NCBI GenBank assembly: GCA_035573675.1
Contig: DATMAB010000010.1
Location: 186,001-250,000 of the forward strand
Origin: Terriglobales bacterium
GTDB taxonomy: Bacteria; Acidobacteriota; Terriglobia; Terriglobales; Acidobacteriaceae
Direction of reading: 5' to 3'
Length of the DNA: 64,000 bases
Shown here: positions 1 to 64,000 of the stretch, piece by piece
Numbering within the stretch: position 1 is the first letter of the stretch
Layout: the number at the start of each line of letters is the position of its first letter
Program-made: the position numbers and the translations under genes
Notes under the pieces: generated by a model
What the model was told of the DNA's origin: nothing
The model's database searches: none
The model's input: only the letters and a program-made list of their open reading frames with translations

Positions 1-291
1 AACCAGATGCGCCACTTCGCCGAAATGACCGGCGGCCGCTGGTACAAGCCGCGCTTCGAGGGCGAGTTCCCCGGTATCTTCCGCGAGATCGCCGCCATCA
101 CGCGCAACCAGTACACGCTCTCTTACCACCCCACCAACCGGGCGCTGGACGGCAGCTATCGCAAGATCAAGGTGGAGCTGGTGGCGCCCGATGGCAGCGG
201 CCCGTTGAAGGTGAAGAACGAGAAGAACAAGGACGTTAAAGTCCAGATCATCGCCCGCGAAGGCTACACCGCGCGACACGTGGTGGATTAA
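1..291 (+). CDS. VWFA-related acidobacterial-domain protein, C-terminal part
   Basis: The frame is open from base 1 and ends at a TAA at 289-291, giving 96 residues of a protein that starts outside the window. The piece contains a FREIAAITRNQYTLSYHP-like stretch followed by a basic KVELVAPDGSG segment and ends ...GYTARHVVD. This is the usual C-terminal end of the large family called VWFA-related acidobacterial domain proteins, which are secreted and have a von Willebrand A fold with a possible MIDAS site. The MIDAS region is outside the window. The specific role is unknown. The family name rests on resemblance of this tail only, and it is one of the lineage clues. Confidence 0.75.
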   Translation, partial: NQMRHFAEMTGGRWYKPRFEGEFPGIFREIAAITRNQYTLSYHPTNRALDGSYRKIKVELVAPDGSGPLKVKNEKNKDVKVQIIAREGYTARHVVD

Positions 292-296
292 CACCA

Positions 297-326
297 GTTG
301 TCAGTTGCCGGTTGTCGGTTATCTGT
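297..326. repeat. short modular repeat of GTTGTCAG-like units
   Basis: Just after the VWA stop codon lie near-repeats of an 8-nt unit (gttgtcag, gttgccgg, gttgtcgg). This is the same style of short tandem module as the other repeat entries in this window. No gene was found in 292-409. Confidence 0.5.
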
Positions 327-409
327 CTCCGGAATCAGGTCCGGGGGCAAAGCCGCTAGGCGTGGCGACGACCAAGCGGACGACTGAGAGCTGACGACGG
401 AAGACTGCC

Positions 410-1159
410 TTACTGCTGCGGCGGCTCTTCTGTGCGCTGGTTCTCCGGCTTGTTTTCCTGCTCTTCGCGCTGTTTCTGGAGCCGTTCCTGCAGTTCCTGC
501 AGGAGCTGCTGCGGAGACTTGGGTTGCTGGGGCGTGTTCTCGGGCTGTCCGGTCGCGCCGGGCTGGGTTGCCGGCGGCTCGGGTTCCGGCTCCGGCTGTT
601 CGACAATGGGCTCGATCTGCGGCTCCTGATCCAGATCCTGCGGCTCCACCTGGGTGATGTTCGGGTGCCGGTACTGTGGCGTCGCGGACGGCGGAGTCGG
701 CGGGCCGCTCCGCACGGTGAGCGTGACCGCGGTGACCGCCTGCACGTTCTCCGGGGAGCCGACGATCACGTAGTTGAAGTTCGACCCGGTCAGCAGGTCG
801 GCCAGCACCTGACGCGGCGCTCCCGGTCCCAGCCGCACGGAGACGCGCTCGGCGCTCATCGGACCTTCGACGCGCGCGCCGGTCGCCCGACCCACGGCCT
901 GCAGCACGTCGCTCAAAGTGGAGTTCTCGGCCCGGATGAAGAGCAGCCCGCCGCGGTAGATCACCTGCGGCGGCGCGGGCGGAAGCTCATGCGGCAGCAG
1001 CGGCCGTTGCTCCGGCGCCGGTTCGGTCGCCGCGGCCGGCGGCGACTTCTTCTGCGCCAGCGCGCGCTTCTTCGCGGGCGCAGTCGTGGCTGCCGCAAAC
1101 GGAAGCGCCAGGGTTCCCGCCAGGGTTACTGCAGCGATGGTTGCGCGCATCGTCATCAT
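410..1159 (-). CDS. secreted proline/glutamine-rich protein with STN-like fold
   Basis: About 249 residues. ATG at 1159 is chosen because a signal peptide follows (MRATIAAVTLAGTLALPFAAA). ATGs at 1156 and 1150 are alternatives, and no clear ribosome binding site separates them. Residues about 70-150 (GGLLFIRAENSTLSDVLQAV, then ...VSVRLGPGAPRQVLADLLTGSNFNYVIVG) look like the secretin/TonB short N-terminal (STN) fold. The last 100 residues are low complexity, rich in Pro, Gln and Glu. The protein probably acts in the periplasm or at the envelope, possibly as a small partner of a secretin. No partner is adjacent and the specific function is unknown. The gene is divergent from the gene starting at 1246. 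Confidence 0.7.
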   Translation of the reverse strand: MMTMRATIAAVTLAGTLALPFAAATTAPAKKRALAQKKSPPAAATEPAPEQRPLLPHELPPAPPQVIYRGGLLFIRAENSTLSDVLQAVGRATGARVEGPMSAERVSVRLGPGAPRQVLADLLTGSNFNYVIVGSPENVQAVTAVTLTVRSGPPTPPSATPQYRHPNITQVEPQDLDQEPQIEPIVEQPEPEPEPPATQPGATGQPENTPQQPKSPQQLLQELQERLQKQREEQENKPENQRTEEPPQQ

Positions 1160-1245
1160 GCTACCGCGCCGCACCGGATTCTACACCGCTTGGATGTTGC
1201 CCCGTCCGTCGCAGCTTGGCATATCATGAGCGCATAGGGCCTGCC

Positions 1246-2277
1246 GTGTCGAGACTTCGCTTTCATCTCTTTCTGGCGCTCTGGGCTGCGCTGGCTTCGC
1301 CGGGGGCGCGCGCGCAGACCTGCACGACGCTGGAGGAGATGTTCCCGGCCACCCGCGACGCCATCCAGAACACGGCGCGTCGTTATTGGGAAGCGGCCGC
1401 GCGCGCGGACACGGAAGCGCTTCGCCAGGCCGCCATTCCGGCCGTGGCCGCCGGATTCCAGCCCATCGCCGACGCCGTCCGTGCGCACCGCGAACTGCTG
1501 GCCACAGCGCAGCCCACACTGCGCGCCGCCTACCTGCTGGAAACCGATGGCGACCAGCCGCAGCCACGCGTGAGCTTCTACTGCGGCGTCTATCGCACGC
1601 CGGGCTGGCTGGGCTTCACTTTCACGGACCTCGAGCCCGGGCGTTATGCGGTGGTGCTGTTCGACCTCACGGCTCCCGCGGGCCCGCACACGTTTTCGCT
1701 GGTGCTGCGCCAGGAGCCGCCGCCCGCCATGGCCACACCCGACGTCGCCCTGGCGCAACCCTGGAATCTCGCCGGCCTCTACCTGAAGCCCTCCACGCTG
1801 ATGGGTCACGATGCGCAGTGGTTCCTGGAAAAGGCGCGCGCCTTTCAGCTTTCCGGCCAGCCCCGCAATGCCTGGTTCTACTATCTGCTGGCGCGCGATC
1901 TGCTTGCGCCCGTGCCCTTCATCGGCACCGAATTGCTGGACAACATTTACGACGAGCAGCAGCAGGTGCGTCCCGCCGAGCTTCCCTACGACCAGCCGCT
2001 GAGCCTGGCGGTAGGCGGCCGCAGCGTACGTCTCACGCACATTTTCCCCGTGCCGGCCGAGCAGGGCCTGCTGCTGGTGCTGAAGTACGAAGCGGCCGAC
2101 GTCTCCGACTCCGCCAAGGCCGGGGCGCAGAACCTGGCCGTCAGCCGCGCCTTCCTGGCGCGCTTCCCGGAATATCGCAATGCCTTCGAGGGTGTGGTGG
2201 CGCGCGCCGTCGAACCCTCCGGCCGCGACTACGGCTCGCTGGTGATGATGAAAGACCTGGCCGCCGGACCGCGCTGA
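1246..2277 (+). CDS. secreted protein of unknown function
   Basis: About 343 residues from GTG at 1246. The open frame extends upstream to 1141, but the hydrophobic stretch RFHLFLALWAALASPGARAQ directly after the GTG makes a convincing signal peptide with an AxA-type cleavage site. The mature part (CTTLEEMFPATRDAIQNTARRYWEAAARAD...) starts with a helical segment and continues into a beta-rich region. I do not recognise a named family. It converges on the gene at 2356-2676, with a bidirectional terminator between them. Confidence 0.7.
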   Translation: MSRLRFHLFLALWAALASPGARAQTCTTLEEMFPATRDAIQNTARRYWEAAARADTEALRQAAIPAVAAGFQPIADAVRAHRELLATAQPTLRAAYLLETDGDQPQPRVSFYCGVYRTPGWLGFTFTDLEPGRYAVVLFDLTAPAGPHTFSLVLRQEPPPAMATPDVALAQPWNLAGLYLKPSTLMGHDAQWFLEKARAFQLSGQPRNAWFYYLLARDLLAPVPFIGTELLDNIYDEQQQVRPAELPYDQPLSLAVGGRSVRLTHIFPVPAEQGLLLVLKYEAADVSDSAKAGAQNLAVSRAFLARFPEYRNAFEGVVARAVEPSGRDYGSLVMMKDLAAGPR

Positions 2278-2317
2278 ACTCACGCGCTCCGCTCTCTGCT
2301 TCGCCTGTGAAGACACC

Positions 2318-2352
2318 AAGGGCCCGGCTCTTCCACGGTCCGGGCCCTTTTC
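2318..2352. terminator. bidirectional intrinsic terminator
   Basis: AAGGGCCCGG (2318-2327) pairs perfectly with CCGGGCCCTT (2340-2349) around a 12-nt loop. It is flanked by AA on one side and TTTT on the other. It sits between two convergent genes and can serve both strands. Confidence 0.8.
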
Positions 2353-2355
2353 GGT

Positions 2356-2676
2356 TTACGCCGCTTTGGCGGAAATCTTGTGAGGTGTGGAGACTTCCAC
2401 GGTGAAGGTCTGGAGCGTGGGGTTGGTAGCCAGCAGGGGCTTGAGGATGTCCGCGATCTTGGGATAGTGCTCGCGGTGATAGCGCTCCGCATCCTCGCGC
2501 GTGTTCCACAGGCTGATGGCCACGACGCGTTCCGAATTGCCGTCGGCGCGCAGCACCAGCTCGTCAGTGAATCCTGTCTGCCTGCGCAGCAGCGGCAGGA
2601 TCTCGCTGTCGAACCGGTCGCGCAGTTCGTTCAGTTTGTCCTTTTTCAGGGTGAGTTCAACCATGCGAGCGAACAT
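2356..2676 (-). CDS. antibiotic biosynthesis monooxygenase (ABM)-like protein
   Basis: 106 residues from ATG at 2676. The start is decided by an AAGGAG ribosome binding site about 8 nt upstream, although the frame stays open further upstream. The sequence MFARMVELTLKKDKLNELRD...ISLWNTREDAERYHRE has the alternating strand-helix pattern of the ABM/dimeric alpha-beta barrel fold: a short metabolite-binding domain with a conserved aromatic near the middle (LW-x4-DAERY). Such proteins may be small oxygenases or only binding proteins, and the substrate cannot be inferred. It is a single-gene unit. Confidence 0.75.
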   Translation of the reverse strand: MFARMVELTLKKDKLNELRDRFDSEILPLLRRQTGFTDELVLRADGNSERVVAISLWNTREDAERYHREHYPKIADILKPLLATNPTLQTFTVEVSTPHKISAKAA

Positions 2677-2887
2677 AGAAGTGCTCCTTTCCCCGTTTGG
2701 GACGCTGGGCCCGTCGGACGCGGCCCGCGCAGGAACTCGACCGGCGGGCGGGTTGACGAAGGAATGAACGTGCAGTAACACGAAAATTCTACACCCGCTC
2801 GCGGAGCCCGGAACCGAATTCGGTTGTGGAAAAGTGCCGCCGGGTACTCGCAACTCGCTCCTCTGCTATCCTCGACAAGTTTCCCCC

Positions 2888-3625
2888 ATGCCCTTTGATC
2901 CCATCCTGCTGAGCGTGCTGCTGGGGCTGACGGCGGCGGCGGCCAACGCCTTCGGCGGCGCGGTGATCGTGCAGCGCAACTGGAGCCGCGGCTACCTGAA
3001 GTACTTTGTGGCGCTGGGCTCGGGATTCATGCTGGCCACCGCGCTGGTGGAGATGATCCCCGAAAGCCTGCACCTGGGCGGCGGCAACATCCTGGGCTTC
3101 GTGCTGATGGGCTACCTGCTGGTGCACTTCTTCGAGCACACCATCACGCCCCACTTCCACTTCGGTGAGGAGACCCACGCCGACGAGTTCATCCACTCGC
3201 ACAAGAGCTACCGGGTGTTGCTGGGACTGCTGATCCACGCCTTTTTCGACGGGATCGCCATCGCCTCCGGGTTTCTGGTCTCGCCCTGGCTGGGCTGGGT
3301 GATCTTCGTGGCCGTCTTCCTGCACAAGGTGCCGGAGGGATTCACCGTGGCCTCGGTGATGCTGGCCAGCGGCCGCAGCCGGGGCACGGCGTGGACAGCT
3401 TCAGCGCTGCTCGGCGCCGCGACGCTTGCGGGCGTGTTCTCCATGGCGCTGGCGCGCGGCGCCATCCAGGCGGCGCTGCCGCTCGCCGCCGGCGTCACCC
3501 TCTACGTCGCCGCCACCGACCTCCTCCCTGAAGTCAACCGCGAACCCGGCGTCAAGATGGCCATGGTCGTCTTCCTCGGCGTGGGACTGCTGTTCCTTTT
3601 GGATTTTGTGTTTAAGGGACACTAG
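2888..3625 (+). CDS. ZIP-family divalent metal transporter
   Basis: 245 residues from ATG at 2888, with at least seven membrane segments. The two ZIP signature helices are intact: HAFFDGIAIASGF (the HxxxDG helix) and LHKVPEGFTVASVM (the HKxPEG helix). These supply the histidines, aspartate and glutamate that bind Zn2+ or Fe2+ in the translocation path. A His-rich loop (HTITPHFHFGEETHADEFIHSHKS) lies between helices 3 and 4, as in many ZIP proteins. The role is metal uptake across the inner membrane. The metal cannot be chosen from sequence alone. Confidence 0.9.
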   Translation: MPFDPILLSVLLGLTAAAANAFGGAVIVQRNWSRGYLKYFVALGSGFMLATALVEMIPESLHLGGGNILGFVLMGYLLVHFFEHTITPHFHFGEETHADEFIHSHKSYRVLLGLLIHAFFDGIAIASGFLVSPWLGWVIFVAVFLHKVPEGFTVASVMLASGRSRGTAWTASALLGAATLAGVFSMALARGAIQAALPLAAGVTLYVAATDLLPEVNREPGVKMAMVVFLGVGLLFLLDFVFKGH

Positions 3626-3998
3626 AAGAGCAGTTCTCAGTTCTCAGTTTGATGGCGCCGATGAGGCCGTTCAAAATGCGGCCAAGCTCTGCGACCCTCG
3701 ACAAGAGCGGCTCGGCGTCCTTCTGTGTGAGATAGTTCAGGTTTTGTGCAATCAGCACCTGGGTTTCGATCTCCACCAGCGAACCGCGTGCGTGACTCAA
3801 GAAGCTTTTGAATTCTTTCTGTGAGTGCCGCGCCTGGCCCTCAGCGATATTGCTAGGCACCGACACGGCGGCGCGCCGCATCTGGCTGGTCAAACCGTAA
3901 ATCTCTTCTTTTGGAAAGCTGCGGGTCACCCGATAGATCTCGGTCACAAGTTACATCGCCTTCTGCCACGCAATGAGGTCCCTGTACGATTGGCCCAT
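3612..3998 (-). pseudogene. four-helix-bundle (23S rRNA intervening-sequence type) protein, interrupted by a nonsense codon
   Basis: The natural start is ATG at 3996-3998, with a perfect AAGGAGGT ribosome binding site upstream. It reads MGQSYRDLIAWQKAM and then TAA (3951-3953), then LVTEIYRVTRSFPKEEIYGLTSQMRRAAVSVPSNIAEG and the rest of the family. Members normally have Glu or Asp at the stop position (AMELVTEIY-like), so one G-to-T change would explain it. Either the gene is inactivated or translation restarts at GTG 3947, which lacks a ribosome binding site. The last residues (KLRTENCSSSVP) are encoded by a copy of the GTTCTCAG repeat module. Confidence 0.8.
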
Positions 3999-4025
3999 GC
4001 GACCTCCTTTGTAGTCTTTGTGTTC

Positions 4026-4083
4026 CCAAGAAACTGGGAACCGAGAACTGAGAACTTGCTTCCTGAGAACTGAGAACCGAGAA
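4026..4083. repeat. GTTCTCAG-type repeat modules (family A)
   Basis: Two clusters of units related to GAACTGAGAACCGAGAACTGAGAAC sit between the ychF stop and the four-helix-bundle gene. The same module occurs at 3633-3652, 9892-9918, 19617-19652 (inside nrdJ), 60118-60153 and 60806-60841. Confidence 0.85.
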
Positions 4084-4090
4084 CTTTACT

Positions 4091-5170
4091 TTATCCGCTG
4101 TGCCTCACATGCACCACGTCTCCATCCCTCACCTCGTAGTCCTTCCCTTCCAGCCGCAGCGTTCCGGCGGCGCGGGCGCCGGCCTCGGAGCCGGCGGCCA
4201 GCAGGTCGTCCCAGCGCACGGTCTCGGCGCGGATGAAGTGCTTGGCCAGGTCGGAGTGGATCACGCCCGCCGCCTCCACGGCCTTTGAGCCGCGGGCCAC
4301 CGTCCAGGCGCGGCATTCGTCCTCGCCCACCGTGAAGAACGAGATCAGTCCCAGCAGTTCGTAGGTCTTGCGGATCAGCCGTACCAGGCCGCTTTCTTTG
4401 AGGCCATAGCTGGCCAGGAACTCGGCGGCTTCGGCGTCGCTCATCTCCGCCAGTTCGGCTTCCACCTTGCCGCACACCGCCGTGACCGACGTATGCGGAT
4501 GCCTGGCCGCTTCCGCCAGTCCGAACTTTTCCGCCGCGTGCTCCAGTTCCCCGCCCAGGTCGGCGCTCTCGCCCACGTTCACCACCGCCAGCAGCGGCTT
4601 CTCACTCAGGAACATGAAGCCGCGCACGCGCTTCTTGTCTTCCGGCGTCATCTCCATCTCGCGCAGCGGACGCTCTTTCTCCAGGTGCGCCTTTGCGCGC
4701 AGCAGCAGTTCGTGTTCGCGCTCCAGGTCCGCCGACTTGCTTTTCTTCAGGTCTTTCTCCAATCGCTCCAGGCGCTTCTCGATCTGGCCCAGGTCGCTGA
4801 CCATCAGATCGAAATCCACGTTCTTCAGATCGCGCGCCGGATCGATGGGCCCCACGTGCGGAATGGTGGGATCGTCGAAGGCGCGCAGCACGTGCGCCAG
4901 CGCGTCCACGGTGCGCAGCGTGCCGAGGTACGCGGTCTCCTTCAGCGCCTCCTGGCCGATGGCCGCGACGTCCACGTACTCGACGGAAGCGTGCACCGTC
5001 TTGCGCGGCTTATACAGCGCGGCCAGCCGGTCCAGGCGCTCGTCCGGCACTTTGGCCACGCCCAGATGCGCCTCGCGCGGGTTGGCGTGCGCCTCCAGAT
5101 GCGCCCGCGTCAGGATCTTGAACAGCGACGTCTTCCCCACCTGCGGTAACCCGATGATTCCGGTTTTCAT
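4091..5170 (-). CDS. ychF: ribosome-binding ATPase YchF
   Basis: 359 residues, close to the usual 363. The P-loop is GLPQVGKTS near residue 8. The nucleotide-specificity motif is NVGE (AVVNVGES) instead of NKxD, the known change that makes this Obg-family protein prefer ATP over GTP. A coiled-coil segment (IEKRLERLEKDLKKSKSADLEREHELLLRAKAHLEKE) follows the switch regions. A TGS domain ends the protein (FFTVGEDECRAWTVARGS...DGDVVHVRHSG). YchF is universal and acts on ribosomes and in oxidative-stress responses. It is transcribed alone here. The ATG at 5170 lies directly upstream of the P-loop strand. Confidence 0.96.
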   Translation of the reverse strand: MKTGIIGLPQVGKTSLFKILTRAHLEAHANPREAHLGVAKVPDERLDRLAALYKPRKTVHASVEYVDVAAIGQEALKETAYLGTLRTVDALAHVLRAFDDPTIPHVGPIDPARDLKNVDFDLMVSDLGQIEKRLERLEKDLKKSKSADLEREHELLLRAKAHLEKERPLREMEMTPEDKKRVRGFMFLSEKPLLAVVNVGESADLGGELEHAAEKFGLAEAARHPHTSVTAVCGKVEAELAEMSDAEAAEFLASYGLKESGLVRLIRKTYELLGLISFFTVGEDECRAWTVARGSKAVEAAGVIHSDLAKHFIRAETVRWDDLLAAGSEAGARAAGTLRLEGKDYEVRDGDVVHVRHSG

Positions 5171-5608
5171 AGTCAGTGGCCAGACCCAGTTGCCAGTACC
5201 CAGTTCGAGCTACTGGCTGCTGGCTCCTAGCTTAATGCATTGACGGGGAAGGCTTTCCGCCGTCCGCTTTCCGCCGTCCGCTTTCCGTCGTCCGCTTTCC
5301 GTCAAGCAGAAGCTTCCGCCTCGGATTGACGCGGATGAACGCGGATTGGGCAAGGGACAAGCGAAGCCGAAAGCGGACAGCGGAAGGCGGAGAGCGGCGT
5401 TGCGGGCTTTGCCCGCAACGCCTAGCACCTTCGTGCCACCCGAATAGCACTCTCGGTCAATTGTCCGGTTGGCCGAACGGACGGGAAAATTGTTGCGCTT
5501 GTCCCCCAGCGGTTCTGCCCCGCTTCTCTCAAGCTGCTGAGGCAGTCAACAGGGCCCCCTGAGTTGCGGCGACGTGTCGCCTGACGACGCGTCCCGGAAG
5601 AGGTTTTT
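5171..5608. repeat. intergenic region with a 14-nt tandem repeat and a perfect 12-bp hairpin
   Basis: No gene seen. It holds CCAGTTGCC/GGCTCCTAG-type units (5173-5230). A 14-nt unit GCTTTCCGCCGTCC follows, repeated 3.7 times (5252-5303). Next is an ATCCGCG-type module in inverted orientation (5322-5347) with further copies of the CTTTCCG type. A 12-bp perfect stem (5396-5407 with 5411-5422, loop TTT) follows; it has no T-tract after it, so termination is doubtful. The last 170 bases precede the Kelch/PKD gene and show no clear promoter. Confidence 0.75.
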
Positions 5609-8600
5609 ATGACACGCTTCGCGAAGCTTTTCGCGATCACATTCGTTCTGGTGCTGGCCTGCGGAGTGTTCCTGCGCGGCTCGTTGCCCCAGGTTTCGAC
5701 CGGCGCCTTCCAGAGCGGCGCCGAAATGGCGGAAGCCCGCACCGGCGGCGCAGCCGTCACGCTCGACGACGGCCGTCTGCTGGTCTTCGGCGGAACCACG
5801 GCGTCTGGCGGCGCGACCAACGCCGTCCAGGTCTTCGACCCCGCCTCGAACTCGTGGAGCGACCTGGGCGTGGTCATGCTCGACGCCCGCAGCGGGCACA
5901 GCGCCACGGCGCTGGCCGACGGACGCATCCTGCTGGCCGGCGGCGAAAACTCTTCCGGCCCGCTCTCCTCGCTTGAACTCTACGACCCGGCCTCCAACAG
6001 CTTCGCTTCCGCCGGCACGCTTTCCGCCGCGCGCAAGTCGCACGGCGCCGCCCGCCTGCCCGACGGCCGCGTCCTGATTATCGGCGGCTCCGATGGCTCC
6101 AACGCTTTGGCCTCATCCGAAATCTATGATCCCGAATCCGGCAGCGTCTCTGCCGGCCCCTCGATGTCCGCGCCGCGCTCCGGCGCGAGCGTGACCGCGT
6201 TGCTCGACGGCAAAGTCCTCATCGCCGGCGGTAATAACGGCGAAGCTGACCTCGCCTCCACCGAAATCTACAACCCCGCCGACGGCAGTTTCTCCGCTGG
6301 CGCCAATCTTTCGGTTCCACGCAGCGGCCATACCGCCATCCTTCTTCCTAGCAACAATTCTGTGCTGATTGCCGGCGGCTCCTCGGCCGGCTCTGATCTC
6401 TCATCCGCCGAGCTGTATGTCCCCTGGACCGCAAGCGTCAGCGCCACCGGCGCGATGTCCGCCGCGCGCTCGGGCGCTGCCGGCAGCGGGCTCAAGCAGG
6501 ACGGGATTGCCCTGGTCGCCGGCGGTAGCGGCTCGCAAAGTTCCGAGCTGTATGGGTTTGCAACGGTGAAGACGGACGAGCGCGATTACGCTCCGGGAAC
6601 GACGGTGCACATCACGGGCACGGGATGGCAGCCGGGCGAGACAGTGACGTTGCTCTTGCACGAAGCCGTTGAGCCGCCCATCCACGGCGACCGCATGCTT
6701 ACGGCAGTGGCAGATGCCTTTGGGAATATTGCAAACAGCGAGTTCGCCCCGGAGGAGCACGACTTCGGCGTCCGGTTTTACTTGACAGCCTCTAGTGGTG
6801 CATCCCAAGCACAGACGACGTTCACAGACGCTGTCAACATCAACTCGTTCGCCTCGGATTGCGCCACGGCGTCTGACTCTTTCACCAGCGGAACTACGGT
6901 TTGCGCAAAGGCGACGGGCCTAGGCAGCAACGCTTCAGGCAAGATTGAGTGGTGGGCGCCGGGGGCTGTATCGGCAACGCGAACGACCACCTTTGGCCCG
7001 CTGAACGGCAATGCCATCGATAGCTTTGCCCCGTCGACTTGCGGCACATGGACGCTGAAGGTTTACAAGCCTGCCACCACCTTCGAAGACGACGACACGT
7101 TCGAGGTGACGAATTGCAATTCCACCCCCTCGGTCACCGCCAACAACCAGTCTTTCGACGAGGGTACCTCGACCAACTACAGCGCGAGCTGGAGCGACCC
7201 GGATGCCGGCCAGTCCCACACCTGCACGATCGACTTTGGGGACGGCGGCGGGCCTCAAGCCGGAACGATTTCTCCGGCTCAGCCTTCTACCAGCGGCACC
7301 TGCTCGGCGAGCCATACCTACGCTGATGGCCCGAACAGCTACACCATCACGGTCAGCGTAAGCGACGGAACGGCGTCCGGCAGCGACACTGCCACGGCAA
7401 CCGTCAACAACCTCAACCCGTCCATCAGCAGCGTCACCAACGATGGTCCCATCACCGAAGGCTCCAGCGCCACCATCACCGTGACCGCTTCTGACCCGGC
7501 CGGGGTCAACGACCCGCTCAGCTACGAATTCGACTGCAACAACGACAGCACCTACGAAATCGGGCCGCAGTCCGGCAACACCGCCTCCTGCTCGTATGCC
7601 GATAACGGCAGTTACCCAGTGAACGTCCGCGTGACCGACGGTGACGGCGGTTCGGCCACGGATTCCACCACGGTCCAGGTGAACAACGCAGCGCCGGTGG
7701 TGACCGCGCCTGCCGACCAGACGGCCGATGAAGCCACGAGCAAGTCCTTCAGTCTCGGCTCCTTCTCCGACGCCGGCGTCAACGACGGGCCGTGGGATGT
7801 CAGCGTGGACTGGGGTGATGGCTCAACCGACACGACCTTCAGCGTGGCGTCTCAGGGTTCGCTGGGCTCACAGTCCCACACCTACGCCGACAATGGCCTG
7901 TACACAGTCACCGTGACCGTGGAAGACAAGGACGGCGACAGCGGCAACACCACCTTCCAGGTGGACGTGGCCAACCTGCCGCCGGAGATCACGAACGTTT
8001 CCAACAACGGCCCCGTGAATGAGGGCTCGCCAGTGGACATCACCGTGACGGCTTCGGACCCGGCCGGAGCTGCCGATCCGCTCAGCTACAGCTTCGACTG
8101 CAACAACGACAGCGTCTACGAAGTGGGGCCGCAGTCGAGCGCCACCGGCTCGTGCACGTTCGCCGATAACGGCACGTACACGGTGGGCGTGAAAGTGGAT
8201 GACGGGGACGGTGGCGTCGACACGGATTCCACCGTGGTCGCCGTGAACAACGTGGCTCCGTCCGTCAACGCGCCGACCTTCAGTCCCGGCAGTTCGGTGG
8301 ACGAAGGCACCAACGTGACCGTTTCCGCCAGCTTCAGCGACCCCGGAGCGGACACGCATACCTGCACCATCAACTTCGGCGACGGCTCCAGCGTTGCCGG
8401 CACTGTGAGTGAGACGGTCGGCAACCCGACGACCGGGACCTGCTCGGCCAGCCACGTCTACGCCGACGATAACCCCACCGGCACGTCTTCGGACGTCTAC
8501 AGCGCGACCGTAACCGTCACCGACGACGAGGGCGACTCCGGAAACAACAGCAGCAACATCACCGTCAATAACGTGGCCCCGAACGTGACCGCGGCCTTCA

Positions 8601-9226
8601 CGTCTACGTCCGTGAGCTGCGGCACCAATAACGCCACGCTCAGCTTCAGCTTCACCGACCCGGGCACGGATACCTTCACCGCTTCGGTGGATTGGGGCGA
8701 TGGCTCCGGCGTGCAGTCCCTCGGCGCGGTCACGAAGGGAACGACGATCAACGTCTCCCATACCTACGCATCGGCCGGGATGTACAACGCAACGGTTACG
8801 GTGACCGATGACGACACCGGCCAGGGCTCGGACAGCAACAACCCCGTCACCGTCAACTTCACCATCGTGGGCGGCGGCGTGCTGCCTCCCATCAATCAGG
8901 ATGGCTCCAGCATCTTTAAGAGCAAGAGCACTATCCCGGTGAAGGTGAAGCTGCAGAACTGCGACGGATCGTATCCCAGCAACCTGACGCCGCAGATCCG
9001 CTACTACCTCTATACCAACAATGCGCCGGTCGGCGACCCCAACGAGCCGCTTTCGACCAGCGCGGCTGACACCACGGGCGTGATGCGTTTTGACTCGATC
9101 GCGCAGCAGTACATTTACAACCTGGCAGGCAAGTCGCTGCCTGATCCGGCTGCGACATATCTGGTTCGCATAACGATTCCAGCGACCAATCAGACCATCG
9201 ATGCGATCTTTGGTCTGAAACCGTAA
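5609..9226 (+). CDS. giant secreted Kelch-repeat / PKD-domain protein
   Basis: 1205 residues. Signal peptide: RFAKLFAITFVLVLACGVFLRG. Residues about 35-315 are six Kelch-like blades with the recurring pattern LDDGRLLVFGG / LADGRILLAGG / LPDGRVLIIGG and Y(D/N)P...S. Next come an YAPGTTVHITGTGWQPGETV beta-sandwich, a cysteine-containing domain, then about six PKD-like domains. These recur as DEGT...GDGS...SHTYAD...TVTVTD, with two near-duplicates around SYxFDCNNDS-YE-GPQS. The C-terminal 110 residues (SIFKSKSTIPVKVKLQNCDGSYP...) are a beta domain often found at the end of such proteins. It is likely an extracellular adhesion or surface protein. There is no catalytic motif and no obvious anchor. 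A terminator follows the gene. Confidence 0.88.
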   Translation: MTRFAKLFAITFVLVLACGVFLRGSLPQVSTGAFQSGAEMAEARTGGAAVTLDDGRLLVFGGTTASGGATNAVQVFDPASNSWSDLGVVMLDARSGHSATALADGRILLAGGENSSGPLSSLELYDPASNSFASAGTLSAARKSHGAARLPDGRVLIIGGSDGSNALASSEIYDPESGSVSAGPSMSAPRSGASVTALLDGKVLIAGGNNGEADLASTEIYNPADGSFSAGANLSVPRSGHTAILLPSNNSVLIAGGSSAGSDLSSAELYVPWTASVSATGAMSAARSGAAGSGLKQDGIALVAGGSGSQSSELYGFATVKTDERDYAPGTTVHITGTGWQPGETVTLLLHEAVEPPIHGDRMLTAVADAFGNIANSEFAPEEHDFGVRFYLTASSGASQAQTTFTDAVNINSFASDCATASDSFTSGTTVCAKATGLGSNASGKIEWWAPGAVSATRTTTFGPLNGNAIDSFAPSTCGTWTLKVYKPATTFEDDDTFEVTNCNSTPSVTANNQSFDEGTSTNYSASWSDPDAGQSHTCTIDFGDGGGPQAGTISPAQPSTSGTCSASHTYADGPNSYTITVSVSDGTASGSDTATATVNNLNPSISSVTNDGPITEGSSATITVTASDPAGVNDPLSYEFDCNNDSTYEIGPQSGNTASCSYADNGSYPVNVRVTDGDGGSATDSTTVQVNNAAPVVTAPADQTADEATSKSFSLGSFSDAGVNDGPWDVSVDWGDGSTDTTFSVASQGSLGSQSHTYADNGLYTVTVTVEDKDGDSGNTTFQVDVANLPPEITNVSNNGPVNEGSPVDITVTASDPAGAADPLSYSFDCNNDSVYEVGPQSSATGSCTFADNGTYTVGVKVDDGDGGVDTDSTVVAVNNVAPSVNAPTFSPGSSVDEGTNVTVSASFSDPGADTHTCTINFGDGSSVAGTVSETVGNPTTGTCSASHVYADDNPTGTSSDVYSATVTVTDDEGDSGNNSSNITVNNVAPNVTAAFTSTSVSCGTNNATLSFSFTDPGTDTFTASVDWGDGSGVQSLGAVTKGTTINVSHTYASAGMYNATVTVTDDDTGQGSDSNNPVTVNFTIVGGGVLPPINQDGSSIFKSKSTIPVKVKLQNCDGSYPSNLTPQIRYYLYTNNAPVGDPNEPLSTSAADTTGVMRFDSIAQQYIYNLAGKSLPDPAATYLVRITIPATNQTIDAIFGLKP

Positions 9227-9246
9227 CGACTTCCCTGACCGGAAGC

Positions 9247-9320
9247 TGCCCCGGGCTCGATAACCATCGGGCCCGGGGCACTCGAAAGCGAGGGCGAGTT
9301 CTTCCCCGCCCTTCTTTTTT
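9247..9320 (+). terminator. tandem terminator hairpins after the Kelch/PKD gene
   Basis: The first hairpin pairs TGCCCCGGGC (9247-9256) with GCCCGGGGCA (9271-9280). Its loop continues pairing (CGAT/ATCG), giving a stem of about 15 bp closed by AACC. A second, weaker stem GGGCG (9292-9296) with CGCCC (9307-9311) is followed by TTCTTTTTT, which is the better Rho-independent signal. Confidence 0.75.
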
Positions 9321-10190
9321 CCTTCGGCTCTTGGCTTTTGGCTCTTGGCTCTTGGCTCTTGGCTTATCGCTTATTGCTTATCGCTTTCCGCTTTCCGCTT
9401 TTCCGCCTTCAGTTTGTAGTTCACAGGTTCATAGTTCAAAGTTCGCATTTGACGTAATCCGTGTTCATCCGCGTTCATCCGAGGCGAAAAGGTTTTTCGT
9501 TCCTGCCGTCTGCTTCGTTGGCAACTCTGTTTCCCGCGCTCGCCTCTAACCGTGCAGGCGCTTTCATCAAGCAGCCGAAGGAAAATCATGCCTGCGAATC
9601 CCGGGCCGTGCCTTCGACACGCTCGTCCGGCGAGACCGATGCCGGTCAGCGCGCGGGCTCTGCTCCGGCTCGAAGTACGGAAGATCTTCAGCCGCGCCGC
9701 TCGCTTTTCCGCCTGCCCCGCCCGGACCGGCTGCCGAACACTTCCGACGCGCCGCGCATGGACTGGCTGCAAGCCATCATCGTCGCGGGCGGCGCCGCCA
9801 TCGTCGCCTACCACCTCGGCTTCCTCCGCGGCCGGGCGGAACAGGCCGACTCCGCGAAGGACTGAATCGCACTTCGTCGCAGCTCCTTGAGTTCTCAGTT
9901 CTCGGTTCCCAGTTCTCAGAAGACCGCCGCCCTTGGCTCTTGGCTCTTGGCTTATCGCTTACCGCTTATCGCCTATCGCCCTCCGCCTTCCGCTTTCCGC
10001 TTTCCGCTTTTGGTTCGGAGTTCGCTGTTCGCAGTTGACGTGATCCGGGCTCATCCGCGTCCATCCGCGGCGCAAAGCCTTTGCCTTTCCTGCCTCTCGC
10101 CCGCTGCGAGCTGCCGCCTTCCAATCGCCCTTCAAAGTTCACAGTTCACAAATGTGCTTCCCTCGTTCATAATGGCCCGCCTTCGCATCT
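9321..10190. repeat. two composite repeat arrays (modules C-D-H-E) with little else
   Basis: The region has two composite arrays in the same orientation. Array 1 (9324-9495): GGCTCTT units (C), then CTTATCG/CTTTCCG units (D), then AGTTCATAGTTC units (H), then an ATCCGTGTTCATCCGCG block ending in AAAAGG (E). Array 2 (9892-10086) repeats C, D, H, E in that order, preceded by an A module. A further H copy lies at 10134-10150. No gene is certain in the stretch. One possible 35-residue membrane peptide is listed separately. Confidence 0.85.
9758..9865 (+). CDS. possible 35-residue single-span membrane peptide
   Basis: ATG at 9758 reads MDWLQAIIVAGGAAIVAYHLG followed by a charged tail FLRGRAEQADSAKD. 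This is one membrane helix with a positively charged and then mixed C-terminus. There is no convincing ribosome binding site. The frame is open upstream to 9461, but that part (PRRKGFSFLPS...) is translated repeat DNA and looks non-coding. It could be a real microprotein or a chance open frame. No family is recognised. Confidence 0.3.
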   Translation: MDWLQAIIVAGGAAIVAYHLGFLRGRAEQADSAKD

Positions 10191-10219
10191 CGCTGTTCCC
10201 GTCCTACCAAGGAGAATCC

Positions 10220-11074
10220 ATGAAAAGAGTCGTGATGTTGTCCGTCCTCTGTCTCTGTCTGGGCGCGGCCGTTTTCGCTCAGGCGCAACAAGCCGTGTTG
10301 GACCCTCCCCCAGTCCTGGTCATCACCCGCGAACTGCTCAAGGCCGGCAAAGCCGGAGTGCACGAGAAGTGGGAAGCCGGCTGGCCGCGCGCCTTTGCCA
10401 AGGCCAAGTCGCCGGTGCGCTACCTCGCCGCCTCTTCCCTGACCGGCGAAGGCCGGGTGCTGTTCATGTCCGGCTACGACTCCTTCGCCGCCTGGGAGAA
10501 GGAGAACCAGGAGATTGCCAAGAACGCCACCCTCACGGCGGAACTGGAGACGCTGGCCGACAAGGACGGCGACTACCTCAAGGAGAACCGCACCGCCGCC
10601 TTCCGCTACCTGCCGGAGCTGAGCTACAACATGAACATCCCGGTGGCCGGCGTGCGCTACTTTTTCATCGTCTCCCAGACGGTGAAGCCCGGTCACGGCG
10701 ATCACTTCAGCGCCGTCCGCAAGCTGGTGCGCGAAGCGCACGAAAAGGCCAAGCTCACCGACTCTTACGCCGTGTATCAGTCCGTGGCAGGAGCGGGCAA
10801 CCTCTACCTCATCTTCATCCCCATGAAGTCGCTGAAGGAGATGGATGGGTTCCCGACCGTGCACGGCAAGGCGTATCAGGACGCGCTCGGTGAGGACGGC
10901 CAGAAGAAGCAGCAGGAATTCGCCGCCCAGGGCCTGGAAAGCAGCGAGGGGCAGATCTTCATGTTCAGCCCCAAGATGAGCTATCCGCCCGACTCATGGA
11001 TCGCCGCTGAGCCCGATTTCTGGAAGCCCGCGGCGCCCAAGCCCGCACCCAAGAAAGCTCCGGCTGCCCAGTAA
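10220..11074 (+). CDS. secreted protein of unknown function (duplicated alpha/beta domain)
   Basis: 284 residues from ATG at 10220, with AAGGAG 6 nt upstream deciding the start. The signal peptide is KRVVMLSVLCLCLGAAVFAQAQ. The mature protein has two halves with the same rhythm: LVITRELLKAGKAGVHEKWEAGWPRAFAKAK and FFIVSQTVKPGHGDHFSAVRKLVREAHEKAK. Each is a strand, a charged helix, and then a 'Y...S..G....FI/LFM' strand. This suggests two ABM/NIPSNAP-like (dimeric alpha-beta barrel) units. The C-terminus is Ala/Pro/Lys-rich. It is probably periplasmic. The function is unknown and the fold assignment is inference. Confidence 0.75.
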   Translation: MKRVVMLSVLCLCLGAAVFAQAQQAVLDPPPVLVITRELLKAGKAGVHEKWEAGWPRAFAKAKSPVRYLAASSLTGEGRVLFMSGYDSFAAWEKENQEIAKNATLTAELETLADKDGDYLKENRTAAFRYLPELSYNMNIPVAGVRYFFIVSQTVKPGHGDHFSAVRKLVREAHEKAKLTDSYAVYQSVAGAGNLYLIFIPMKSLKEMDGFPTVHGKAYQDALGEDGQKKQQEFAAQGLESSEGQIFMFSPKMSYPPDSWIAAEPDFWKPAAPKPAPKKAPAAQ

Positions 11075-11236
11075 TCGCCCCCATTGCGGAATTGCCGAAG
11101 TGCCGAATTTGGAGATTTCAGATTCGGCACTTCACGCAGTGCGCCGCCTGCGCCTGTCGAACGCGACCCCTTAGTAATTGAATTCCTGCTTTTGATCCGC
11201 GCTCATCCGCGTGGATCCGCGGCGGACGATTTGGCC
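11075..11236. repeat. repeat modules J and E between a secreted-protein gene and vapC
   Basis: Module J (ATTGCGGAATTGCCGAAGTG, about 11087-11135) and module E (GATCCGCGCTCATCCGCG, 11190-11226). J recurs at 11918-11936 and 23665-23702. E recurs upstream of the toxin-antitoxin pair at 11960-12003, so the pair is bracketed by matching J and E modules. Confidence 0.75.
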
Positions 11237-11626
11237 TCAGCGATTGGCCAGGGTCGCAATCTCTCCCAGCCCCAGCAACCGGTGGTCCGCCGTGACCAGG
11301 GTTAGGCCCAACACTTGAGCCGTGGCGGCCAGGAAGCGGTCGGCGGGATCTGGATGGGGCAGCGGCAACTGGTGCGCTGCCAGCACGATCTCATGCGTCA
11401 GCGGCGCCTCTTGCAGATGCGCGGTGGCCCGCGCCAGCCAAGCGGCCACCTCGCCCCGCAGGCGGATGCGCCCCTTGGCTTTCAGCAACAGCGCCTCCCA
11501 CGTGCTGACGGGAGAGAGCCACAGTTCGTTCGAGCGATCGGCCAGCTCCCGGCGGACCCGTCGCCCAAGACGAGCCGGTTCGGCCAAGCTCCACAACCAG
11601 ATGTGCGTATCGAGCAACAGTTTCAA
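11237..11626 (-). CDS. PIN-domain ribonuclease toxin, VapC family
   Basis: 129 residues starting at TTG 11626. This gives the canonical PIN N-terminus LKLLLDTHIWLW with the first acidic residue (D6). Other PIN acids are visible as E (STWEALLLKAKG), D (HPDPADRFLAATAQ) and D (LVTADHRLL), so the Mg2+-binding quartet appears complete. The TTG overlaps the antitoxin TGA (TTGA), which implies translational coupling. VapC toxins cleave tRNA or rRNA when freed from the antitoxin. The target cannot be deduced from sequence. Confidence 0.88.
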   Translation of the reverse strand: MKLLLDTHIWLWSLAEPARLGRRVRRELADRSNELWLSPVSTWEALLLKAKGRIRLRGEVAAWLARATAHLQEAPLTHEIVLAAHQLPLPHPDPADRFLAATAQVLGLTLVTADHRLLGLGEIATLANR

Positions 11627-11865
11627 TCGCGCAGCGCCTCGAAGTCGGTCTCCTCGATGACCGGGGCCACAATGTCGCCGGTGATCGCCAGGGTGTCCGC
11701 CATGGACCCCAGCCACTCAGCGCCCCCGGCCGCAGGCGACGGCGGAACTAGCTCGGCCACCGGCTTGCCGAAGCGCGTGACCCGGATCGGCCTCCGGGTG
11801 CGGCGGACCTGCTCCAGCAGCGCCAGGCACTTGGCCTTGAACTCGGAGATGGCCACGTCTTTCAT
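11623..11865 (-). CDS. Phd/YefM-type antitoxin
   Basis: 80 residues from ATG 11865. The DNA-binding N-terminal half MKDVAISEFKAKCLALLEQVRRTRRPIRVTRFGKPVAELVPP is a typical Phd/YefM fold. The C-terminal part (EWLGSMADTL...ETDFEALRD) would bind and block the toxin. The first base of the ATG is 8 nt from the -10 element, so the mRNA is probably leaderless or nearly so. Family knowledge says the complex represses its own promoter, and the direct repeats upstream fit this. Confidence 0.88.
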   Translation of the reverse strand: MKDVAISEFKAKCLALLEQVRRTRRPIRVTRFGKPVAELVPPSPAAGGAEWLGSMADTLAITGDIVAPVIEETDFEALRD

Positions 11866-11872
11866 CCTAACA

Positions 11873-11901
11873 AATATACCATGGTCATATTTAATGGTCA
11901 A
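11873..11901 (-). promoter_or_regulatory. toxin-antitoxin promoter with embedded direct repeats
   Basis: On the minus strand, TTGACC (11896-11901) and TATATT (11873-11878) are separated by 17 bp. Two copies of TGACCAT (11894-11900 and 11881-11887), 13 bp apart, overlap the -35 box and the spacer. This is a likely autoregulatory operator. The patch is much richer in A/T than its surroundings. Confidence 0.7.
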
Positions 11902-11954
11902 CTCCAAAAGGAGCATGCGGATTGCCGAATTGTCGAGCCGTGACATGGTTGAGT

Positions 11955-12003
11955 TCTTGCTCTTGATCCGCTCATCCGCGTGGGTCCGCGGCGGAAGGGT
12001 TGG
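11955..12003. repeat. module E repeat
   Basis: Units of TTGATCCGCTCATCCGCGTG followed by GGGTCCGCGGCGGAAGGGTTGG-like sequence; this closely matches the copy at 11190-11232 on the other side of the vapBC-type pair. Confidence 0.75.
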
Positions 12004-12024
12004 CCTTTCTTGGTAGCCGGCCTT

Positions 12025-12507
12025 TCACCTTGGCCGCACTCGCGCCAGCGACATTATTACGCCCGCGCCCAACAGCAGCACCGCGCCTTCGATCTGCGTC
12101 GATTGCCTGTGCAGGCGGTTGAATTCCACTCGCCGTGGGTCGTCGGCTGGCACTCTGTCGATCTCCACCATCGCCGCCCGCAACACTTTCATCTTCGGCA
12201 TGAGGAGGAATTGTGAGACGAGCGTCAACACCAGCATGGCGTAGATCAGCAGGTGGCGCACCGCGAACGGCCGCGCATACCCTGCAGTCAGCCGCCCGTG
12301 GATCATCGAGCAGGCCGCAAACAGCGCGCCCGCGGCCATCCCCATGAAGTGCAACCGCGTCAGCGCCTCCACCACCACCGTGCCCGCCAGATGCCGCGAC
12401 GGCAGCACGCTGAACAGCGTGGGCGCCACCACTGCGCCAAAGAACACGATCCCGCCCAGCCATACCACCAGCGCCGCCAGCATCAGGAAACGCAGGGATT
12501 GAGTCAT
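12025..12507 (-). CDS. DUF4149 membrane protein
   Basis: 160 residues with four membrane helices: MLAALVVWLGGIVFFGAVVAPTLF, a middle pair starting at LHFMGMAAGALFAACSMIHG and LLIYAMLVLTLVSQFLL, and ALLLLGAGVIMSL-like near the end. The WxGGxxFFGAVVAPTLF start and the KxxxLRAAM...F..LHRxS loop match DUF4149 (TMEM205-like) proteins. No biochemical role is established for the family. It is a single gene, flanked by AATCAGTG-type repeats on its upstream side. Confidence 0.85.
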   Translation of the reverse strand: MTQSLRFLMLAALVVWLGGIVFFGAVVAPTLFSVLPSRHLAGTVVVEALTRLHFMGMAAGALFAACSMIHGRLTAGYARPFAVRHLLIYAMLVLTLVSQFLLMPKMKVLRAAMVEIDRVPADDPRRVEFNRLHRQSTQIEGAVLLLGAGVIMSLARVRPR

Positions 12508-12594
12508 TGAATCAGTGAATCAGTGGAAACACCTGTTTCGGGATTCTGGCTTCTCAATGAGTCAATGATTGACTGATTCAATGAGCGAATGTTG
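12508..12594. repeat. module G (GATTGAAT/AATCAGTG units)
   Basis: Repeated units TTGAATCAGTGAATCAGTGG and TCAATGAGTCAATGATTGAC fill the gap between the DUF4149 gene and the MoxR gene. Similar units occur at 17921-17960 and 14268-14288. Confidence 0.75.
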
Positions 12595-13539
12595 TTACAC
12601 CGGTACGGGTACCGATTCTACGATGTCCTTCAGGATCTGCTCCGCCTGCTCGCTCTTCTTGAGCGTGGAGGCATAGCGCGCGTTGACCACCACGCGGTGG
12701 GCGAACACCGGAACGGCCAGAGACTTGAAGTCGGAGGGCTGCGCGAAGCTGCGTCCTTCCACGTAGGCCAGCGCCTGGGCCGCGCGGTAGAGCATGAGCG
12801 CGCCCCGCGGCGAGACCCCGAGCGAGAGGTGCTCCGAATCGCGCGTGCGCTGGACGATTTCCAGCGTGTAATCCACCAGCGCGTCGTCCACCTTCACCTG
12901 CGCGACTTCCTCCTGCATGGCGGTGACGTCGGCGCCGGTCATGACCGGCCGCAGGTGCTCGAGCTGCGCCATGCCCGCTTCCGAGCGCAGGATCTGCCGC
13001 TCGCTGGCCGCCTCCGGATAGCCCATCGAGACCCGCATCAGGAAGCGGTCCATCTGCGACTCCGGCAACGGATACGTCCCGTGATGCTCCACCGGGTTCT
13101 GCGTGGCGATCACCAGGAATGGCTGCGGCAGCGTGTAGCTGCGGCTGTCCACCGTCACCTGGCCTTCGTTCATCGCTTCCAGCAGCGCCGACTGCGTCTT
13201 GGGCGTGGTGCGGTTGATCTCATCCGCCAGCAGCACGTTGGTGAACACCGGCCCGGGCTTGAACTCGAAGCGCTGTTCCTGTGCCGAGTAGATGGAGATG
13301 CCCACTACGTCGGAGGGCAGCATGTCGCTGGTGAACTGGATGCGCTGGAAGCTGCAGTCCAGCGCCCGCGCCAGCGCGTGCGCCAGCGTGGTCTTGCCCA
13401 CGCCGGGCACGCCCTCGATGAGCAGATGTCCGCGCGCCAGGATGCCCACCAGCGCCAGGCGCACCACGTCATCCTTGCCGCGGATCACCGTGCGCAGCGC
13501 CTGTTCCAGCCGCGCCACTCGCGCCGCCCGCGTCTCCAT
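12595..13539 (-). CDS. MoxR-family AAA+ ATPase
   Basis: 314 residues from ATG 13539 (TTG at 13563 is an upstream alternative). Walker A GVPGVGKTT (about residues 44-52), Walker B VLLADEINRTTPKTQSALLEAM, sensor 1 VIATQNPVEHHGTYPLPESQMDRFLMR, and a C-terminal AAA_lid. MoxR ATPases are chaperones that help assemble or activate partner proteins, usually DUF58 and VWA-domain proteins encoded alongside. No such partner lies next to this gene: its neighbours are osmC and DUF4149. Its client must be elsewhere. Confidence 0.93.
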   Translation of the reverse strand: METRAARVARLEQALRTVIRGKDDVVRLALVGILARGHLLIEGVPGVGKTTLAHALARALDCSFQRIQFTSDMLPSDVVGISIYSAQEQRFEFKPGPVFTNVLLADEINRTTPKTQSALLEAMNEGQVTVDSRSYTLPQPFLVIATQNPVEHHGTYPLPESQMDRFLMRVSMGYPEAASERQILRSEAGMAQLEHLRPVMTGADVTAMQEEVAQVKVDDALVDYTLEIVQRTRDSEHLSLGVSPRGALMLYRAAQALAYVEGRSFAQPSDFKSLAVPVFAHRVVVNARYASTLKKSEQAEQILKDIVESVPVPV

Positions 13540-13590
13540 CCCGCTCTGTGTGCCGGTCGCCAACTCCTCTGTGTCTCTGTGCCTCTGTGG

Positions 13591-14016
13591 CTAGCTTTCC
13601 AGCTTCGCCTCCATGGTGATCTTGGCGTTCAGCAGCCGCGAGATCGGACAACCCGCCTTGGCGTTGGCCGCCGCCGTCTCAAACTTGCCCTTGTCGCCGC
13701 CGGGAATCTTCGCCGTCACATCCAGATGGATGGCCGTCACCGTCCACCCCGCCTCCAGTTTCTCCATCGTCAGTCTGGCGTTGGTGCGGATGCTCTCCGG
13801 CGTCATCCCCGCATTGCCCAGTTGCGCCGAGAGCGCCATGGAGAAGCATCCCGCGTGCGCCGCCGCCACCAGTTCTTCCGGGTTCGTGCCCGGAGTGTTC
13901 TCGAAGCGCGTGGTGAACGAATACGGAGTGTCCTTCAGCACTCCGCTGGGCGCTGAGATCGTGCCCTTGCCGTCTTTCAGTCCGCCTTTCCACACCGCAC
14001 TCGCCTGCCGCTCCAT
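13591..14016 (-). CDS. OsmC-family peroxiredoxin
   Basis: 141 residues from ATG 14016, with TAAGGAGA 8 nt upstream deciding the start. The OsmC landmarks are present: E in NTPGTNPEELVAAAHAGCFSMALS gives the first catalytic Cys with its Glu partner, and the second Cys is in AKAGCPISRLL near the C-terminus. OsmC proteins reduce organic hydroperoxides, using lipoylated proteins as donors where this has been studied. It acts in the cytoplasm and is usually induced by osmotic or oxidative stress. The gene stands alone. Confidence 0.92.
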   Translation of the reverse strand: MERQASAVWKGGLKDGKGTISAPSGVLKDTPYSFTTRFENTPGTNPEELVAAAHAGCFSMALSAQLGNAGMTPESIRTNARLTMEKLEAGWTVTAIHLDVTAKIPGGDKGKFETAAANAKAGCPISRLLNAKITMEAKLES

Positions 14017-14523
14017 GGTGCTCTCCTTAAGAGATTTTTCTCGGAACCGGGTCCTGGTGGTTCGGAGGGGCACGGCTTCAGCCGCGCCGTTGCGGGCCGT
14101 GTGCGAACACACGCCTTCAGCCGCCGAGGAAATCCGCCGAACCGATATCCCTGGAACCAGCTCTTATGAGTCCGCGCCGCTCTGGGCGCAGCCCATAAAG
14201 ATACCACCTTCGCAGTCACGTCTCAGATGTCGGCTGCCGCTTATTGCTGATCGCTTATCGCCTTGTGCTGATTCGCTGATTCAACGATTCCGTCCCTGCT
14301 TCCTGCCTCCTTGTTTTCGCCCGTTACCATCGTGTTCACAGAATCAAGTTAGTTCTTGACACTCCCGCCCGCAGGGCCATAACGTTGCCGCAGTTTCACC
14401 GCATTCGGGCGATGCGGGCGGGCTCCCGTTTCAGCCCGCGTTTTCGTGGTGGTTTTCCGATAACAACCCGTTGAGGCGAGCCCGCGGCCGGCGGCCGCGA
14501 CCACCCAGGAGGAATCGGCGTCT
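14017..14523 (+). promoter_or_regulatory. intergenic region with a hairpin repeat, a promoter and an attenuator-like hairpin
   Basis: No gene. 14069-14090 holds a GGCACGGCTTCAGCCGCGCC hairpin of the type seen at 61054-61073, and 14268-14288 holds GATTCGCTGATTC units. A plus-strand promoter is plausible: TTGACA (14356-14361), 18 bp, TAACGT (14380-14385). Between it and the gene at 14524 a hairpin pairs GCGGGCT with AGCCCGC and is followed by GTTTTCG, which could attenuate transcription. Confidence 0.5.
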
Positions 14524-14940
14524 ATGGTGATGAAACCCACCCACAAGAAGCTGCGGCTCGCTCTGACCGCTATCGCCGCACTGCAGGCCCTGATCAGCTA
14601 CGAGCTGGTGTTCGCCGCCATGCGTCCCGGCGGCCGGTCTGCTTTCATCTTCGGGCTGCTGGGCGTGGTGTTCGCGCTGCTGAACCTGTATCTCGCCTTC
14701 CGTCTGAAGAAGCTGCTGCCCGACCACGCCGGTCGTGTCGTCAGCCTCACCATCGCCAGCGTTCTTTGGATGGGCGTTGCCTTCATCTTCGCCGTTGACG
14801 GCCTGCGCGACCCTCGCGGCTATATGCTCTTCGGCGCAATGGTTTTCGCCTGGTACACCGTGCGCAACCTCAAGCGCGCCAAAGGCGACTTCCCCACCGC
14901 CGAGGTCGCCAAGGAAGACCTCCCCAAGCCCAAAGCCTGA
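14524..14940 (+). CDS. small multi-pass membrane protein of unknown function
   Basis: 138 residues from ATG 14524, with AGGAGG at 14507-14512. About four hydrophobic helices: LALTAIAALQALISYELVFA, AFIFGLLGVVFALLNLYLAF, VVSLTIASVLWMGVAFIFAV and GYMLFGAMVFAWYTV. A charged C-terminal tail (LKRAKGDFPTAEVAKEDLPKPKA) faces the cytoplasm if the N-terminus is inside. No known family is recognised. It has its own promoter and is followed by a CCACTGACC-type repeat. Confidence 0.75.
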   Translation: MVMKPTHKKLRLALTAIAALQALISYELVFAAMRPGGRSAFIFGLLGVVFALLNLYLAFRLKKLLPDHAGRVVSLTIASVLWMGVAFIFAVDGLRDPRGYMLFGAMVFAWYTVRNLKRAKGDFPTAEVAKEDLPKPKA

Positions 14941-15040
14941 CGACGGCCGTCATTCTTCAGCCTTCAGCTATCCGCCGAAAAGCGGAGGAGTGTTGGTTTG
15001 TATTCCTGCTCGCTGCGTCGTTCTGATGGTGGTTCGCTAG

Positions 15041-15068
15041 CCACTGACCACTGATCACCAGCCACTGG
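15041..15068. repeat. module F (CCACTGA units)
   Basis: Consecutive CCACTGACCACTGATCACC-like units. The same module occurs at 16721-16757 and 61111-61138. A related fragment is at 31700-31720. Confidence 0.75.
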
Positions 15069-15069
15069 T

Positions 15070-15276
15070 TCAATAGAAATCCGCGCAGCTCAGAAAGAAT
15101 CCGCATTGCGGGCAGACCAGCTTGCAGTGCCGGTCCACCAGCCGCGAGGAGCAGGTCGGGCAATGCCGGATGGCCGGTTCGGTGGCGCTCGGCCGGTGCT
15201 CCGCCGCGCGCCGCGTTTCGTCCGTCGAACCTGGGTCCGCTTCGCGCGGACGCGACGACCGGGGTTTCTCGCTCAC
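15070..15276 (-). CDS. small zinc-ribbon protein
   Basis: 68 residues. The N-terminal 35 are hydrophilic and probably disordered ([20 protein letters not shown]...). The C-terminal half, [31 protein letters not shown], carries a CxxC...CxxC pair plus two further cysteines and fits a zinc ribbon. Similar short proteins of unknown function are common in acidobacteria. No partner is evident. Confidence 0.65.
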
Positions 15277-15319
15277 ATCCGCATTGTAGCCCGGCTTCGC
15301 ATGGGGCAGAAAACAGTAA

Positions 15320-15342
15320 GGGCGAGGCGCACGGCCTCGCCC
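15320..15342 (-). terminator. terminator hairpin for the metalloprotease-like gene
   Basis: GGGCGAGGC (15320-15328) pairs with GCCTCGCCC (15334-15342). In the minus direction the hairpin is followed by TTACTGTTTTC, just after the stop codon of the gene at 15364-16188. Confidence 0.65.
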
Positions 15343-15363
15343 CCAAGAATCAGATCCGGCCGG

Positions 15364-16188
15364 TTATTCCAGCGCTTTGTTGCGCCGGTCGCGCTCCTCC
15401 AGCGTCCAGATGACAAACGTGAACACCTTGTGTCCGCCGCCGAAGTCCAGTTCATAGACCTCGGTTCCGCCGTTGCGCGAGCGGGCCACCAGTCGGCCCC
15501 ACTGCCCCGGGCCTTCGAAGTCAATGGCGTTCATCGCGTTCGGATGCCGGCTCACCGTCTGGCCCACGGTCGTGGTGCTGTCCAGGTGGGCATAGATCGT
15601 TTCGAGTTGCTGGTAGTCGTGCGAATTGGGATGCTCGTTCGAAGGCGGACCATCGGGATCGTCGGTGTAATCCATGCAGGTCCCCAGGTTGCCGTTGTCG
15701 AAGTTCTCGTCCTGATGGTCGAGGCCGAAGGTGTGCCCAATCTCCTGGCACATCACCAGCCGCCGCCATGCCGTCGAGTTGTACGGCGGATTGTTGTGGT
15801 AGAAGTCGTTGAGCTTCACCACGCCCTGGGTGATGTGGCTGCCGCTCGCCCAAATCTGCGCCAGCCCCAGCCAGCCGTTGTTGCCGTAGCTGGCGTTACA
15901 GACCTCGACGCGCCCGCTCGTCGGCCGGCAGTTCTTGGGCCGCGGATTCCCGCCGGCCACAATCGTGGTGTTCAGCACGCTCGACGCGCTCCAGTCGCTC
16001 GAAGCCGTAGCCAGCATCGGATCCCAGGTGGAACTGACGTTATCGCCCAGCTTCAGGGTGAACGGATTGGCGGTGCGCGCCCAGTGGTAGTTGCCCCAAG
16101 AGTGACTCGCGTACAGCACCGTGGCAAGCGCCAGAAGCGCCAACCCAACGGCCAGCACGCGCACGAGTGTGCGACGAGAACTTGTCAT
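15364..16188 (-). CDS. secreted metzincin-like protein with altered zinc motif
   Basis: 274 residues from ATG 16188, with GGAGG upstream. Signal peptide RTLVRVLAVGLALLALATVLYA. The motif region MCQEIGHTFGLDHQDE aligns with the metzincin HExxHxxGxxH motif, but the first His is Gln (QEIGHTFGLDH). The Glu, the second His and the third His remain. The preceding WRRLVMCQ and the following GTCMDYT (a Met-turn-like segment) are in the right order. The gene is monocistronic with a terminator. The protein may be a weak protease, use another first ligand, or be a non-catalytic binding protein. Confidence 0.75.
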   Translation of the reverse strand: MTSSRRTLVRVLAVGLALLALATVLYASHSWGNYHWARTANPFTLKLGDNVSSTWDPMLATASSDWSASSVLNTTIVAGGNPRPKNCRPTSGRVEVCNASYGNNGWLGLAQIWASGSHITQGVVKLNDFYHNNPPYNSTAWRRLVMCQEIGHTFGLDHQDENFDNGNLGTCMDYTDDPDGPPSNEHPNSHDYQQLETIYAHLDSTTTVGQTVSRHPNAMNAIDFEGPGQWGRLVARSRNGGTEVYELDFGGGHKVFTFVIWTLEERDRRNKALE

Positions 16189-16750
16189 GCTCAATGCCTC
16201 CAGAATTGCGGTGTGAGATGCCCCCAACCCCTCGTGAGGGACCGAGAAGTATGCGCAGCATCTTAATGTCACAGCCTTCCGTGATGCAATACCACCAAGG
16301 TGCCTGCCCCGCCCTGGCCGACCGGCCCCTTAACCCGTTGATGCAGTAGCTTCTAGCTCCTGGCTTCTAGCTCCTGGCTTCTAGCTCCTGGCTCTTGGCT
16401 CCTGGCTAATTGCTATCGCTCTCCGCTTTGCGCTTTCCGCTTTCCGCCTTCAGTTCACAGTTCATAGTTCGCGGCTCGCAGTTACTTGTTCCGCGCCCAT
16501 CCGCGTGCATCCGCGGCGAAAGGCTTTTGTCCTTTTTTCTTGGCTCTTGGCTCCTGGCTAATTGCTATCGCTCTCCGCTTTGCGCTCTCCGCCTTCAGTT
16601 GACAGTTCATAGTTCGCGGCTCGCAGTTACTTGTTCCGCGCCCCTCCACGTTCATCCGCAGCGAAAGGCTTTTGCCTTTTCACGGATAGCGGATGGCGGG
16701 GAGCGCCTTTTGCCTTTTCTGGCCACTGGCCACTGACCACTGGCCACTGA
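16189..16750. repeat. tandem composite repeat arrays (two about 150-bp near-copies) plus module F
   Basis: No gene. After about 150 bp of ordinary sequence, 16347-16535 contains GGCTCCTGGCTTCTAGCTCC units (C), CGCTTTCCGC units (D), AGTTCACAGTTCATAGTTCG (H) and an ATCCGCGTGCATCCGCGG block (E). 16541-16690 repeats C, D, H, E almost word for word, so the composite has duplicated in tandem. Module F (CCACTGGCCACTGACC) follows at 16721-16757. Confidence 0.85.
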
Positions 16751-17170
16751 TCACTGCTTTCTGGGTTCTTCGCTCGACCAGGCGGCGAACACCAGCATGC
16801 GCCAGTCGCCCGCCGCTTGCCGCTGCCACACCACCAGGTAGCGGCCGCGGTCGCGTTTCCGGCTGCCGTCGTCCTGGTGCAGGCTCACGGCATAGCGGCC
16901 CACGTCGTAGGCCAGGTCGCCGGCGCGCTGGATGAAGTCGATCTGCAGCGTGAAGTCGCTCGCGCCCTTTTCCAGCGACCCGCGCAGGAACTCGCGGATG
17001 CGCGCCCGCCCGTGGATAGGATCATCGTGCGCCGGCAGGTAGAGCGCGTCTTTGGCGTAGAGGTCGACCACCTTGTCGAGGTCGCCGGCGTTCCAGTCGC
17101 GCATCCACTGCTCGCTCAGCTTCCAGATGACGACTTCGGCGTCCTCGTACGGATTGGCGGCACTGCTCAC
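16751..17170 (-). CDS. NTF2-like (DUF4440 / SgcJ-type) protein
   Basis: 139 residues. MSSAANPYEDAEVVIWKLSEQWMRDWNAGDLDKVVDLYAKDALYLPAHDDPIHGRARIREFL is the classic start of a DUF4440 NTF2-like cone fold: two helices, then DxxA-LxxP and the G-R-x-I helix. The ending is GRYLVVWQRQAAGDWRMLVFAAWS. These proteins bind small ligands or act as isomerases, and no catalytic dyad can be assigned here. The stop codon follows directly on a CCACTGA-type repeat. Confidence 0.85.
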   Translation of the reverse strand: MSSAANPYEDAEVVIWKLSEQWMRDWNAGDLDKVVDLYAKDALYLPAHDDPIHGRARIREFLRGSLEKGASDFTLQIDFIQRAGDLAYDVGRYAVSLHQDDGSRKRDRGRYLVVWQRQAAGDWRMLVFAAWSSEEPRKQ

Positions 17171-17345
17171 AACTCACCCTCGGGGATTGCGCCCAGCATA
17201 GGACGCCCCCTCAGCCTGCGCAATCTCTTACCCGCTCCTGGCCTGTCCGATGGATGGTGAACCTCCTGGCCATTACGAGGTTACTTTCGTGACCGGGAGC
17301 GCTCTCCGCCTTCCGCCTTCCGCTGTCCGCTTTTTCGCCGCGGAT
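17171..17345. repeat. modules D and E upstream of the NTF2-like gene
   Basis: The 175-bp gap ends in TCTCCGCCTTCCGCCTTCCG units (about 17301-17332). An inverted ATCCGCG block (CGCGGATTCACGCGGAGGGA, 17337-17366) follows and runs into the 3' end of the next gene on the minus strand. Confidence 0.65.
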
Positions 17346-17762
17346 TCACGCGGAGGGACGCGGATGGACACCGCGCGGGGGAGAGATAGGGTGATCGGAT
17401 TCGCCACCGTTCTGCGGGGAGACGCCGCGGTGGTGGGGATCCTGGGCAGGGAGGTCGGTGACCATGTCGTACTTGTGGAAGCCGAAGTGGACGTTCTTGA
17501 GGTTGGCGGCGGCGGTCTGGAGCAGGTAGCCGAGGGCGGTGGCCTTGCCGGAGTCGAGGCGGTCGTCGGCGAGGGCGCGGATGATGTCGAGCAGGGCGAC
17601 CTGGATGGCGTTGCCGTCCTCGAGCGGCGGGATGTCGAGGTTCACGGTGGCACGGCGAGCCTCGTAGTGGTAGTAGCAGAAGCGCTGGCCGCGGAGGGCG
17701 GGAGAGCCGCAGCGCCTTCCATCGGTGCGGATGTAGTGACAGGTGGGAATGTTCGCGTTCAT
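17346..17762 (-). CDS. acidobacterial Cys/His-cluster small protein
   Basis: 138 residues from ATG 17762. The N-terminal CHYIRTDGRRCGSPALRGQR then FCYYHYEARR gives a C-x(9-10)-C-x(9)-C-x3-H cluster that should bind zinc. A helical segment follows (AIQVALLDIIRALADDRLDSGKATALGYLLQTAAANL). I recognise this layout as a widespread, uncharacterised family in acidobacteria, where many paralogues occur per genome. Its role is unknown. The C-terminal 20 residues (SPPRGVHPRPSA) are encoded by an E-type repeat, so the true end of the ancestral protein may lie earlier. Confidence 0.7.
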   Translation of the reverse strand: MNANIPTCHYIRTDGRRCGSPALRGQRFCYYHYEARRATVNLDIPPLEDGNAIQVALLDIIRALADDRLDSGKATALGYLLQTAAANLKNVHFGFHKYDMVTDLPAQDPHHRGVSPQNGGESDHPISPPRGVHPRPSA

Positions 17763-18209
17763 GGTTTCTCGTTTCTGGTTTCAGGTTTCACGTCCAAGCA
17801 AAAGCGTTTGGCCACGGATGGACACGGATTGACGCGGATCGGGTCTTCAGGGCAAGGACTGCGTTTTGGAATCCGTGTTCATCGGCTTTGATCCATGGCG
17901 AAAAAGGTCTTCGCCTTTCAATGATTCAATGACCCGATGATTGAATGATTCAATCGGTGTACCCCACCCCTCCCCCTATACCCGTGGTCTTTAAGAATCA
18001 GCGAGATAGGGGCGGCGATGCGGCCAGGTCTTTGACTCCCAAGGGGTTAGGTCTGCGGTCTTTGAAAACAAAGTAGTTATTTTCTCTTCGTCAATATATC
18101 TACAGAGATTATATCTTATTGGATGCGGTTGTCAAGGGAAAAGTTGCAGGGGGGACGCTGTAAACCAAAGTGCGGCGTGAGCGCTCCCGTTGTTGCGGGC
18201 ATGCACTTC
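17763..18209. repeat. repeat-rich gap with modules B, E and G and an A/T-rich promoter patch
   Basis: No gene. Directly upstream of the Cys/His-cluster gene are GTTTCTCGTTTCTGGTTTC units (17764-17788). Two E-type blocks in opposite orientation follow (17803-17838 and 17868-17912), then GATTCAATGACC-type units (17921-17960). 18060-18135 is strikingly A/T-rich and contains a consensus promoter listed separately. Confidence 0.75.
18108..18135 (-). promoter_or_regulatory. perfect-consensus sigma70 promoter on the minus strand
   Basis: TTGACA (18130-18135) and TATAAT (18108-18113) with a 16-bp spacer. Both hexamers match consensus exactly, which is rare in DNA of this GC content. It points left, away from the HNH gene, toward the Cys/His-cluster gene whose start is about 340 bp downstream. 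Confidence 0.6.
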
Positions 18210-19283
18210 TTAGTCGGGTAGCAACTCCATGTGGTCTCGGAGGAAACTGCCTCGTTTGTCCAGGAGAAACGTATAGCGACCCGTCTTGAGACCACTCAAG
18301 ATGACATCCCTCTCTACACCCACAACCAAGTCCTGGCAAATGTGGTGCATGATTGCTCCGTGGATCTGATGTTGCCAGTTCTCCAACTGCCATACCTCGG
18401 GCCGGTAAGCAACAATCTTGTATTCGCCCGATATCCGATCAAACTCGGAAAAGAACCTCGGCCTCTCGCTCAGTTGAATGTTGATGGAAGCTAGCCGAGC
18501 AGCAATCTCGCGCAGCTGCAAAGGCGACAGAGGGCCATCAAGTCTTTTCAACTCCTCCGAGTAAATCTGGAGAGCGGCCTGAGAATCATTGAAAACAGCG
18601 ATGATTGCAACGTCATCCAGTCGCAAGAGCATGGTTTGGGCCAATGAAAGGTCGCCGTAGTCAAAGCTCTCAAAATGCGGCCGAACCTTTGCTGGAAGCA
18701 CCAGTAGCGAACCGGCGACTTCCGCGGCTATGTTGCAGCCCGTGTAGAAGGCTCGAGCGATGCAGTGGAGATGATGCAAGTCCTCCCAGCTGTGGAATTC
18801 AGCAATCTTGGCATCGCCTTTGCGTTTGTCGCGACAAAAGCTGAGGTTCTTGTCCTTGAGATGTGTCTTAAGAAAAATCAAGGACATCCACATAAAGAGT
18901 CGCCATGGCCCATACTTCTTGAATTCACTTGATAATCCCTCGGTGCCTTGTGAGAACATTTCACTCATGGGTTTCTCTATGTTGCTTCCCATTGTGCTGT
19001 TGCACTCGACACAACAGGGTATCTTCATCTGACCGTACCGAAGGCCTGTGTTGTTCGGGATTGTGATGGTCTTGTCGTGCAATTTGTAGCGTTTCAGAAT
19101 CCAATCAGGAAGCACATGTTCATCGTTGAATGGGGCGGTTCCCGGTTTCGCGCCACAAATAAAACAGTGATCCCCTGTAGCGATCTCTGAAATGAAACGA
19201 TGAAGGCTAAACAATGTGATGCGCCCCTTATGGTCTACTACAGAGCCATCGGGCATCATTTCAAATCTAATTGGGACAATCAT
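18210..19283 (-). CDS. HNH-type nuclease-domain protein
   Basis: 357 residues. Residues about 35-100 hold a zinc-braced HNH module: CFICGAKPGTAPFNDEHVLPDWIL, then IPCCVECNSTMGS. This is CxxC...EHxxPxW...CxxCN, with the DEH triplet as the first catalytic strand. The remaining 250 residues (FKKYGPWRLFMWMSLIFLKTHLKDKN..., a long helical and beta region) match nothing I know. GC content is clearly lower than the neighbours and codon use is more balanced, which suggests horizontal acquisition. No methylase or restriction partner is adjacent. It could be a lone defence or mobile-element nuclease. Confidence 0.75.
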   Translation of the reverse strand: MIVPIRFEMMPDGSVVDHKGRITLFSLHRFISEIATGDHCFICGAKPGTAPFNDEHVLPDWILKRYKLHDKTITIPNNTGLRYGQMKIPCCVECNSTMGSNIEKPMSEMFSQGTEGLSSEFKKYGPWRLFMWMSLIFLKTHLKDKNLSFCRDKRKGDAKIAEFHSWEDLHHLHCIARAFYTGCNIAAEVAGSLLVLPAKVRPHFESFDYGDLSLAQTMLLRLDDVAIIAVFNDSQAALQIYSEELKRLDGPLSPLQLREIAARLASINIQLSERPRFFSEFDRISGEYKIVAYRPEVWQLENWQHQIHGAIMHHICQDLVVGVERDVILSGLKTGRYTFLLDKRGSFLRDHMELLPD

Positions 19284-19477
19284 CTTTCAGGCCTATGAAA
19301 CAAATAAGGCACGGCGTTGGCCGTGCCCTCCCTACACGTCCTGAACGTCTTCTAACTGCTCACCACTTGTTGCCCTCAGGGGCTAAAGCCCGCGAGGTTG
19401 TTGCTCTTTCCTGCAGGGCTAAAGCCCTGCTCCACCCGATTCTCCGCGATCTCTGCGGTCTCGGCGGTGAATCCTTT
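19284..19477. repeat. hairpin repeats of the GGGCTAAAGCCC / GGCACGGC...GCCGTGCC type
   Basis: Three short hairpins: GGCACGGC-GTTG-GCCGTGCC (19305-19324), GGGGCTAAAGCCC (19380-19392), and CAGGGCTAAAGCCCTG (19415-19430). Related hairpins occur at 14069-14090 and 61054-61073. They lie downstream of nrdJ and may also act as weak terminators. Confidence 0.7.
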
Positions 19478-22564
<3,087 letters not shown>

Positions 22565-22614
22565 CTCTATTCTCCTCTTTCAGAACAGGGTGTGCCAGTG
22601 CCCACGGCGGAACC

Positions 22615-23139
22615 TCAGAAGCCAGCGGGCAGCGGCGAAGGACGCAGATCCTTCGAATGACGATTGACGATTTTGGGATTGACGATTGAGGGCGGCGGAA
22701 GTGCGCTGCCGCCGAATGGGTCGCCCGAAGCGTCGCTACTGAGCGCGGCGGCGGAATCGGAAGCGGCGGCCAACCAGTGCGCGAGCGCGGCGGCGACGGC
22801 ACGGCGGCGGCCGGGATCGGCGATGGCGGCGTAGCGCACGTAGCAGCGGCCCTCCTGAAGCTTGGCGCGCACCGGGCTTTCGGCCGCGAACAGACGGCTG
22901 AGGGCGCGGGCGAGGTCCTCGGCCTCGGCCACGTGGAAGAGCGCGAGCATGCGGCGGGCGGCGGCGCCGGCGGGCGCGGCGACCTCCTCGGCGAGGGCGA
23001 ACACGCCCGGCTGGTGCGGAACCAGCAGCAGGCTGAAGCTGGACTCGCACCGCGACCAGGGAGACCAGTTCAGGCCGGTCTCGGCACCGGGGTCGACCGG
23101 GAGCGTGGAGGGCGTCGGGCGAAGGGCATCGGCTTCCAT
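22615..23139 (-). CDS. hypothetical protein upstream of nrdJ
   Basis: 174 residues from ATG 23139, with GGAGG 13 nt upstream. The core FSLLLVPHQPGVFALAEEV...RRMLALFHVAEAEDLARALSRLF...GRCYVRYAAIADPGRRRAVAAALAHWL reads as a strand-helix-strand domain. I recognise no named family. It is the first gene after the NrdR-controlled promoter and is separated from nrdJ by 50 bp, so the two are probably co-transcribed; a role linked to the reductase is possible but not shown. The C-terminal PPSIVNPKIVNRHSKDLRP is encoded by a GATTGACG repeat module, so the original C-terminus may have been shorter. Confidence 0.65.
   Translation of the reverse strand: MEADALRPTPSTLPVDPGAETGLNWSPWSRCESSFSLLLVPHQPGVFALAEEVAAPAGAAARRMLALFHVAEAEDLARALSRLFAAESPVRAKLQEGRCYVRYAAIADPGRRRAVAAALAHWLAAASDSAAALSSDASGDPFGGSALPPPSIVNPKIVNRHSKDLRPSPLPAGF
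22656..22690. repeat. module I (GATTGACG units) at the 3' end of the gene before nrdJ
   Basis: Units ATGACGATTGACGATTTTGG and GATTGACGATTGAG. They are translated at the C-terminus of the upstream gene. It is the third repeat module within 3.1 kb of nrd coding sequence. Confidence 0.75.
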
Positions 23140-23410
23140 GGGTTCGAGCTGACCTCCGAATTAGTGTGGTAACCCCTGTCTCTTGACCACAGGGAGGGCG
23201 TCCCGCCGCGGGGTCCCGTTGCCGGGACGAGGAGGCAAGATGGAGCCTCTCGGGCGCCCGGGAAGCCCCGGAACACCCTCTTTCCTTGTGCCTATCCCCT
23301 CAAGAATCGCGACCGGCAACCACCCCGGCGCGACGGGGGCCACCGCATGAAATCAGCCCCAAAAAGCGGGCTGGAACGCGACCCTCACCCCGAAGGCGCG
23401 TTGCACGTGG
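23140..23410 (-). ncRNA. structured 5' leader of the nrdJ transcription unit
   Basis: From the predicted transcription start near 23410 to the first ATG there are about 270 nt with many strong hairpins. They include CCCTGT/ACAGGG (23174-23179 with 23189-23194), GTCCCG-TTGC-CGGGAC (23213-23228), GAGGC/GCCTC (23230-23247), and CCCCG/CGGGG near 23323-23337. I cannot find the conserved core of a cobalamin riboswitch. It may be another regulatory RNA, and that role is inference. Confidence 0.4.
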
Positions 23411-23416
23411 GAAGGG

Positions 23417-23445
23417 ACAATACTCCCACATATAGGGCGTGTCAA
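23417..23445 (-). promoter_or_regulatory. sigma70 promoter of the nrdJ unit
   Basis: On the minus strand, TTGACA (23440-23445) and TATTGT (23417-23422) have a 17-bp spacer. The two NrdR-box-like palindromes overlap the spacer and lie just upstream of the -35 box. Confidence 0.75.
23425..23437 (-). promoter_or_regulatory. NrdR-box-like operator, promoter-proximal
   Basis: CCCACATATAGGG on the plus strand (minus: CCCTATATGTGGG) lies between the -35 and -10 boxes. Its core resembles the NrdR consensus (ACACWATATWTWGTGT-like). Its centre is 31 bp, about three helical turns, from the centre of the second palindrome. Confidence 0.65.
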
Positions 23446-23454
23446 GAGGATATC

Positions 23455-23469
23455 GCTACATATTGTAGC
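23455..23469 (-). promoter_or_regulatory. NrdR-box-like operator, promoter-distal
   Basis: GCTACATATTGTAGC is a perfect palindrome (6-bp arms, 3-bp centre) 10 bp upstream of the -35 box. Paired boxes about three turns apart are the known arrangement for the ATP/dATP-sensing repressor NrdR. Confidence 0.7.
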
Positions 23470-23790
23470 ATGCGTGTCTTTACCCTCCAGATGCGCCCTG
23501 GACCGCGAAAAGCGCTGTGCAAATCGAGGCGGCCTTCGCCAAGTCCGCTTGGCTGGCGGTTGCGACGCGTTTCGGTTGTGGCTGGAGAAGAACCGCGGCT
23601 GGAAGGTGACGCGGAGTGTACGCGGGGGATTCGCCGGACGTCAATGCAGAAAAATGGGGCAGTGGGAGATTGCCGAATTGCGGAACTCGGAATTGCCGAA
23701 TCGGTAAAACCAGCGTGCTTCCTCTCCCACGTCTGCGCCGAAAAGCGTGGCGCAGACATGGGGCACCGCCAGCACTCGAAGGACTCTGCC
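23470..23790. repeat. gene-free stretch with module J and a terminator-like hairpin
   Basis: No gene. 23665-23702 carries GATTGCCGAATTGCGGAACT and GGAATTGCCGAA units (module J). A 9-bp hairpin GTCTGCGCC/GGCGCAGAC (23731-23739 with 23749-23757), extended by CCCA/TGGG outside, lies just after the moaD-like stop codon and probably ends the leftward cluster. Confidence 0.7.
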
Positions 23791-24087
23791 CTAGCCGCCG
23801 GCGATGGCGCCGATGATGAAGAGGGGTTCAGCGCCGGAGGCGACGGCGGCGGGCAGCGCGGCCGCCGGCGGCTGGTGGGACAGGTCTTCCTCGCAAGCAA
23901 AGAAGCGCAGGAAGGGGCGGCGCTGGAGGGTGGCATGGTCGCGGATGGTGCCGCGCAGCATGGGGTAGCGGGCCTCGAGGGCGTCGAGGACGGAGCGCAG
24001 CGTGGCTTCGCCCTCGACGTCGAGACAGACTTCGCCATCCACTTTGGCCAGCGTGCGCAGATGATACGGAAGCACGACCCGGATCAT
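23791..24087 (-). CDS. MoaD/ThiS-family small protein
   Basis: 98 residues from ATG 24087. [49 protein letters not shown] is the beta-grasp start, and the chain ends ...[11 protein letters not shown]. The terminal Gly-Gly is the feature adenylated and thiocarboxylated in MoaD, ThiS and CysO. Its ATG overlaps the stop of the BNR-repeat gene (ATGA), so the two are translationally coupled. No MoaE, ThiG or E1-like enzyme is nearby, so the sulfur acceptor pathway cannot be named. Confidence 0.85.
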
Positions 24088-25271
24088 GGCAGCGTCTGTA
24101 CCTCCACGGAAAGCACGGCGGGAAGATCGCGCACGATGGGAGCCCAGGTGTCGCCGGCGTCGGCGGAGGCGTAGACCTGGCCTCCGGTGGTGCCGAAGTA
24201 GACGCCGCAGGCGTCGAGCGAGTCGACGGCCATGGCATCGCGCAGCACGTTGACGTAGCAGTTGCTCTGGGGAAGGCCCTCGGTAAGGGCTTCCCATTCA
24301 TTGCCGCCGGTGCGGCTGCGATAGACGCGCAGGCTGCCCTCCAGCGGGTAGTGCTCGGAATCGCTCTTGATGGGAACGACGTAGAGGGTTTCCGGCTCGT
24401 GGGCGTGCACGTCAATGACGAAGCCGAAGTCGGTGGGCAGGTTGCCGCTGATCTCACGCCAGTTGTCGCCGGCGTCGTCGCTGCGCATGACGTCCCAGTG
24501 CTTCTGCATGAACAGAGTCTCGGGGCGGGAGCGATGCAGAGCGATGCGGTGCACGCAGTGGCCGACCTCGGCGTTGGGGTCGGGGATGTACTGCGAGACC
24601 AGGCCGCGGTTGATGGGCCGCCAGGTCTTGCCGGCGTCGTCGGTGCGGAAAGCGCCGGCGGCGGAGATGGCCACGAACATGCGGCCGTTGTCGCGGGGAT
24701 CGAGCAGGATGGTGTGCAGGCACATGCCGCCCGCGCCGGGCTGCCACTTGGGCCCGGTACCGTGTCCGCGCAGTCCGGCGAGCTCGTGCCAGGACTTGCC
24801 GCCGTCAGTGGAGCGGAACAGGGCGGCGTCCTCGATGCCGGCGTAGACCGTGTCCGGGTCCTTGAGCGAGGGCTCAAGATGCCAGACGCGCTTGAACTCC
24901 CAGGGGTGCTGGGTGCCGTCGTACCACTGGTGGGTGGTGAGCGGCTTGCCGGTTTCCGGCGAGGTGTCGTAGACGAACTTGTTGCTTTCGCCCTTGGGCA
25001 TGCCTTCGGGGATGGTGACGGTCTCGCCTGGCGGCGTGCCGGGCTGATGCCAGGTCTTGCCGCCGTCGTCGGAGCGCTGAATGATCTGCCCGAACCAGCC
25101 GCTGGTCTGCGAGCAGTACAGCCGGTTGGGATCGGCGGGCGATCCCTTGAGGTGGTAGATCTCCCAGCCGGCAAAGAAAGGACCGGCGACCTCCCAGTTC
25201 TTGCGTTTGCCGTCCGAGGTGAGAATGAAAGCGCCTTTGCGAGTGCCAACCAAAACCCTGACTCCGCTCAT
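24084..25271 (-). CDS. BNR/Asp-box repeat beta-propeller (sialidase-like) protein
   Basis: 395 residues from ATG 25271 ([17 protein letters not shown]). At least five Asp-boxes (S/T-x-D-x-G-x-T-W type) are visible: [47 protein letters not shown] and [12 protein letters not shown]. They mark the blades of a six- or seven-bladed propeller. There is no signal peptide, so it is cytoplasmic, unlike true sialidases. The Arg triad of sialidases is not evident. It is often annotated as exo-alpha-sialidase, but glycosidase activity is unlikely. Its coupling to a MoaD/ThiS-like protein suggests a joint role. Confidence 0.85.
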
Positions 25272-25345
25272 GGAATCCACGCTCCTTGCGTTGAATTTAT
25301 TGTGCCGCGCTGTTGTTGGACCTGCCGGTTCGAAGAGTTCGGCTC

Positions 25346-25705
25346 TCAGGCGTCGACCAGGACCTTGAATCCGCCATAGGCCATGCGCTTGACGTCGAAG
25401 GGCATCTTCTTGCCATCCATCATCGCAGCCAGGCGCGGATCCTTCATGACCTTGGCGTTGACGCGATCGCGATGGCGGCGCGACTTGAAGACGATGTAGG
25501 AGAAAAATACCGTCTCGCCGGGCTTGAGCTTCATGACGCGCGGGAACGGAAGCCCGAACTTGACCTTGAGGTCTTCGCCAACGCATTCCTTGTAGTCGAG
25601 GGCGCCGTGCTCGCGCCACACCTTGCCCGCCGCGCGGGCCAGGCGGGAATACGCCGCCAGATTCTTCTTCGGTACTGCCAGAACAAAGCCATCCACGTAG
25701 CTCAT
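25346..25705 (-). CDS. DUF1428 protein
   Basis: 119 residues. Tandem ATGs lie at 25708 and 25705; the second is preferred because GGAGG is 6 nt upstream of it. [46 protein letters not shown]...[29 protein letters not shown]...[17 protein letters not shown] covers the whole DUF1428 family, which has a dimeric alpha-beta barrel fold. The function is unknown. It belongs to the leftward HxlR cluster. Confidence 0.9.
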
Positions 25706-25758
25706 CATTGTCCTCCGATCAGGTGCTGACACTTACCTGCCTGCTTACATGTTGTGCT

Positions 25759-26034
25759 TTACCTCAGCCGGTACCTTTGAGGTCGTGAAGCAGTGCGTGC
25801 GATGAGTTTCCGGCCTTCCAGATCGAGCTTCACGGTTTCGCCGTACCAACTGACGTTGCCGGGAAATCTGCCCTTGAGCTTGCGATTGAGCCGACTGAAC
25901 AGTTCCGTATGCGTGAGTTCGGCCCCCTCGAGGGCCGCCAGGATGGCTTGCTTCATGGAATCGTACTTCTGCTTGCTGATGTGCAAGCCGCGCTTACCCT
26001 GAGGATGTTTGGTGAGTATTCTCAGTTCGGTCAT
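25759..26034 (-). CDS. small winged-helix-like protein (DUF6958-like)
   Basis: 91 residues from ATG 26034, with GAGG 6 nt upstream. An in-frame ATG at 26046 overlaps the upstream stop (ATGA) and is a credible alternative. The pattern LTKHPQGKRGLHISKQKYDSMKQAILAALEGAELTHTELFSRLNRKLKGRFPGNVSWYGETVKLDLEGRKLIARTASRPQRYRL reads as helix-turn-helix with a wing. I associate it with DUF6958, with moderate certainty. It may be regulatory. It is co-transcribed with the VOC gene. Confidence 0.75.
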   Translation of the reverse strand: MTELRILTKHPQGKRGLHISKQKYDSMKQAILAALEGAELTHTELFSRLNRKLKGRFPGNVSWYGETVKLDLEGRKLIARTASRPQRYRLR

Positions 26035-26042
26035 TGCGGTCC

Positions 26043-26516
26043 TCATGCCTGCTCGTACGCCTGGCGCAGGGCCTGGATGTCGATTTTTTTCATCTTGAGC
26101 ATGGCTTCCATGACTCTCGTGGATTTTCCGGGATCGGGATCGCTGAGCATCTCGCCCAGGATAGTGGGATTGATCTGCCAGGAGAGGCCGTACTTGTCTT
26201 TCAGCCAGCCGCACGGCCCTTCTTCTCCGCCGGCCGAGAGCTTGGCCCAGAACTCGTCCACTTCCTGCTGGGTCTGGCACTCCACGGAGAAGGATACGGC
26301 CTCAGTGAACTTGAAATGCGGCCCGCCGTTCAGCGCGATGAATTCCTGTCCATCGAGCTGGAAGACCACGGTCATCACGCTGCCTTTGGGCCCGGGTCCA
26401 GCCTCTCCGTAACGAGAGATTTTCACGATCTTCGAGTTCTTGAAGATGGAGACGTAGAACCTGGCCGCTTCCTCGGCCTGAGTGTCGAACCACAGGAATG
26501 GAGTGATTCTGGGCAT
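26043..26516 (-). CDS. VOC-superfamily (PhnB-like) protein
   Basis: 157 residues from ATG 26516. [29 protein letters not shown]...[52 protein letters not shown]...[16 protein letters not shown] is the full two-module vicinal-oxygen-chelate domain of the PhnB / 3-demethylubiquinone-like group. Members of this group often lack the metal ligands of glyoxalase I, and the substrate is unknown. It lies in the HxlR-led cluster, where such genes are common neighbours of DUF1428. Confidence 0.9.
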
Positions 26517-26632
26517 CGGTGTCGCCTTTCGCAGGTGCGCTTTCGGTTCGTGCAACGGTGGAATCGCCAGTCCCGGTTGGGGCCCGGCGGCGGAAAAAGC
26601 CACCGCCGCCGGCGATCACAACGGGTGCGGGC

Positions 26633-27106
26633 TCAGGCCGCCGACGCAGACTTGGGCTGCAACTGCTGCTGCATCTGCTGCATGAACTGGCGCATGGCGG
26701 TCACGTGGCCGGGGCTGCGCTTCTCCGCCCAGGCCTCGTAGCGCTGGGCGGCCTTTTCCAGGTGGGCGAAAAGCGGCTTGTAGGTCCACTTCTCGCGCGC
26801 CTCCGGGACGATGGGTTTGAGCTTTTCCCAGACGCCGAAGAACTCGCCGCTGGTCTCAAAGAAGAGGTCTTCGTGAAGAAGGCCGTAGTTGAGCAGGGCG
26901 CAGGCCTGTTCCCAGTAGCCGACAACCATGCCAAAGAACGCACCGGCTTCGGTGCCGGGCGCGGCGAGACGCATGGCTTCGTCGAAGCTCTTCGGGTGGA
27001 AATCCCGGTGAAACCAGTCGCGGGCCTGGCGGAGCCGGGCCTCGCGGCGCAGATCGTAGACCTGCAGGTGGAGTTGGGCTTGCTCGTGGGTCGGTTTGCT
27101 TTCCAT
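26633..27106 (-). CDS. conserved hypothetical protein of the HxlR cluster
   Basis: 157 residues, mostly helical: MESKPTHEQAQLHLQVYDLRREARLRQARDWFHRDFHPKSFDEAMRLAAPGTEAGAFFGMVVGYWEQACALLNYGLLHEDLFFETSGEFFGVWEKLKPIVPEAREKW. It ends with a Gln-rich tail (MQQMQQQLQPKSASAA). The helix pattern resembles DUF4760-type proteins, but the match is not firm. The gene is 22 bp downstream of the HxlR gene and surely in the same transcript. Confidence 0.75.
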   Translation of the reverse strand: MESKPTHEQAQLHLQVYDLRREARLRQARDWFHRDFHPKSFDEAMRLAAPGTEAGAFFGMVVGYWEQACALLNYGLLHEDLFFETSGEFFGVWEKLKPIVPEAREKWTYKPLFAHLEKAAQRYEAWAEKRSPGHVTAMRQFMQQMQQQLQPKSASAA

Positions 27107-27128
27107 GATTCCTCGCTCTCCTTGTTGG

Positions 27129-27653
27129 TTACTTCCTGGAATGAACTGCGTTGGGTTGGGAGTGGCGGAGTGACGAAGTGAGTGGCGAATCGAAATTCAG
27201 AGCGGGGTCGCCGACCCGCGGCAACAGCGGAGTGGGATCGCGCTCCTGCCAGCGACGCCGGACCTCGGCCAAGACCGCCGGACGATTCTGCTCCATCCTT
27301 TCGATGAGGGCACAGGCCGCGCCGGTTTCCTCGTGGCGGGCAGCCCAGATGAGCAGCTCCAGAAGCACGGGCGCGAGGTCGATGCCCTTCTCCGTCAGGC
27401 GGTAGTTCACGCGGCGGGCGTCGCTCTCCTCGGGCTCGGCGGTGATGATGCCCGCGGCTTCCAGCCTCCGCAGCCGGTCGGCGAGGATATTGGTGGCGAT
27501 GCCCTCGCCTGCCTGCTGGAACTGCTTGAAGGTGCGGTAGCCGCGAACCATGAGATCGCGAATGATGAGCAGCGACCAGCGATCTCCGAAGCGCTCGAGC
27601 GAGACGCTTACCGGGCACCCGGAGCGGCGTTCGGATCTGGGCTTTCTGGGCAC
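27129..27653 (-). CDS. HxlR-family transcriptional regulator
   Basis: 174 residues from GTG 27653. The core CPVSVSLERFGDRWSLLIIRDLMVRGYRTFKQFQQAGEGIATNILADRLRRLEAAGIITAEPEESDARRVNYRLTEKGIDLAPVLLELLIWAARHE is a complete HxlR winged helix with the N-terminal Cys used as a redox or electrophile sensor in several members. The frame is open to 27761, but that would place a perfect 17-bp palindrome inside the coding sequence, so the GTG just past the promoter is preferred. It heads a seven-gene leftward cluster and is likely autoregulated. Confidence 0.88.
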   Translation of the reverse strand: MPRKPRSERRSGCPVSVSLERFGDRWSLLIIRDLMVRGYRTFKQFQQAGEGIATNILADRLRRLEAAGIITAEPEESDARRVNYRLTEKGIDLAPVLLELLIWAARHEETGAACALIERMEQNRPAVLAEVRRRWQERDPTPLLPRVGDPALNFDSPLTSSLRHSQPNAVHSRK

Positions 27654-27665
27654 GGGATGGACAGT

Positions 27666-27691
27666 ATCATATTTACTTGCATATTGCAAGT
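27666..27691 (-). promoter_or_regulatory. HxlR operator palindrome and -10 box
   Basis: ACTTGCATATTGCAAGT (27675-27691) is a perfect 17-bp palindrome (7-bp arms). The minus-strand -10 box TATGAT (27666-27671) follows 3 bp downstream of it. The GTG start lies 12 nt after the -10 box, so the transcript has a leader of only a few bases. A regulator bound here would block the polymerase. Confidence 0.7.
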
Positions 27692-27823
27692 GATATTCGT
27701 GAAGGGCGGGAGGAGGTTGGCGCGATGGATGAGCCATGAGCAATCGGCGAGGGATAAACATCGGGCCACGGCTGGGTGGTGACGGCGTTGCCGAGTGGTT
27801 ACTCGGGCATTACCAAAGAAACC

Positions 27824-27852
27824 TTTACATCGGCGAGGGAGAAACCTAGACT
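27824..27852 (+). promoter_or_regulatory. possible sigma70 promoter for the sigma54-activator gene
   Basis: TTTACA (27824-27829), 17 bp, TAGACT (27847-27852). The match is partial. The 305-bp gap 27654-27958 otherwise holds the HxlR operator and two ACCGGT sites (27940-27960 area), and no gene. Confidence 0.35.
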
Positions 27853-27958
27853 GGGCGGTAGTTTGCGAGGCTGGGGTCGACCTGGCCGCCCACAGAGACC
27901 TCGAAAGCAAGCCAGGCAAGCATCACAATCAGGGGATGAACCGGTAACGGGGTGACCG

Positions 27959-29308
27959 GTGGTCAAGTGCTGCTTCATTGACGAGCGGGAAGACTTCTTC
28001 CAGCTATTGGGGGAGAAGCTCGGGGAGGAATTCGAGATGCGGTCTGCGGCGGCGGACGATCGCGAGCTCCTGACCGAGTGCGACGTGGTGCTGGTGGGGC
28101 TGCCGCCGGCGGAGGATCCGCGCTTCGCGAAGTGTCTGGAATCGCTGCAGAAGATCATCCGCAACCCGGACGCGGCGCCGGTGGTGGCCTTTGTGGCCGG
28201 ACCGGACCGGGCCGTGATGCGCCAGGCGATGTCGGCGGGCGCGTACGACTGCTTCATGGAGACCGGCTCGATGGAGGAGCTGCGCATCGTCCTGCGGCGG
28301 GCCGCGCGCTTCCGCGACCTGAACCGCGAGGTCGAACGGTTGCGGGCGCAGGGTCCGCAACTGAAGGATTTTCCCGCGGTGCTGGGCGTGGACGGCAAGA
28401 TCCGCGCGGTGTTCCAACTGGCGCAGCGCGTAGCGCAAACCGACGCCACCGTGCTGGTGACGGGCGAGAGCGGGACGGGCAAGGAGTTGCTGGCGCGGGC
28501 CATCCATCAGGCGAGCCCGCGGGCGAAAGAGCCGTTTGTGGCGGTGGCGTGCTCGTCGCTGCCGGAGACGCTGATCGAATCGGAGCTGTTCGGGCACGAG
28601 AAGGGAGCGTTCACGGGCGCCAACGCGGTGCGCCGCGGACGCTTCGAAGCGGCGGGACAAGGGACCATCTTCCTGGATGAGATCGGCGATCTTTCGCCGG
28701 CCATGCAGGTGAAGCTGCTGCGGGTGCTGCAGGAAAGGACGTTCGAGCGCCTGGGCAGCAACAAGCCGGTGGCCATGGAGGCGCGGGTCATCTGCGCCAC
28801 CAACCGCAATCTGAAGCAACTGGTGGAACAGGGCAGCTTCCGGCTGGACCTCTATTACCGGCTGAACACGGTGGAGCTGGAACTGCCTCCGCTGCGGGAG
28901 CGGCGGGACGACATCACTCTGCTGGCGCACGCCTTTCTGCAGAACTTCGCGGAGCGGCACCAGAAACCGGCGCGGCGCATCTCGCCGGCGGCGATGTGCG
29001 CGCTGCAGGAGTACGACTGGCCGGGCAACGTGCGCGAACTGCAGAACGTATTGGAGCGCGCGGTGGTGATCTGCGAGGGGCCGGACATCCGCATCAACCA
29101 TCTGCCTTCGCAGTTCGCGGGCTGGGAAGAAGAAACGGCGCCGACGTCGTTCGAAGAGGAAGTCCGCAACTTCAAGCGCCGCCTGATCCAGCGCACCCTG
29201 CAGGAGTACGGGAACAACAAGCTGCAGGCGGCCCGGTCGCTGAAGATCGCGCGGTCGTCGCTCCATCGGCTGATCGACGAGCTGGATATCCCTCCGAGAG
29301 TGCAGTGA
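27959..29308 (+). CDS. sigma54-dependent activator with degenerate receiver domain
   Basis: 449 residues from GTG 27959. Residues 1-120 have receiver topology, but the phospho-acceptor position reads CDVVLVGLPP (Gly where Asp is expected) and the usual Lys strand reads YDCFMETGSMEEL (no Lys). The AAA+ core is intact: GESGTGKE (Walker A), HEKGAFTGA (the sigma54-contacting GAFTGA loop), GTIFLDEIGDL (Walker B), and an arginine-finger region FRLDLYYRLN. A Fis-type helix-turn-helix ends the protein (QAARSLKIARSSLHRLIDELDI). It should remodel sigma54 polymerase, controlled by something other than phosphorylation. The next gene starts 10 bp later. Confidence 0.93.
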   Translation: MVKCCFIDEREDFFQLLGEKLGEEFEMRSAAADDRELLTECDVVLVGLPPAEDPRFAKCLESLQKIIRNPDAAPVVAFVAGPDRAVMRQAMSAGAYDCFMETGSMEELRIVLRRAARFRDLNREVERLRAQGPQLKDFPAVLGVDGKIRAVFQLAQRVAQTDATVLVTGESGTGKELLARAIHQASPRAKEPFVAVACSSLPETLIESELFGHEKGAFTGANAVRRGRFEAAGQGTIFLDEIGDLSPAMQVKLLRVLQERTFERLGSNKPVAMEARVICATNRNLKQLVEQGSFRLDLYYRLNTVELELPPLRERRDDITLLAHAFLQNFAERHQKPARRISPAAMCALQEYDWPGNVRELQNVLERAVVICEGPDIRINHLPSQFAGWEEETAPTSFEEEVRNFKRRLIQRTLQEYGNNKLQAARSLKIARSSLHRLIDELDIPPRVQ

Positions 29309-29318
29309 GGAACCCACG

Positions 29319-29993
29319 ATGAATACCCGGCACTGGACGGACTGGGTAGGATTTGCCGTCTTTCTTGCCTGCGGCATCCGAGTCATGGTGCAGGTGCCCG
29401 AGTTCGGCATTTTCCTGCTGCCGGCCCTGCTGCACCAGTTCGGCGTCTCCCTGTCCTTTCTGCTGCGGCGCCCGGTGCGCGCGGAAGCCCGAGGATGGCT
29501 GCCGCCGCTCTCTGCGTACGCCAGCATCCTCATGCTTCCAATCTTCGGCCTGGCCGCGGCGCGCTGGTACCCGGAATGGCTGGCGCGAACGCCCTCGTCG
29601 ACACAGGCTTCCGTGGCGGGCCTCTTGCTGCTCGGCGGCAGCACCTTCCAGGTGTGGTGCATCTGGCACATGCGGCGCGCGTTCAGCATCGTGCCGCAGG
29701 CGAGGATGCTGGTCACCAATGGTCCGTACCGTTACGTACGCCATCCCATCTACGCCATGATCGTGGTGCAGAACCTGGCCGGATTCCTCTTCCAGCCCAC
29801 GGGCGCCGTGTTAATCGCCCACCTGGCGTGGCTGGCCATCACGGTGGTACGAGTGAATTACGAAGAACAGGTGATGCGAAAGGCGTTCCCGGAGTATGAG
29901 GAGTATGCCCGTCGCGTTGGGGCGTTCCTGCCCAGGCCGCCGCGCCAGGAATCGCCGGCGAGCATGCCCCTGGGCGCGCCTGCTGATTCGTAG
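29319..29993 (+). CDS. isoprenylcysteine carboxyl methyltransferase-like membrane protein
   Basis: 224 residues with five or six membrane helices. The C-terminal RMLVTNGPYRYVRHPIYAMIVVQ...EEQVMRKAFPEYEEYARRVGAFLP is the ICMT/PEMT signature: GPYxYxRHPxY binds S-adenosylmethionine, and E-E-xx-L/M-xx-xF-xx-Y closes the site. Bacterial members methylate lipids or unknown small molecules. The start codon is 10 bp after the sigma54-activator stop, so the pair is probably one operon. Confidence 0.88.
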   Translation: MNTRHWTDWVGFAVFLACGIRVMVQVPEFGIFLLPALLHQFGVSLSFLLRRPVRAEARGWLPPLSAYASILMLPIFGLAAARWYPEWLARTPSSTQASVAGLLLLGGSTFQVWCIWHMRRAFSIVPQARMLVTNGPYRYVRHPIYAMIVVQNLAGFLFQPTGAVLIAHLAWLAITVVRVNYEEQVMRKAFPEYEEYARRVGAFLPRPPRQESPASMPLGAPADS

Positions 29994-30172
29994 AAATTGA
30001 AGAGGTAGCCCCCGGGGGTCCGGGGACCTCAAGACCTTTGACTTCGCTCAGGATTTTGCCCGCGCGGCTGGAGAAGACGCTGGGCGTCTACAATCGGGTC
30101 CGTTTTCACACCCGCAGGTAATCCGTTATAAGCGACACCACACACGCGTGCGCGCGCTACAATCGGGCGCAG

Positions 30173-31699
30173 ATGAGTGCCACTGAAGCGGCGGTGCCGA
30201 CTGAGCCGGGCGCGCAGGTTCTTTTTTCCTCTCCCGTTTCCTCTTCCCGACTTTCCACGCGGCGCGTGTTCCACTGGGTGGTGCTGGTGTCGCTGCTGGG
30301 AGTTACGGCACGACCCATCCTGGTGCCGGATTTCTGGTGGCATCTGCGCACGGGACAGTGGATGGTGGAGACGCGCAGCATCCCGCACACCGATCCTTTT
30401 TCCTACACCGCCGCCGGCAAGCCGTGGGTGACGCATGAGTGGCTATCGGAAGTGCTGATCTGGGCCCTGTACCGGGTGGCCGACTGGGGCGGCCTGATCC
30501 TGTTCTTCAGTCTGGTGATTGCGGCAGCGTGGTGGATCGTGGACCGGCGGCTGGAGGGCCAGCCGTTCGTGGCCGGATTCGCGCTGCTGCTGGGCGCCTT
30601 CTCGACCGCGCCGGTGTGGGGCGTGCAGCCGCAGATGTTCACCATGCTGCTGGCCAGCATCTTCCTGTGGCTGGCCGACGCGTACGCGCGCGACGGCCAG
30701 GCGAAGCGACTGGTGTGGATGCCGCCGCTGATGGTGCTGTGGGTGAATCTGCACGGCGGATTCCTGGCGGGTCCGGCGCTGGTCGGAGTTTTGGCAGCGG
30801 GACTGGTCCTGGATGAACTAGTGGAGGGCCGGGGATGGAGGGCGGCGTTCAAGCGCGCATTTCCACTGGCCGCGGCAGCGGCAGCGTGCCTGGCGGTGAT
30901 TCCGCTGAATCCCAACGGCGCACGGCTGTACGCGTATCCGTTCGAGACGCTGCAATCGGAGGCGATGGCGGAAAACCTTCGCGACTGGCTCTCGCCGGAC
31001 TTCCACAAAGCCAGCATGCTGCCGTTTGCAGTGCTGATTTTCGCCACTGCGGGGGCGATGGCGATCTCGCCGCGGCGGGCACGGGTGAGCGATGCGCTGT
31101 TGCTGGCGGTGACCGGGTGGCTGGCGCTGCGTTCCGGCCGGCACATCCCGCTCTTCGCATTGGTGGCCACGCCGCTGCTGGCGGCGCACGCCTGGGACTG
31201 GGTGCGCCGGCAGAGCTGGGGAAGTTGGATGGCGCAGCCGGAAACTCCCCTGACGCCGACCAAGAGAACAACGAACGCCGTGGTGCTGGGCGTGCTGGTC
31301 GCGGCCTGTGGGTTTTATTTCGCCGATGTGATTGCCAGCCAGCCGCAAGCGGAGTCGGAGATATTTCCGCGGCGCGCCGTGGAGTTTCTGAAACACGAAA
31401 AGCCTCCGGCGCCGGTGTATCACCGCTATGACTGGGGTGGCTACCTGATCTGGCACCTGTATCCGCAATATCGCAGCTACATCGATGGCCGGGCCGACCT
31501 CTACGGCGATGCGTTCATGATGGAATATTTCCGCACGTATCGGGGACGGCCGGGGTGGCCGGAAACGCTGGAGCGCTTCGGGGTACGCACGGTGATGGTG
31601 GAACCGCACATGCCTATCGCCAGTCTGCTGCGGCAGGACCCGGGCTGGGCGAACGTGTACGAGGACGACCAAGCGGTGGTGTTCGTGAAAAAACAGTAG
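30173..31699 (+). CDS. multi-pass membrane protein, glycosyltransferase-like
   Basis: 508 residues with about ten membrane helices. An early exposed loop has acidic and aromatic residues typical of polyprenyl-phosphate-sugar transferases (VPDFWWHLRTGQWMVETRSIPHTDPFSYTAAGKPWVTHEWLSE). A soluble C-terminal part follows (VYHRYDWGGYLIWHLYPQYRSYIDGRADLYGDAFMMEYF). Such proteins are common in acidobacteria as an uncharacterised GT-C-like group. Substrate and partner are unknown. The gene stands alone. A CTTTCCG-type repeat (31738-31765) follows its end. Confidence 0.75.
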   Translation: MSATEAAVPTEPGAQVLFSSPVSSSRLSTRRVFHWVVLVSLLGVTARPILVPDFWWHLRTGQWMVETRSIPHTDPFSYTAAGKPWVTHEWLSEVLIWALYRVADWGGLILFFSLVIAAAWWIVDRRLEGQPFVAGFALLLGAFSTAPVWGVQPQMFTMLLASIFLWLADAYARDGQAKRLVWMPPLMVLWVNLHGGFLAGPALVGVLAAGLVLDELVEGRGWRAAFKRAFPLAAAAAACLAVIPLNPNGARLYAYPFETLQSEAMAENLRDWLSPDFHKASMLPFAVLIFATAGAMAISPRRARVSDALLLAVTGWLALRSGRHIPLFALVATPLLAAHAWDWVRRQSWGSWMAQPETPLTPTKRTTNAVVLGVLVAACGFYFADVIASQPQAESEIFPRRAVEFLKHEKPPAPVYHRYDWGGYLIWHLYPQYRSYIDGRADLYGDAFMMEYFRTYRGRPGWPETLERFGVRTVMVEPHMPIASLLRQDPGWANVYEDDQAVVFVKKQ

Positions 31700-32047
31700 C
31701 CAGGTGCCAGTGGTGAGTGGCTATAGGAAGCCTCCCCATCCGCTTTCCGCTTTCCGCTTTCCGCTGCACGCCCCGCTTTCCCGGGTCACACCGAGACGCT
31801 ACCCCCACTATCAGGCCGGGGGAACCTCCACTGTCGCCCGGGTAGAGCAGCCACGTTGGTGGGGTGTCTCAGAAATCGGACAGTGGGGTGGGTTACCAGC
31901 CAGATTACCCGCGTAATACATAGAAAATAAACCAAATAAAGGTTCGTTCCAAGGGCTGGATTTGCCCCAAAAATGCAATCTACGGAGGCCGAAATCGAGC
32001 GCTGGGGGCGTTTTCGCTCACCGGGGTTCGGGAGGAGACAAACAAAC
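31700..32047 (+). promoter_or_regulatory. upstream region of the Tad operon with structured DNA/RNA
   Basis: No gene. After a D-type repeat (31738-31765) come nested inverted repeats: GAGAC/GTCTC (31793-31797 with 31866-31870), CCCCAC/GTGGGG-type pairing (31802-31808 with 31859-31864), and CTACCC/GGGTAG (31799-31804 with 31840-31845). The last two compete. An A/T-rich patch (31914-31942) could hold the promoter, but no confident -35/-10 pair was found. GGGAGGAG before the ATG is the first pilin ribosome binding site. Confidence 0.45.
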
Positions 32048-32218
32048 ATGAAGGACGTTCTTCGCAGGATGTGGCGGGATGACGAGGGCCAGGACGTGGC
32101 GGAATACGCGCTGATGCTGGCGGTCATCCTGGTGGTCGTGATCGGGGCGGTGCGCCTGATCGGCACCAACGCGAGCAACATTTTCAACGCTGCGTCGGGC
32201 CAGCTGACCACCCCGTAG
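32048..32218 (+). CDS. Flp-type (type IVb) pilin 1
   Basis: 56 residues: a short basic leader (MKDVLRRMWRDDEG) cut before QDVAEYALMLAVILVVVIGAVRLIG. The Glu-Tyr pair at +5/+6 after the Gly (GQDVAEY) is the Flp signature recognised by the TadV prepilin peptidase. It is the major subunit of the Tad pilus used for adherence and surface colonisation. The ribosome binding site GGAGGA lies upstream. It is a near-duplicate of the next gene. Confidence 0.93.
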   Translation: MKDVLRRMWRDDEGQDVAEYALMLAVILVVVIGAVRLIGTNASNIFNAASGQLTTP

Positions 32219-32364
32219 GCGAGGCGGGGGAAGGAGGCAATTCGGGCCTGGACCCGAGCACCCCTTGCGCTTCCCCAGGCTTTCGGAGTCCTATCGCCGG
32301 GATAGGGCGGCAGTGGCAGTACCCGGCTGTCCAACCAAACCGTAGAAGCCAACCGGAGGAGATC
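32219..32364 (+). ncRNA. inter-pilin leader with a predicted pseudoknot
   Basis: CCTATC (32290-32295) pairs with GATAGG (32301-32306). The 5-nt loop GCCGG (32296-32300) is complementary to CCGGC at 32323-32327, forming an H-type pseudoknot 38 nt before the second pilin start. The upstream leader of pilin 1 contains a related CTATCAGGCCGGG...CCCGGG arrangement. A regulatory role is inference. Confidence 0.35.
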
Positions 32365-32535
32365 GTGACAGAACTCGTCTGGAAGATGTGGAAGGATGAC
32401 AAGGGCGAGGACGTCGCCGAGTACGCGCTGATGCTGGCGGTGATTCTCGTCGTGGTGATCGGGGCGGTGCGCCTGATCGGCACCAATGCGAGCAACATCT
32501 TCAACGCCGCGTCGGACCAGCTGACCACCCCGTAG
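32365..32535 (+). CDS. Flp-type (type IVb) pilin 2
   Basis: 56 residues from GTG 32365, with GGAGGAG 5 nt upstream. Leader MTELVWKMWKDDKG, then EDVAEYALMLAVILVVVIGAVRLIGTNASNIFNAASDQLTTP, which differs from pilin 1 at only two positions of the mature part. This is a recent tandem duplication that kept the second copy intact, with different leaders. A terminator follows, so the two pilins can be expressed at a higher level than the assembly genes. Confidence 0.93.
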   Translation: MTELVWKMWKDDKGEDVAEYALMLAVILVVVIGAVRLIGTNASNIFNAASDQLTTP

Positions 32536-32548
32536 GAGTGCTGGATGC

Positions 32549-32599
32549 GAGCGGCAGGTGGGCTGACACCCCGTCCCGTCCTGCCGCTCCCGGTTTTTT
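32549..32599 (+). terminator. intrinsic terminator after the pilin genes
   Basis: GAGCGGCAGG (32549-32558) pairs perfectly with CCTGCCGCTC (32580-32589). CCGG and six T (32594-32599) follow. Its position inside the Tad operon suggests partial read-through into the assembly genes. Confidence 0.85.
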
Positions 32600-32644
32600 G
32601 AGCCATAATAGGAACTAGCGAGAGGGGAGACGCGAGGCGCCCGT

Positions 32645-33154
32645 ATGTCGGAATGGTTGTGGCAAGCCTTCGTGATCGCCTTCGTGGTGACCTGTGCCAT
32701 CGGCGACGCGCGCTGGCGAAAGATTCCGCGCGCGTTCACCACCTGCGGCGTGGTGGCCGGCCTGGCGTTCCACTTGTGGAGCGGAGGTCTGGCGTCGGCG
32801 GCTGCGGCCGCGTTTCTGGGATTCGCCGTGGGTCTGGCGTTCTTTCAGTTGGGCGCCATCGGCGGCGGTGACGTCAAGCTGATGGCGGCCCTCGGAGCCC
32901 TGCTGGGGTTGCAACCCTGGCTGGTGGCCATGCAGATCGCCGTGTTCGTGGCGGCGCTGATGGCGGTGGCGCAGATCTTCCGGCGCGGAGCCTGGCGGCA
33001 GACGCTGGAGAACATGCGCGAGATCCTGCGGGCGCTGAAAGCGCAAGGGCTGCGCGCCCATCCCGTGCTGCATGTGAAGAACGCCGCCATGATCCGAGCC
33101 CCGTTCGGCGTGGCAGCGGCCTGCGGCACGCTGTTCGCACTGGTGGCGCGATGA
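32645..33154 (+). CDS. prepilin peptidase (TadV/CpaA, A24 aspartic family)
   Basis: 169 residues with four or five membrane helices. The two catalytic aspartates are in AIGDARWRKIPR (GD-x-R-x3-IP) and GAIGGGDVKLMAALG (GGGDxKLMAALG). It cleaves the leaders of the Flp pilins and TadE-like pseudopilins at the inner membrane. As usual for TadV it lacks the methyltransferase domain of PilD. Its stop overlaps the next start (ATGA). Confidence 0.93.
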   Translation: MSEWLWQAFVIAFVVTCAIGDARWRKIPRAFTTCGVVAGLAFHLWSGGLASAAAAAFLGFAVGLAFFQLGAIGGGDVKLMAALGALLGLQPWLVAMQIAVFVAALMAVAQIFRRGAWRQTLENMREILRALKAQGLRAHPVLHVKNAAMIRAPFGVAAACGTLFALVAR

Positions 33155-33567
33155 GGAACCAGCGCGGTTACGAGCGCGGCGCTACGCTGGTGGAGGGCGC
33201 CATCACGATTCTTCTGTTCTTCACCCTGATTTTGGCGAATATCGAATTCGGACGGGCGTACAATCAGTACCAAGTCATGACCGACGCGGCGCGCGAGGGA
33301 GCGCGATTCTCGGTAGCGCCCTTCAGCGGCACCAATACGCTCCCGACGACGACCGCCGTGCAGGCAGAGGTCCAACGGTTTCTGGACAGCGCGGGTGTGC
33401 GGGGAGCGACAATCTCGGTGACGCAGAACGTGACCGCCACGATAAATAATGTGCCCGTGACTCATACGCAGGTAACGGTGAACGCCCCGTATACGTTCTT
33501 CTTTTTCCGCTTCGGATCGGTGGGCCTGAGCACAACCGCTACGATGCGCAACGAGACCTCCCCCTGA
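33151..33567 (+). CDS. TadE-family pseudopilin
   Basis: 138 residues. RGATLVEGAITILLFFTLILANIEFGRAYNQYQVMTDAAREGARFSV shows the G|xxxxE processing motif (G-ATLVE), one membrane helix and the conserved AAREGAR segment of TadE-like proteins. It is a minor pilin processed by TadV and needed for Flp pilus assembly. It overlaps the prepilin peptidase gene by 4 bp. Confidence 0.9.
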   Translation: MRNQRGYERGATLVEGAITILLFFTLILANIEFGRAYNQYQVMTDAAREGARFSVAPFSGTNTLPTTTAVQAEVQRFLDSAGVRGATISVTQNVTATINNVPVTHTQVTVNAPYTFFFFRFGSVGLSTTATMRNETSP

Positions 33568-33585
33568 GGCAGGAGACGCCGGACG

Positions 33586-34050
33586 ATGAGGTCGACCCAG
33601 TGGCAATCGAGGGAGCGGGGAACGCAGATCGTGGAGATGGCAGTGGCCCTGCCACTCTTGCTGTTTATGGCGCTGGTGGTGATCGAGGGGGCCAGCCTGG
33701 TCCGCACCCACCAGGTGCTGAATAATGCCGCCCGCGAAGGTGCGCGGTTCTCCATCATCCTGACCAACAAGGACAATCCCGCAACAGGCTTCAATGGAAC
33801 CAATGCGATCAAGGACCGGGTGGTGGCCTACGCCGCGGCCAACGGAGTGACCATCACCAGAAGCAACGTCACCATCAACCAGTGCGCGTTGATCACCTCG
33901 CCGTCAGGGCTGACTTATTCGACATCGCTGGTGGTGGTGCAGCTCAACTATACGCTGCGGTATCTGCCGCGCATCCCGTTCACCAGCGCACCGACCACGG
34001 TGCCGCTCGCCGGACGGGCACAGTTCCGAAACTTCTACGGGTGCAACTGA
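33586..34050 (+). CDS. second TadE/TadF-family pseudopilin
   Basis: 154 residues. RGTQIVEMAVALPLLLFMALVVIEGASLVRTHQVLNNAAREGARFSI has the same processing site and NAAREGAR motif as the gene before it. The C-terminal 90 residues differ (a beta-rich domain with a Cys pair). Two such minor pilins are normal for Tad loci. The gap to the next gene is 14 bp. Confidence 0.9.
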   Translation: MRSTQWQSRERGTQIVEMAVALPLLLFMALVVIEGASLVRTHQVLNNAAREGARFSIILTNKDNPATGFNGTNAIKDRVVAYAAANGVTITRSNVTINQCALITSPSGLTYSTSLVVVQLNYTLRYLPRIPFTSAPTTVPLAGRAQFRNFYGCN

Positions 34051-34064
34051 GCTAGGAGGATCGT

Positions 34065-34910
34065 ATGGACCGGAGACGGTTCTTAGTCGTGGGAATGATC
34101 GCGGTCGTGCTGGCGGCGCTGGTGAGTTTCGGAGCGCTGCGAGTCCTGCGCGGCGCGCAGGCCGATGCAGGCAGCACCACCAACGTGGTGGTGGCCGCCA
34201 AGGCGCTGCAGGTGGGGCAGCAGATCCAACTTTCCGATCTGCAACTGGCGCGGCTGCCTACCGCGCAACTGCCCCAGGGAGTGTTCGGCGACCTGAAGGA
34301 AGTGGCAGGCCGGGGTGTGATCGTGCCCATTTCGGAAAAGGAAGTGGTGCTGAACAGCAAGCTGGCGCCGCGCGAGGCCGGCGCCGGCCTGCCGCCGAAG
34401 ATCCCGCAGGGTATGCGGGCGCTTTCCGTGCGGGTGCGGGAGGACATATCCGTGGCCGGATTCGTGCAGCCGGGCACACGGGTGGATGTGTTGCTGACGG
34501 GCATTCCGCCCGGCTCGCCTTCCGGCCAGACCGTGACCACCACCGTGCTGGAGAACGTCGAAGTGCTGACGGCCAACCAGGACCTGCAAGCCAAGGAGCC
34601 CTCCAAGAAGGACACTACCGTGGTGACCCTGCTGCTTTCACCGGAGGACGCGCAGAAGCTCACCCTGGCCAGCACCCAGGGTTCCATTCACCTGGCATTG
34701 CGGAACCCCCTGGACAGGGACGAGGTGAAACCGAAGGGAACGTACTATGGGGACTTGTACGTAGCCGCGGGCGCGCAGCCGCAACAGGCCAAGGCCGCGG
34801 TGTCCGGAGCGTCGACCCGGCGAGCCAGGCACGCGGCTGTGCCGGAACCGAGCAAGGTTTACGTAGTGGAGATGATCCGCGGGGATAAGCGTGACGAGGC
34901 AAAATTCTAG
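34065..34910 (+). CDS. cpaB: Flp pilus assembly protein CpaB/RcpC
   Basis: 281 residues. An N-terminal membrane anchor (FLVVGMIAVVLAALVSFGALRVL) is followed by an SAF domain (VVVAAKALQVGQQIQLSDLQLARLP...) and the CpaB core (MRALSVRVREDISVAGFVQPGTRVDVLLTGIPPG...TTTVLENVEVLTANQDLQAKEP...TVVTLLLSPEDAQKLTLASTQGSIHLALRNPLD). It is periplasmic and works with the secretin. The gap to the secretin gene is 30 bp. Confidence 0.95.
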   Translation: MDRRRFLVVGMIAVVLAALVSFGALRVLRGAQADAGSTTNVVVAAKALQVGQQIQLSDLQLARLPTAQLPQGVFGDLKEVAGRGVIVPISEKEVVLNSKLAPREAGAGLPPKIPQGMRALSVRVREDISVAGFVQPGTRVDVLLTGIPPGSPSGQTVTTTVLENVEVLTANQDLQAKEPSKKDTTVVTLLLSPEDAQKLTLASTQGSIHLALRNPLDRDEVKPKGTYYGDLYVAAGAQPQQAKAAVSGASTRRARHAAVPEPSKVYVVEMIRGDKRDEAKF

Positions 34911-34940
34911 GCGCCAGAAGCCGGGGGACGGAGCGAGACG

Positions 34941-36470
34941 ATGACACAAACCGAGAGGCGGTGGCTGTCGTTGGGGAGTCTGGTAGTGATGGCGGCGATG
35001 GCAATGGCCCCGGCAGCCTGGGCGATGCAGGCGGCGGCCGAAGCCGGAGCGATGACGCCCAAAAAGGCTCCGACCGGCCTGGGACAGGCGATTTCGGGCG
35101 CCCAACAGGGAGCCGCCGAGGCACTGGGATCGGTGACGCCCGGGGCTCCGACGGCCACGGGCGCCCCACAAGCCACTGGGCCCGCCGCGGAAGCCGGCAT
35201 GCCGCAGGAGGGCTTTCCGGAAGGCTCGGTGCCGTTGCGGGTGCTGGCGGGCAAGTCCATCCTGGTCAACACCACGGACCGGCTGAAGCGCGTGGCGGTG
35301 AGTGATCCGACCGTCGCCGATGCCCTGGTCGTGACCCCGACCCAGATCCTGGTGCACGGTCGCCAGCCCGGCGAGGTCTCCCTGGTGCTGTGGGATGAGG
35401 CCGAGCGCTCCCGCAGTTTCGACCTGCGGGTGGATGTGGACGCCACCTCGGCGGCGGAGGAGATCCATCGCATCTTTCCCAGCGAGAGGATCAACGTATC
35501 GGCCTCGCGCAATGCCATCGTGCTTTCCGGGCACGTGAGCAGCGAGGAAGTGCAAAAGAACGCCGGCGCCCTGGCCGGAGCCTACTCCAAGTCCGTGGTC
35601 AACGTGCTGACCTACGGTCCCTACGAACCGCAGGAAGTGCTGTTGCAGGTGAAGTTCGCGGAAGTCAACCGCGACGCTCTGGAGCGCTACGCCGTCAACC
35701 TGTTCGCGACCAACGTCTCCGTCGTCGGCCAGACGGGTACGGGCAGCCGGCCGCCCGTCAACCTGACCGACACCGACGTCAAGGACGTGCCGGAAGGCTC
35801 CTTCAGCAGCGACCTGCAGATCGACCCGCTGAACGTGTTCCTGTTCCGCCCGGATGTGCACGTGGGCGCAGCCATCCAGGCCCTGAAGCAGAAGTCGCTG
35901 GCGCAGATCCTGGCCGAACCGAACCTGATCGCTTTGAACGGCAAGGAGGCCAGCTTCCTGGCCGGCGGCGAGTTTCCCATCCCCATCGTGCAGGGCGGAG
36001 GCAACGTAGGCAACGTCACGGTCCAGTTCAAGGAGTTCGGCGTGCGGCTGAGGTTCACGCCCTACATCATGCCCACGGGAAACATCCGCCTGAAAGTGGC
36101 GCCGGAGGTAAGCCAACTGGACTTCGCCAACGGCGTCACCATCTCCGGCTTCACCATCCCCGCCCTGGTCACGCGACGCGCGGAGACCGAGTTGGAGTTG
36201 CAGGACGGACAGAGCTTCCTGATTGCCGGCTTGATTGACAATCGCGTGGCCAACGTGGCCTCGAAGATTCCCGGGCTGGGAGACATCCCGATTATCGGGT
36301 ATTTGTTCCGGCAAAAGTTCAATCAGAAGACCACCGGCGAGCTGATGGTGCTGGTGACGGCGCGCAAAGTGTCGCCCAGCGTCGATCTCCCGCCGGGACC
36401 GCAATTCCCCCAAGAATTCCTGGACAAGCAGAAATTCGACAAACCCAAACCCACGGGAGGGGGCAAGTGA
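34941..36470 (+). CDS. cpaC: type IVb pilus outer-membrane secretin (CpaC/RcpA)
   Basis: 509 residues. Signal peptide region SLGSLVVMAAMAMAPAAWAMQA, then an Ala/Pro-rich linker. The pilus secretin N-domain follows (VLAGKSILVNTTDRLKRVAVSDPTVADALVVTPTQILVHGRQPGEVSLVLWDE), then a BON-like segment, then the secretin barrel (VQFKEFGVRLRFTPYIMPTGNIRLKVAPEVSQLD...ELELQDGQSFLIAGLI...VASKIPGLGDIPIIGYLFRQ). It forms the outer-membrane pore for the pilus. The stop TGA and the next ATG share one base. Confidence 0.95.
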   Translation: MTQTERRWLSLGSLVVMAAMAMAPAAWAMQAAAEAGAMTPKKAPTGLGQAISGAQQGAAEALGSVTPGAPTATGAPQATGPAAEAGMPQEGFPEGSVPLRVLAGKSILVNTTDRLKRVAVSDPTVADALVVTPTQILVHGRQPGEVSLVLWDEAERSRSFDLRVDVDATSAAEEIHRIFPSERINVSASRNAIVLSGHVSSEEVQKNAGALAGAYSKSVVNVLTYGPYEPQEVLLQVKFAEVNRDALERYAVNLFATNVSVVGQTGTGSRPPVNLTDTDVKDVPEGSFSSDLQIDPLNVFLFRPDVHVGAAIQALKQKSLAQILAEPNLIALNGKEASFLAGGEFPIPIVQGGGNVGNVTVQFKEFGVRLRFTPYIMPTGNIRLKVAPEVSQLDFANGVTISGFTIPALVTRRAETELELQDGQSFLIAGLIDNRVANVASKIPGLGDIPIIGYLFRQKFNQKTTGELMVLVTARKVSPSVDLPPGPQFPQEFLDKQKFDKPKPTGGGK

Positions 36471-37672
36471 TGCGTGGCCGAAGCAGGAATCGCGAGCGTG
36501 GCATGACCATCGTCATGCTGGCGGTGTTTCTGGTGGTGTTGTTCGCGATGGCGGCGCTGGCGGTTGACCTGGGGTTCGCCTACACGGCACGGACCAGCGC
36601 GCAGCATGCAGCGGACGCGGGCGCGCTGGCGGGCGCGTACACGTTCGCCTTTACCGGCCTGAGCCAGCCGGGCGCCGCCATTGACGCGGCGCGGGCCGCG
36701 GCCCAAGCCAATTACGTTCTGGGCGCGCCGGCGACCATCGCGGCCACCGACGTCACGGTAGACATTCCCAACCGCAGGGTGACGGTAACCGTCCCGCGCT
36801 CCGGAACGAGCGCGATCAGCACGGTCTTCGCGCGCGTGCTGGGCATCCGCTCGCTGGATGTCGTGGCCCGGGCCACGGCGGAAGCGCTGTCGGCCGGCTC
36901 GGGCTCGCGGTGCGTCAAACCGGTGTTTCTGCCCACGACCATCCTCAGCCCCAACAATCCGGTTACGGCCTGTAACAACGGCGAGAGGATTTTCGACTCG
37001 AACGGGAACATCACGAGCTTTGCCCAGAGCCAATTGGGAACCTGCCACGAGATCCGTCCGACGGACCCGAACGACGAGGCCCTGCAGAACCCCTTGGCGC
37101 CCGGGCAGTTCTATTCACTGGATTTCGGGGCCGGCGCCGATGCCTACCGCTGCACCTGGGCAGGATGCCTGAACCAGTGTCCCAGTGCGGACGAGGACAT
37201 CATCGAGTGCGGGAACGATTATCCCCTCAAGACCGGCGACATGGTGGGACCGGTGCAGCAAGGCGTGACCGACCTTATCGGCGATCCCGCGGATACCTGG
37301 TGGAGTAGCTGGTCGCCGACGAACCAGCAGTATGTGAACGAGCCGTCAAAGACGCTGGTGGTCGACACCCCTTCGCTGGTGCTGGCTCCCGTCTATGACA
37401 ACTGCGCGCAGGTCATCAACTCCGGAACCGCTGGGCAAAGGGTAGTCGTGATCGGTTTCGTGACCATCTTTGTAGACGGCCTGGGACCCCGAATCGGCTG
37501 TCCCGGAGGCGGGGGCCGGGGCGGCGGTATCAACCCGAATGAGAGGGTGGCTGCACACCTGGTCGGGATCACCACCTGCGCCGGCGTAGGCGGCGGGGGG
37601 GCCGGGGCGGGAGGCAGCGTCTCAGGGCCGGGCGGTTATCCCATCCGGCTGATCCAGACGCCTACCACCTGA
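36470..37672 (+). CDS. TadG-like pilus assembly protein
   Basis: 400 residues from ATG 36470, with GGGAGGGGG upstream. RNRERGMTIVMLAVFLVVLFAMAALAVDLGFAYTARTSAQHAADAGALAGAYTF is the typical TadG N-terminus: a membrane helix and an AADAGALAGA motif. The Glu at +5 is Met, so it is not processed like TadE. The large periplasmic part has about ten cysteines (CVKPVFLPTTIL...CHEIRPTD...CTWAGCLNQC...) and a Gly-rich tail. No von Willebrand A domain is evident, unlike the longest TadG proteins. Confidence 0.85.
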   Translation: MRGRSRNRERGMTIVMLAVFLVVLFAMAALAVDLGFAYTARTSAQHAADAGALAGAYTFAFTGLSQPGAAIDAARAAAQANYVLGAPATIAATDVTVDIPNRRVTVTVPRSGTSAISTVFARVLGIRSLDVVARATAEALSAGSGSRCVKPVFLPTTILSPNNPVTACNNGERIFDSNGNITSFAQSQLGTCHEIRPTDPNDEALQNPLAPGQFYSLDFGAGADAYRCTWAGCLNQCPSADEDIIECGNDYPLKTGDMVGPVQQGVTDLIGDPADTWWSSWSPTNQQYVNEPSKTLVVDTPSLVLAPVYDNCAQVINSGTAGQRVVVIGFVTIFVDGLGPRIGCPGGGGRGGGINPNERVAAHLVGITTCAGVGGGGAGAGGSVSGPGGYPIRLIQTPTT

Positions 37673-37720
37673 TCGGCACCGAGAGCGGCGATGGCAGTAT
37701 AGGGAGAATAGGGACCGAGC

Positions 37721-38884
37721 ATGCCTGCGTTAGCTGTAGTCATTCTGGCGCTGGACGAGGAACAGCGGACCATCCTGAAGATGCTGGTGGATGGCACCGC
37801 TATCGCCCGCACCACCCATGCTGTGCCCGGCTACCCGGTAGGGGCCACCGACCCCATCATCCGGCGTATTCACGAGGCCCGCCCGGATGTGCTGCTGGTG
37901 GACATCCCCTCGCATGACCCTACGCCCGGCCTGCGAGCCATCGAGCTGCTGCATGCGGAATTGCCGGCTGCGGCGGTGTTCGCCGTAGGGGAAATGGCCC
38001 AGCCGCAGGTGATCGTGGCCGCCATGCGGGGCGGAGCGTCGGAGTTTCTGGAGCGCCCGGTGGGCACCAACCACCTGCTGGAGGCGCTGGCGCGGCTGAC
38101 CTCGGCGCAACGCAAGACGCGCACCAACGGCGTGCGCGGCCGCGTGTTCACGGTGGTGAACGCCAAGGGCGGCAGCGGCGCGACCACCATCGCGGTGCAG
38201 ACGGCGACGGCCCTGCAAGGCATGCAGGGGGGAGTGGCGCTGGTGGATCTGGCTCCGCTGGGCCATGTGGCCCTGCATCTGAACGTGAAGCCGCAGTTCA
38301 CGGTGGTGGACGCCATCCGCAACCTGCACCGCCTGGACGGAGCCCTGCTGGAAGGCTTCATGACGCGCGACGAGCGCGGCATCCATCTGCTGGCGGGCGT
38401 ACAGGAGCCGATGATGGTGGAGCCGTCGCACGCGGAATTCGCGCGCCTGTTCGACATGCTGGTGAGCCACTACCGGCACGTGGTGGTGGACGCTTCCTCG
38501 CGGCTGGACGCCATCACCCGCATGGTGAGCGACCTTTCCGACACCGTGCTGCTGGTGGCGCATGCCGACGTGGCTTCGCTGTGGAGCGCCAACAAGGTGC
38601 AGAACTTCCTGAACGACGGGAGCGGCCGCGAGCGGCTCCGCCTGGTGCTGAACCGCTACCGCAAGATCTCCGGCTTCACCGACGCCGACGCCGAAGCGGC
38701 CACGCACACCAAGCTGCTGTGGAAGATCCCCAACAACTACGCGGCCATCTCCAACGCCATCGACCGGGGAGTTCCGGTGATGCAGACAAACCATTCGGAA
38801 GTCTCGCGCGCGTTCCAGGGTTTGGCGACGGCGCTGACTCAGGGAGCAACCGCCAAACCCAAGAGCTGGACCCCATTCCGTTGA
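37721..38884 (+). CDS. cpaE: CpaE/TadZ-type localisation ATPase
   Basis: 387 residues. An N-terminal receiver-like domain (AVVILALDEEQRTILKMLVD...RPDVLLVDIPSHDPTPGLRAIELL...GGASEFLERPV) is followed by a MinD/ParA-type ATPase. The deviant Walker A is NAKGGSGATTIAVQTATAL, with Ala for the canonical Lys; this is common in CpaE. A second motif is VVVDASSRLDAIT, and the end is NRYRKISGFTDADAE...KIPNNYAAISNAIDRG. It positions the pilus machine at the cell pole. Confidence 0.93.
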   Translation: MPALAVVILALDEEQRTILKMLVDGTAIARTTHAVPGYPVGATDPIIRRIHEARPDVLLVDIPSHDPTPGLRAIELLHAELPAAAVFAVGEMAQPQVIVAAMRGGASEFLERPVGTNHLLEALARLTSAQRKTRTNGVRGRVFTVVNAKGGSGATTIAVQTATALQGMQGGVALVDLAPLGHVALHLNVKPQFTVVDAIRNLHRLDGALLEGFMTRDERGIHLLAGVQEPMMVEPSHAEFARLFDMLVSHYRHVVVDASSRLDAITRMVSDLSDTVLLVAHADVASLWSANKVQNFLNDGSGRERLRLVLNRYRKISGFTDADAEAATHTKLLWKIPNNYAAISNAIDRGVPVMQTNHSEVSRAFQGLATALTQGATAKPKSWTPFR

Positions 38885-38901
38885 TTTGAGGAGAGAGATC
38901 G

Positions 38902-40197
<1,296 letters not shown>

Positions 40198-40223
40198 GAG
40201 CGTTTCGGGGGAAAGGAAGCATC

Positions 40224-41192
40224 ATGGTCTACCTCGTCGTCCTCGGCTTGTTCATCCTGGTGGTGATTCTCGTCTTCACCGTGGCCGGGGTCTTCGAAGA
40301 ACGGGACGTGCGAGCGCGCTCCATGCGCGAGCGGTTGCTCTCGCTGGAACGGGCGCAGGAGCGCGGCCCCTCGGAAGAGCTGGCCCTGTTGCGGGAAGAG
40401 ATCCTGAGTGAGATTCCGGCCCTGAACCGGGTGCTGCAGCAGTCTCCCCGCATCAGGCAGTTGCAGCGCTTCCTGGATCAGGCGGATACGGGCACGCGGG
40501 CGGGCAAGTTCCTGATGATCTCGCTGGCGCTGGCGATGATCTTCGGGGCGCTGGCCATGGAATGGTCGAATATCCCCACTCTGGGCCTGGCTATGGCCCT
40601 GCTGGGTGGCCTGATGCCCTACTTCTATTACGCCTACCGGCGGGCCCGGCGCTTTCAGAAGTTCGAGGAGATGTTTCCGGAAGCCATCGAGCTGCTGTCG
40701 CGGGCCACGCGCGCCGGCCACGCGTTCACCACGGCCATCGAGTTGATCGGCAATGAGCTGGGCGAGCCGGTAGCAGGAGAGTTCCGCAAACTGTTCGAGG
40801 AGCAGAAATACGGATTGCCGGTGCGCGATGCGCTGCTCAACCTGGGCGAGCGTGTCCCGCTGGTGGACGTGAAGTTCTTCATCACCACCGTAATGCTGCA
40901 ACGCGAGACGGGCGGGAACCTGGCCGAGATCCTGGACAAGCTCTCGTACCTGATCCGCGAGCGCTTCAAGATCCTGCGGCAGGTCCGGGTTTACACCGCG
41001 CAGGGCCGGCTGACGCTGCTGATCCTGATGCTGCTGCCCCCGGGCGTGGTGCTCATGTTCGCCTGGATGGACTACAAGTTCATCGAGCCGCTGTGGACGG
41101 ATCCCATCGGGCATGCGCTGATCGCGGCGGGCGTCGTGATGCAAACCATAGGCTTCTTTCTGATCCGCAAGATCATCCGTATCCGGGTTTGA
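40224..41192 (+). CDS. tadB: Flp pilus inner-membrane platform protein TadB
   Basis: 322 residues. N-terminal helix ([23 protein letters not shown]), a pair of helices in the middle, the T2SSF core ([91 protein letters not shown]), then two C-terminal helices. It forms the inner-membrane platform with TadC. The gap to the next gene is 4 bp. Confidence 0.94.
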
Positions 41193-41196
41193 CCAT

Positions 41197-42105
41197 ATGG
41201 CACTGACCAACATTCTGATTGCAGCCGCGATGTTCGTGACGCTGGCGGCAGCGTTCTTCTTCCTGATGGCCGCCGCTGTTTCCCCGGCGTCGCTGCTGGG
41301 AGCGCGCTTGCGCGCCCTCACCGGCGTACGGATCGAGGAAAAGAAGCCGAAGATGCAAGAGCGCCTGGAACAGGCGCTCACTCCGCTGGCCAAGGCGCTG
41401 CCTGCTTCCCCGGCAGAACTTTCGCGGATGCGTCTCATGCTGGTGCAGGCCGGGTTCCGCGAGCCCCGGCACGCCACCATCTTCTTCGGCTCGCGCGTGG
41501 CCCTCTTGGCGGCGGCGGTGATTTTCGTGCTGAGCACGAACCTGTTCGCGCGCGACGCCATGTTTGCGGTGGGCATCGTCGGGCTGGCCTATACCTTGCC
41601 GACCATCTGGCTGCGACAGAAGGTGAAGGCTCGCCAGTTGGCCATTCGGCTTGGACTCCCGGACGCGCTGGATCTGGCCGTGATCTGCGTGGAAGCGGGC
41701 CTGGGCCTGGACCAGGCGGTGCAGCGTGTGGGCGACGAAATGCGCCATGTCCACAAGGACCTGTCCGATGAGTTCGGATTGGTGAACCTGGAGATGCGCG
41801 CCGGCAAGCCGCGGGCGGAAGCCCTGCGCAACCTGGCGGTCCGCACGGGCGTGGACGACATGCGGGCGCTGGTGGCGGTGCTCATCCAGACCGACCGCTT
41901 CGGTACCAGCATTGCCACAGCGCTGCGCGTGCACTCCGACGCCCTGCGCACCGAGCGCCGGCAGCGGGCCGAGGAAGCCGCGGCCAAAACGACCATCAAG
42001 ATGGTGCCGGTGCTGGTGTTCTTCGTTTTTCCGTCCATGTTCTTCGTCAGCCTGGGACCGGCGGCCATCCAGCTGATGCGGAACCTGCTGCCGGCGTTGA
42101 AGTAG
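41197..42105 (+). CDS. tadC: Flp pilus inner-membrane platform protein TadC
   Basis: 302 residues. It has the same architecture as TadB: first helix [25 protein letters not shown]2SSF core [107 protein letters not shown], and a C-terminal helix pair. It is the partner of TadB. A micropeptide gene follows after 8 bp. Confidence 0.94.
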
Positions 42106-42113
42106 GGAGAAAC

Positions 42114-42188
42114 ATGGAATACGCGATCCTGGCCGTGGTGCTCCTGCTGGGGCTGGTGGTTTACAACCGCAAGGGGAAACGGGTGTGA
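42114..42188 (+). CDS. 24-residue membrane micropeptide in the Tad operon
   Basis: ATG 42114 with GGGAGA 5 nt upstream encodes a peptide beginning MEYAILAVVLLLGLVVYNRK and ending GKRV. It is one uninterrupted membrane helix with an acidic start and a strongly basic tail. It sits exactly between the TadC stop (8 bp before) and the DUF192 start (4 bp after), so operon spacing supports translation. No family is known to me. It may be a small subunit or regulator of the pilus platform. Confidence 0.6.
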   Translation: MEYAILAVVLLLGLVVYNRKGKRV

Positions 42189-42192
42189 TTGA

Positions 42193-42603
42193 ATGGCCGC
42201 AGGGTCCAACGCGAACTCCAAGCGCCGCGGCTACGCCTACAACCGCACCCGACAGGCCTTCCTGGCCAGTGAGCTGCGCGTCGCCGATACTCATGCCGGG
42301 CGTCTGCGCGGCCTGATGGGCCGCAGCAAGGAAAGCTTCCCGCCCGGATCGGGCCTGTGGATCATTCCCTGCCATGGCGTGCACACGCTGGCGATGCGCT
42401 TTCCCATCGACGTGGTGTACGTGGACGCCAACCAGGTAGTCGTGGGCCTGGAAGAGAACGTGCGCCCGTGGCGCATGACGCCAATGGTCATGGAAGCGGC
42501 CACGGTGCTGGAACTGCCGCCTCATACCATCTTTAACACCGGCACCAGCGTCGGCGATCAACTGGAGATAGTCCGGGAACGGAACCACCAGCCCGCCCCA
42601 TGA
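42193..42603 (+). CDS. DUF192 protein
   Basis: 136 residues. ELRVADTHAGRLRGLMGRSKESFPPGSGLWIIPCHGVHTLAMRFPIDVVYVDANQVVVGLEENVRPWRMTPMVMEAATVLELPPHTIFNTGTSVGDQLEI is a complete DUF192 domain with the GLMGR and GVHTxxMRFPIDVVYVD motifs. The family is uncharacterised, but it is often encoded near Tad pilus genes. There is no signal peptide, while many homologues have one. Its stop overlaps the next ATG (ATGA). Confidence 0.9.
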   Translation: MAAGSNANSKRRGYAYNRTRQAFLASELRVADTHAGRLRGLMGRSKESFPPGSGLWIIPCHGVHTLAMRFPIDVVYVDANQVVVGLEENVRPWRMTPMVMEAATVLELPPHTIFNTGTSVGDQLEIVRERNHQPAP

Positions 42604-44714
42604 GCGACAAGCCCAAGCTGCTGGTGGACTGGGAGCCGCGCTGGCGCAACTTCACCACATCTCTCCGCCCCGCCCTGCAACGCGAAGCGCCCTTGCCGGT
42701 GAACTACTTTCGCCGCAATGGCGGCGCACCCGCCCTGTTGGTGGAGTGGGACCGGCCACTGGCCGGGTTCTCGGCACTTGGGATCGCCCTGGGTCGCGAT
42801 CCGGCGCTTCCCGCCTACTATTTCGAGGACTTCCAACCGGCCCTGCTGGTGGAGTGGGAAGAGGGCTGGGGGAACTTCTTCTCCTGCGTCGCGCCGGCGC
42901 TGAAGCTTTCCGCCCCGCGCCTGGCCAACGAATGCGATCACCTCCCGCTGACGCCACGCGGGCTGGTGGGGGCCCTGGCCGTACTGGCTGCGTCGCTGGC
43001 GTTCGCCACGCTGCTGGCCTGGCGCATGGCTCCGGCTCCGCAACGGCAACACATCGCTTTACTTCCGCTGGAACCGCTCATCTATGCGCCTCCCGTCGTG
43101 GCGCAGCCACGCGCCCGCGCGCTGACGCCGCGGGAACTGGCACGGGCGCGAGAGCGCCAAGCTCGGCAGCCGACGCCGAATTCACGCGAAGCGAGCAAGC
43201 CCGAACCGAACAAGCCGGAAGAGCCGCCGCAGGTGCAAGTGGTTCTGCAGCCTTCGCCCAACCTTCCGCGCATGGAAGATGTGGGCGGCGCGGAAGCCGG
43301 CCGGTCGGGCCGTTCCGGAGGACGCGAAGCCTTCCACCCCACGCAGGTCATTCGCATCTCCCGCGGGCCGCGGCTGGTGGAGCGCGTAGCCGACGCCCCC
43401 AAGCTGAACCTCCCCAAACGCAACGACGCCGTGGCCAACCTGGTCGCGGTGGCTGCGGCGCCTCCACCGCCGCTTCCCATGGCTGCGGTAGCTCGCGGCA
43501 CACGGCTGGGAATCTCCATGCCGGAGCCCAGGGTGGTCGCTCCGGCGCCGAACCCGCGGCGCTCCGTTGCCTCCCTCAACGTGCCCCAGACGCCCACGGT
43601 CGTCGTGCCGCCTCCACCCGACATTCGCGTTCCCCCGGGCACGGTGACCGACCCCAAGCTGGCCGTGCCCTTGCCCACCTTGGCGGCGCCTTCGCTGGGG
43701 CAGCGGAGCCTGCGAGAAATCGCCACCGGCACGACCGGAACCGGCATCATCCCTGAAGTCGCCTCCGCGGGATCGCCCCAGGGCACGGGCAACGCTGCTT
43801 CCGAACCCGACGTGGCTTCCGACGATCCCAACGGACGCCCCGAAGGGCAGGTGGCCGCAGCGCACGGCGCGGGCACCGATCCCGAGGGCTCGCCCGACGG
43901 CACGGCTGAGGCCAGCGGCCTCGTGATCTCCACCAGCCCCGGCGATGCCGTCGGCGTTCCCGGAGAAAGCGTGGGCACGCTGGCGATGTCGCCTGCCGGT
44001 TCAGGCACCACCGGGGCGGGTGGCTCCGGTGGCGGCACCGGAATCGGTGTTGGAACCGGATCAGGGAGCGGGGCGCACGGCACCGGACCGGGCGCAGCCG
44101 GATCGGGAACGGGATTTGGCGCGGACGCCGGCGCACACGGCGGCATTTCTCCCGGGCCAGGACCGGGCGGAACGGGCAGCGGCACCAGCCGCAGCGGGCT
44201 GGCCGGGGTCACCATCCGCGGCGGAGTCGTCAACCTGCCGAGCTTCGCCACGGCCGGAGCTCCGGCGCCGCCGGGCCGTACGCCGACCGAAGGGCGGCGC
44301 GTACCCACCATCACGGTGATTGCGACGCCGCGCTCCGGTGGCGCTCTCCCGACGTACGGGCTGCTGAAAGGCCCTCGCGTGTACACCATCTACATTCAGA
44401 CCCGCCTGGGCACGGGCGTGCTTCAGTACTCCGAGCGGCCCAAGGACATCCGCGGCTTTCAAAGCGACCTCACCGCACCCGAGCCGCTGCGCGCCGACTT
44501 CCCTCCCGGCACCCCTATGGCGCGCGTGATCGTCGCCTGCGTGCTCGACCGTTCCGGCTTCCTCAAGGACCTGCGCGTGGTCAGCGCCGCTTCCCAGGAG
44601 GTCGCAGGCAAAGTGATGGAGGCGCTCAAGGACTGGCGCTTTCGCCCCGTCCTGCGCGGCAACGAAGTCATCGAGGTGGACGCGCTGCTGGGCTTTTCGG
44701 TGGGAACGCAGTAG
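42600..44714 (+). CDS. TonB-like protein with triple N-terminal repeat
   Basis: 704 residues. The N-terminal 105 residues contain three repeats of one unit: PKLLVDWEPRWRNFTTSLRP, PALLVEWDRPLAGFSALGIA and PALLVEWEEGWGNFFSCVAP, about 40 residues apart. A single membrane helix follows (GLVGALAVLAASLAFATLLAW), then a long Pro-rich and Gly/Ser/Thr-rich periplasmic span. The C-terminal 90 residues (TPMARVIVACVLDRSGFLKDLRVVSAASQEVAGKVMEALKDWRFRPVLRGNEVIEV) match a TonB C-terminal domain. Energy-transducing TonB needs ExbB/ExbD, which are not here. It ends the Tad operon, and a link to the secretin is possible. Confidence 0.85.
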   Translation: MSDKPKLLVDWEPRWRNFTTSLRPALQREAPLPVNYFRRNGGAPALLVEWDRPLAGFSALGIALGRDPALPAYYFEDFQPALLVEWEEGWGNFFSCVAPALKLSAPRLANECDHLPLTPRGLVGALAVLAASLAFATLLAWRMAPAPQRQHIALLPLEPLIYAPPVVAQPRARALTPRELARARERQARQPTPNSREASKPEPNKPEEPPQVQVVLQPSPNLPRMEDVGGAEAGRSGRSGGREAFHPTQVIRISRGPRLVERVADAPKLNLPKRNDAVANLVAVAAAPPPPLPMAAVARGTRLGISMPEPRVVAPAPNPRRSVASLNVPQTPTVVVPPPPDIRVPPGTVTDPKLAVPLPTLAAPSLGQRSLREIATGTTGTGIIPEVASAGSPQGTGNAASEPDVASDDPNGRPEGQVAAAHGAGTDPEGSPDGTAEASGLVISTSPGDAVGVPGESVGTLAMSPAGSGTTGAGGSGGGTGIGVGTGSGSGAHGTGPGAAGSGTGFGADAGAHGGISPGPGPGGTGSGTSRSGLAGVTIRGGVVNLPSFATAGAPAPPGRTPTEGRRVPTITVIATPRSGGALPTYGLLKGPRVYTIYIQTRLGTGVLQYSERPKDIRGFQSDLTAPEPLRADFPPGTPMARVIVACVLDRSGFLKDLRVVSAASQEVAGKVMEALKDWRFRPVLRGNEVIEVDALLGFSVGTQ

Positions 44715-44748
44715 CGATACTGCGATTAGCGGCTCCGCAGCATCTCCT

Positions 44749-45492
44749 TCATGAAGCTCGTGAGCGCCGGCTCTGCCAGGAAGAGCGCAAGAGCTGGAGG
44801 GCGTCCAGGATAGCGACGCGTGCGCCCAGCTTGCTCTTGCCGGCGCCGCGGGGCGCGAACACGAACGGTACTTCTTCCAGGCGCCGCACGCGGCCGCGGA
44901 TCATCACTTCCAGCAGGATCTTGAAGCCGAGCGGCTTCAGCTCCACACCTTCGATCACTTCACGGCGGAGGGCGAAACAGCCGGAGAGCGGATCGCGCAC
45001 CTGGCGGACGCCGGCGGGCAGCGCCAGGCGCACCAGGAAGGTGGCGAACTTCGACCCCAATCGGCGCACGATATTCCAGCGCGGGATGTCGCCGCCCGCG
45101 GTGTAGCGGCTGGCTACGGCCAGATCGGCGCCGCGCTCCAGAGCCTCGAGCAGGCGCGGAATCACGTCCGGCGGGTGCTGGCCGTCGGCGTCCATGGCCG
45201 CCAACACGGGAGCGCTTGAAGTCTTCCAACCGGCCACCACCGCCGTCGCCAGGCCCCGCTCGCCCTGGCGGCGTACGGAACGGACCCGGCCGCCTGAAGC
45301 GGCGGCCAGGGTGTCGGCGATCGAGCCCGTGCCATCGGGACTGTCGTCGTCCACGATCACGATCTCATGCTCCACGAGCCCGGCGGCGCTGAAGACCTCC
45401 TGCAGCGTTCGCACGACACGCTCGATGTTCGCCGCCTCGTTATATGTGGGCAGTACGACGGCGAAGCGTGGCGGGCGGGCTTCTCGCATCAT
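44749..45492 (-). CDS. polyprenol-phosphate mannose synthase (Dpm1-like GT2)
   Basis: 247 residues; tandem ATGs at 45492 and 45489. GT-A fold landmarks: VVLPTYNEAANIERVV, VIVDDDSPDGTGSIAD, AAMDADGQHPPDVIPRLL (DxD), SRYTAGGDIPRWNIVRRLGSKFATFLVR, and DPLSGCFALRREVIEGVELKPLGFKILLEVMIRG. It lacks the C-terminal membrane helices of longer homologues. It charges a polyprenyl phosphate with mannose (or a similar sugar) as donor for the GT-C enzymes upstream in the same cluster. Confidence 0.92.
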   Translation of the reverse strand: MMREARPPRFAVVLPTYNEAANIERVVRTLQEVFSAAGLVEHEIVIVDDDSPDGTGSIADTLAAASGGRVRSVRRQGERGLATAVVAGWKTSSAPVLAAMDADGQHPPDVIPRLLEALERGADLAVASRYTAGGDIPRWNIVRRLGSKFATFLVRLALPAGVRQVRDPLSGCFALRREVIEGVELKPLGFKILLEVMIRGRVRRLEEVPFVFAPRGAGKSKLGARVAILDALQLLRSSWQSRRSRAS

Positions 45493-45496
45493 CCCT

Positions 45497-45923
45497 TCAC
45501 GATTCCGCGACCGCAACCGCGGACTCGGGCTCCGGCGCCGCGACCCGCCGCGGCCGGAGTACGGCCGAAAGCGCGTAGAAGGCGATGGCCAGCAGCATCA
45601 ACCTTCTCTTAGGGCTGGAACGAACATGGCTGAAATCCTATCGACGAGGCGTCTTCTTCAAAGAGTGTGCGGGCGTCATCGACGTACGCAGTCACCCGCG
45701 GATCACCATAGGGATGCTCAGGATGGTATCGCTTGCCCGGCGCCAGAATGACCGGGTCAATCTCAACTGCATCCACGTGCGTAGCCCCGTGCCGCAGCGC
45801 TGCGGCTACATCATTCCTGCCGGAAGCCATGCGTAGTTGACCTTGAGGGGTCGAGTCCTCTTGCAAGACGAGATTGGCTCCCAACTCTAGTTCTGACGCT
45901 CCGCGCCGCGGGTTCGGGCGCAA
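45497..45923 (-). pseudogene. remnants of two genes: a membrane-protein tail and a spermidine-synthase-like fragment
   Basis: The stretch 45497-45598 encodes only MLLAIAFYALSAVLRPRRVAAPEPESAVAVAES, a lone final helix and tail with no head, ending 5 bp before the Dpm1 start. In another frame 45609-45923 encodes GRNDVAAALRHGATHVDAVEIDPVILAPGKRYHPEHPYGDPRVTAYVDDARTLFEEDAS. This is a recognisable SAM-binding spermidine-synthase-like core (motifs GxNDVAAAL, AVEIDP, DDAR) with both ends missing and the glycine loop damaged (MASGRND). The two pieces look like the result of a deletion. No functional product is expected. Confidence 0.7.
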
Positions 45924-46054
45924 TGACTATAGCAAAATAGCCTCGCGGAAAGGAGGGCTTCGCTCAAGCCTCCCTTGTACTATCGAGTCGGTTTTCTGTA
46001 TCTTTCGCTGCTCACCTAAGCGTTCTTGCTTGGGCGCTGGCGCCAAGAAGGAGT

Positions 46055-47533
46055 TTATTGCCCTCTCTGCTGCAAGACCCGATTGATGTGATAGCCGGGC
46101 GCGGGAGTGCAATCACCTGGCCGGGTGAACAGGCAGGAGCCGCGCCAGCACCATTGGCGCTCGAAACCTTCCGGCACTGAAGAAGCACCATCGAATGCCA
46201 ACAGGTAATTGAAGTGCGGGCTCAGGCGCGCAGCGTCGCCCGGCACTTCCAACTGCAGGATGGGCACGTCGCGATGCAGATAGGCATAGCCGCCCGTCCA
46301 GTTCCAGGGCATGCCGAGCAGCCCCACGCCGCAGGTGTCTCCGGAACGGCTCATCTGCTCAAAGGCGCGCAGGTTGCCGGAGTACGCCGTCCAGTACGGT
46401 CGGAAGTTCCAGGCTAGCAGCCCTGAGCCCAGGCACCACGCGGCCAGCAATCCCGCGATCACCGCTCGCCGACGCGCCGGAAATCGTTGGGCCCACTGCG
46501 CCATGCCGAGAGCCGCCAGAGTGCAGACGAGCGGAACCATGAGATAGAGATAGCGGTACTCTTTGTGCTCCAAGAAGGAGTGTGTGACAAACAGAACGGC
46601 CACCAGCCAGAGAAGCAGTGGACTACGCGGCGCACCGAGGGCCACGAAATACACGATCAGCGGGAATCCCCAGGACCACACCCACACTAGCGAAGCAAGA
46701 TACGCATACCAGGGAGACGATCCGAACTGCAGGCTTTTCGACTCTGCAAGATCAATCCAACCGAGCTTCCACAGTGATTGAAAAGGAGATCCCAAACTGA
46801 AAGCGTCTATCATTCCGAAGGCGACCACGGAAACCGCCAGACCGAGCGCCAACGGTAGCCACTTTTGGCGCAATTGTCGCCGACAGAGGTAGATGACCGC
46901 AAAACCCACCACGGGAGCATAGGGAACCCGTAGTGCCAGGGTGATGCCGAACATAATCCCCGCGGCCAACAATCGTCCACGTTCCTTTCGGTGGTCTTCT
47001 GTGGTCGCCAATAGCAAGCCGGCCAGGAACACGTGGGCAAGGATTACCTCGCTGAATGCTTTGGGTGCGAAAAAGATCAGCTCAAACCACACGGCGGAGA
47101 GGGCGGCCGCCAGTAGGCCTGTTCCCGGCGCGGAAACCCGGCGCGCCCAAACGTATGCGAAAATCACGGGCAAGAGCGAGAGTAGGCAAAGACACACGGT
47201 AATCGCTAACAGGTAACCGCTGGAACCCGGCGCCAGTCCCCCAGAAACTCGCATGATGCCTGCCAGGACCGCGGGAAGCACCCAAGAGCGCGTACCCTCT
47301 CGCCACTCCCAGGTCGTGATGCCGTATCCGTAGGCGAGCCGGTGGGCAGGTTCCAGGGTCTGGAAGATCTCGTCGGACCAGAAAAGGCTGCGGAACTCGA
47401 AGGCGGCACCGAGGCGCAGGCTAAATGCGACCGCGACGACGAATCCCAACAGAAGGACGCGCCGTCTGGAGTCTGCCGGTGCCGGCGCGGGAGCGCGGAC
47501 TGGCTGGCTGGACTCCGCCGGCTGCTGGTGCAC
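46055..47533 (-). CDS. GT22-family (Alg9/PIG-B-like) mannosyltransferase 1
   Basis: 492 residues from GTG 47533, preferred because GGGGAGGA lies 4-11 nt upstream (TTG 47548 is an alternative). The first lumenal loop has the GT-C acidic motif FRSLFWSDEIFQTLEPAHRLAYGYG..TWEWREGTRSWVLP. The GT22 signature HKEYRYLYL is present (HSFLEHKEYRYLYLMVPL). About ten membrane helices. It ends PGYHINRVLQQRGQ, like its paralogue at 50365-51846. It uses a polyprenyl-phosphate-linked sugar, probably mannose, made by the Dpm1-like enzyme. Confidence 0.88.
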   Translation of the reverse strand: MHQQPAESSQPVRAPAPAPADSRRRVLLLGFVVAVAFSLRLGAAFEFRSLFWSDEIFQTLEPAHRLAYGYGITTWEWREGTRSWVLPAVLAGIMRVSGGLAPGSSGYLLAITVCLCLLSLLPVIFAYVWARRVSAPGTGLLAAALSAVWFELIFFAPKAFSEVILAHVFLAGLLLATTEDHRKERGRLLAAGIMFGITLALRVPYAPVVGFAVIYLCRRQLRQKWLPLALGLAVSVVAFGMIDAFSLGSPFQSLWKLGWIDLAESKSLQFGSSPWYAYLASLVWVWSWGFPLIVYFVALGAPRSPLLLWLVAVLFVTHSFLEHKEYRYLYLMVPLVCTLAALGMAQWAQRFPARRRAVIAGLLAAWCLGSGLLAWNFRPYWTAYSGNLRAFEQMSRSGDTCGVGLLGMPWNWTGGYAYLHRDVPILQLEVPGDAARLSPHFNYLLAFDGASSVPEGFERQWCWRGSCLFTRPGDCTPAPGYHINRVLQQRGQ

Positions 47534-47609
47534 TCTTCCTCCCCGCAATGCTCACCACTGTACCGGAAAGAGAGTCAGATTCAACATGCGACGCGATTCG
47601 CACCTATCG

Positions 47610-48839
47610 TCATGAGGCGCCTGTGGGCTCATGACCTTTCTGATCGGCCTTTCCTGCGGTCGTCACTTCCGCAGCGATCGCTACCGCAAACAGCACCAGC
47701 AGGCAAAACAAGACCAGCGTCTTGTCCGGCCAATCCGGAATCAGATAGACAGGCGGGAGGAACAGAGCGATCGTGGTGATCTCCAGCGTGCGGCGCAGGG
47801 GCCTCGTGCTTCCTCTTGTCTGGACCAGGTGGCGCGCTACGAGCGCCAGCGGCAGCAGCAACAACACCAGATCGTGCAGATTGAGGTGATAGCTCGCAAG
47901 CAGCGTCACCACCAGCGTCAGCGCCATGAGCAAGTCGAAGGGCACGGCGCCACTGGTTTCTGCCTGCTTCCATTTCCGCACTACCCACACCAGAGATGCT
48001 AGGGAAGCGAGCCCCACTCCCGCGTCAATCCACAGCGTGGGAACGCGCCACGCCACCAGGGTCATCACCTGGCCCCGCAGATTGGGCATGTTCTCCGGAC
48101 GGATCACACCGTACGCCTGCGACTGGTTCAGCTCGCGCAGAAACTGCGGATACCTCAGGGCTCCTTCCCACCCCGTTACTCCCAGCGAGACCAGGCCGAG
48201 CAGCACGCAGGCTGCCGCGAATCCAATCACGACCCGCCACCGCCGGCGAAGCAAGAACACAAGGACCACCGGAAGTACAAGTTGGAAGCGATACAGACCC
48301 AAGCCGATCAGGAACCCCGCCCAGTCCTCCCGCCCGCGACGAAGGGCAGCATACGCCAGCGTGTAGCCAATGGCGATGAAGATCGAGTCCTGTCCTTGCA
48401 GGAACATGTAAGCGGTCGGGAAAAAACTGAAACAGGCCGCGGCCACGCCCAGCGTGGGCATGCCCGGAGGCGCCGCGGAAACTCGCGTCAGGACCACCGC
48501 CAACACCCCGACCAGCAGGACATTCAGCGCTAGCCAGGTCACATAGGCGCGCCCGAAACTGAGGTAGGTGAACGGCAGGAACAGCGGCACTTCGAACGGC
48601 GGGTGGTTGAACGGTAGCGGCTCCGCGCTCGGCGAGTAGCGCCGGAAAGCTTCCCATTGCGCTGAAATGTCGTACAGAGTTTCTCCCGCCCCGTCGCGAA
48701 CCATCCACGCCGCAGTGTACATGCTGCGGAAATCCACCCAGCCCAGCAGGATGTGCTGCTTGTATCCGTGAATGAACAACGCGTAGGAGATCAGTACCAG
48801 CGCCAGCGCCAGCCAGTACCAGAGGTGCGAAAGTTTCAT
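47610..48839 (-). CDS. GT87-family (DUF2029) polyprenyl-sugar mannosyltransferase
   Basis: 409 residues, about ten helices. The GT87 start VDFRSMYTAAWMVRDGAGETLYDISAQWEAFRRY...PFNHPPFEVPLFLPFTYLSF carries the catalytic acidic loop (D-F-R-S, NHPP). The middle GQDSIFIAIGYTLAYAALRRGREDWAGFLIGLGLYRFQLVLP is also typical of mannosyltransferases of the PimE kind. Its ATG overlaps the upstream gene's stop (ATGA), so the two are translationally coupled. Confidence 0.88.
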   Translation of the reverse strand: MKLSHLWYWLALALVLISYALFIHGYKQHILLGWVDFRSMYTAAWMVRDGAGETLYDISAQWEAFRRYSPSAEPLPFNHPPFEVPLFLPFTYLSFGRAYVTWLALNVLLVGVLAVVLTRVSAAPPGMPTLGVAAACFSFFPTAYMFLQGQDSIFIAIGYTLAYAALRRGREDWAGFLIGLGLYRFQLVLPVVLVFLLRRRWRVVIGFAAACVLLGLVSLGVTGWEGALRYPQFLRELNQSQAYGVIRPENMPNLRGQVMTLVAWRVPTLWIDAGVGLASLASLVWVVRKWKQAETSGAVPFDLLMALTLVVTLLASYHLNLHDLVLLLLPLALVARHLVQTRGSTRPLRRTLEITTIALFLPPVYLIPDWPDKTLVLFCLLVLFAVAIAAEVTTAGKADQKGHEPTGAS

Positions 48840-50260
48840 CGCTCGCCTTCCTTCCGTACCCGGTACAGCTTGAGTTCACCGCTTTGGTAGACCAGCGTTC
48901 CAATTTCCGCCAGGTGTGCATCGAGCTCCGGCACATGGAACGCCCACACATAGTCGTAGTCGCGGCGTACCTGCTCCCAGTCCGGAGGCGCGCGATAGAT
49001 CATGGGCGGATATGCACCCGCCTCAGGTACGTATCCCGCCGCGGAAATCCGCAGCGGGTGTACACCCGGATCGTGGAAAAGATAGGGGACGAGCCAGCGC
49101 TTCTCGATCACGCCATAAGCCCAGAAGTGCGAGTAATCCAGCAGCACCTGTTTTTTCTCGCCTCGCCATCCCACCAGGGGCAGCACGCGCGCGTACTCGG
49201 GCGCGGCCTCGAACGAGCGCGCCATCGACGCAAGAAACGGCTGCTCAGCCACCCAATGGCGCGCAAGGTGTGCGGTCCGCACCGCAAACAGCAGCAGGGC
49301 CAGCGGCGCCAGCCAGCGCGCGCGCCGCCCCACGCGCGCCGCCGCCAGCGCCGCCACCCAGTAGAACGGCGCCAGCCGCAGGTAGACGTAGGTGCCGGTC
49401 CACAGCCGCGTTGGAAGGAGCCAGTACAGCAGATACAACAGCAGGCAGATCTCCAGCCACGGCCCGTTCCAGCGAAACTCCGGATTTCTCCACCAGGCGA
49501 AGAAAATGGCCGCCACGATCACCGCGAAAGTGGCGTAATCGAGCGGCTGCGAGTAGGCTTCGATGGCGATCAGCGGGACCAGCGGCCTGGCGCCCAGGCT
49601 GCCGTATTGCACCGTCGAGTCCGCCGCTCCAGAGCTGCTGACCACCAGCAACAGCAGTCCCGGAAGGAACGCCGCCGCGGCTCGCGCCACGGCGCCGCGG
49701 TCGTGCCGCACCCGCAGCGTCAGCCAGGCTGCCGCCAGCACGGCCACGGCGAATCCCATCACGTGCGTGCAGTAGGCGAGCGTCGCACACAGCGCAAGCA
49801 CACTCCACCGCCCCGCACTCGGGCGTTCCACGTAGCGCAGCCACACTCCCAGGGTCAGGAAGCACATCGCCAGGCTGAGTTGCAGGTTCACCAGGCCCGT
49901 AAGGAAGAAGAAGTTGTGGCACAACAGCAGCGACCACGCGGCTAACCATTCGTGCGCGGGACTGGCGGCGCGCAGGAAGAACCACACCGCCGGTGGCAGG
50001 ACCAGCGCCGTCAGTGTCAGCAGCAGGCGCCCGGCCACGTCGATGCTGACCAGCTTCTGCAAGGCCACCAGCGCCAGGTCCAGCAGCAGGTACTGGCGCA
50101 GGCCCCAGTCGGCGGCGTAGTAGCGCGCCAGGCCGGGATCGTCCGGATGAGCAAGGATGAACGCCCGCGCCAGGTGATTGGAATAATCCACCAGCGGCGG
50201 ATACGGCGCCATCCACACGGGCGCAGCCAGAAGGACCGCCAGCCCTGCCAGCAGGGCCAC
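48836..50260 (-). CDS. multi-pass membrane protein of the glycosyltransferase cluster
   Basis: 474 residues from GTG 50260, with about eleven helices. YPPLVDYSNHLARAFILAHPDDPGLARYYAADWGLRQYLLLDL resembles the first exposed loop of GT-C enzymes (D-Y-S-N-H), and VYLRLAPFYWVAAL and the soluble C-terminus (DYDYVWAFHVPELDAHLAEIGTLVYQSGELKLYRV) fit an uncharacterised GT-C-like group. No clear signature allows a family number. It is coupled to the GT87 gene by ATGA. Confidence 0.75.
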   Translation of the reverse strand: MALLAGLAVLLAAPVWMAPYPPLVDYSNHLARAFILAHPDDPGLARYYAADWGLRQYLLLDLALVALQKLVSIDVAGRLLLTLTALVLPPAVWFFLRAASPAHEWLAAWSLLLCHNFFFLTGLVNLQLSLAMCFLTLGVWLRYVERPSAGRWSVLALCATLAYCTHVMGFAVAVLAAAWLTLRVRHDRGAVARAAAAFLPGLLLLVVSSSGAADSTVQYGSLGARPLVPLIAIEAYSQPLDYATFAVIVAAIFFAWWRNPEFRWNGPWLEICLLLYLLYWLLPTRLWTGTYVYLRLAPFYWVAALAAARVGRRARWLAPLALLLFAVRTAHLARHWVAEQPFLASMARSFEAAPEYARVLPLVGWRGEKKQVLLDYSHFWAYGVIEKRWLVPYLFHDPGVHPLRISAAGYVPEAGAYPPMIYRAPPDWEQVRRDYDYVWAFHVPELDAHLAEIGTLVYQSGELKLYRVRKEGER

Positions 50261-50364
50261 GAACGCCGCCCGTCGCGAGATGGAGCGCGAAGATTCCAGG
50301 GCGCTGATGTTATATCGCAGGACCCCGGCGCCGCGTCACTTTTCCGGCGCAACTGGGAACGCCC

Positions 50365-51846
50365 TCAGAATCCCTGCTCTTCCAGTATGCGATTGATGTG
50401 ATAGCCGGGAACCGTCACGCACGGGCCTCCCCGCTTCAGCAGGCAGGCATAATCCCGGCACCACAAGACTTCGAAGCCGGGAACTGCTCCGGGCGGAGGG
50501 TCGGGAGTAACCATGTAGTTGACCAGCGAACCGGCGCGCTGCACCTCCTCCGCCTTCGCATCCCACGCCTGATACACGGGTATGTTGCGATGCAGGTAGG
50601 TGTATCCGCCGGTCACCGCCCACGAGACATTCCACCAGCCCACGCCACAGGCGTCGGCGCTGCGGCTCACCTGGGACATGGCGCGCAGGTACCCGGAAAG
50701 TTGCTGGAAAAATGGACTGTGCCGGTAGGCGAAGTAGCCGGCGAGAAGCAGCCAGAACGCCAGCAGCACCGACGCAGCCACCACGGAGAGGCGCTCCCAG
50801 CGCCGGCGGAAAAGATCGAGGAGCAGGGAAAGTCCAAGGCCCGCCAGAACGCACAGCATGAGCACAGCCGGAAAGATGTAGCGGTACTCCTTGTGTGGAA
50901 TCAAGGAGTGCTGGAATACGATCAACAGGGCCAGCAAGCCCAGGAAGCCGCTGCGGCGTACCCCGAGCGCAGCCAGGCCCAGGAACGGCAGGCGCGCCCA
51001 TCCCCAGGTGAGCCCCATCATCTTCCAGTATCCGTACCAGGGAACCAGCCCGGACTGCGCCGACTTCCCCACCACGATGTTCTGCCAGTAGAACATCCAA
51101 TAGGAGTAAAAGGGATAGCCCCACGTCGTGGTGTCGACCAGTCCGAAGAACAGCAGCGGAAGCAGCGCCCCGGTTCCCATGGGAAGCCAGCGCTGGCGAA
51201 ATTCACGGCGGCAGACCCAGACCATGGCCAGCAGGACCGCCGGCGCCAGAAGGATGCGGATGGCGACCGCGAGCCCGCACAGCAGTCCAGCCAGGAACAG
51301 CGTGCGTCGCGATTTTTCTTCCGATCCCGTCGCCAGGTACAGACCGGGCAACAGCACGTGGGCCGCGATCACTTCGGTGAGCGCCTTGGGCGCGAAGTAC
51401 ACCAGGTCGGGCCAGGTCGCGCAGGCCAGGGCAGCCACCAGCCCGGCCCGCGTGCCTCCCACGCGTTTGCCCCACAGCCACGCGACGTAGACCGGCACGG
51501 TCGCCAGCAGCGAGAGGAAAAACGCAATCCCGGTCAGGTATCCCTGGGAGCCCGGTCCCATCCGGTCGGTCAGGCGCATCACCCCCGCCAGGATTGCGGG
51601 CAGCACCCAGGAACGCGCTCCCACGCGGAACTCCCAGGTCACCATCCCGTAGCCGTACGCCAGCCGGTGGGCGGGTTCGAGCGTCTGGAAGATCTCGTCC
51701 GGCCAGAACATGTTCGGAGAAAGCACCGCGGCGCCGAAGCGCAGCAGGAAGGCGGCCAGCAGAATCACCGGCAGCAGGCGCGGACGTGAATCGCCCGGGG
51801 ACCGGGCCTCAGGCTCGCTGGCAACAGGGGCGGAAGGATCTTCCAC
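50365..51846 (-). CDS. GT22-family (Alg9/PIG-B-like) mannosyltransferase 2
   Basis: 493 residues if it starts at GTG 51846, which matches the length of its paralogue at 46055; TTG 51927 would add 27 residues. Same motifs: MFWPDEIFQTLEPAHRLAYGYGMVTWEFRVGARSWVLP, IPHKEYRYIFPAV, and the ending PGYHINRILEEQGF. Even the 3' DNA is alike around the stop. It arose by duplication of a gene that now brackets the GT87 and membrane-protein genes. Confidence 0.87.
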   Translation of the reverse strand: MEDPSAPVASEPEARSPGDSRPRLLPVILLAAFLLRFGAAVLSPNMFWPDEIFQTLEPAHRLAYGYGMVTWEFRVGARSWVLPAILAGVMRLTDRMGPGSQGYLTGIAFFLSLLATVPVYVAWLWGKRVGGTRAGLVAALACATWPDLVYFAPKALTEVIAAHVLLPGLYLATGSEEKSRRTLFLAGLLCGLAVAIRILLAPAVLLAMVWVCRREFRQRWLPMGTGALLPLLFFGLVDTTTWGYPFYSYWMFYWQNIVVGKSAQSGLVPWYGYWKMMGLTWGWARLPFLGLAALGVRRSGFLGLLALLIVFQHSLIPHKEYRYIFPAVLMLCVLAGLGLSLLLDLFRRRWERLSVVAASVLLAFWLLLAGYFAYRHSPFFQQLSGYLRAMSQVSRSADACGVGWWNVSWAVTGGYTYLHRNIPVYQAWDAKAEEVQRAGSLVNYMVTPDPPPGAVPGFEVLWCRDYACLLKRGGPCVTVPGYHINRILEEQGF

Positions 51847-51966
51847 GGTGCGCGCGACGAACGTCCGATGGTAACCGCGAGCCTGGGTCACGGCAAGCCC
51901 GTGTGGACAATCTGCATCCCTACTCAATAGACTTGCGTGTTCCGGCTAACGGAGAACCAGCCAATC

Positions 51967-52983
51967 ATGCGCTTGATCACCTTTGAAGACGGCGCCGGAC
52001 GCAAGCGTTCCGGTGCGCTGACCCCGGACGACCGCGTCGTGGACCTCAACTCGGCCTACGCCCTCTATCTGCGCGATATCGAGAATGAACCGGCACACTA
52101 CCGCCTCGCGCGGGCGCGCGTCCCCACTTCCATGCGGGCGCTGTTTGCCGGCGGCGACCGCAGCCTGGACGCCGCGCGCAAGGCGGTCGAATACGTTGGC
52201 AGCAAGGGCGTGAAGCTCACCGGCCCGTCGGGGGAGCCGGTGGTCTATCGTCGCGACCAGGTGCGCCTGCGCGCTCCCATCATCCCCAAGAAGTTCTTTC
52301 ACACCGCGGGGAATTTCCGCGAGCACCACGAGGAAGCGCAGAAGTCCGGATTCTCCCATCCCGTGCTGCCCTGGATCGTCTTCTTTCAGAACGTGGACGC
52401 CATCATCGGCCACGACCAGCCCGTGGTCTACCCACGCCACCTGACCGAAGAGCTGGATTACGAGCTGGAGCTGGCCATCGTAGTGAAGAAATCTGGCAAG
52501 CATTTCACCGCGGAAGAGGCGAAAGACTACATCGGCGGCTACGTCATCTTCAATGACATTACCGCGCGCGACATCCAGCGGCGGGAGATGAAGTCCGGCG
52601 TATTCAGCTTTTGTAAGGGCATCGATACCTTCTGTCCTCTCGGCCCCTGGATCGTCACCGCCGACGAGATCCCCGACCCGCACAACCTGGCTATGGAGCT
52701 GCGCGTGAACGGCGAGTCCCGCCAGCGCTCCCACTCCAGCAAGATGTCGGTCACCATCCCGCAGATCCTGGCGCACTACTCCGCCATGGGCTACAGCGCC
52801 GGCGACGTGGTCTCTACCGGCACCGTCTCCGGCGTCGCTGCCTTCTCCGGCGACCCCAAGGCCTGGTACCTCAAGCCCGGTGATGTGATGGAGTGCGAGA
52901 TCGAAAAAATCGGCATCCTGCGCAACAAGGTCATCTCGTGGGAGGAGGCCCACGGCGGCCCACCGCCGCCGGCAGCCGCCTGA
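51967..52983 (+). CDS. fumarylacetoacetate hydrolase (FAH)-family protein
   Basis: 338 residues from ATG 51967. MRLITFEDGAGRKRSGAL...VVDL is the usual N-terminal domain. FAH core: RLRAPIIPKKFFHTAGNFREHHEE, VVYPRHLTEELDYELELAIVV (E-x-E metal ligands), GYVIFNDITARDIQRREMKSG, FCPLGPWIVTADEIPDPHNLAMELRVNGE, and GDVVSTGTVSGVAAF. It should be a C-C bond hydrolase or decarboxylase/isomerase acting on a 2,4-diketo or oxaloacetate-like acid, with Mg2+. No aromatic-degradation genes are adjacent, so the substrate is open. Confidence 0.92.
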   Translation: MRLITFEDGAGRKRSGALTPDDRVVDLNSAYALYLRDIENEPAHYRLARARVPTSMRALFAGGDRSLDAARKAVEYVGSKGVKLTGPSGEPVVYRRDQVRLRAPIIPKKFFHTAGNFREHHEEAQKSGFSHPVLPWIVFFQNVDAIIGHDQPVVYPRHLTEELDYELELAIVVKKSGKHFTAEEAKDYIGGYVIFNDITARDIQRREMKSGVFSFCKGIDTFCPLGPWIVTADEIPDPHNLAMELRVNGESRQRSHSSKMSVTIPQILAHYSAMGYSAGDVVSTGTVSGVAAFSGDPKAWYLKPGDVMECEIEKIGILRNKVISWEEAHGGPPPPAAA

Positions 52984-53062
52984 ACCGCAAGCGACAGACA
53001 TCAGCGGAGGCACTCGGGAAACGTCCGGGAGAGAAGCGCCTCGATCCCCGGGCGCGTCCCCC

Positions 53063-53914
53063 TCAGACTGTGCTGGCCTCAGCCAGGCTCTCCGCTGAGG
53101 GCGCCGCTACCTGCCCCATGGCTCGGATGGTGAGCCAATCGGTCTGCACTTTCTCCCACTCCTGAATCACGAAACCGTGCGCCTCCAGCAGCGCGCGGAT
53201 CTGCGGCCGTTTCCACCCGGCCAGGTCCTCCAGGATGGGGATGAGGATGGCGAGTGCGTTGTCGCTCAGAACCGTGCGCGTCGCGATCGATTCGATGTGC
53301 CGGTTTTCCGAAACCGCAATGGTGAACCCGTCGCGCCGGTTCACATGCAGCATCACGTGAATGTCGGAGTTGCCGTCGCCCACGTAGATAATGCGGTCGG
53401 AACCGATCTCTAGCCGCGCCTGCAGCCGGTCCAGCACCGCCACCTTGCCGTAGCCGCCGGTCACCTGAACGATGGTGTCGATCTCTCCCGAAGCGTGATA
53501 GCGGAACTCCGTGCCGTAGATGTGGTCGGCTGGAATAATCCCTTCCAGTGCCGAATGAATCACCTCTACCGGCGCGGCCGAAACCACGTAGAAGTCGAAG
53601 GCCAGCCCGTCGAAGCCCTCCGACAGGATGCGGTACAGCAGATCGATGCTCGCCTTCAACCGGACTCGCCTGCCCGCTTCATACAGATGCTCGCGGCGCA
53701 CACGGGACCGGAAGTCGGGATCATGCAGCAACAGGTAGCTGAGTTCTCCGCCCTGCTGGACCAGATTGAGCCGTGACATGCCCGCCGCTTTGCGTTCGAA
53801 CTCCTCCACCGGGATGCCTACCAGCTCGCTCAGCACGTACCCAGAATCGTTGAAACTCAGCGTCTGGTCGAAGTCGCTCGCGAACAGAAACGTCTTGTGG
53901 GCCTTATTGTTCAT
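53063..53914 (-). CDS. HAD-superfamily phosphatase
   Basis: 283 residues from ATG 53914. Motif [13 protein letters not shown] (nucleophile and general acid Asp), motif [14 protein letters not shown] (Ser/Thr), a Lys in [13 protein letters not shown], motif [17 protein letters not shown]. The order and the long helical cap between motifs I and II ([14 protein letters not shown]...HEDPDF-like) resemble SerB-type (subclass I) HAD enzymes. The substrate is unknown. It converges on the FAH gene. Confidence 0.85.
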
Positions 53915-53942
53915 ATCTCGCAATTAGATTACCGGCGTTTGG

Positions 53943-54140
53943 TTACAGGACCATAAAAGGAGGCCCTTTTCTTGGCCAGGGAGGGGCCGGGTACGCCCGC
54001 GCATAATCCTTCAGGTTGAGCGTCACCGCATGCTCAATGGCCTCCATATCCGCCAGCGCCGCCGGCCCGGACTTGTCTGCCGCCGCCATTCTCCTCAGAA
54101 CAACTTTTCCCTTGACAGCTGCATCAGATAGATATATCAT
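53943..54140 (-). CDS. possible short hypothetical protein
   Basis: 65 residues if it starts at ATG 54140 (MIYLSDAAVKGKVVLRRMAA...). The frame is open to 54197. The stretch ADMEAIEHAVTLNLKDYARAYPAPPWPRKG has a helix-rich and coding-like look but no recognised family. The start codon would overlap the -10 box of the plus-strand promoter at 54112-54140, which makes use of both unlikely at the same time. It may be a gene remnant. Confidence 0.35.
   Translation of the reverse strand: MIYLSDAAVKGKVVLRRMAAADKSGPAALADMEAIEHAVTLNLKDYARAYPAPPWPRKGPPFMVL
54112..54140 (+). promoter_or_regulatory. strong sigma70 promoter for the homocitrate/isopropylmalate synthase-like gene
   Basis: TTGACA (54112-54117), a 17-bp spacer, TATCAT (54135-54140), five of six matches in the -10 box. 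The start codon is at 54293, leaving a leader of about 145 nt. Confidence 0.75.
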
Positions 54141-54146
54141 GATTTT

Positions 54147-54292
54147 ACGAGGTGGCCAAAAGATATAACTCCTTATTCCCGGGGAACTTGGCTCCAAGTC
54201 CTTTAGATTCGGGGATCAGCAGGGACCTCGCCACCTTAACCCCTTGATTCCATTACAGGGGGAGGGGGTAGGGGGTATCCTTAGAGAAGTCC
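54147..54292 (+). ncRNA. structured leader before the synthase gene
   Basis: AGGTGGC (54150-54156) can pair with GCCACCT (54231-54237), closing the leader. Inside it ACTTGG-CT-CCAAGT (54186-54199) is a perfect hairpin. No T-box core (AGGGTGG) and no leader peptide with repeated Leu, Lys or Ile codons was seen. The function is unknown. Confidence 0.35.
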
Positions 54293-55483
54293 ATGAGCCC
54301 GTCCGACAAGCAGGTCTGGGTCAGCGAACTGAACCAGGGCATCCGCGCCCGCGGCCCGGTGCGCTTTTATGACACCACGCTGCGCGACGGCGAGCAGACC
54401 GTGGGCGTAGTTCTTACGCCCGAGCAGAAGCTGGCCATTGCCCGCAAGCTGGATGAGCTGGGCGTAGCGCGCATCGAGGCCGGCTTCCCTCGCGTCTCCG
54501 CCGATGACGCCGAGGCCCTGCGCCTCATCGTGAACGAAGGTCTACGGGCGGAGATCTGGGGTTTCGCCCGCGCCGTCAAGGCCGACGTGGATGAAGTCCT
54601 GCGCCTGGGCGCGCGCTTCACCATCATCGAGACCCCCACCAGCAGCATCAAGCTGGAGGCCTACGGCATCGCCCGCGATGAAGCTGTGCGCCGCGTGGTG
54701 GAAGCCGTGAAGCACGCTGCCGGCCAGGGCGTCACCGTCGCTTTCTTCGCCGTGGATGGCTCGCGCACCGAACTCGATTTCCTGAAGCGGATGTATCTGG
54801 AAGCCCTGGGTGCCGGCGCGAAAGAGATCGTCGTGGTGGATACCATCGGCGCCTGCGGACCCGAAGCCGTCGAGTTGCTGGTGAGCAAGGCCTGTGAATG
54901 GGTGGGACCAAAAGTTCCCGTGCACTTTCACGGGCACAACGATTTCGGCCTGGCGACCGCATGCGCAATCGCGGCCGTGCGCGCCGGCGCTACCTGGATC
55001 CAGGGCACCATCAACGGCATGGGCGAGCGCGCCGGCAACGCCGATATCGGCGAGATCGCCTTGGCTCTGCAGTGCCTCTACGGCGTTCCGGTGGAAATGA
55101 ATCTGGCCAAGGTGCGCGAGGTCTCGGAAGTGGTACGCCGCGCCGCCGGCTACGAGGTGGACGCCTGGAAGCCGCTGGTGGGCGAGAACCTGTTCACCCG
55201 CGAATCGGGCGCCGTGGCCAGCCAGTTCCACATTCCCGAGGCCATCGAGCCCTTCTCCGCCGACCTGGTGGGCGCGCAGCGGCGCATCGTACTGGGCAAG
55301 AAGAGCGGGCTGGACAATATCGACCTCAAGGCGAAGGAACTGGGCATTCTGATACCGCACGATAAGCGCCCCGCTGTACTGGCCGCGGTCAAGCAACGCG
55401 GCGTCGAGAAGCGCGCTCTGGTGAGCGACGATGAGTTCCGCCAGATCGTCGCCCGCCTCACTTCGTCGACGGCCGCCGACTAG
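54293..55483 (+). CDS. homocitrate/isopropylmalate synthase-like enzyme (HMGL-like TIM barrel)
   Basis: 396 residues. FYDTTLRDGEQTVGVVLTPEQKLAIARKLDELGVARIEAGFP is the metal-binding start of the DRE-TIM superfamily. VHFHGHNDFGLATACAIAAVRAGATWIQGTINGMGERAGN carries the HxH and N ligands and the GxGERxGN signature. The chain stops after the short C-terminal subdomains and lacks the LeuA allosteric domain, so it is not feedback-regulated like LeuA. It condenses acetyl-CoA with a 2-oxo acid. Homocitrate synthase (NifV-like) is the closest by length, but the substrate is not decided and no nif or lysine genes are near. Confidence 0.88.
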   Translation: MSPSDKQVWVSELNQGIRARGPVRFYDTTLRDGEQTVGVVLTPEQKLAIARKLDELGVARIEAGFPRVSADDAEALRLIVNEGLRAEIWGFARAVKADVDEVLRLGARFTIIETPTSSIKLEAYGIARDEAVRRVVEAVKHAAGQGVTVAFFAVDGSRTELDFLKRMYLEALGAGAKEIVVVDTIGACGPEAVELLVSKACEWVGPKVPVHFHGHNDFGLATACAIAAVRAGATWIQGTINGMGERAGNADIGEIALALQCLYGVPVEMNLAKVREVSEVVRRAAGYEVDAWKPLVGENLFTRESGAVASQFHIPEAIEPFSADLVGAQRRIVLGKKSGLDNIDLKAKELGILIPHDKRPAVLAAVKQRGVEKRALVSDDEFRQIVARLTSSTAAD

Positions 55484-55554
55484 GCTCCGGACGCGTTGAC
55501 TTGGCCTTGCGCCCGTGCCTAACATGACGGGCCTGCAGCAGTGGGGGCTGGACC

Positions 55555-57984
55555 GTGATCGGCCAGACGATTTCCCACTATCGCGTTCTGGGAAAGCTCG
55601 GCGGCGGCGGCATGGGCGTGGTGTACGAGGCCGAAGACCTCCGCCTGGGACGCCGCGTCGCGGTCAAGTTCGTCCCCGAGCATCTCGCCGGCGACAGCAA
55701 GGCGCTGGAGCGCTTCCGCCGCGAAGCTCGCGCCGCCTCCCAGCTCAATCATCCCGGCATCTGCACCATCCACGAGATCGAGGAACAGAACGGACATCCT
55801 TTCATCGTCATGGAGCTGCTGGAAGGCTCGACCCTCAAGCAGCGCATGCAGGAGAAGAAACTTCAGCTCGACGAAGTGCTGGACATGGCCGTACAGGTGG
55901 CCGATGCGCTGGATGCCGCGCACGGCAAGGGCATCGTGCACCGCGACATCAAGCCCGCCAACATCTGGATCACCTCGCGCGGCCAGGCCAAGATCCTGGA
56001 CTTTGGGCTTGCCAAGCTGACGCCCCAGCAGCAGGTCATCCCGGATAGCACCGAAGCCGAAACGCAACTGCTCGAGGAGTCCCTCACTGCGATGGGCGTG
56101 ATTCCGGGCACGGCCGTGTACATGTCGCCGGAGCAGGCCCGCGGCGAAGAGCTGGACGGGCGCAGCGACCTGTTCTCCTTCGGCGCCGTGCTCTATGAGC
56201 TGGCGACCGGCAAGCGGCCCTTCACCGGCAACAACGTGGTCACCACGCTGTACGCCATCCTCCACCACAAGCCGGTCTCGCCCCTCAGCCTGAACCCGTC
56301 GCTGCCGCCGAACATGGAGCACATTTTGGGCAAGGCGCTGGAGAAGCAGCGCGAGCTGCGCTACCAGAACGCCGCCGAGCTCAAGGCCGACCTGGTGGAA
56401 TTGAAGCGCGAGACCGATTCCACCCTCAAGACCGTGATCGGCAGCGCCATCGCGCGTCCCACGACCCGAACCTTCCAGCGCCTGTGGTGGCAGCGCATCT
56501 GGGTGCAGTTGACGGCGGTGGTCGTGCTCGCCATGCTGCTGGCCGCGGGCTTCCTGCTGTGGGCCCGGCGGCATCGTCCGCCGGCCAGCGCGGAGGCCGC
56601 CAACACCACCATCGCGGTGCTGCCCTTCCAGAACATCTCGTCGGACGCCGAGACCGACTTCCTGCGCTTTGCCCTGGCGGATGAGATCGCGCGCTCGCTC
56701 GCCTACACCCGCTCGCTGGAAGTGCGCCCCATGTCCTCGACGCAGAAATACGGCGGTCCGGCGCCCGACCTGCAGCAGGCCGGCAAGGAGCTGCGCGTCG
56801 GCACCATCCTGACCGGCCACTACCTGCGCGAGGGCGAGAAGCTGCGCGTGACGTGGGAGGCCATCGACGTGCAGACCAACCGCCTGGTCTGGCAGGGCAC
56901 GCTGAACGTGGCCGTGCGCGACCTGGTCTCCATGCAGCATGCGCTGGCCACCCAGGTACGCCAGGAGTTGCTGCCCACGCTGGGAGGAGCTGCCGTTCCG
57001 ACGGAGGGCGAGAGCCGCCCGCAGAACCAAGAAGCCTACGACCTGTACCTGCGTGCGACCGCGTTGCCGCACGATGCCCTGCCCAACCGCGACGCCATCA
57101 CGGTGCTGGAGCACGTGGTGCAACTGGAGCCGGCGTTCGCTCCGGCGTGGGAGCAGTTGGGACTCCGCTACTACTTCGACGCCTCCTACGGAAAAGGAGG
57201 CAGGGCCGGCTTGCAGAAGTCCCAGGATGCGCTGGAACGCGCCCTGAAGCTGGATCCGAACCTGCTGTCCGCCGCGGCCCGGCTGGTGCGCAACCACGTG
57301 GAACAAGGCCAACTGAACAAAGCCTACGAGGATGCAGAGGGCCTCATCCGCCGGCGGCCGGAAAGCGCCGCGGCGCATTTTACGCTGGCCTACGTGCTGC
57401 GCTATGCCGGCCTGCTCTCCGACGCCACGCGCGAGTGCGACGTGGCTCTGGGCCTGGACCCGGCCAACGCAGGCTTCCGTTCCTGTGCCTTCGCCTTCCT
57501 GGAAGCCGGGAACCCCCGGCGGGCGATGGACTACCTGCAACTGGATGCAGGCTCAGAGTGGACCAACAGCGTGCTGCCGGTCTTGCTGCTGCGCCAGGGA
57601 AGAGTGGACGAGGCGCGCAAGGCGGTGAGCAACATGGCCGCCGGCGCGCCCTGGTTCCGGAGCGTGATTGAATCCTGTCTGCAGGCGCCGTCGTCTGCTC
57701 CGCTGGACGAAGTGGTGCGCAGAACCGAGCCTGCACTGCTGGCCCAGGTCGATCCCGAATTCAAGTACTATCAAGGCGCGATCCTCGCCTATTGCGGCAA
57801 GGACGAGCTGGCGATACGCCTGATCCGCAGCGCCATCGAGAAGAACTACTGCGCAAACGAGGCGCTGCAGCGCGATCCGCTGCTGGCCAAGCTGCGCGCC
57901 AAACCGGAGTTCGCCGACCTGCGCAGCAGCGCCGAGGCCTGCGAGAAAAAGTTCCTGGAGTTCCGCACCCAGCGCAAAGGGTAG
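55555..57984 (+). CDS. Ser/Thr protein kinase with TolB-like and TPR regions
   Basis: 809 residues from GTG 55555. Kinase domain about residues 8-275: glycine loop [10 protein letters not shown] (15-24), Lys 38 in VAVKFV, catalytic HRDIKPAN (129-136), DFG (149-151), APE-like SPEQARGEE. After a linker there is one membrane helix ([20 protein letters not shown]). A TolB/FlgO-like domain follows ([40 protein letters not shown]...), then TPR-like repeats ([36 protein letters not shown]...). This layout is common in acidobacteria. It is a membrane signalling kinase with an external sensor. The ligand is unknown. Confidence 0.93.
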
Positions 57985-57987
57985 ACG

Positions 57988-59064
57988 CTAGCCCTTTTTC
58001 TTGAAGTGCGGGAGCACGGCTTCGCCGAAGAGTTTGGCCTGTTCGAGACGGTCGTCGCCCCAGAGCTCGAGCATGATCTGCGTGCATCCCGCGGCGCGGT
58101 ACTCCTCCAGGCGCGCGATGCAGTCGTCGGGCGTGCCGGCAATCGCATGTACCTTGGCCAGGATCTCATCGGTCACGGCGCGGGCTGCGGCCTTGCGCCC
58201 GCCCTGCTCCATGGCTTCCGCGATGGGACGGATCTCGTCCATGCTGAGCTGGGCGCATTCCAGCAGGGTATCGGCCGTGCCGCGGATGTTCTGCACCTTG
58301 TTGGCGAGGTACATGGCCGCCATCTCGCGCGCGCCTTCCCTGCCCTTCTTGCCGTCGCGGTGGATGCTGCCCACGATGACGGAGCCGAGGTCGAGCGTGG
58401 CGGGATCGCGACCGGCCTTGCGCGCGCCCTCTTCCATGTTCTTACGCGAATACTTCACGAACTCGGGCGTGGTGATGGAGGCGGTCAGCAGGCCGTCGGT
58501 GATCTGCCCGGCAAGCTTCTGCAGGACCGGGCCGGTTCCGGCGAAGTACACCGGCACGCGGGCGCGGGAGACATGCGCGTCCGGCTTGAGCGGCGGCGCG
58601 AAGGCGCTGAAGGCCTTGCCTTCATAGCACACTTCCCCGCCCGCCAGCATGGCCTGGATGATCTCCAGGCTTTCGCGCATCACCACCGCCGGGCCGACTT
58701 CCTTGCCCTTCTCGCCTTCGCCGATCTCCTTCATGAAGATCTTGGAAGCGCCGAGACCGAGGAGGAAGCGGCCGTCGCCGGCTGCGTCCTGCATGACGCG
58801 GGCCTCCATGGCGATCTGCACGGGATGGCGCGTGTAGGGCGAGATGATGCCCCAGCCGACCGCAATGCGCTTGGTCTCGCGGGCGATGATGGCGGTGATG
58901 GCGGTCGAAGAGCGCGCCTCGTAGGAATGCTTGCGCCACCAGGGATAAGCCTCCGCCAGCCAGAAAACGTCAAAGCCGGCCTGGTCGCAGGCCTTGGCCA
59001 TGGCGACAGTCTCGGCGAGAGGCTCCATGCTGAGTTGAAGAACGCCGATCTTGAAAGGAGGCAT
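57988..59064 (-). CDS. LLM-class flavin/F420-dependent oxidoreductase
   Basis: 358 residues. KIGVLQLSMEPLAETVAMAKACDQAGFDVFWLAEAYPWWRKHSYEARSSTAITAIIARETKRIAVGWGIISPYTRHPVQIAMEARVMQDAAGDGRFLLGLGAS is the bacterial luciferase-like TIM barrel with the LGLGAS loop. ARVPVYFAGTGPVLQKLAGQITDGLLTAS is the typical second half. The overall pattern fits the F420-dependent methylene-tetrahydromethanopterin-reductase-like group, but cofactor choice (FMN or F420) is not certain. It ends 3 bp from the kinase gene (convergent). Confidence 0.9.
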   Translation of the reverse strand: MPPFKIGVLQLSMEPLAETVAMAKACDQAGFDVFWLAEAYPWWRKHSYEARSSTAITAIIARETKRIAVGWGIISPYTRHPVQIAMEARVMQDAAGDGRFLLGLGASKIFMKEIGEGEKGKEVGPAVVMRESLEIIQAMLAGGEVCYEGKAFSAFAPPLKPDAHVSRARVPVYFAGTGPVLQKLAGQITDGLLTASITTPEFVKYSRKNMEEGARKAGRDPATLDLGSVIVGSIHRDGKKGREGAREMAAMYLANKVQNIRGTADTLLECAQLSMDEIRPIAEAMEQGGRKAAARAVTDEILAKVHAIAGTPDDCIARLEEYRAAGCTQIMLELWGDDRLEQAKLFGEAVLPHFKKKG

Positions 59065-59192
59065 AAAGGCAGTTTTCCAGTTTCGAGTTTCAAGTTTCCA
59101 GCAAAGAAACGCGAGCCATCATAAACGACCCGAGCGGTTTCGTCAGTGATTCCAGGCTGCGAACCGGAAGCCTGGAAACTCGAAACTGCTTC
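59065..59192. repeat. module B repeats between the LLM and PanE-like genes
   Basis: CCAGTTTCGAGTTTCAAGTT units (59076-59102) and, in the other orientation, GCCTGGAAACTCGAAACTGC (59169-59188). Both match the module found in frame in nrdJ at 20811-20840. Confidence 0.75.
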
Positions 59193-60116
59193 TCAGGGAT
59201 TCGTCCAGGAGTGCTCCAGGCCCTTCACCAGCGCCCAGACCGCCTTGTTCAGCGGCGTGGGCACGCCGGTCTTCTTGCCCCATTCGACGATGGCGCCGTT
59301 CATGAAGTCGACTTCGGTCTGGCGATGGGCCTCAACGTCCTGGAGCATGGAAGCCTTGTGCTTGCCGGGCGCGTTGGCGGCTTTGAGCACCAGCGCCTTG
59401 GGATCGTTGTCCAGCTCGATGCCCAGGGCGCGAGCGACGGCCAGGCCTTCGTCGATGAGCGCCTCAAACAGCTCGCCGGTGGGAGGAAAGAAGGAAGCGG
59501 CGCCGTGATGCAGCCCGGTGAGCGCGCCGACAGGATTCGTGCCGGCGTTGAAGATCAGCTTGGTCCACTGCGCGCCACGCGCATCTTTCATCGCGATGGT
59601 GTTCATGCCGGAGCGGGTGAGGAATCCGCCAAGCTCCTCGACCATGCTCATGGGCGTGTTGGTGGGCTCGAAGGGACCGATCCAGGTGTCCCCCTTGATG
59701 TCGTAGCCGACGTGCCCCGGGGCAATGATGTGGCCGGCGGGGAAGGTGGTGCCGCGGATAACGTATTTAACGAACTCAGCGATGATCTCCTCGTTGCCGA
59801 CGCCGTTCTGCACGGAACACACCGCGCTTTTTTCATCGAAGGCGCGCGCCACCTGCTCCATGGCGCCGCGCGTGTGGACGCTCTTGGTGGCCACGATGCC
59901 GTAGTCGCAACGCGGCAGCTCGGCAGGATCGGACGTGGCGCGCAGGCGGGCGGTGAAGTCCGCCTCACCGGAAAGACGCAAGCCGGTGCGGTTGATGGCG
60001 TTCACGTGTTCACGGGAGACGTCGTAGGCGAAGACTTCGGTCTCCCCCTTTTGCGCCAAGTGCGCCGCGAACAGGCTGCCGACGGCGCCGCAGCCGATGA
60101 TGCAGATCTTCTTCAT
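59193..60116 (-). CDS. 2-dehydropantoate 2-reductase (PanE)-like
   Basis: 307 residues from ATG 60116. The frame extends upstream only through a translated repeat (SLRTENRELRTS), which is rejected. IIGCGAVGSLFAAHLAQKG is the NADP-binding GxGxxG. The catalytic region shows GIVATKSVHTRGAM and the KLIFNAGTNPVGALTG segment with the Lys and Asn of ketopantoate reductases. The C-terminal helical domain ends DVEAHRQTEVDFMNGAIVEWGKKTGVPTPLNKAVWALVKGLE. It may make pantoate or act on another 2-keto acid. The other pantothenate genes are not adjacent. Confidence 0.9.
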   Translation of the reverse strand: MKKICIIGCGAVGSLFAAHLAQKGETEVFAYDVSREHVNAINRTGLRLSGEADFTARLRATSDPAELPRCDYGIVATKSVHTRGAMEQVARAFDEKSAVCSVQNGVGNEEIIAEFVKYVIRGTTFPAGHIIAPGHVGYDIKGDTWIGPFEPTNTPMSMVEELGGFLTRSGMNTIAMKDARGAQWTKLIFNAGTNPVGALTGLHHGAASFFPPTGELFEALIDEGLAVARALGIELDNDPKALVLKAANAPGKHKASMLQDVEAHRQTEVDFMNGAIVEWGKKTGVPTPLNKAVWALVKGLEHSWTNP

Positions 60117-60117
60117 G

Positions 60118-60153
60118 GAAGTTCTCAGTTCTCGGTTCTCAGTTCTCAGAGAA
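60118..60153. repeat. module A repeat, identical to the copy inside nrdJ
   Basis: 36 bases identical to 19617-19652. It fills the gap between the PanE-like start codon and the stop codon of the NmrA-like gene. The TGA of that gene (60146-60148) lies within the repeat, and the repeat may have supplied it. Confidence 0.9.
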
Positions 60154-60790
60154 CCGCCTGGCAAATGGCGGGGACATCGACCACCCGAATACCCGCAGGA
60201 GGATTCTCTACGGCGGAGACCAATGCGGCAAGCATCTGGTGGAGGGTAACCAAACCGAGGCGGCGGGCAGCCGAACGCGTGGGCGGAAGAAGCACTCCGA
60301 GCCAGTAGCCCGGAAGCAACAGATAGGGCCAGTAGTGCCCGGGGCCGAGCACGTACCAGGGCCGGAGGAAAGTGGCGTTCAGGCTGCTCTCGCGCAGCAG
60401 CCGCTCGCCTTCCGCGCGCACTTCAATGTAGTCCTGCATGATGGGTGCGGGCTGAGCCACGCTGAGGTAAACGAAATGGCGAATGCCAGCCGAGACGGCC
60501 GCGGGGACCGCTTCGCGGATGGACACCAGGTCCACGGCGCGAAACTGATTGCCCTTCCACGGCGCGGGATGGGGCACGCCGACGAGGTGGACGAAAGTGT
60601 CAGCGGGAGCGATGTTCTCGCGATAGGTGGCGGCGTTCAGGGCGTCGCCGGCGACTATCTCGCAACCTGATGGCAGCTTGCGCTCCGAGCCGGGCCGCAC
60701 CAGAGCTTTGAGGCGATGCCCGCGGGCGAGCAGGCGCGGAATCAGCTCGCGTCCCATGTAACCGGTAGCGCCGGTGAGAAAGACAGTCAA
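60146..60790 (-). CDS. NmrA/SDR-type NAD(P)-binding protein
   Basis: 214 residues. MTVFLTGATGYMGRELIPRLLARGHRLKALVRPGSE is the NAD(P)-binding TGxxGxxG start of atypical SDRs. HFVYLSVAQPAPIMQDYIEVRAEGERLLRESSLNATFLRPWYVLGPGHYW covers the region where classical SDRs have YxxxK; here it reads YIEVRAE, so the catalytic Lys is Arg or absent. A binding or redox-sensing role is therefore as likely as catalysis. The C-terminus seems cut where a repeat begins. Confidence 0.82.
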   Translation of the reverse strand: MTVFLTGATGYMGRELIPRLLARGHRLKALVRPGSERKLPSGCEIVAGDALNAATYRENIAPADTFVHLVGVPHPAPWKGNQFRAVDLVSIREAVPAAVSAGIRHFVYLSVAQPAPIMQDYIEVRAEGERLLRESSLNATFLRPWYVLGPGHYWPYLLLPGYWLGVLLPPTRSAARRLGLVTLHQMLAALVSAVENPPAGIRVVDVPAICQAVL

Positions 60791-61139
60791 TTCAGTTGCC
60801 AGTTGCCAGTTAGTTCTCGGTTCGCAGTTCTCAGTTCTCAGACGAACGGTCGTATGTGGTACGCGAGGAAGTGCAGGACGGATTCTTCACCACAAAGGAC
60901 ACCTTTTCACAGCAGGTTGCGGCGACGCCAAGGAGGGCGAATGAGAAGGCAACCTCGAGGTCCCTCGACTCGTTCTCGCTTCCCCGCTCGCCTTCGCTCG
61001 CGGACGCTCGGGCTCGCTCGGGATGACAATTAAGAGAGATTAGGCGGCCGGACGGCACGGCTGAAGCCGTGCCCTGATACGAATCAATAACACTCTCACT
61101 GGCAACGGAGAACCGATCACTGACCACTGGCCACTGCTC
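60791..61139. repeat. repeat-only gap upstream of the NmrA-like gene
   Basis: No gene. Modules CAGTTGCCAGTTGCCAGTTA and GTTCTCGGTTCGCAGTTCTC (60794-60841), then a half copy of the AGGTCC...GGGATGACA element (60957-61030). A GGCACGGC-TGAA...GCCGTGCC hairpin (61054-61073) follows, then CACTGACCACTGGCCACTG (61111-61138). No promoter was recognised. Confidence 0.75.
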
Positions 61140-62264
61140 TTACACGTCGCCGCCGCGGTAGAGACGCCAGGGAACGTTGGTGAGATTCTCGCCCTCGGTC
61201 TTGCCGACGCGATAGGTATCCTGCGTGTAGAGGCAGACCTTGCCATCCTGGTCCACGACCTGGGGGTGCACGGAAAGCACCATGTTCTCCTTGAGGACGA
61301 CGTCGCTCGACGACCCCACGGCGGGGTACTCCAGCATGGTGGCGCCGATGCCGTGGCCGGAGAGGTGGCCGAGCGAAAAGCCATATTCCTGGAAGACGTC
61401 GGTGATGGCACGGTGGACGCCGGAGGCCAGTTCGCCTTCGCGCAGGCGCTTGCGCGCTTCCTCCATGGCGATGGGATACGCCTGCTTCATGCGTTCGGTG
61501 ATGGGGTCGAGTTTGCCCTGGATGATGGCGCGAGAGAACTCCACCCAGTAGCCCTCGGAGTTGGTGACCTCGAGCGAGTACAGCATGAGATCGTCGGGAT
61601 TGACCACGCGGTGGCCGGGCACCTTGAAGGAAGCCTCGGCGGTGCCGTGCGTTCCGGAGAGGACGATGTTCATCATGCGGGGGCCGGCGCCGCGCGCGAA
61701 GTAGACCTCGACGGCGGGAGCCATGATCTCGGCTTCAGTCTTCCCGGGAGCGTAGCTCTTCACCAGCGCATAAAAACCTTCGACCACGATGTCCATGGCC
61801 TCGCGGATTTCCTTCATCTCTTCTTCGCTCTTGACGGCGCGCGCCATGTCGAAGGCGAAATCAAAATCCACCAACTCGAGGCCCGCTGCCACCAGGGCCT
61901 GGTAGTCGATAACCGCCATGACGTGCTTGAGGCCGTAGACGCCGAGACGCTTCCACTTCCGCTCTTTGGCGCGCTCGGCGATCCACTGACCGGGAACGGC
62001 GGGCCAGACGTGGTCGCGCACCCAGGGCTTGGACTTATCGCCGATCCAGCGCGCTTCCGCAGGGAAAATGAGGGTGAGTTCCCCTTCCATGGGAATGAGG
62101 ACGTAACAGTAGCGGTGAACGATCTCGAAGCCGGAAACGTAGCGGACCGCGCCCTCGAAACCGGCATACTGGTTGCCGCAGACGATGAGGGCGTCCACGT
62201 TTTCGGCCTGCATGGCCTTGCGGATGTTCTGGTAGCGACGGACGATCTCCTGTTGAGAAGGCAT
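61140..62264 (-). CDS. M24-family (aminopeptidase P/creatinase-fold) protein with altered metal site
   Basis: 374 residues. It has an N-terminal creatinase-type domain (EIVRRYQNIRKAMQAENVDALIVCGNQYAGFEGAVRYVSGF) and a pita-bread C-terminal domain. Where metallo-M24 enzymes have two Asp ligands (D-x-G and D-x-T/S-R), this protein reads LMLYSLEVTNSEGYWVEFSRAII: no first Asp and Glu for the second. The His motif LSGHGIGATMLEYP and a later Glu (ENMVLSVHPQVVD) remain. It may be a metal-free hydrolase like creatinase or a non-catalytic homologue. It is followed in the same direction after the M20-like gene at 62354. Confidence 0.85.
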   Translation of the reverse strand: MPSQQEIVRRYQNIRKAMQAENVDALIVCGNQYAGFEGAVRYVSGFEIVHRYCYVLIPMEGELTLIFPAEARWIGDKSKPWVRDHVWPAVPGQWIAERAKERKWKRLGVYGLKHVMAVIDYQALVAAGLELVDFDFAFDMARAVKSEEEMKEIREAMDIVVEGFYALVKSYAPGKTEAEIMAPAVEVYFARGAGPRMMNIVLSGTHGTAEASFKVPGHRVVNPDDLMLYSLEVTNSEGYWVEFSRAIIQGKLDPITERMKQAYPIAMEEARKRLREGELASGVHRAITDVFQEYGFSLGHLSGHGIGATMLEYPAVGSSSDVVLKENMVLSVHPQVVDQDGKVCLYTQDTYRVGKTEGENLTNVPWRLYRGGDV

Positions 62265-62271
62265 GGGAGCA

Positions 62272-62353
62272 GATCAAAAATGAAATTCAAAATGCAAAAT
62301 TCAAAATGCAAAAAGGGAAGTACATGCGAACGCCCGTTTGCATTTTCAATCTT
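62272..62353. repeat. module K (AATTCAAAATGC units)
   Basis: AAATTCAAAATGCAAAATTC and related A/T-rich units (62280-62312) lie between the M24-like and M20-like genes. TTTGCATTTTCAATCTTTC-like units at 62336-62362 run into the end of the next gene. Confidence 0.75.
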
Positions 62354-63616
62354 TCATTCTGCATTGCACAAATCGGCGGCCGTCAGGGCGTAGACGCGGG
62401 TCATGTCGACGAGGGTCTTGATGCGTACCTTCTCGCCCTGCTGGTCGCGTGGGCCGCTCGATGGCCCGTAGTTCACCGTCGGCACGCCGTAGCGGGTAAG
62501 CACGCTGGCGTCGGAGGACCAGAGCACGGTGTCGCGCTTTGGCCGCTCACCCATGATCTGGCGGTGGTTCTTTTCGATGGCGCGGACCATGGGGTGGTCC
62601 TCGGCAATCTCGGCGCCGGGCACGGAGACGTAGGTCTCGAACTCGAGGCCCCAGTCCGGGTACTTCCGGCGCAGGTCGAGGAAGAACTTCTTGAATTCGC
62701 GGCGGGCTTCAGCCATAGGCATGGTGGGCGGGACACGGACGTCGAGATAGAGGTCGGTGCGCTCGGGAGTGCGGCTGGCGCGCCAGGCATGCCCGCCGCG
62801 AATCCCGCCCAGGTTCACAAAGCCTTTCTTGTTGCCGTAGGCCGTGCGCTCCTGCCAGCCGGGGATCCATTGCATGAGATCGGCCATGACCCGGTGCATG
62901 CGGCGCAAGGAGTTCTCGCCTTCGCGGCCGGGGCCGAAGGCGGTGTGCACGTAGAGACCGGTGGTCGAGAGACGGACCCACATGGAGCCGTAGTGGCCGA
63001 GCACGAGCTGCATATCCGTGGGCTCGCCCAGGATGCACATGTCGGGCAACGTGCCGTGGTTCACCAGGTAGTGCGTGCCACAACCGTACCCGCGGAATTC
63101 GCGGCCCTGGTAGTCGCCGATCTGGGACTTTTCAATCTCGCCGGCGACAGCGGCGATGACCACGTCGCCCTCGAGCTTCACGCCGGCGGCCTGCAGCGCG
63201 CGCACGGCATGGGTGTAGCAGACCAGGGCGCCCTTCATGTTGTAGATGCCGAGGCCGTAGATCATCTCGTTGCGGATGATAGCGTGCGGCTTGTAGCCGA
63301 TGCCCGTGAGGAAGGGCTCGCGACCGGTGTTGGAAGTGTCCATGTGGCCGTTGAACATCAGCGTCCTGCCATTGCCGGAGCCCTGCAGCCGGCCGATGAC
63401 ATTGGCGCGGCCGGTTTCGACCTCCTGCCAGGTGACATCCAGCCCCATACGGTCGAAGGTCTGGGCCATGTACTCGGCCATAGCCTGCTCCTCGCCGGTG
63501 GGACTGGGGATGTTCACCACATCGCAGGCCATGGTGACCAGCGCCTCTTCGTCGATCTGAGCGAGGATGGAGTGGGTGAGGTCGGGCTTTTTCTTCTTGG
63601 CGACGGATTTGGGCAT
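62354..63616 (-). CDS. M20-family (ArgE/DapE/ACY1-like) protein with altered metal site
   Basis: 420 residues. TLMFNGHMDTSNTG is the first metal motif (HxD), but the bridging Asp of GxGxxDMKG is Asn here (YGLGIYNMKGALVCY). The catalytic Glu region reads AVAGEIEK. Another ligand, the His of H-x-x-x-E near the end, reads RDQQGEKV. ILGEPTDMQLVLGHYGSMWVRLSTTGLYVHTAFG is the usual lid start with the third ligand (GEPT). Architecture is complete but metal binding is probably changed. It is 89 bp from the M24-like gene and likely co-transcribed. Confidence 0.85.
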   Translation of the reverse strand: MPKSVAKKKKPDLTHSILAQIDEEALVTMACDVVNIPSPTGEEQAMAEYMAQTFDRMGLDVTWQEVETGRANVIGRLQGSGNGRTLMFNGHMDTSNTGREPFLTGIGYKPHAIIRNEMIYGLGIYNMKGALVCYTHAVRALQAAGVKLEGDVVIAAVAGEIEKSQIGDYQGREFRGYGCGTHYLVNHGTLPDMCILGEPTDMQLVLGHYGSMWVRLSTTGLYVHTAFGPGREGENSLRRMHRVMADLMQWIPGWQERTAYGNKKGFVNLGGIRGGHAWRASRTPERTDLYLDVRVPPTMPMAEARREFKKFFLDLRRKYPDWGLEFETYVSVPGAEIAEDHPMVRAIEKNHRQIMGERPKRDTVLWSSDASVLTRYGVPTVNYGPSSGPRDQQGEKVRIKTLVDMTRVYALTAADLCNAE

Positions 63617-63889
63617 GTTCGGCGGCGTCAGGTCTCAGGACGCGAAGAAAGAATCTACTCCTTCGGCCCGCTCGGCGTCACGGGCAATTCACGAGGGGAT
63701 GAGCGAAAGTCGTCGGGGGACGTGATGATCCTGTGAACCGCGGTGTAAGTTCTAACGCCCGTAAGGTCCTTCGCCCGCCACGGCGGGCTCAGGATGACAC
63801 GGTGGAGGAAGGTGCATTTCACGGGTGTCATCCTGAGTCCGTCGCAGACCCACGAAGGACCTTACGAGCGCGGGGCTCGCCAACATCGT
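63617..63889. repeat. nested inverted-repeat element (63761-63865)
   Basis: Outer arms GTAAGGTCCTTCG (63761-63773) and CGAAGGACCTTAC (63853-63865) match 13 of 13. Inner arms CTCAGGATGACAC (63788-63800) and GTGTCATCCTGAG (63825-63837) also match 13 of 13. This makes a 105-bp cruciform or long hairpin. A degenerate half of the same element is at 60957-61030. No gene was found in the 273-bp gap. Confidence 0.85.
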
Positions 63890-64000
63890 TCACGGGGTCT
63901 GCTTGGGACGCTGCGCAACCGGACGGACGTACCAACCAGCACTCAGGTCGCGCCACTTCGGATTCACGGACTCGATCAGCGCAATCTTGCGGTCCCGACG
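63890..64000 (-). CDS. GIY-YIG nuclease-family protein, C-terminal end
   Basis: The frame is open to the window edge and ends at TGA (63890-63892), giving 36 residues. RRDRKIALIESVNPKWRDLSAGW is the characteristic last part of YhbQ-like GIY-YIG proteins (K-x-ALIE-x-x-NP-x-W-x-DL). The catalytic GIY and YIG strands would lie beyond the window. Assignment rests on this tail only. Confidence 0.7.
   Translation of the reverse strand, partial: RRDRKIALIESVNPKWRDLSAGWYVRPVAQRPKQTP

Follow-up and report, generated by a model that had tools for sequence, protein, structure and literature searches.

A conserved gene for a predicted membrane micropeptide directly behind tadC in a Tad pilus cluster

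The way in which pilins are moved through the TadB/TadC platform by the Tad ATPase has yet to be settled. Published models of the Tad machine, in those parts of them that are accessible, give a core of TadA, TadB and TadC only. In the window, by which we mean the whole 64,000-nucleotide stretch of DNA analysed here, a very short open reading frame lies between tadC and a gene for a DUF192 protein, and an earlier, sequence-only reading proposed that it could encode an unreported small subunit. Here we ask whether this frame is a gene, whether related loci have it as well, and what place its product might have in the pilus machine.

The frame and its surroundings

The genes around the frame form a tad cluster, with the features listed in Table 1. 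The mature parts of the two tandem Flp-like pilins are almost identical (VAEYALMLAVILVVVIGAVRLIGTNASNIFNAAS), and neither pilin matches a Pfam family at 1e-3. Upstream of the cluster there is an ORF for a sigma-54-type regulator (27959-29308), called from sequence by its GESGTGKELLARAIH motif. After the DUF192 gene comes a 704-aa protein (42600-44714) without a Pfam match, with an end that looks TonB-C-like by eye and an N-terminus that holds three repeats in tandem, LLVDWEPRWRNF, LLVEWDRPLAGF and LLVEWEEGWGNF. In the genome, a search for 16S rRNA gave no match, nor was an exact match to an Acidobacteria primer present, and these searches did not confirm the word 'acidobacterial' used in the sequence-only reading.

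Table 1. Coordinates of the tad cluster features in the window
Feature	Coordinates	Strand	Basis or content
Two tandem Flp-like pilin genes	32048-32218, 32365-32535		Named from sequence: GEDVAEY, then a hydrophobic stretch
Other tad genes	32048..38884	+	Two Flp-like pilins, TadV-type peptidase (PF01478), two TadE, RcpC/CpaB (PF16976), secretin (PF00263), Tad/TadG-like (PF13400), CpaE-like ATPase
tadA/cpaF, ATPase	38902..40197	+	PF00437 (E 4.3e-61)
tadB, platform protein	40224..41192	+	PF00482 T2SSF (E 1.3e-16)
tadC, platform protein	41197..42105	+	PF00482 T2SSF (E 6.5e-19)
AGGGAG ribosome-binding motif	42104..42109	+	Overlaps tadC stop codon; read from sequence
Micropeptide gene, 24 aa, MEYAILAVVLLLGLVVYNRKGKRV	42114..42188	+	Read from sequence; homologues; dN/dS
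DUF192 protein	42193..42603	+	PF02643, COG1430 (E 9e-19)

In the window sequence the frame runs for 24 codons from an ATG at 42114 to a TGA at 42186-42188. The GGAG at 42106-42109, 4 nt ahead of the ATG, touches the tadC stop codon (42103-42105), and in the sister species the spacer between tadC and the micropeptide differs, with an AGGA retained. Spacing is tight on either side, at 8 nt from tadC and 4 nt to the ATG of the DUF192 gene at 42193. The predicted product has a 3-residue N-terminus, a single hydrophobic helix (about A4-V16) and a basic tail, YNRKGKRV. In its start codon, ribosome-binding motif, tight spacing, single helix and basic tail, and in the adjoining platform genes (tadC, ending at 42105, and tadB just upstream, both with PF00482 matches), the locus is as the sequence-only reading had described it.

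That reading had further held that the frame is not there by chance. We scanned the 64 kb for ORFs having a start codon, an SD-like motif, 20-40 codons and a 15-residue Kyte-Doolittle mean of at least 2.7; the micropeptide was the sole free-standing ORF to pass, the one other match being an internal start within a Flp pilin. When the 87-nt gap between tadC and DUF192 was shuffled 20,000 times, an equivalent frame arose in none of the shuffles.

Relatives in the same TadC clade

Besides the sister species, three genera (G012, G005 and G355; TadC 63-68% identical) have a 27-residue version of the peptide in the same place (MTPGVVAVLVVLLLLGLVAYNRQKDRV, MTPAVVAVLVILLVLGLVAYNRQKDQA and MSLAMVAILVLVLLLGLVAYNRQKDQV, respectively), with tadC and the peptide gene overlapping by 4 nt. 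An L.GLV.YNR core is kept over four genera, and we saw the window-type peptide in five genomes only. Among loci chosen on TadC alone, each counted once, the peptide is present in 8 of 80 from the window's own TadC clade and missing from the other 72, so the gene is not essential to every Tad machine and is dispensable in that clade. The sequence-only reading had named the lack of any equivalent in homologous loci as evidence against it. Equivalents do exist right after tadC, both in the sister species and in three other genera of this Tad clade, and a 31-residue form is found in nearly all sister-clade Tad loci; the reading is thereby supported. It had not noticed how many loci of its own clade are without one.

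At TadC residue 81, which is methionine in the window, 32 of the clade's 34 loci without the peptide have W, and the seven loci with it all have L or M; this association came from an unplanned column scan with few independent events and is a lead only.

Selection on the peptide

The micropeptide is under purifying selection. Comparing the window with the sister species, we found six synonymous changes to one nonsynonymous change (V24A) in the peptide, giving a dN/dS of 0.05, along with a changed stop codon; reference genes of the same species pair gave 0.12 (tadC) and 0.08 (DUF192). When the window-sister pair was read in shifted frames, the Sd:Nd counts were 1:4 and 2:6, and stops break one of the frames. 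Within the trio of 27-residue peptides, from three genera, dN/dS is 0.06-0.15. The 31-residue type described below has a mean pS of 0.60 versus a mean pN of 0.13 over 50 pairs, and the differences between its tandem copies are mostly synonymous where compared. The equal synonymous and nonsynonymous rates that the sequence-only reading had named as evidence against a gene are thus not seen.

With only 24 codons, and with most loci of its TadC clade lacking it, the frame might be suspected of being a product of chance, or of serving spacing or translation coupling with no function for the peptide itself. Given the dN/dS values of 0.05-0.15, the core shared by four genera and the outcome of the shuffles, we find such an explanation scarcely credible. 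The ORF at 42114-42188 is, on this sequence evidence, a genuine and conserved gene for a micropeptide that is predicted to lie in a membrane.

A longer type across the phylum

The first relatives in which we read the sequence behind tadC were picked solely by TadC similarity, and in the sister TadC clades a longer type of peptide was found there, of 30-33 residues (MDNVTIIRVVAGVLFVVVLVILIQRRRTRVR and similar). A profile built from nine of the sister-clade peptides gave 19 matches in 61 relatives at E < 1e-5, and each of them lies 3' of a tadC. In 297 genomes sampled evenly from the phylum, the profile gave 28 matches in 25 genomes; 26 of the 28 lie within 0.5 kb 3' of tadC, counting second and third copies, and the remaining two are 1.6 kb from tadC in one case and on a different contig in the other. 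Linkage was counted by setting the positions of profile matches against those of TadC, searched for in the same 297 genomes, together with a reading of the flanks. Locus L099 (G302) has its 31-residue-type peptide, MVSGHIIPIFAGFLFVCLLYVIVKRRKKSAV, 1.6 kb past tadC instead of beside it, with DUF192 downstream.

When sister-clade loci were chosen on TadC alone, again with each locus counted once, 28 of 29 had the peptide. Tandem micropeptide genes follow tadC in several places, with two copies in L026, L203, L209 and L212 and three in L206 and G270. Other groups of the phylum have more divergent equivalents, such as MMLTTTQLVLVAFAAVVLVLYLMRRRARLRHE in G181. Homologous or position-equivalent peptides are therefore found directly behind tadC across the phylum. 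In L227 and L228 (G346 and G314), a protein roughly 450 residues long (containing GEATGLILAERIRLPYTLLEPLVERMRAERLV) comes straight after tadC in place of the micropeptide and DUF192.

Searches elsewhere gave little. Sixteen Planctomycetota genomes with a related TadC had no profile match better than 0.04, and a convincing equivalent frame was seen in none of 27 named TadC loci, almost all of them from Planctomycetota. Chance matches to membrane anchors, none trustworthy, were all that the window-type peptide gave against Pfam and the 31-residue type against Pfam and NCBIfam. A profile search of the PDB with the micropeptides found no match. A plasmid collection, queried with tadC DNA and two of the peptides, returned only a tadC fragment from Paraburkholderia and a single weak chance match to SURF1, and in the open literature we found no relevant report of a Tad micropeptide. 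The micropeptide very likely belongs to a new, uncatalogued small-protein family tied to Tad platforms.

One family or two

Whether the window-type and 31-residue peptides are a single family bears on how the gene's history is to be told. Direct identity between them is low, and the 31-residue profile misses the window peptide in the window's own genome. The TadC tree, moreover, sets the window-type loci amid peptide-less ones. From these observations one could argue that the window peptide has no kinship with the 31-residue family and is a separate micro-gene that arose, or took the place of the old one, in a few genera. There are, however, several points of agreement. The window peptide lies directly 3' of tadC on the same strand, with an 8-nt gap, and shares the layout of the family, namely 24-40 residues with one hydrophobic helix and a net basic C-terminal tail. 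Peptides of intermediate look occur in the window's own TadC clade, in loci L133 (MEHVLIRDLGLAAMVIIGLLLYGRRGRRHDR), L168 and L007. Profile-profile comparison of the two types gives a match of 71% probability over 27 columns, which is hydrophobic and weak. Loss from a peptide-bearing ancestor is also plausible, since nearly all sister-clade loci have the peptide. We thus regard a separate origin as rather unlikely; judged by position, layout, intermediates and the profile match, the two types are likely to be one family.

Presence of the peptide is strongly clustered on the TadC tree, requiring 7 changes compared to about 29 in shuffles; many of the 31-residue loci in this tree were included because they had matched the profile, and it is not a census. 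Within the window's clade the window-type peptides occupy early branches, a large crown comprising 29 loci and a five-locus clade belonging to another family are without any peptide, and nearly every sister-clade locus has one. The simplest story is that of an ancestral tadC-micropeptide pair, with the micropeptide later shortened by drift in the window's clade and lost repeatedly, and it depends on both peptide types being one family. The micropeptide would then have become dispensable in the window's TadC clade and been mostly lost there, and the window would retain a shortened relic form.

Orientation in the membrane

In all 42 peptides compared, the C-terminal flank is more basic than the N-terminal one, with a mean net charge of +4.2 versus 0. 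An extra N-terminus that is hydrophobic, alanine-rich and signal-peptide-like (for example, MNLALWLLQAAPEAAPDN) is present in four homologues belonging to other classes. From the basic C-flanks and these N-termini we infer an N-out/C-in orientation, in which the N-terminus of the micropeptide would be periplasmic and its basic tail cytoplasmic. AlphaFold2 predicts a single continuous helix, residues 3-29, for one member of the 31-residue type (mean pLDDT 85).

The orientation bears on a further possibility, that the micropeptide is a miniature Flp-like pilin. Like the Flp pilins it is short, hydrophobic and encoded among tad genes, and the window peptide happens to begin M-EY, such that its MEYAILAV looks by eye like EYALMLAV, with which the cluster's mature Flp pilins begin. 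It has, however, neither a leader nor a prepilin cleavage site, the EY is missing from homologues in other genera, and BLASTP of the micropeptide against the window's Flp produced no alignment. The basic C-terminal tail, in addition, points to an orientation opposite to that of a pilin. A pilin of this kind seems to us highly improbable.

TadC or DUF192 as partner

The order tadC, peptide, DUF192 is seen in the window and in most loci, and DUF192 is the next downstream gene in many loci, not in all. Such an order might suggest that the peptide partners the downstream DUF192 protein, not TadC. In the sister clade, however, the gap between the peptide and tadC is short, and DUF192 is often 200-600 nt off or not found. 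Several loci from other classes have no DUF192 that we could find beside the peptide, and most peptide-less loci retain DUF192 all the same. A partnership with DUF192 is accordingly very unlikely in our judgement, and the short gap to tadC, set beside the variable gap to DUF192, makes tadC the more likely partner. No gene fusion joined the peptide to TadC or to DUF192 among 213 tadC and 156 DUF192 ends. In two sister loci, a search for terminators in the interval from the peptide to DUF192 gave nothing above shuffles that would settle where the operons end.

Proposed role

By analogy with known small proteins, the reading that we favor, with moderate confidence, is that the micropeptide acts as a CydX/AcrZ-like accessory subunit or stabiliser of the TadB/TadC platform. 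It draws on the purifying selection, the linkage to tadC, the sister-clade carriage, the spacing, the predicted topology and single helix and the clustering on the tree described above, and on the precedent of one-helix partners that are encoded with multi-pass proteins. The micropeptide would be a single-pass inner-membrane part of the Tad machine, packing on transmembrane helices of TadC/TadB with its tail close to the TadA ATPase face or to acidic lipids, and would stabilise or tune the platform in the manner of CydX for cytochrome bd oxidase and of AcrZ for AcrB. Across the phylum, the tadC-adjacent one-helix peptides are probably a part of the machine that builds the pilus which has been overlooked so far. 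Points against this reading are that no fusion to TadC or DUF192 was found, that 72 of 80 loci in the window's TadC clade lack the gene, that the kinship of the two peptide types draws on position, layout, intermediates and a weak profile match, and that the window type was seen in just five genomes.

The main rival is that the micropeptide is a regulator or assembly factor of the tad operon and not a lasting subunit: a brake on the contact between ATPase and platform, for example, or a shield of TadC from proteolysis, or a helper in TadC insertion. The strict linkage to tadC and the purifying selection fit this explanation equally well, and it is also consistent with the frequent absence of the gene in one clade and with changes in copy number, there being three copies in L206 and in G270. 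Near-universal carriage in the sister clade (28/29), on the other hand, is more like what one would expect of a standing component. Taking these variants jointly, we consider a regulator or assembly factor to be the less probable kind of role, with a modest chance of being correct.

Returning to the accessory subunit, the tandem copies in sister loci suggest that several copies of the micropeptide may be needed per machine. A broader proposal, which we make tentatively and with somewhat less than even confidence, is that the platforms of this phylum ancestrally had a multi-copy, tadC-linked one-helix micropeptide that shaped the coupling between TadB/TadC and the ATPase, and that one clade does without it. 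If this were true, the two TadC clades would constitute a natural comparison of machines with and without the micropeptide. A phylum-wide micropeptide tied to tadC, together with a clade mostly lacking it, would offer a direct handle on the question of how pilins are moved. The gene also shows family libraries to be missing genes shorter than about 35 codons in the operons of secretion and pilus systems.

Comparison with known systems

CydX, whose gene is found in cydAB operons, has few conserved residues and is tied to one form of CydA (PMC4325964), and AcrZ is a small one-helix protein on AcrB (PMC7267776). The micropeptide resembles CydX, KdpF and AcrZ in its size class, its single helix, a carriage that is patchy and goes with one form of the partner, and in belonging to a kind of gene often missed by annotation; with CydX it also shares a gene placed directly behind that of a large subunit and a scarcity of conserved residues. 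It differs in having no sequence match to such families in Pfam or NCBIfam (in Pfam only, for the window type), and its putative partner is a pilus platform, not an oxidase or a transporter.

TadB and TadC (CpaG/CpaH) are thought to act jointly as a single platform linking the TadA/CpaF hexamer to the movement of pilins, the modelled TadA:TadB:TadC stoichiometry being 6:3:3, according to the accessible parts of two reports (PMC11300603, PMC12307814). The micropeptide is not among the components given in those parts of the models and is not T2SSF-like, but it is encoded by the next gene after tadC and is predicted to reside in the same membrane as the platform.

Follow-up and report, generated by a model that had tools for sequence, protein, structure and literature searches.

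A TonB-like protein conserved behind the tad operon of Acidobacteriaceae, its cytoplasmic head unit tripled in one genus, as a candidate connector of the pilus machine

The gene that closes a tad operon in a Terriglobales bacterium encodes a protein resembling TonB, and its position raises the question of what a TonB-type protein does among genes for a pilus. The window analyzed here is the whole stretch of 64,000 nucleotides from contig DATMAB010000010.1 of this member of the Acidobacteriaceae. A preliminary description, made from the letters alone, had placed the gene at the end of a Tad operon, an assignment borne out by the Pfam matches upstream and by the linkage found in relatives (below). 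The operon reads as follows.

31973-32218 and 32365-32535, forward strand: two Flp-type pilin ORFs, assigned by eye from the ORF list
32645-33154, forward strand: prepilin peptidase (A24; Pfam E 2.7e-16)
33151-33567 and 33586-34050, forward strand: two TadE-like genes (Pfam TadE E 2.2e-12 and 9.9e-12)
34065-34910, forward strand: RcpC/CpaB (Pfam RcpC E 3.6e-29)
34941-36470, forward strand: secretin (CpaC/RcpA) with PF13629 N-domain, BON and Secretin domains (Pfam Secretin E 1.3e-44)
36467-37672, forward strand: TadG-like protein (PF13400; Pfam E 7.1e-10)
37721-38884, forward strand: TadZ-like ATPase (Pfam AAA_31; TadZ_N below cut-off)
38902-40197, forward strand: TadA ATPase (T2SSE; Pfam E 4.3e-61)
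40224-41192, forward strand: TadB (T2SSF; Pfam E 1.3e-16)
41197-42105, forward strand: TadC (T2SSF; Pfam E 6.5e-19)
42193-42603, forward strand: DUF192 gene (PF02643; Pfam E 9e-19), its 3' end overlapping the TonB-like gene
42600-44714, forward strand: TonB-like gene, an ORF of 704 amino acids

The ATG of the TonB-like gene overlaps the stop codon of the DUF192 gene (ATGA, 42600-42603), and its 3' neighbor is a family-2 glycosyltransferase gene on the opposite strand, in convergent orientation. A search for CpaD (PF09476), positive in the Caulobacter control, found no match in any of the 21 gene-bearing genomes, so the outer-membrane side of these systems seems to differ from that of Caulobacter.

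Along its length the protein divides into a cytoplasmic head of 118 residues, a single membrane helix, a long linker and a C-terminal domain.

42618-42734, forward strand: head unit 1 (LLVDW, residues 7-45), 41.9 bits with a profile built from relatives only
42735-42842, forward strand: head unit 2 (LLVEW, residues 46-81), the most decayed, 16.1 bits with the same profile
42843-42956, forward strand: head unit 3 (LLVEW, residues 82-119), 38.9 bits, the longest match of the three
42954-43028, forward strand: single membrane helix, residues 119-143, predicted as a helix and from hydropathy
43029-44267, forward strand: linker of 413 residues, 15% Pro, 15% Gly and 14% Ala
44268-44711, forward strand: C-terminal domain of 148 residues, an extra beta hairpin plus a TonB C-terminal fold (AlphaFold2, Foldseek, VIA-align)

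The triple repeat ahead of the membrane helix, on which the preliminary description had centered, is real. The profile that recovers all three units has 40 columns and was made from 11 relatives, all from outside the window's genus; the best score among 2,000 shuffles of residues 1-120 was 10.3 bits. The units had been put at about 40 residues each; three units stand, with exact spacings of 39 and 36 residues between the motifs that begin at residues 7, 46 and 82. At the DNA level, 36-nucleotide copies lie at 42618, 42735 and 42843, spaced by 117 and 108 nucleotides, the second copy 64% and the third 81% identical to the first. Unit 2, which has lost its second Trp and gives a match one residue shorter, is the most drifted of the three. 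Unit 1 ends in LPVNYF and unit 2 in LPAYYF; only unit 3, adjoining the membrane helix, retains the ending typical of the family (RLANEC; consensus RLAGE), and it is this unit that aligns with the single head unit of the orthologues. Seven of 40 head positions are invariant in an alignment of 13 rows, and Pfam places no family over its cut-off on the head in the proteins scanned. A model of the N-terminal part (52 rows) has a low mean pLDDT of 65 and one helix per head unit, its membrane helix being modeled at mean pLDDT 95 (residues 121-130) and 97 (residues 131-140). The helical moments of the three predicted head helices were reached by 847, 555 and 9 of 5,000 shuffles, which weakly supports the idea of amphipathic helices in the head.

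To place the protein among its relatives, we counted orthologues after merging identical C-termini, applying a head cut of 1e-8 and leaving the window protein out, which gave 62 proteins. The triple repeat was considered as a hallmark of this family and is ruled out as such: 61 of the 62 distinct relatives carry one unit, and only the protein of the sister species carries three. Across 150 genomes of the family, more than one head unit within a single gene occurs only in the window's genome and the sister species, with three units each; these are the two genomes of the window's genus that were examined. By sequence, then, a single unit is the normal state among orthologues and the triplication is specific to the genus. 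The variation in copy number that the preliminary description proposed to look for is thus present. Its premise that TonB proteins normally have only a few residues in this place did not hold, since the orthologues carry a head unit each and a cytoplasmic head of at least about 45 residues is usual among the TonB-like proteins read from these bacteria.

A search with the N-terminal 143 residues found the protein in 12 of 61 genomes, the window's own counted. Of the 150 family genomes, 42 contain strong matches to the head profile (43 in all, E < 1e-16) and 45 contain strong matches to a C-terminal profile (46 in all, E <= 1.3e-38). A named genome collection yielded no match to the single window protein and 56 loci to a domain alignment; these are titled Acidobacteriota (Acidobacteriaceae, Terriglobia, Terriglobales, Sulfotelmatobacter and similar MAGs), with one labelled Chloroflexi. 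In a sample of 247 genomes from the phylum, the C-terminal profile (E 1e-10) made six matches: two full members plus four weaker matches, two of them within the window's family and two in other families. Both full members belong to the family, and the clade is therefore confined to it in this sample.

In nearly all orthologues the gene keeps close company with tad genes. In 60 of the 62, retrieved by sequence and independently of gene context, a DUF192 gene, TadC or both precede it in the same orientation at a distance of up to 7 kb; DUF192 is present in 59 of these 60, at most 270 nucleotides from the head in 55. The remaining two are L105, where the upstream sequence is too short to show tad genes, and L101, where 6.4 kb upstream holds none. 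Four loci stand outside the count, along with headless fragments cut at contig ends: L062, whose head match of 17 residues lies inside an unrelated 1,105-residue frame and fails the 1e-8 cut; L045, which is tad-linked with a divergent head that fails the same cut; and L056 and L057, tad-linked loci in which the head was not found. The order Secretin-(TadG)-TadZ-TadA-TadB-TadC-DUF192-TonB-like recurs at the relatives' loci that reach that far.

Presence of the gene follows the pilus genes across genomes as well. RcpC (PF16976) is found in 95 of the 150 family genomes, and the TonB-like gene in 43 of these 95 versus 2 of the 55 that lack RcpC (G066 and G133). Among the matches listed, 18 more of the genomes with RcpC show a weaker C-terminal-profile match no farther than 20 kb from that gene, where random placement in 4.4-Mb genomes would give about 0.9 such genomes; in 14 of the 18, again among the matches listed, the distance is 2.0-2.2 kb. 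Ten of these 14 loci, picked for nearness to RcpC, show a second tad layout in which the TonB-like gene is divergent from CpaB (10/10), flanked by more tad genes at those loci that extend far enough. At most 34 of the 95 RcpC genomes have neither form among the matches listed. All of 21 genomes encode ExbD; 3 have it on the contig that carries the TonB-like gene, and the 25 kb around that gene contain no ExbD in any of the 21 (some contigs are shorter). On the question of whether such genes track with tad loci or with ExbB/ExbD, the answer is tad, and the protein accompanies the tad operon as a conserved element at its end.

The resemblance to TonB proposed in the preliminary description is upheld by structure prediction. 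From a 150-residue stretch containing the C-terminal domain, with 71 rows, AlphaFold2 produced a model (mean pLDDT 82) in which a beta hairpin precedes a core made up of two strands, one helix and additional strands. The best Foldseek matches are TonB C-terminal domains (top 6i97_D, E 3.6e-4), and VIA-align gives Z 8.1 and rmsd 3.6 over 80 aligned residues, so a TonB fold is predicted. VIA-align also returns TolA domains, at Z 4.3-5.5. The 50 VIA-align rows listed contain no HR/GspB fold, an absence that excludes nothing. The protein scores below the family cut-offs for Pfam TonB_C (PF03544; 19.4 bits versus 24.6) and TIGR01352 (14.4 bits versus 27.1). At a Pfam threshold of E 0.1, TonB_C is the only family to match the window protein, which thus has no T2SSB/HR domain match.

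Compared with the TonB of E. coli and P. aeruginosa (PF03544), the protein shares the N-terminal membrane helix, the Pro-rich periplasmic linker and the C-terminal fold; it differs in its sub-threshold TonB_C score, the extra hairpin, the lack of a Ser-X3-His motif, the 118-residue cytoplasmic head and a gene placed behind a tad operon. In type II secretion, OutB has an inner-membrane anchor and an HR domain that binds the N0 domain of the secretin, according to the part of PMC9239104 consulted. The window protein resembles GspB/OutB/ExeB in its inner-membrane anchor and long periplasmic part, but its C-terminal domain is TonB-like rather than HR, and it is therefore not a member of GspB/OutB. 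Within the Tad systems themselves, RcpC/CpaB bridges the inner membrane and the secretin in P. aeruginosa (PMC12307814, in part), and outer- and inner-membrane complexes are joined in diverse ways, many systems being without a clear CpaI (PMC13170226, in part). The likeness to RcpC/CpaB and CpaI is one of proposed function, the joining of platform to secretin treated in the same portions of PMC12307814 and PMC13170226; RcpC/CpaB is a separate gene in the same operon, and the TonB-like protein would be an additional connector. At the level of titles and abstract openings, mostly of open-access papers, the literature held no account of a tad-linked TonB-like protein, and the available parts of PMC3174227 and PMC6668835 make no mention of one.

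A head of this kind is found in other TonB proteins too. One group (L046-L049, L122-L151), headed by LLVEL-EPW..F.RNL.DLL...FWPDVFV, occurs in 33 of 60 family genomes. Its head matches the tad-linked head in hhalign (96.6%, E 5.8e-10; best of 40 column-permuted control profiles, 28%), and the two are homologous. Exclusivity of the head to pilus-linked TonB proteins is ruled out by this group. Its members differ from the tad-linked protein in keeping Ser-X3-His (30/30 read, of 35 matches) and in their surroundings, the four loci with wide flanks (L046-L049) having no match to the window's tad genes. A further group (L164, L167-L196) bears one to four units of PWW.SL..NLRD....LPPLELTS.PV before the membrane helix, and the window genome itself encodes a triple-headed example (G000:C15, L164). 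Nine PWW-type open frames of 242-266 residues have three units and a hydrophobic stretch at the C-terminal end. The PWW unit is present in 15 of 149 genomes of the phylum sample, all 15 from the window's family. The repetition of the head in some members recalls the window protein, but the direct match to the tad head is not significant (hhalign 4.3%; permuted controls up to 60%); the unit matches the LLVEL-EPW head at 97.7%, and its tie to the tad head runs only through that intermediate. The preliminary description had held that a broad occurrence of the repeat in TonB proteins unlinked to pili would count against its proposal. A homologous head is indeed carried by the LLVEL-EPW group in those 33 genomes, with no match to the window's tad genes in the four loci with wide flanks, and a related module occurs in two to four copies in further TonB proteins, which counts in part against the proposal; the tracking of the window's protein with tad genes stands.

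The membrane helix bears on whether the protein is driven by the ExbB/ExbD motor. In TonB, Ser16 and His20 (the Ser-X3-His motif) contact ExbB and the His is essential (PMC12215075, in part). Among 52 tad-linked rows, the place of the TonB His is filled by Glu in 41, Gln in 6, His in 3 and Leu in 2, both Leu rows being the window protein and that of the sister species. Ser-X3-His is kept in the tad-linked proteins L015, L016, L045 and L066 and in 10 of 10 TonB-like proteins divergent from CpaB. The window genome has 12 TonB_C matches; in five other TonB-like proteins read from it, the place is Gln in two and His in three. One with Gln (L163) adjoins two ExbD genes, so a changed His place alone does not show uncoupling from ExbB. 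In a C-terminal tree of 82 rows, built by a quick method and drawn with a midpoint root, the tad-end proteins form one clade (98). L045 and L015, both with His, are its outermost rows, and L016 and L066, also with His, sit in an open fork beside the window's genus; 36 of the 79 inner branches of this tree are open, and L056 is flagged as a long branch.

The reading that best fits these observations is that of a TonB-derived tether of the Tad machine running from inner to outer membrane, all of whose contacts we infer. That the protein is some structural component of the Tad pilus machine in these Acidobacteriota, derived from TonB, has in our judgment about an even chance of being correct. The membrane helix, LLVEW head, 413-residue linker and predicted TonB-type end are features computed from the protein, and the conserved place behind TadC-DUF192, the tracking with Tad genes and the departure from Ser-X3-His are observed. 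A long linker with a TonB-type end would fit a protein that ties the inner membrane to the secretin or to a partner bound to it. The linker would cross the periplasm, and the C-terminal domain, as already suggested in the preliminary description, would bind the outer-membrane secretin at its periplasmic end, or a secretin-bound partner, tying the secretin to the inner-membrane platform in a role that, by analogy, may be like that of GspB/OutB. The head would dock onto the platform (TadZ/TadA/TadB/TadC) from the cytoplasm. Two further copies of the head unit arose in the window's genus, which would provide three docking sites per chain and perhaps a higher avidity or number of partners. With RcpC/CpaB, the bridge of P. 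aeruginosa (PMC12307814, in part), present in the operon, a second tether may not be needed. Also against this reading are the Ser-X3-His of the tad-linked L015, L016, L045 and L066, the Gln of the ExbD-adjacent L163, the RcpC genomes (at most 34 of 95) with neither form of the gene among the matches listed, and L101 with its tad-free upstream region.

The protein could instead remain energy-coupled, a TonB recruited to the pilus whose ExbB/ExbD are encoded elsewhere, so that the proton gradient drives it to pull on the secretin, or on some Tad protein, for gating or for secretin assembly. Its TonB fold and architecture agree with this, as do the presence of ExbD in 21 of 21 genomes, the Ser-X3-His of L015, L016, L045, L066 and all ten CpaB-adjacent proteins, and the Gln of the window genome's ExbD-adjacent TonB, a state shared by six of the 52 tad-linked rows. 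We nevertheless think it unlikely, given Glu in 41 of those rows, Leu in the window's genus and the absence of ExbD from the 25 kb on either side of the gene in all 21 genomes, some of whose contigs are shorter. Lower still in probability we would put a role in signalling or surface sensing within the Tad machine, in which tension on the C-terminal domain alters the head and so reports the state of the pilus to partners such as TadZ. Seven invariant positions of 40 in the 13-row alignment and a single unit in 61 of 62 proteins would befit a head with such a task, and homologous heads occur in other TonB proteins; against this, a partner is not known and the head has no Pfam domain over cut-off in the scanned proteins. 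An ordinary TonB serving outer-membrane nutrient receptors and simply sharing the operon would account for the TonB-type C-terminal fold in a genome where TonB proteins are many (12 TonB_C matches), but it is very improbable in light of a tad linkage conserved in 60 of 62 orthologues, the rarity of the gene without RcpC (2/55 genomes) and scores under the Pfam and NCBIfam TonB cut-offs.

Returning to the tether, the fullest form of that reading is that a TonB-type protein was taken into the Acidobacteriota Tad machine to connect across the periplasm, that most of the clade no longer has the motor contact, and that the protein uses a cytoplasmic docking module, variable in number from one to four units among Acidobacteriota TonB proteins, whose valency rose to three in the window's genus. 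We offer this version tentatively, as possible but on balance doubtful.

Conserved in a large Acidobacteriota family at the end of the tad operon, this TonB-type protein provides a concrete connector candidate, and one that can be deleted. Homologous or similar heads are spread over several kinds of TonB-like protein in these bacteria, and the residue of the motor contact is preserved in several states, His, Glu, Gln and Leu. If the proposed reading is true, these genomes would show a TonB-type protein put to a new use, perhaps apart from its motor.

Repeated cytoplasmic heads also occur in TonB-like proteins outside the window, where the unit is of another type. A further TonB-like protein of the window's own genome (L164:3635-4876, minus strand, on contig G000:C15) carries a triple head built of three PWW.SL.GNL.DLLFP..LPPLELTS units. 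Three PWW-type head units together with a C-terminal hydrophobic stretch were found in nine open frames of 242-266 aa each (loci L170, L171, L173, L174, L175, L181, L182, L187, and L190), and both of the three-unit frames scanned (L170 and L171) lacked any Pfam family over the cut-off.

The arrangement of the tad genes varies among the relatives. At loci L152-L161 an alternative order was observed in which a TonB-like gene is divergent from CpaB, secretin and DUF192 follow, and, in loci extending far enough, TadA/B/C-DUF192 lies on the opposite side of the TonB-like gene. Four additional loci (L050, L052, L053, and L054) hold TonB-like genes whose C-terminal domain is related; these are located near TadE-like genes, recognized by tblastn, or TadG-like genes (L053:8631-10508; Pfam Tad, E 2e-6), with no TadA/B/C matches within the locus stretch examined. 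The tad-linked TonB-like gene was also present on a contig labeled Chloroflexi (L093, VBIW01000030.1), which is possibly a misbinned Acidobacteriota contig.

Several further features accompany the tad operon of the window:

30173-31699, gene for a 508-aa protein
31973-32535, two ORFs for Flp-type pilins whose C-terminal parts are almost the same
42193-42603, DUF192 (COG1430)
44749-45516, family-2 glycosyltransferase gene

The window also contains arrays of 7- and 14-base units (5252-5301, 9326-9402, 16349-16764, and 31739-31765) and a 145-base tandem repeat (16389-16680).

DUF192, which is not known to have a role in Tad, is here a near-constant companion of tad, occurring in 59 of the 60 linked loci (distinct strong-head orthologues with DUF192 and/or TadC upstream). 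The 508-aa protein, judged from its sequence to be probably multi-pass, matched zero Pfam families at E 0.01, and many of the loci read have a relative of it flanking the tad genes on the upstream or the downstream side. Together with the glycosyltransferase gene, this protein could point to pilin glycosylation.
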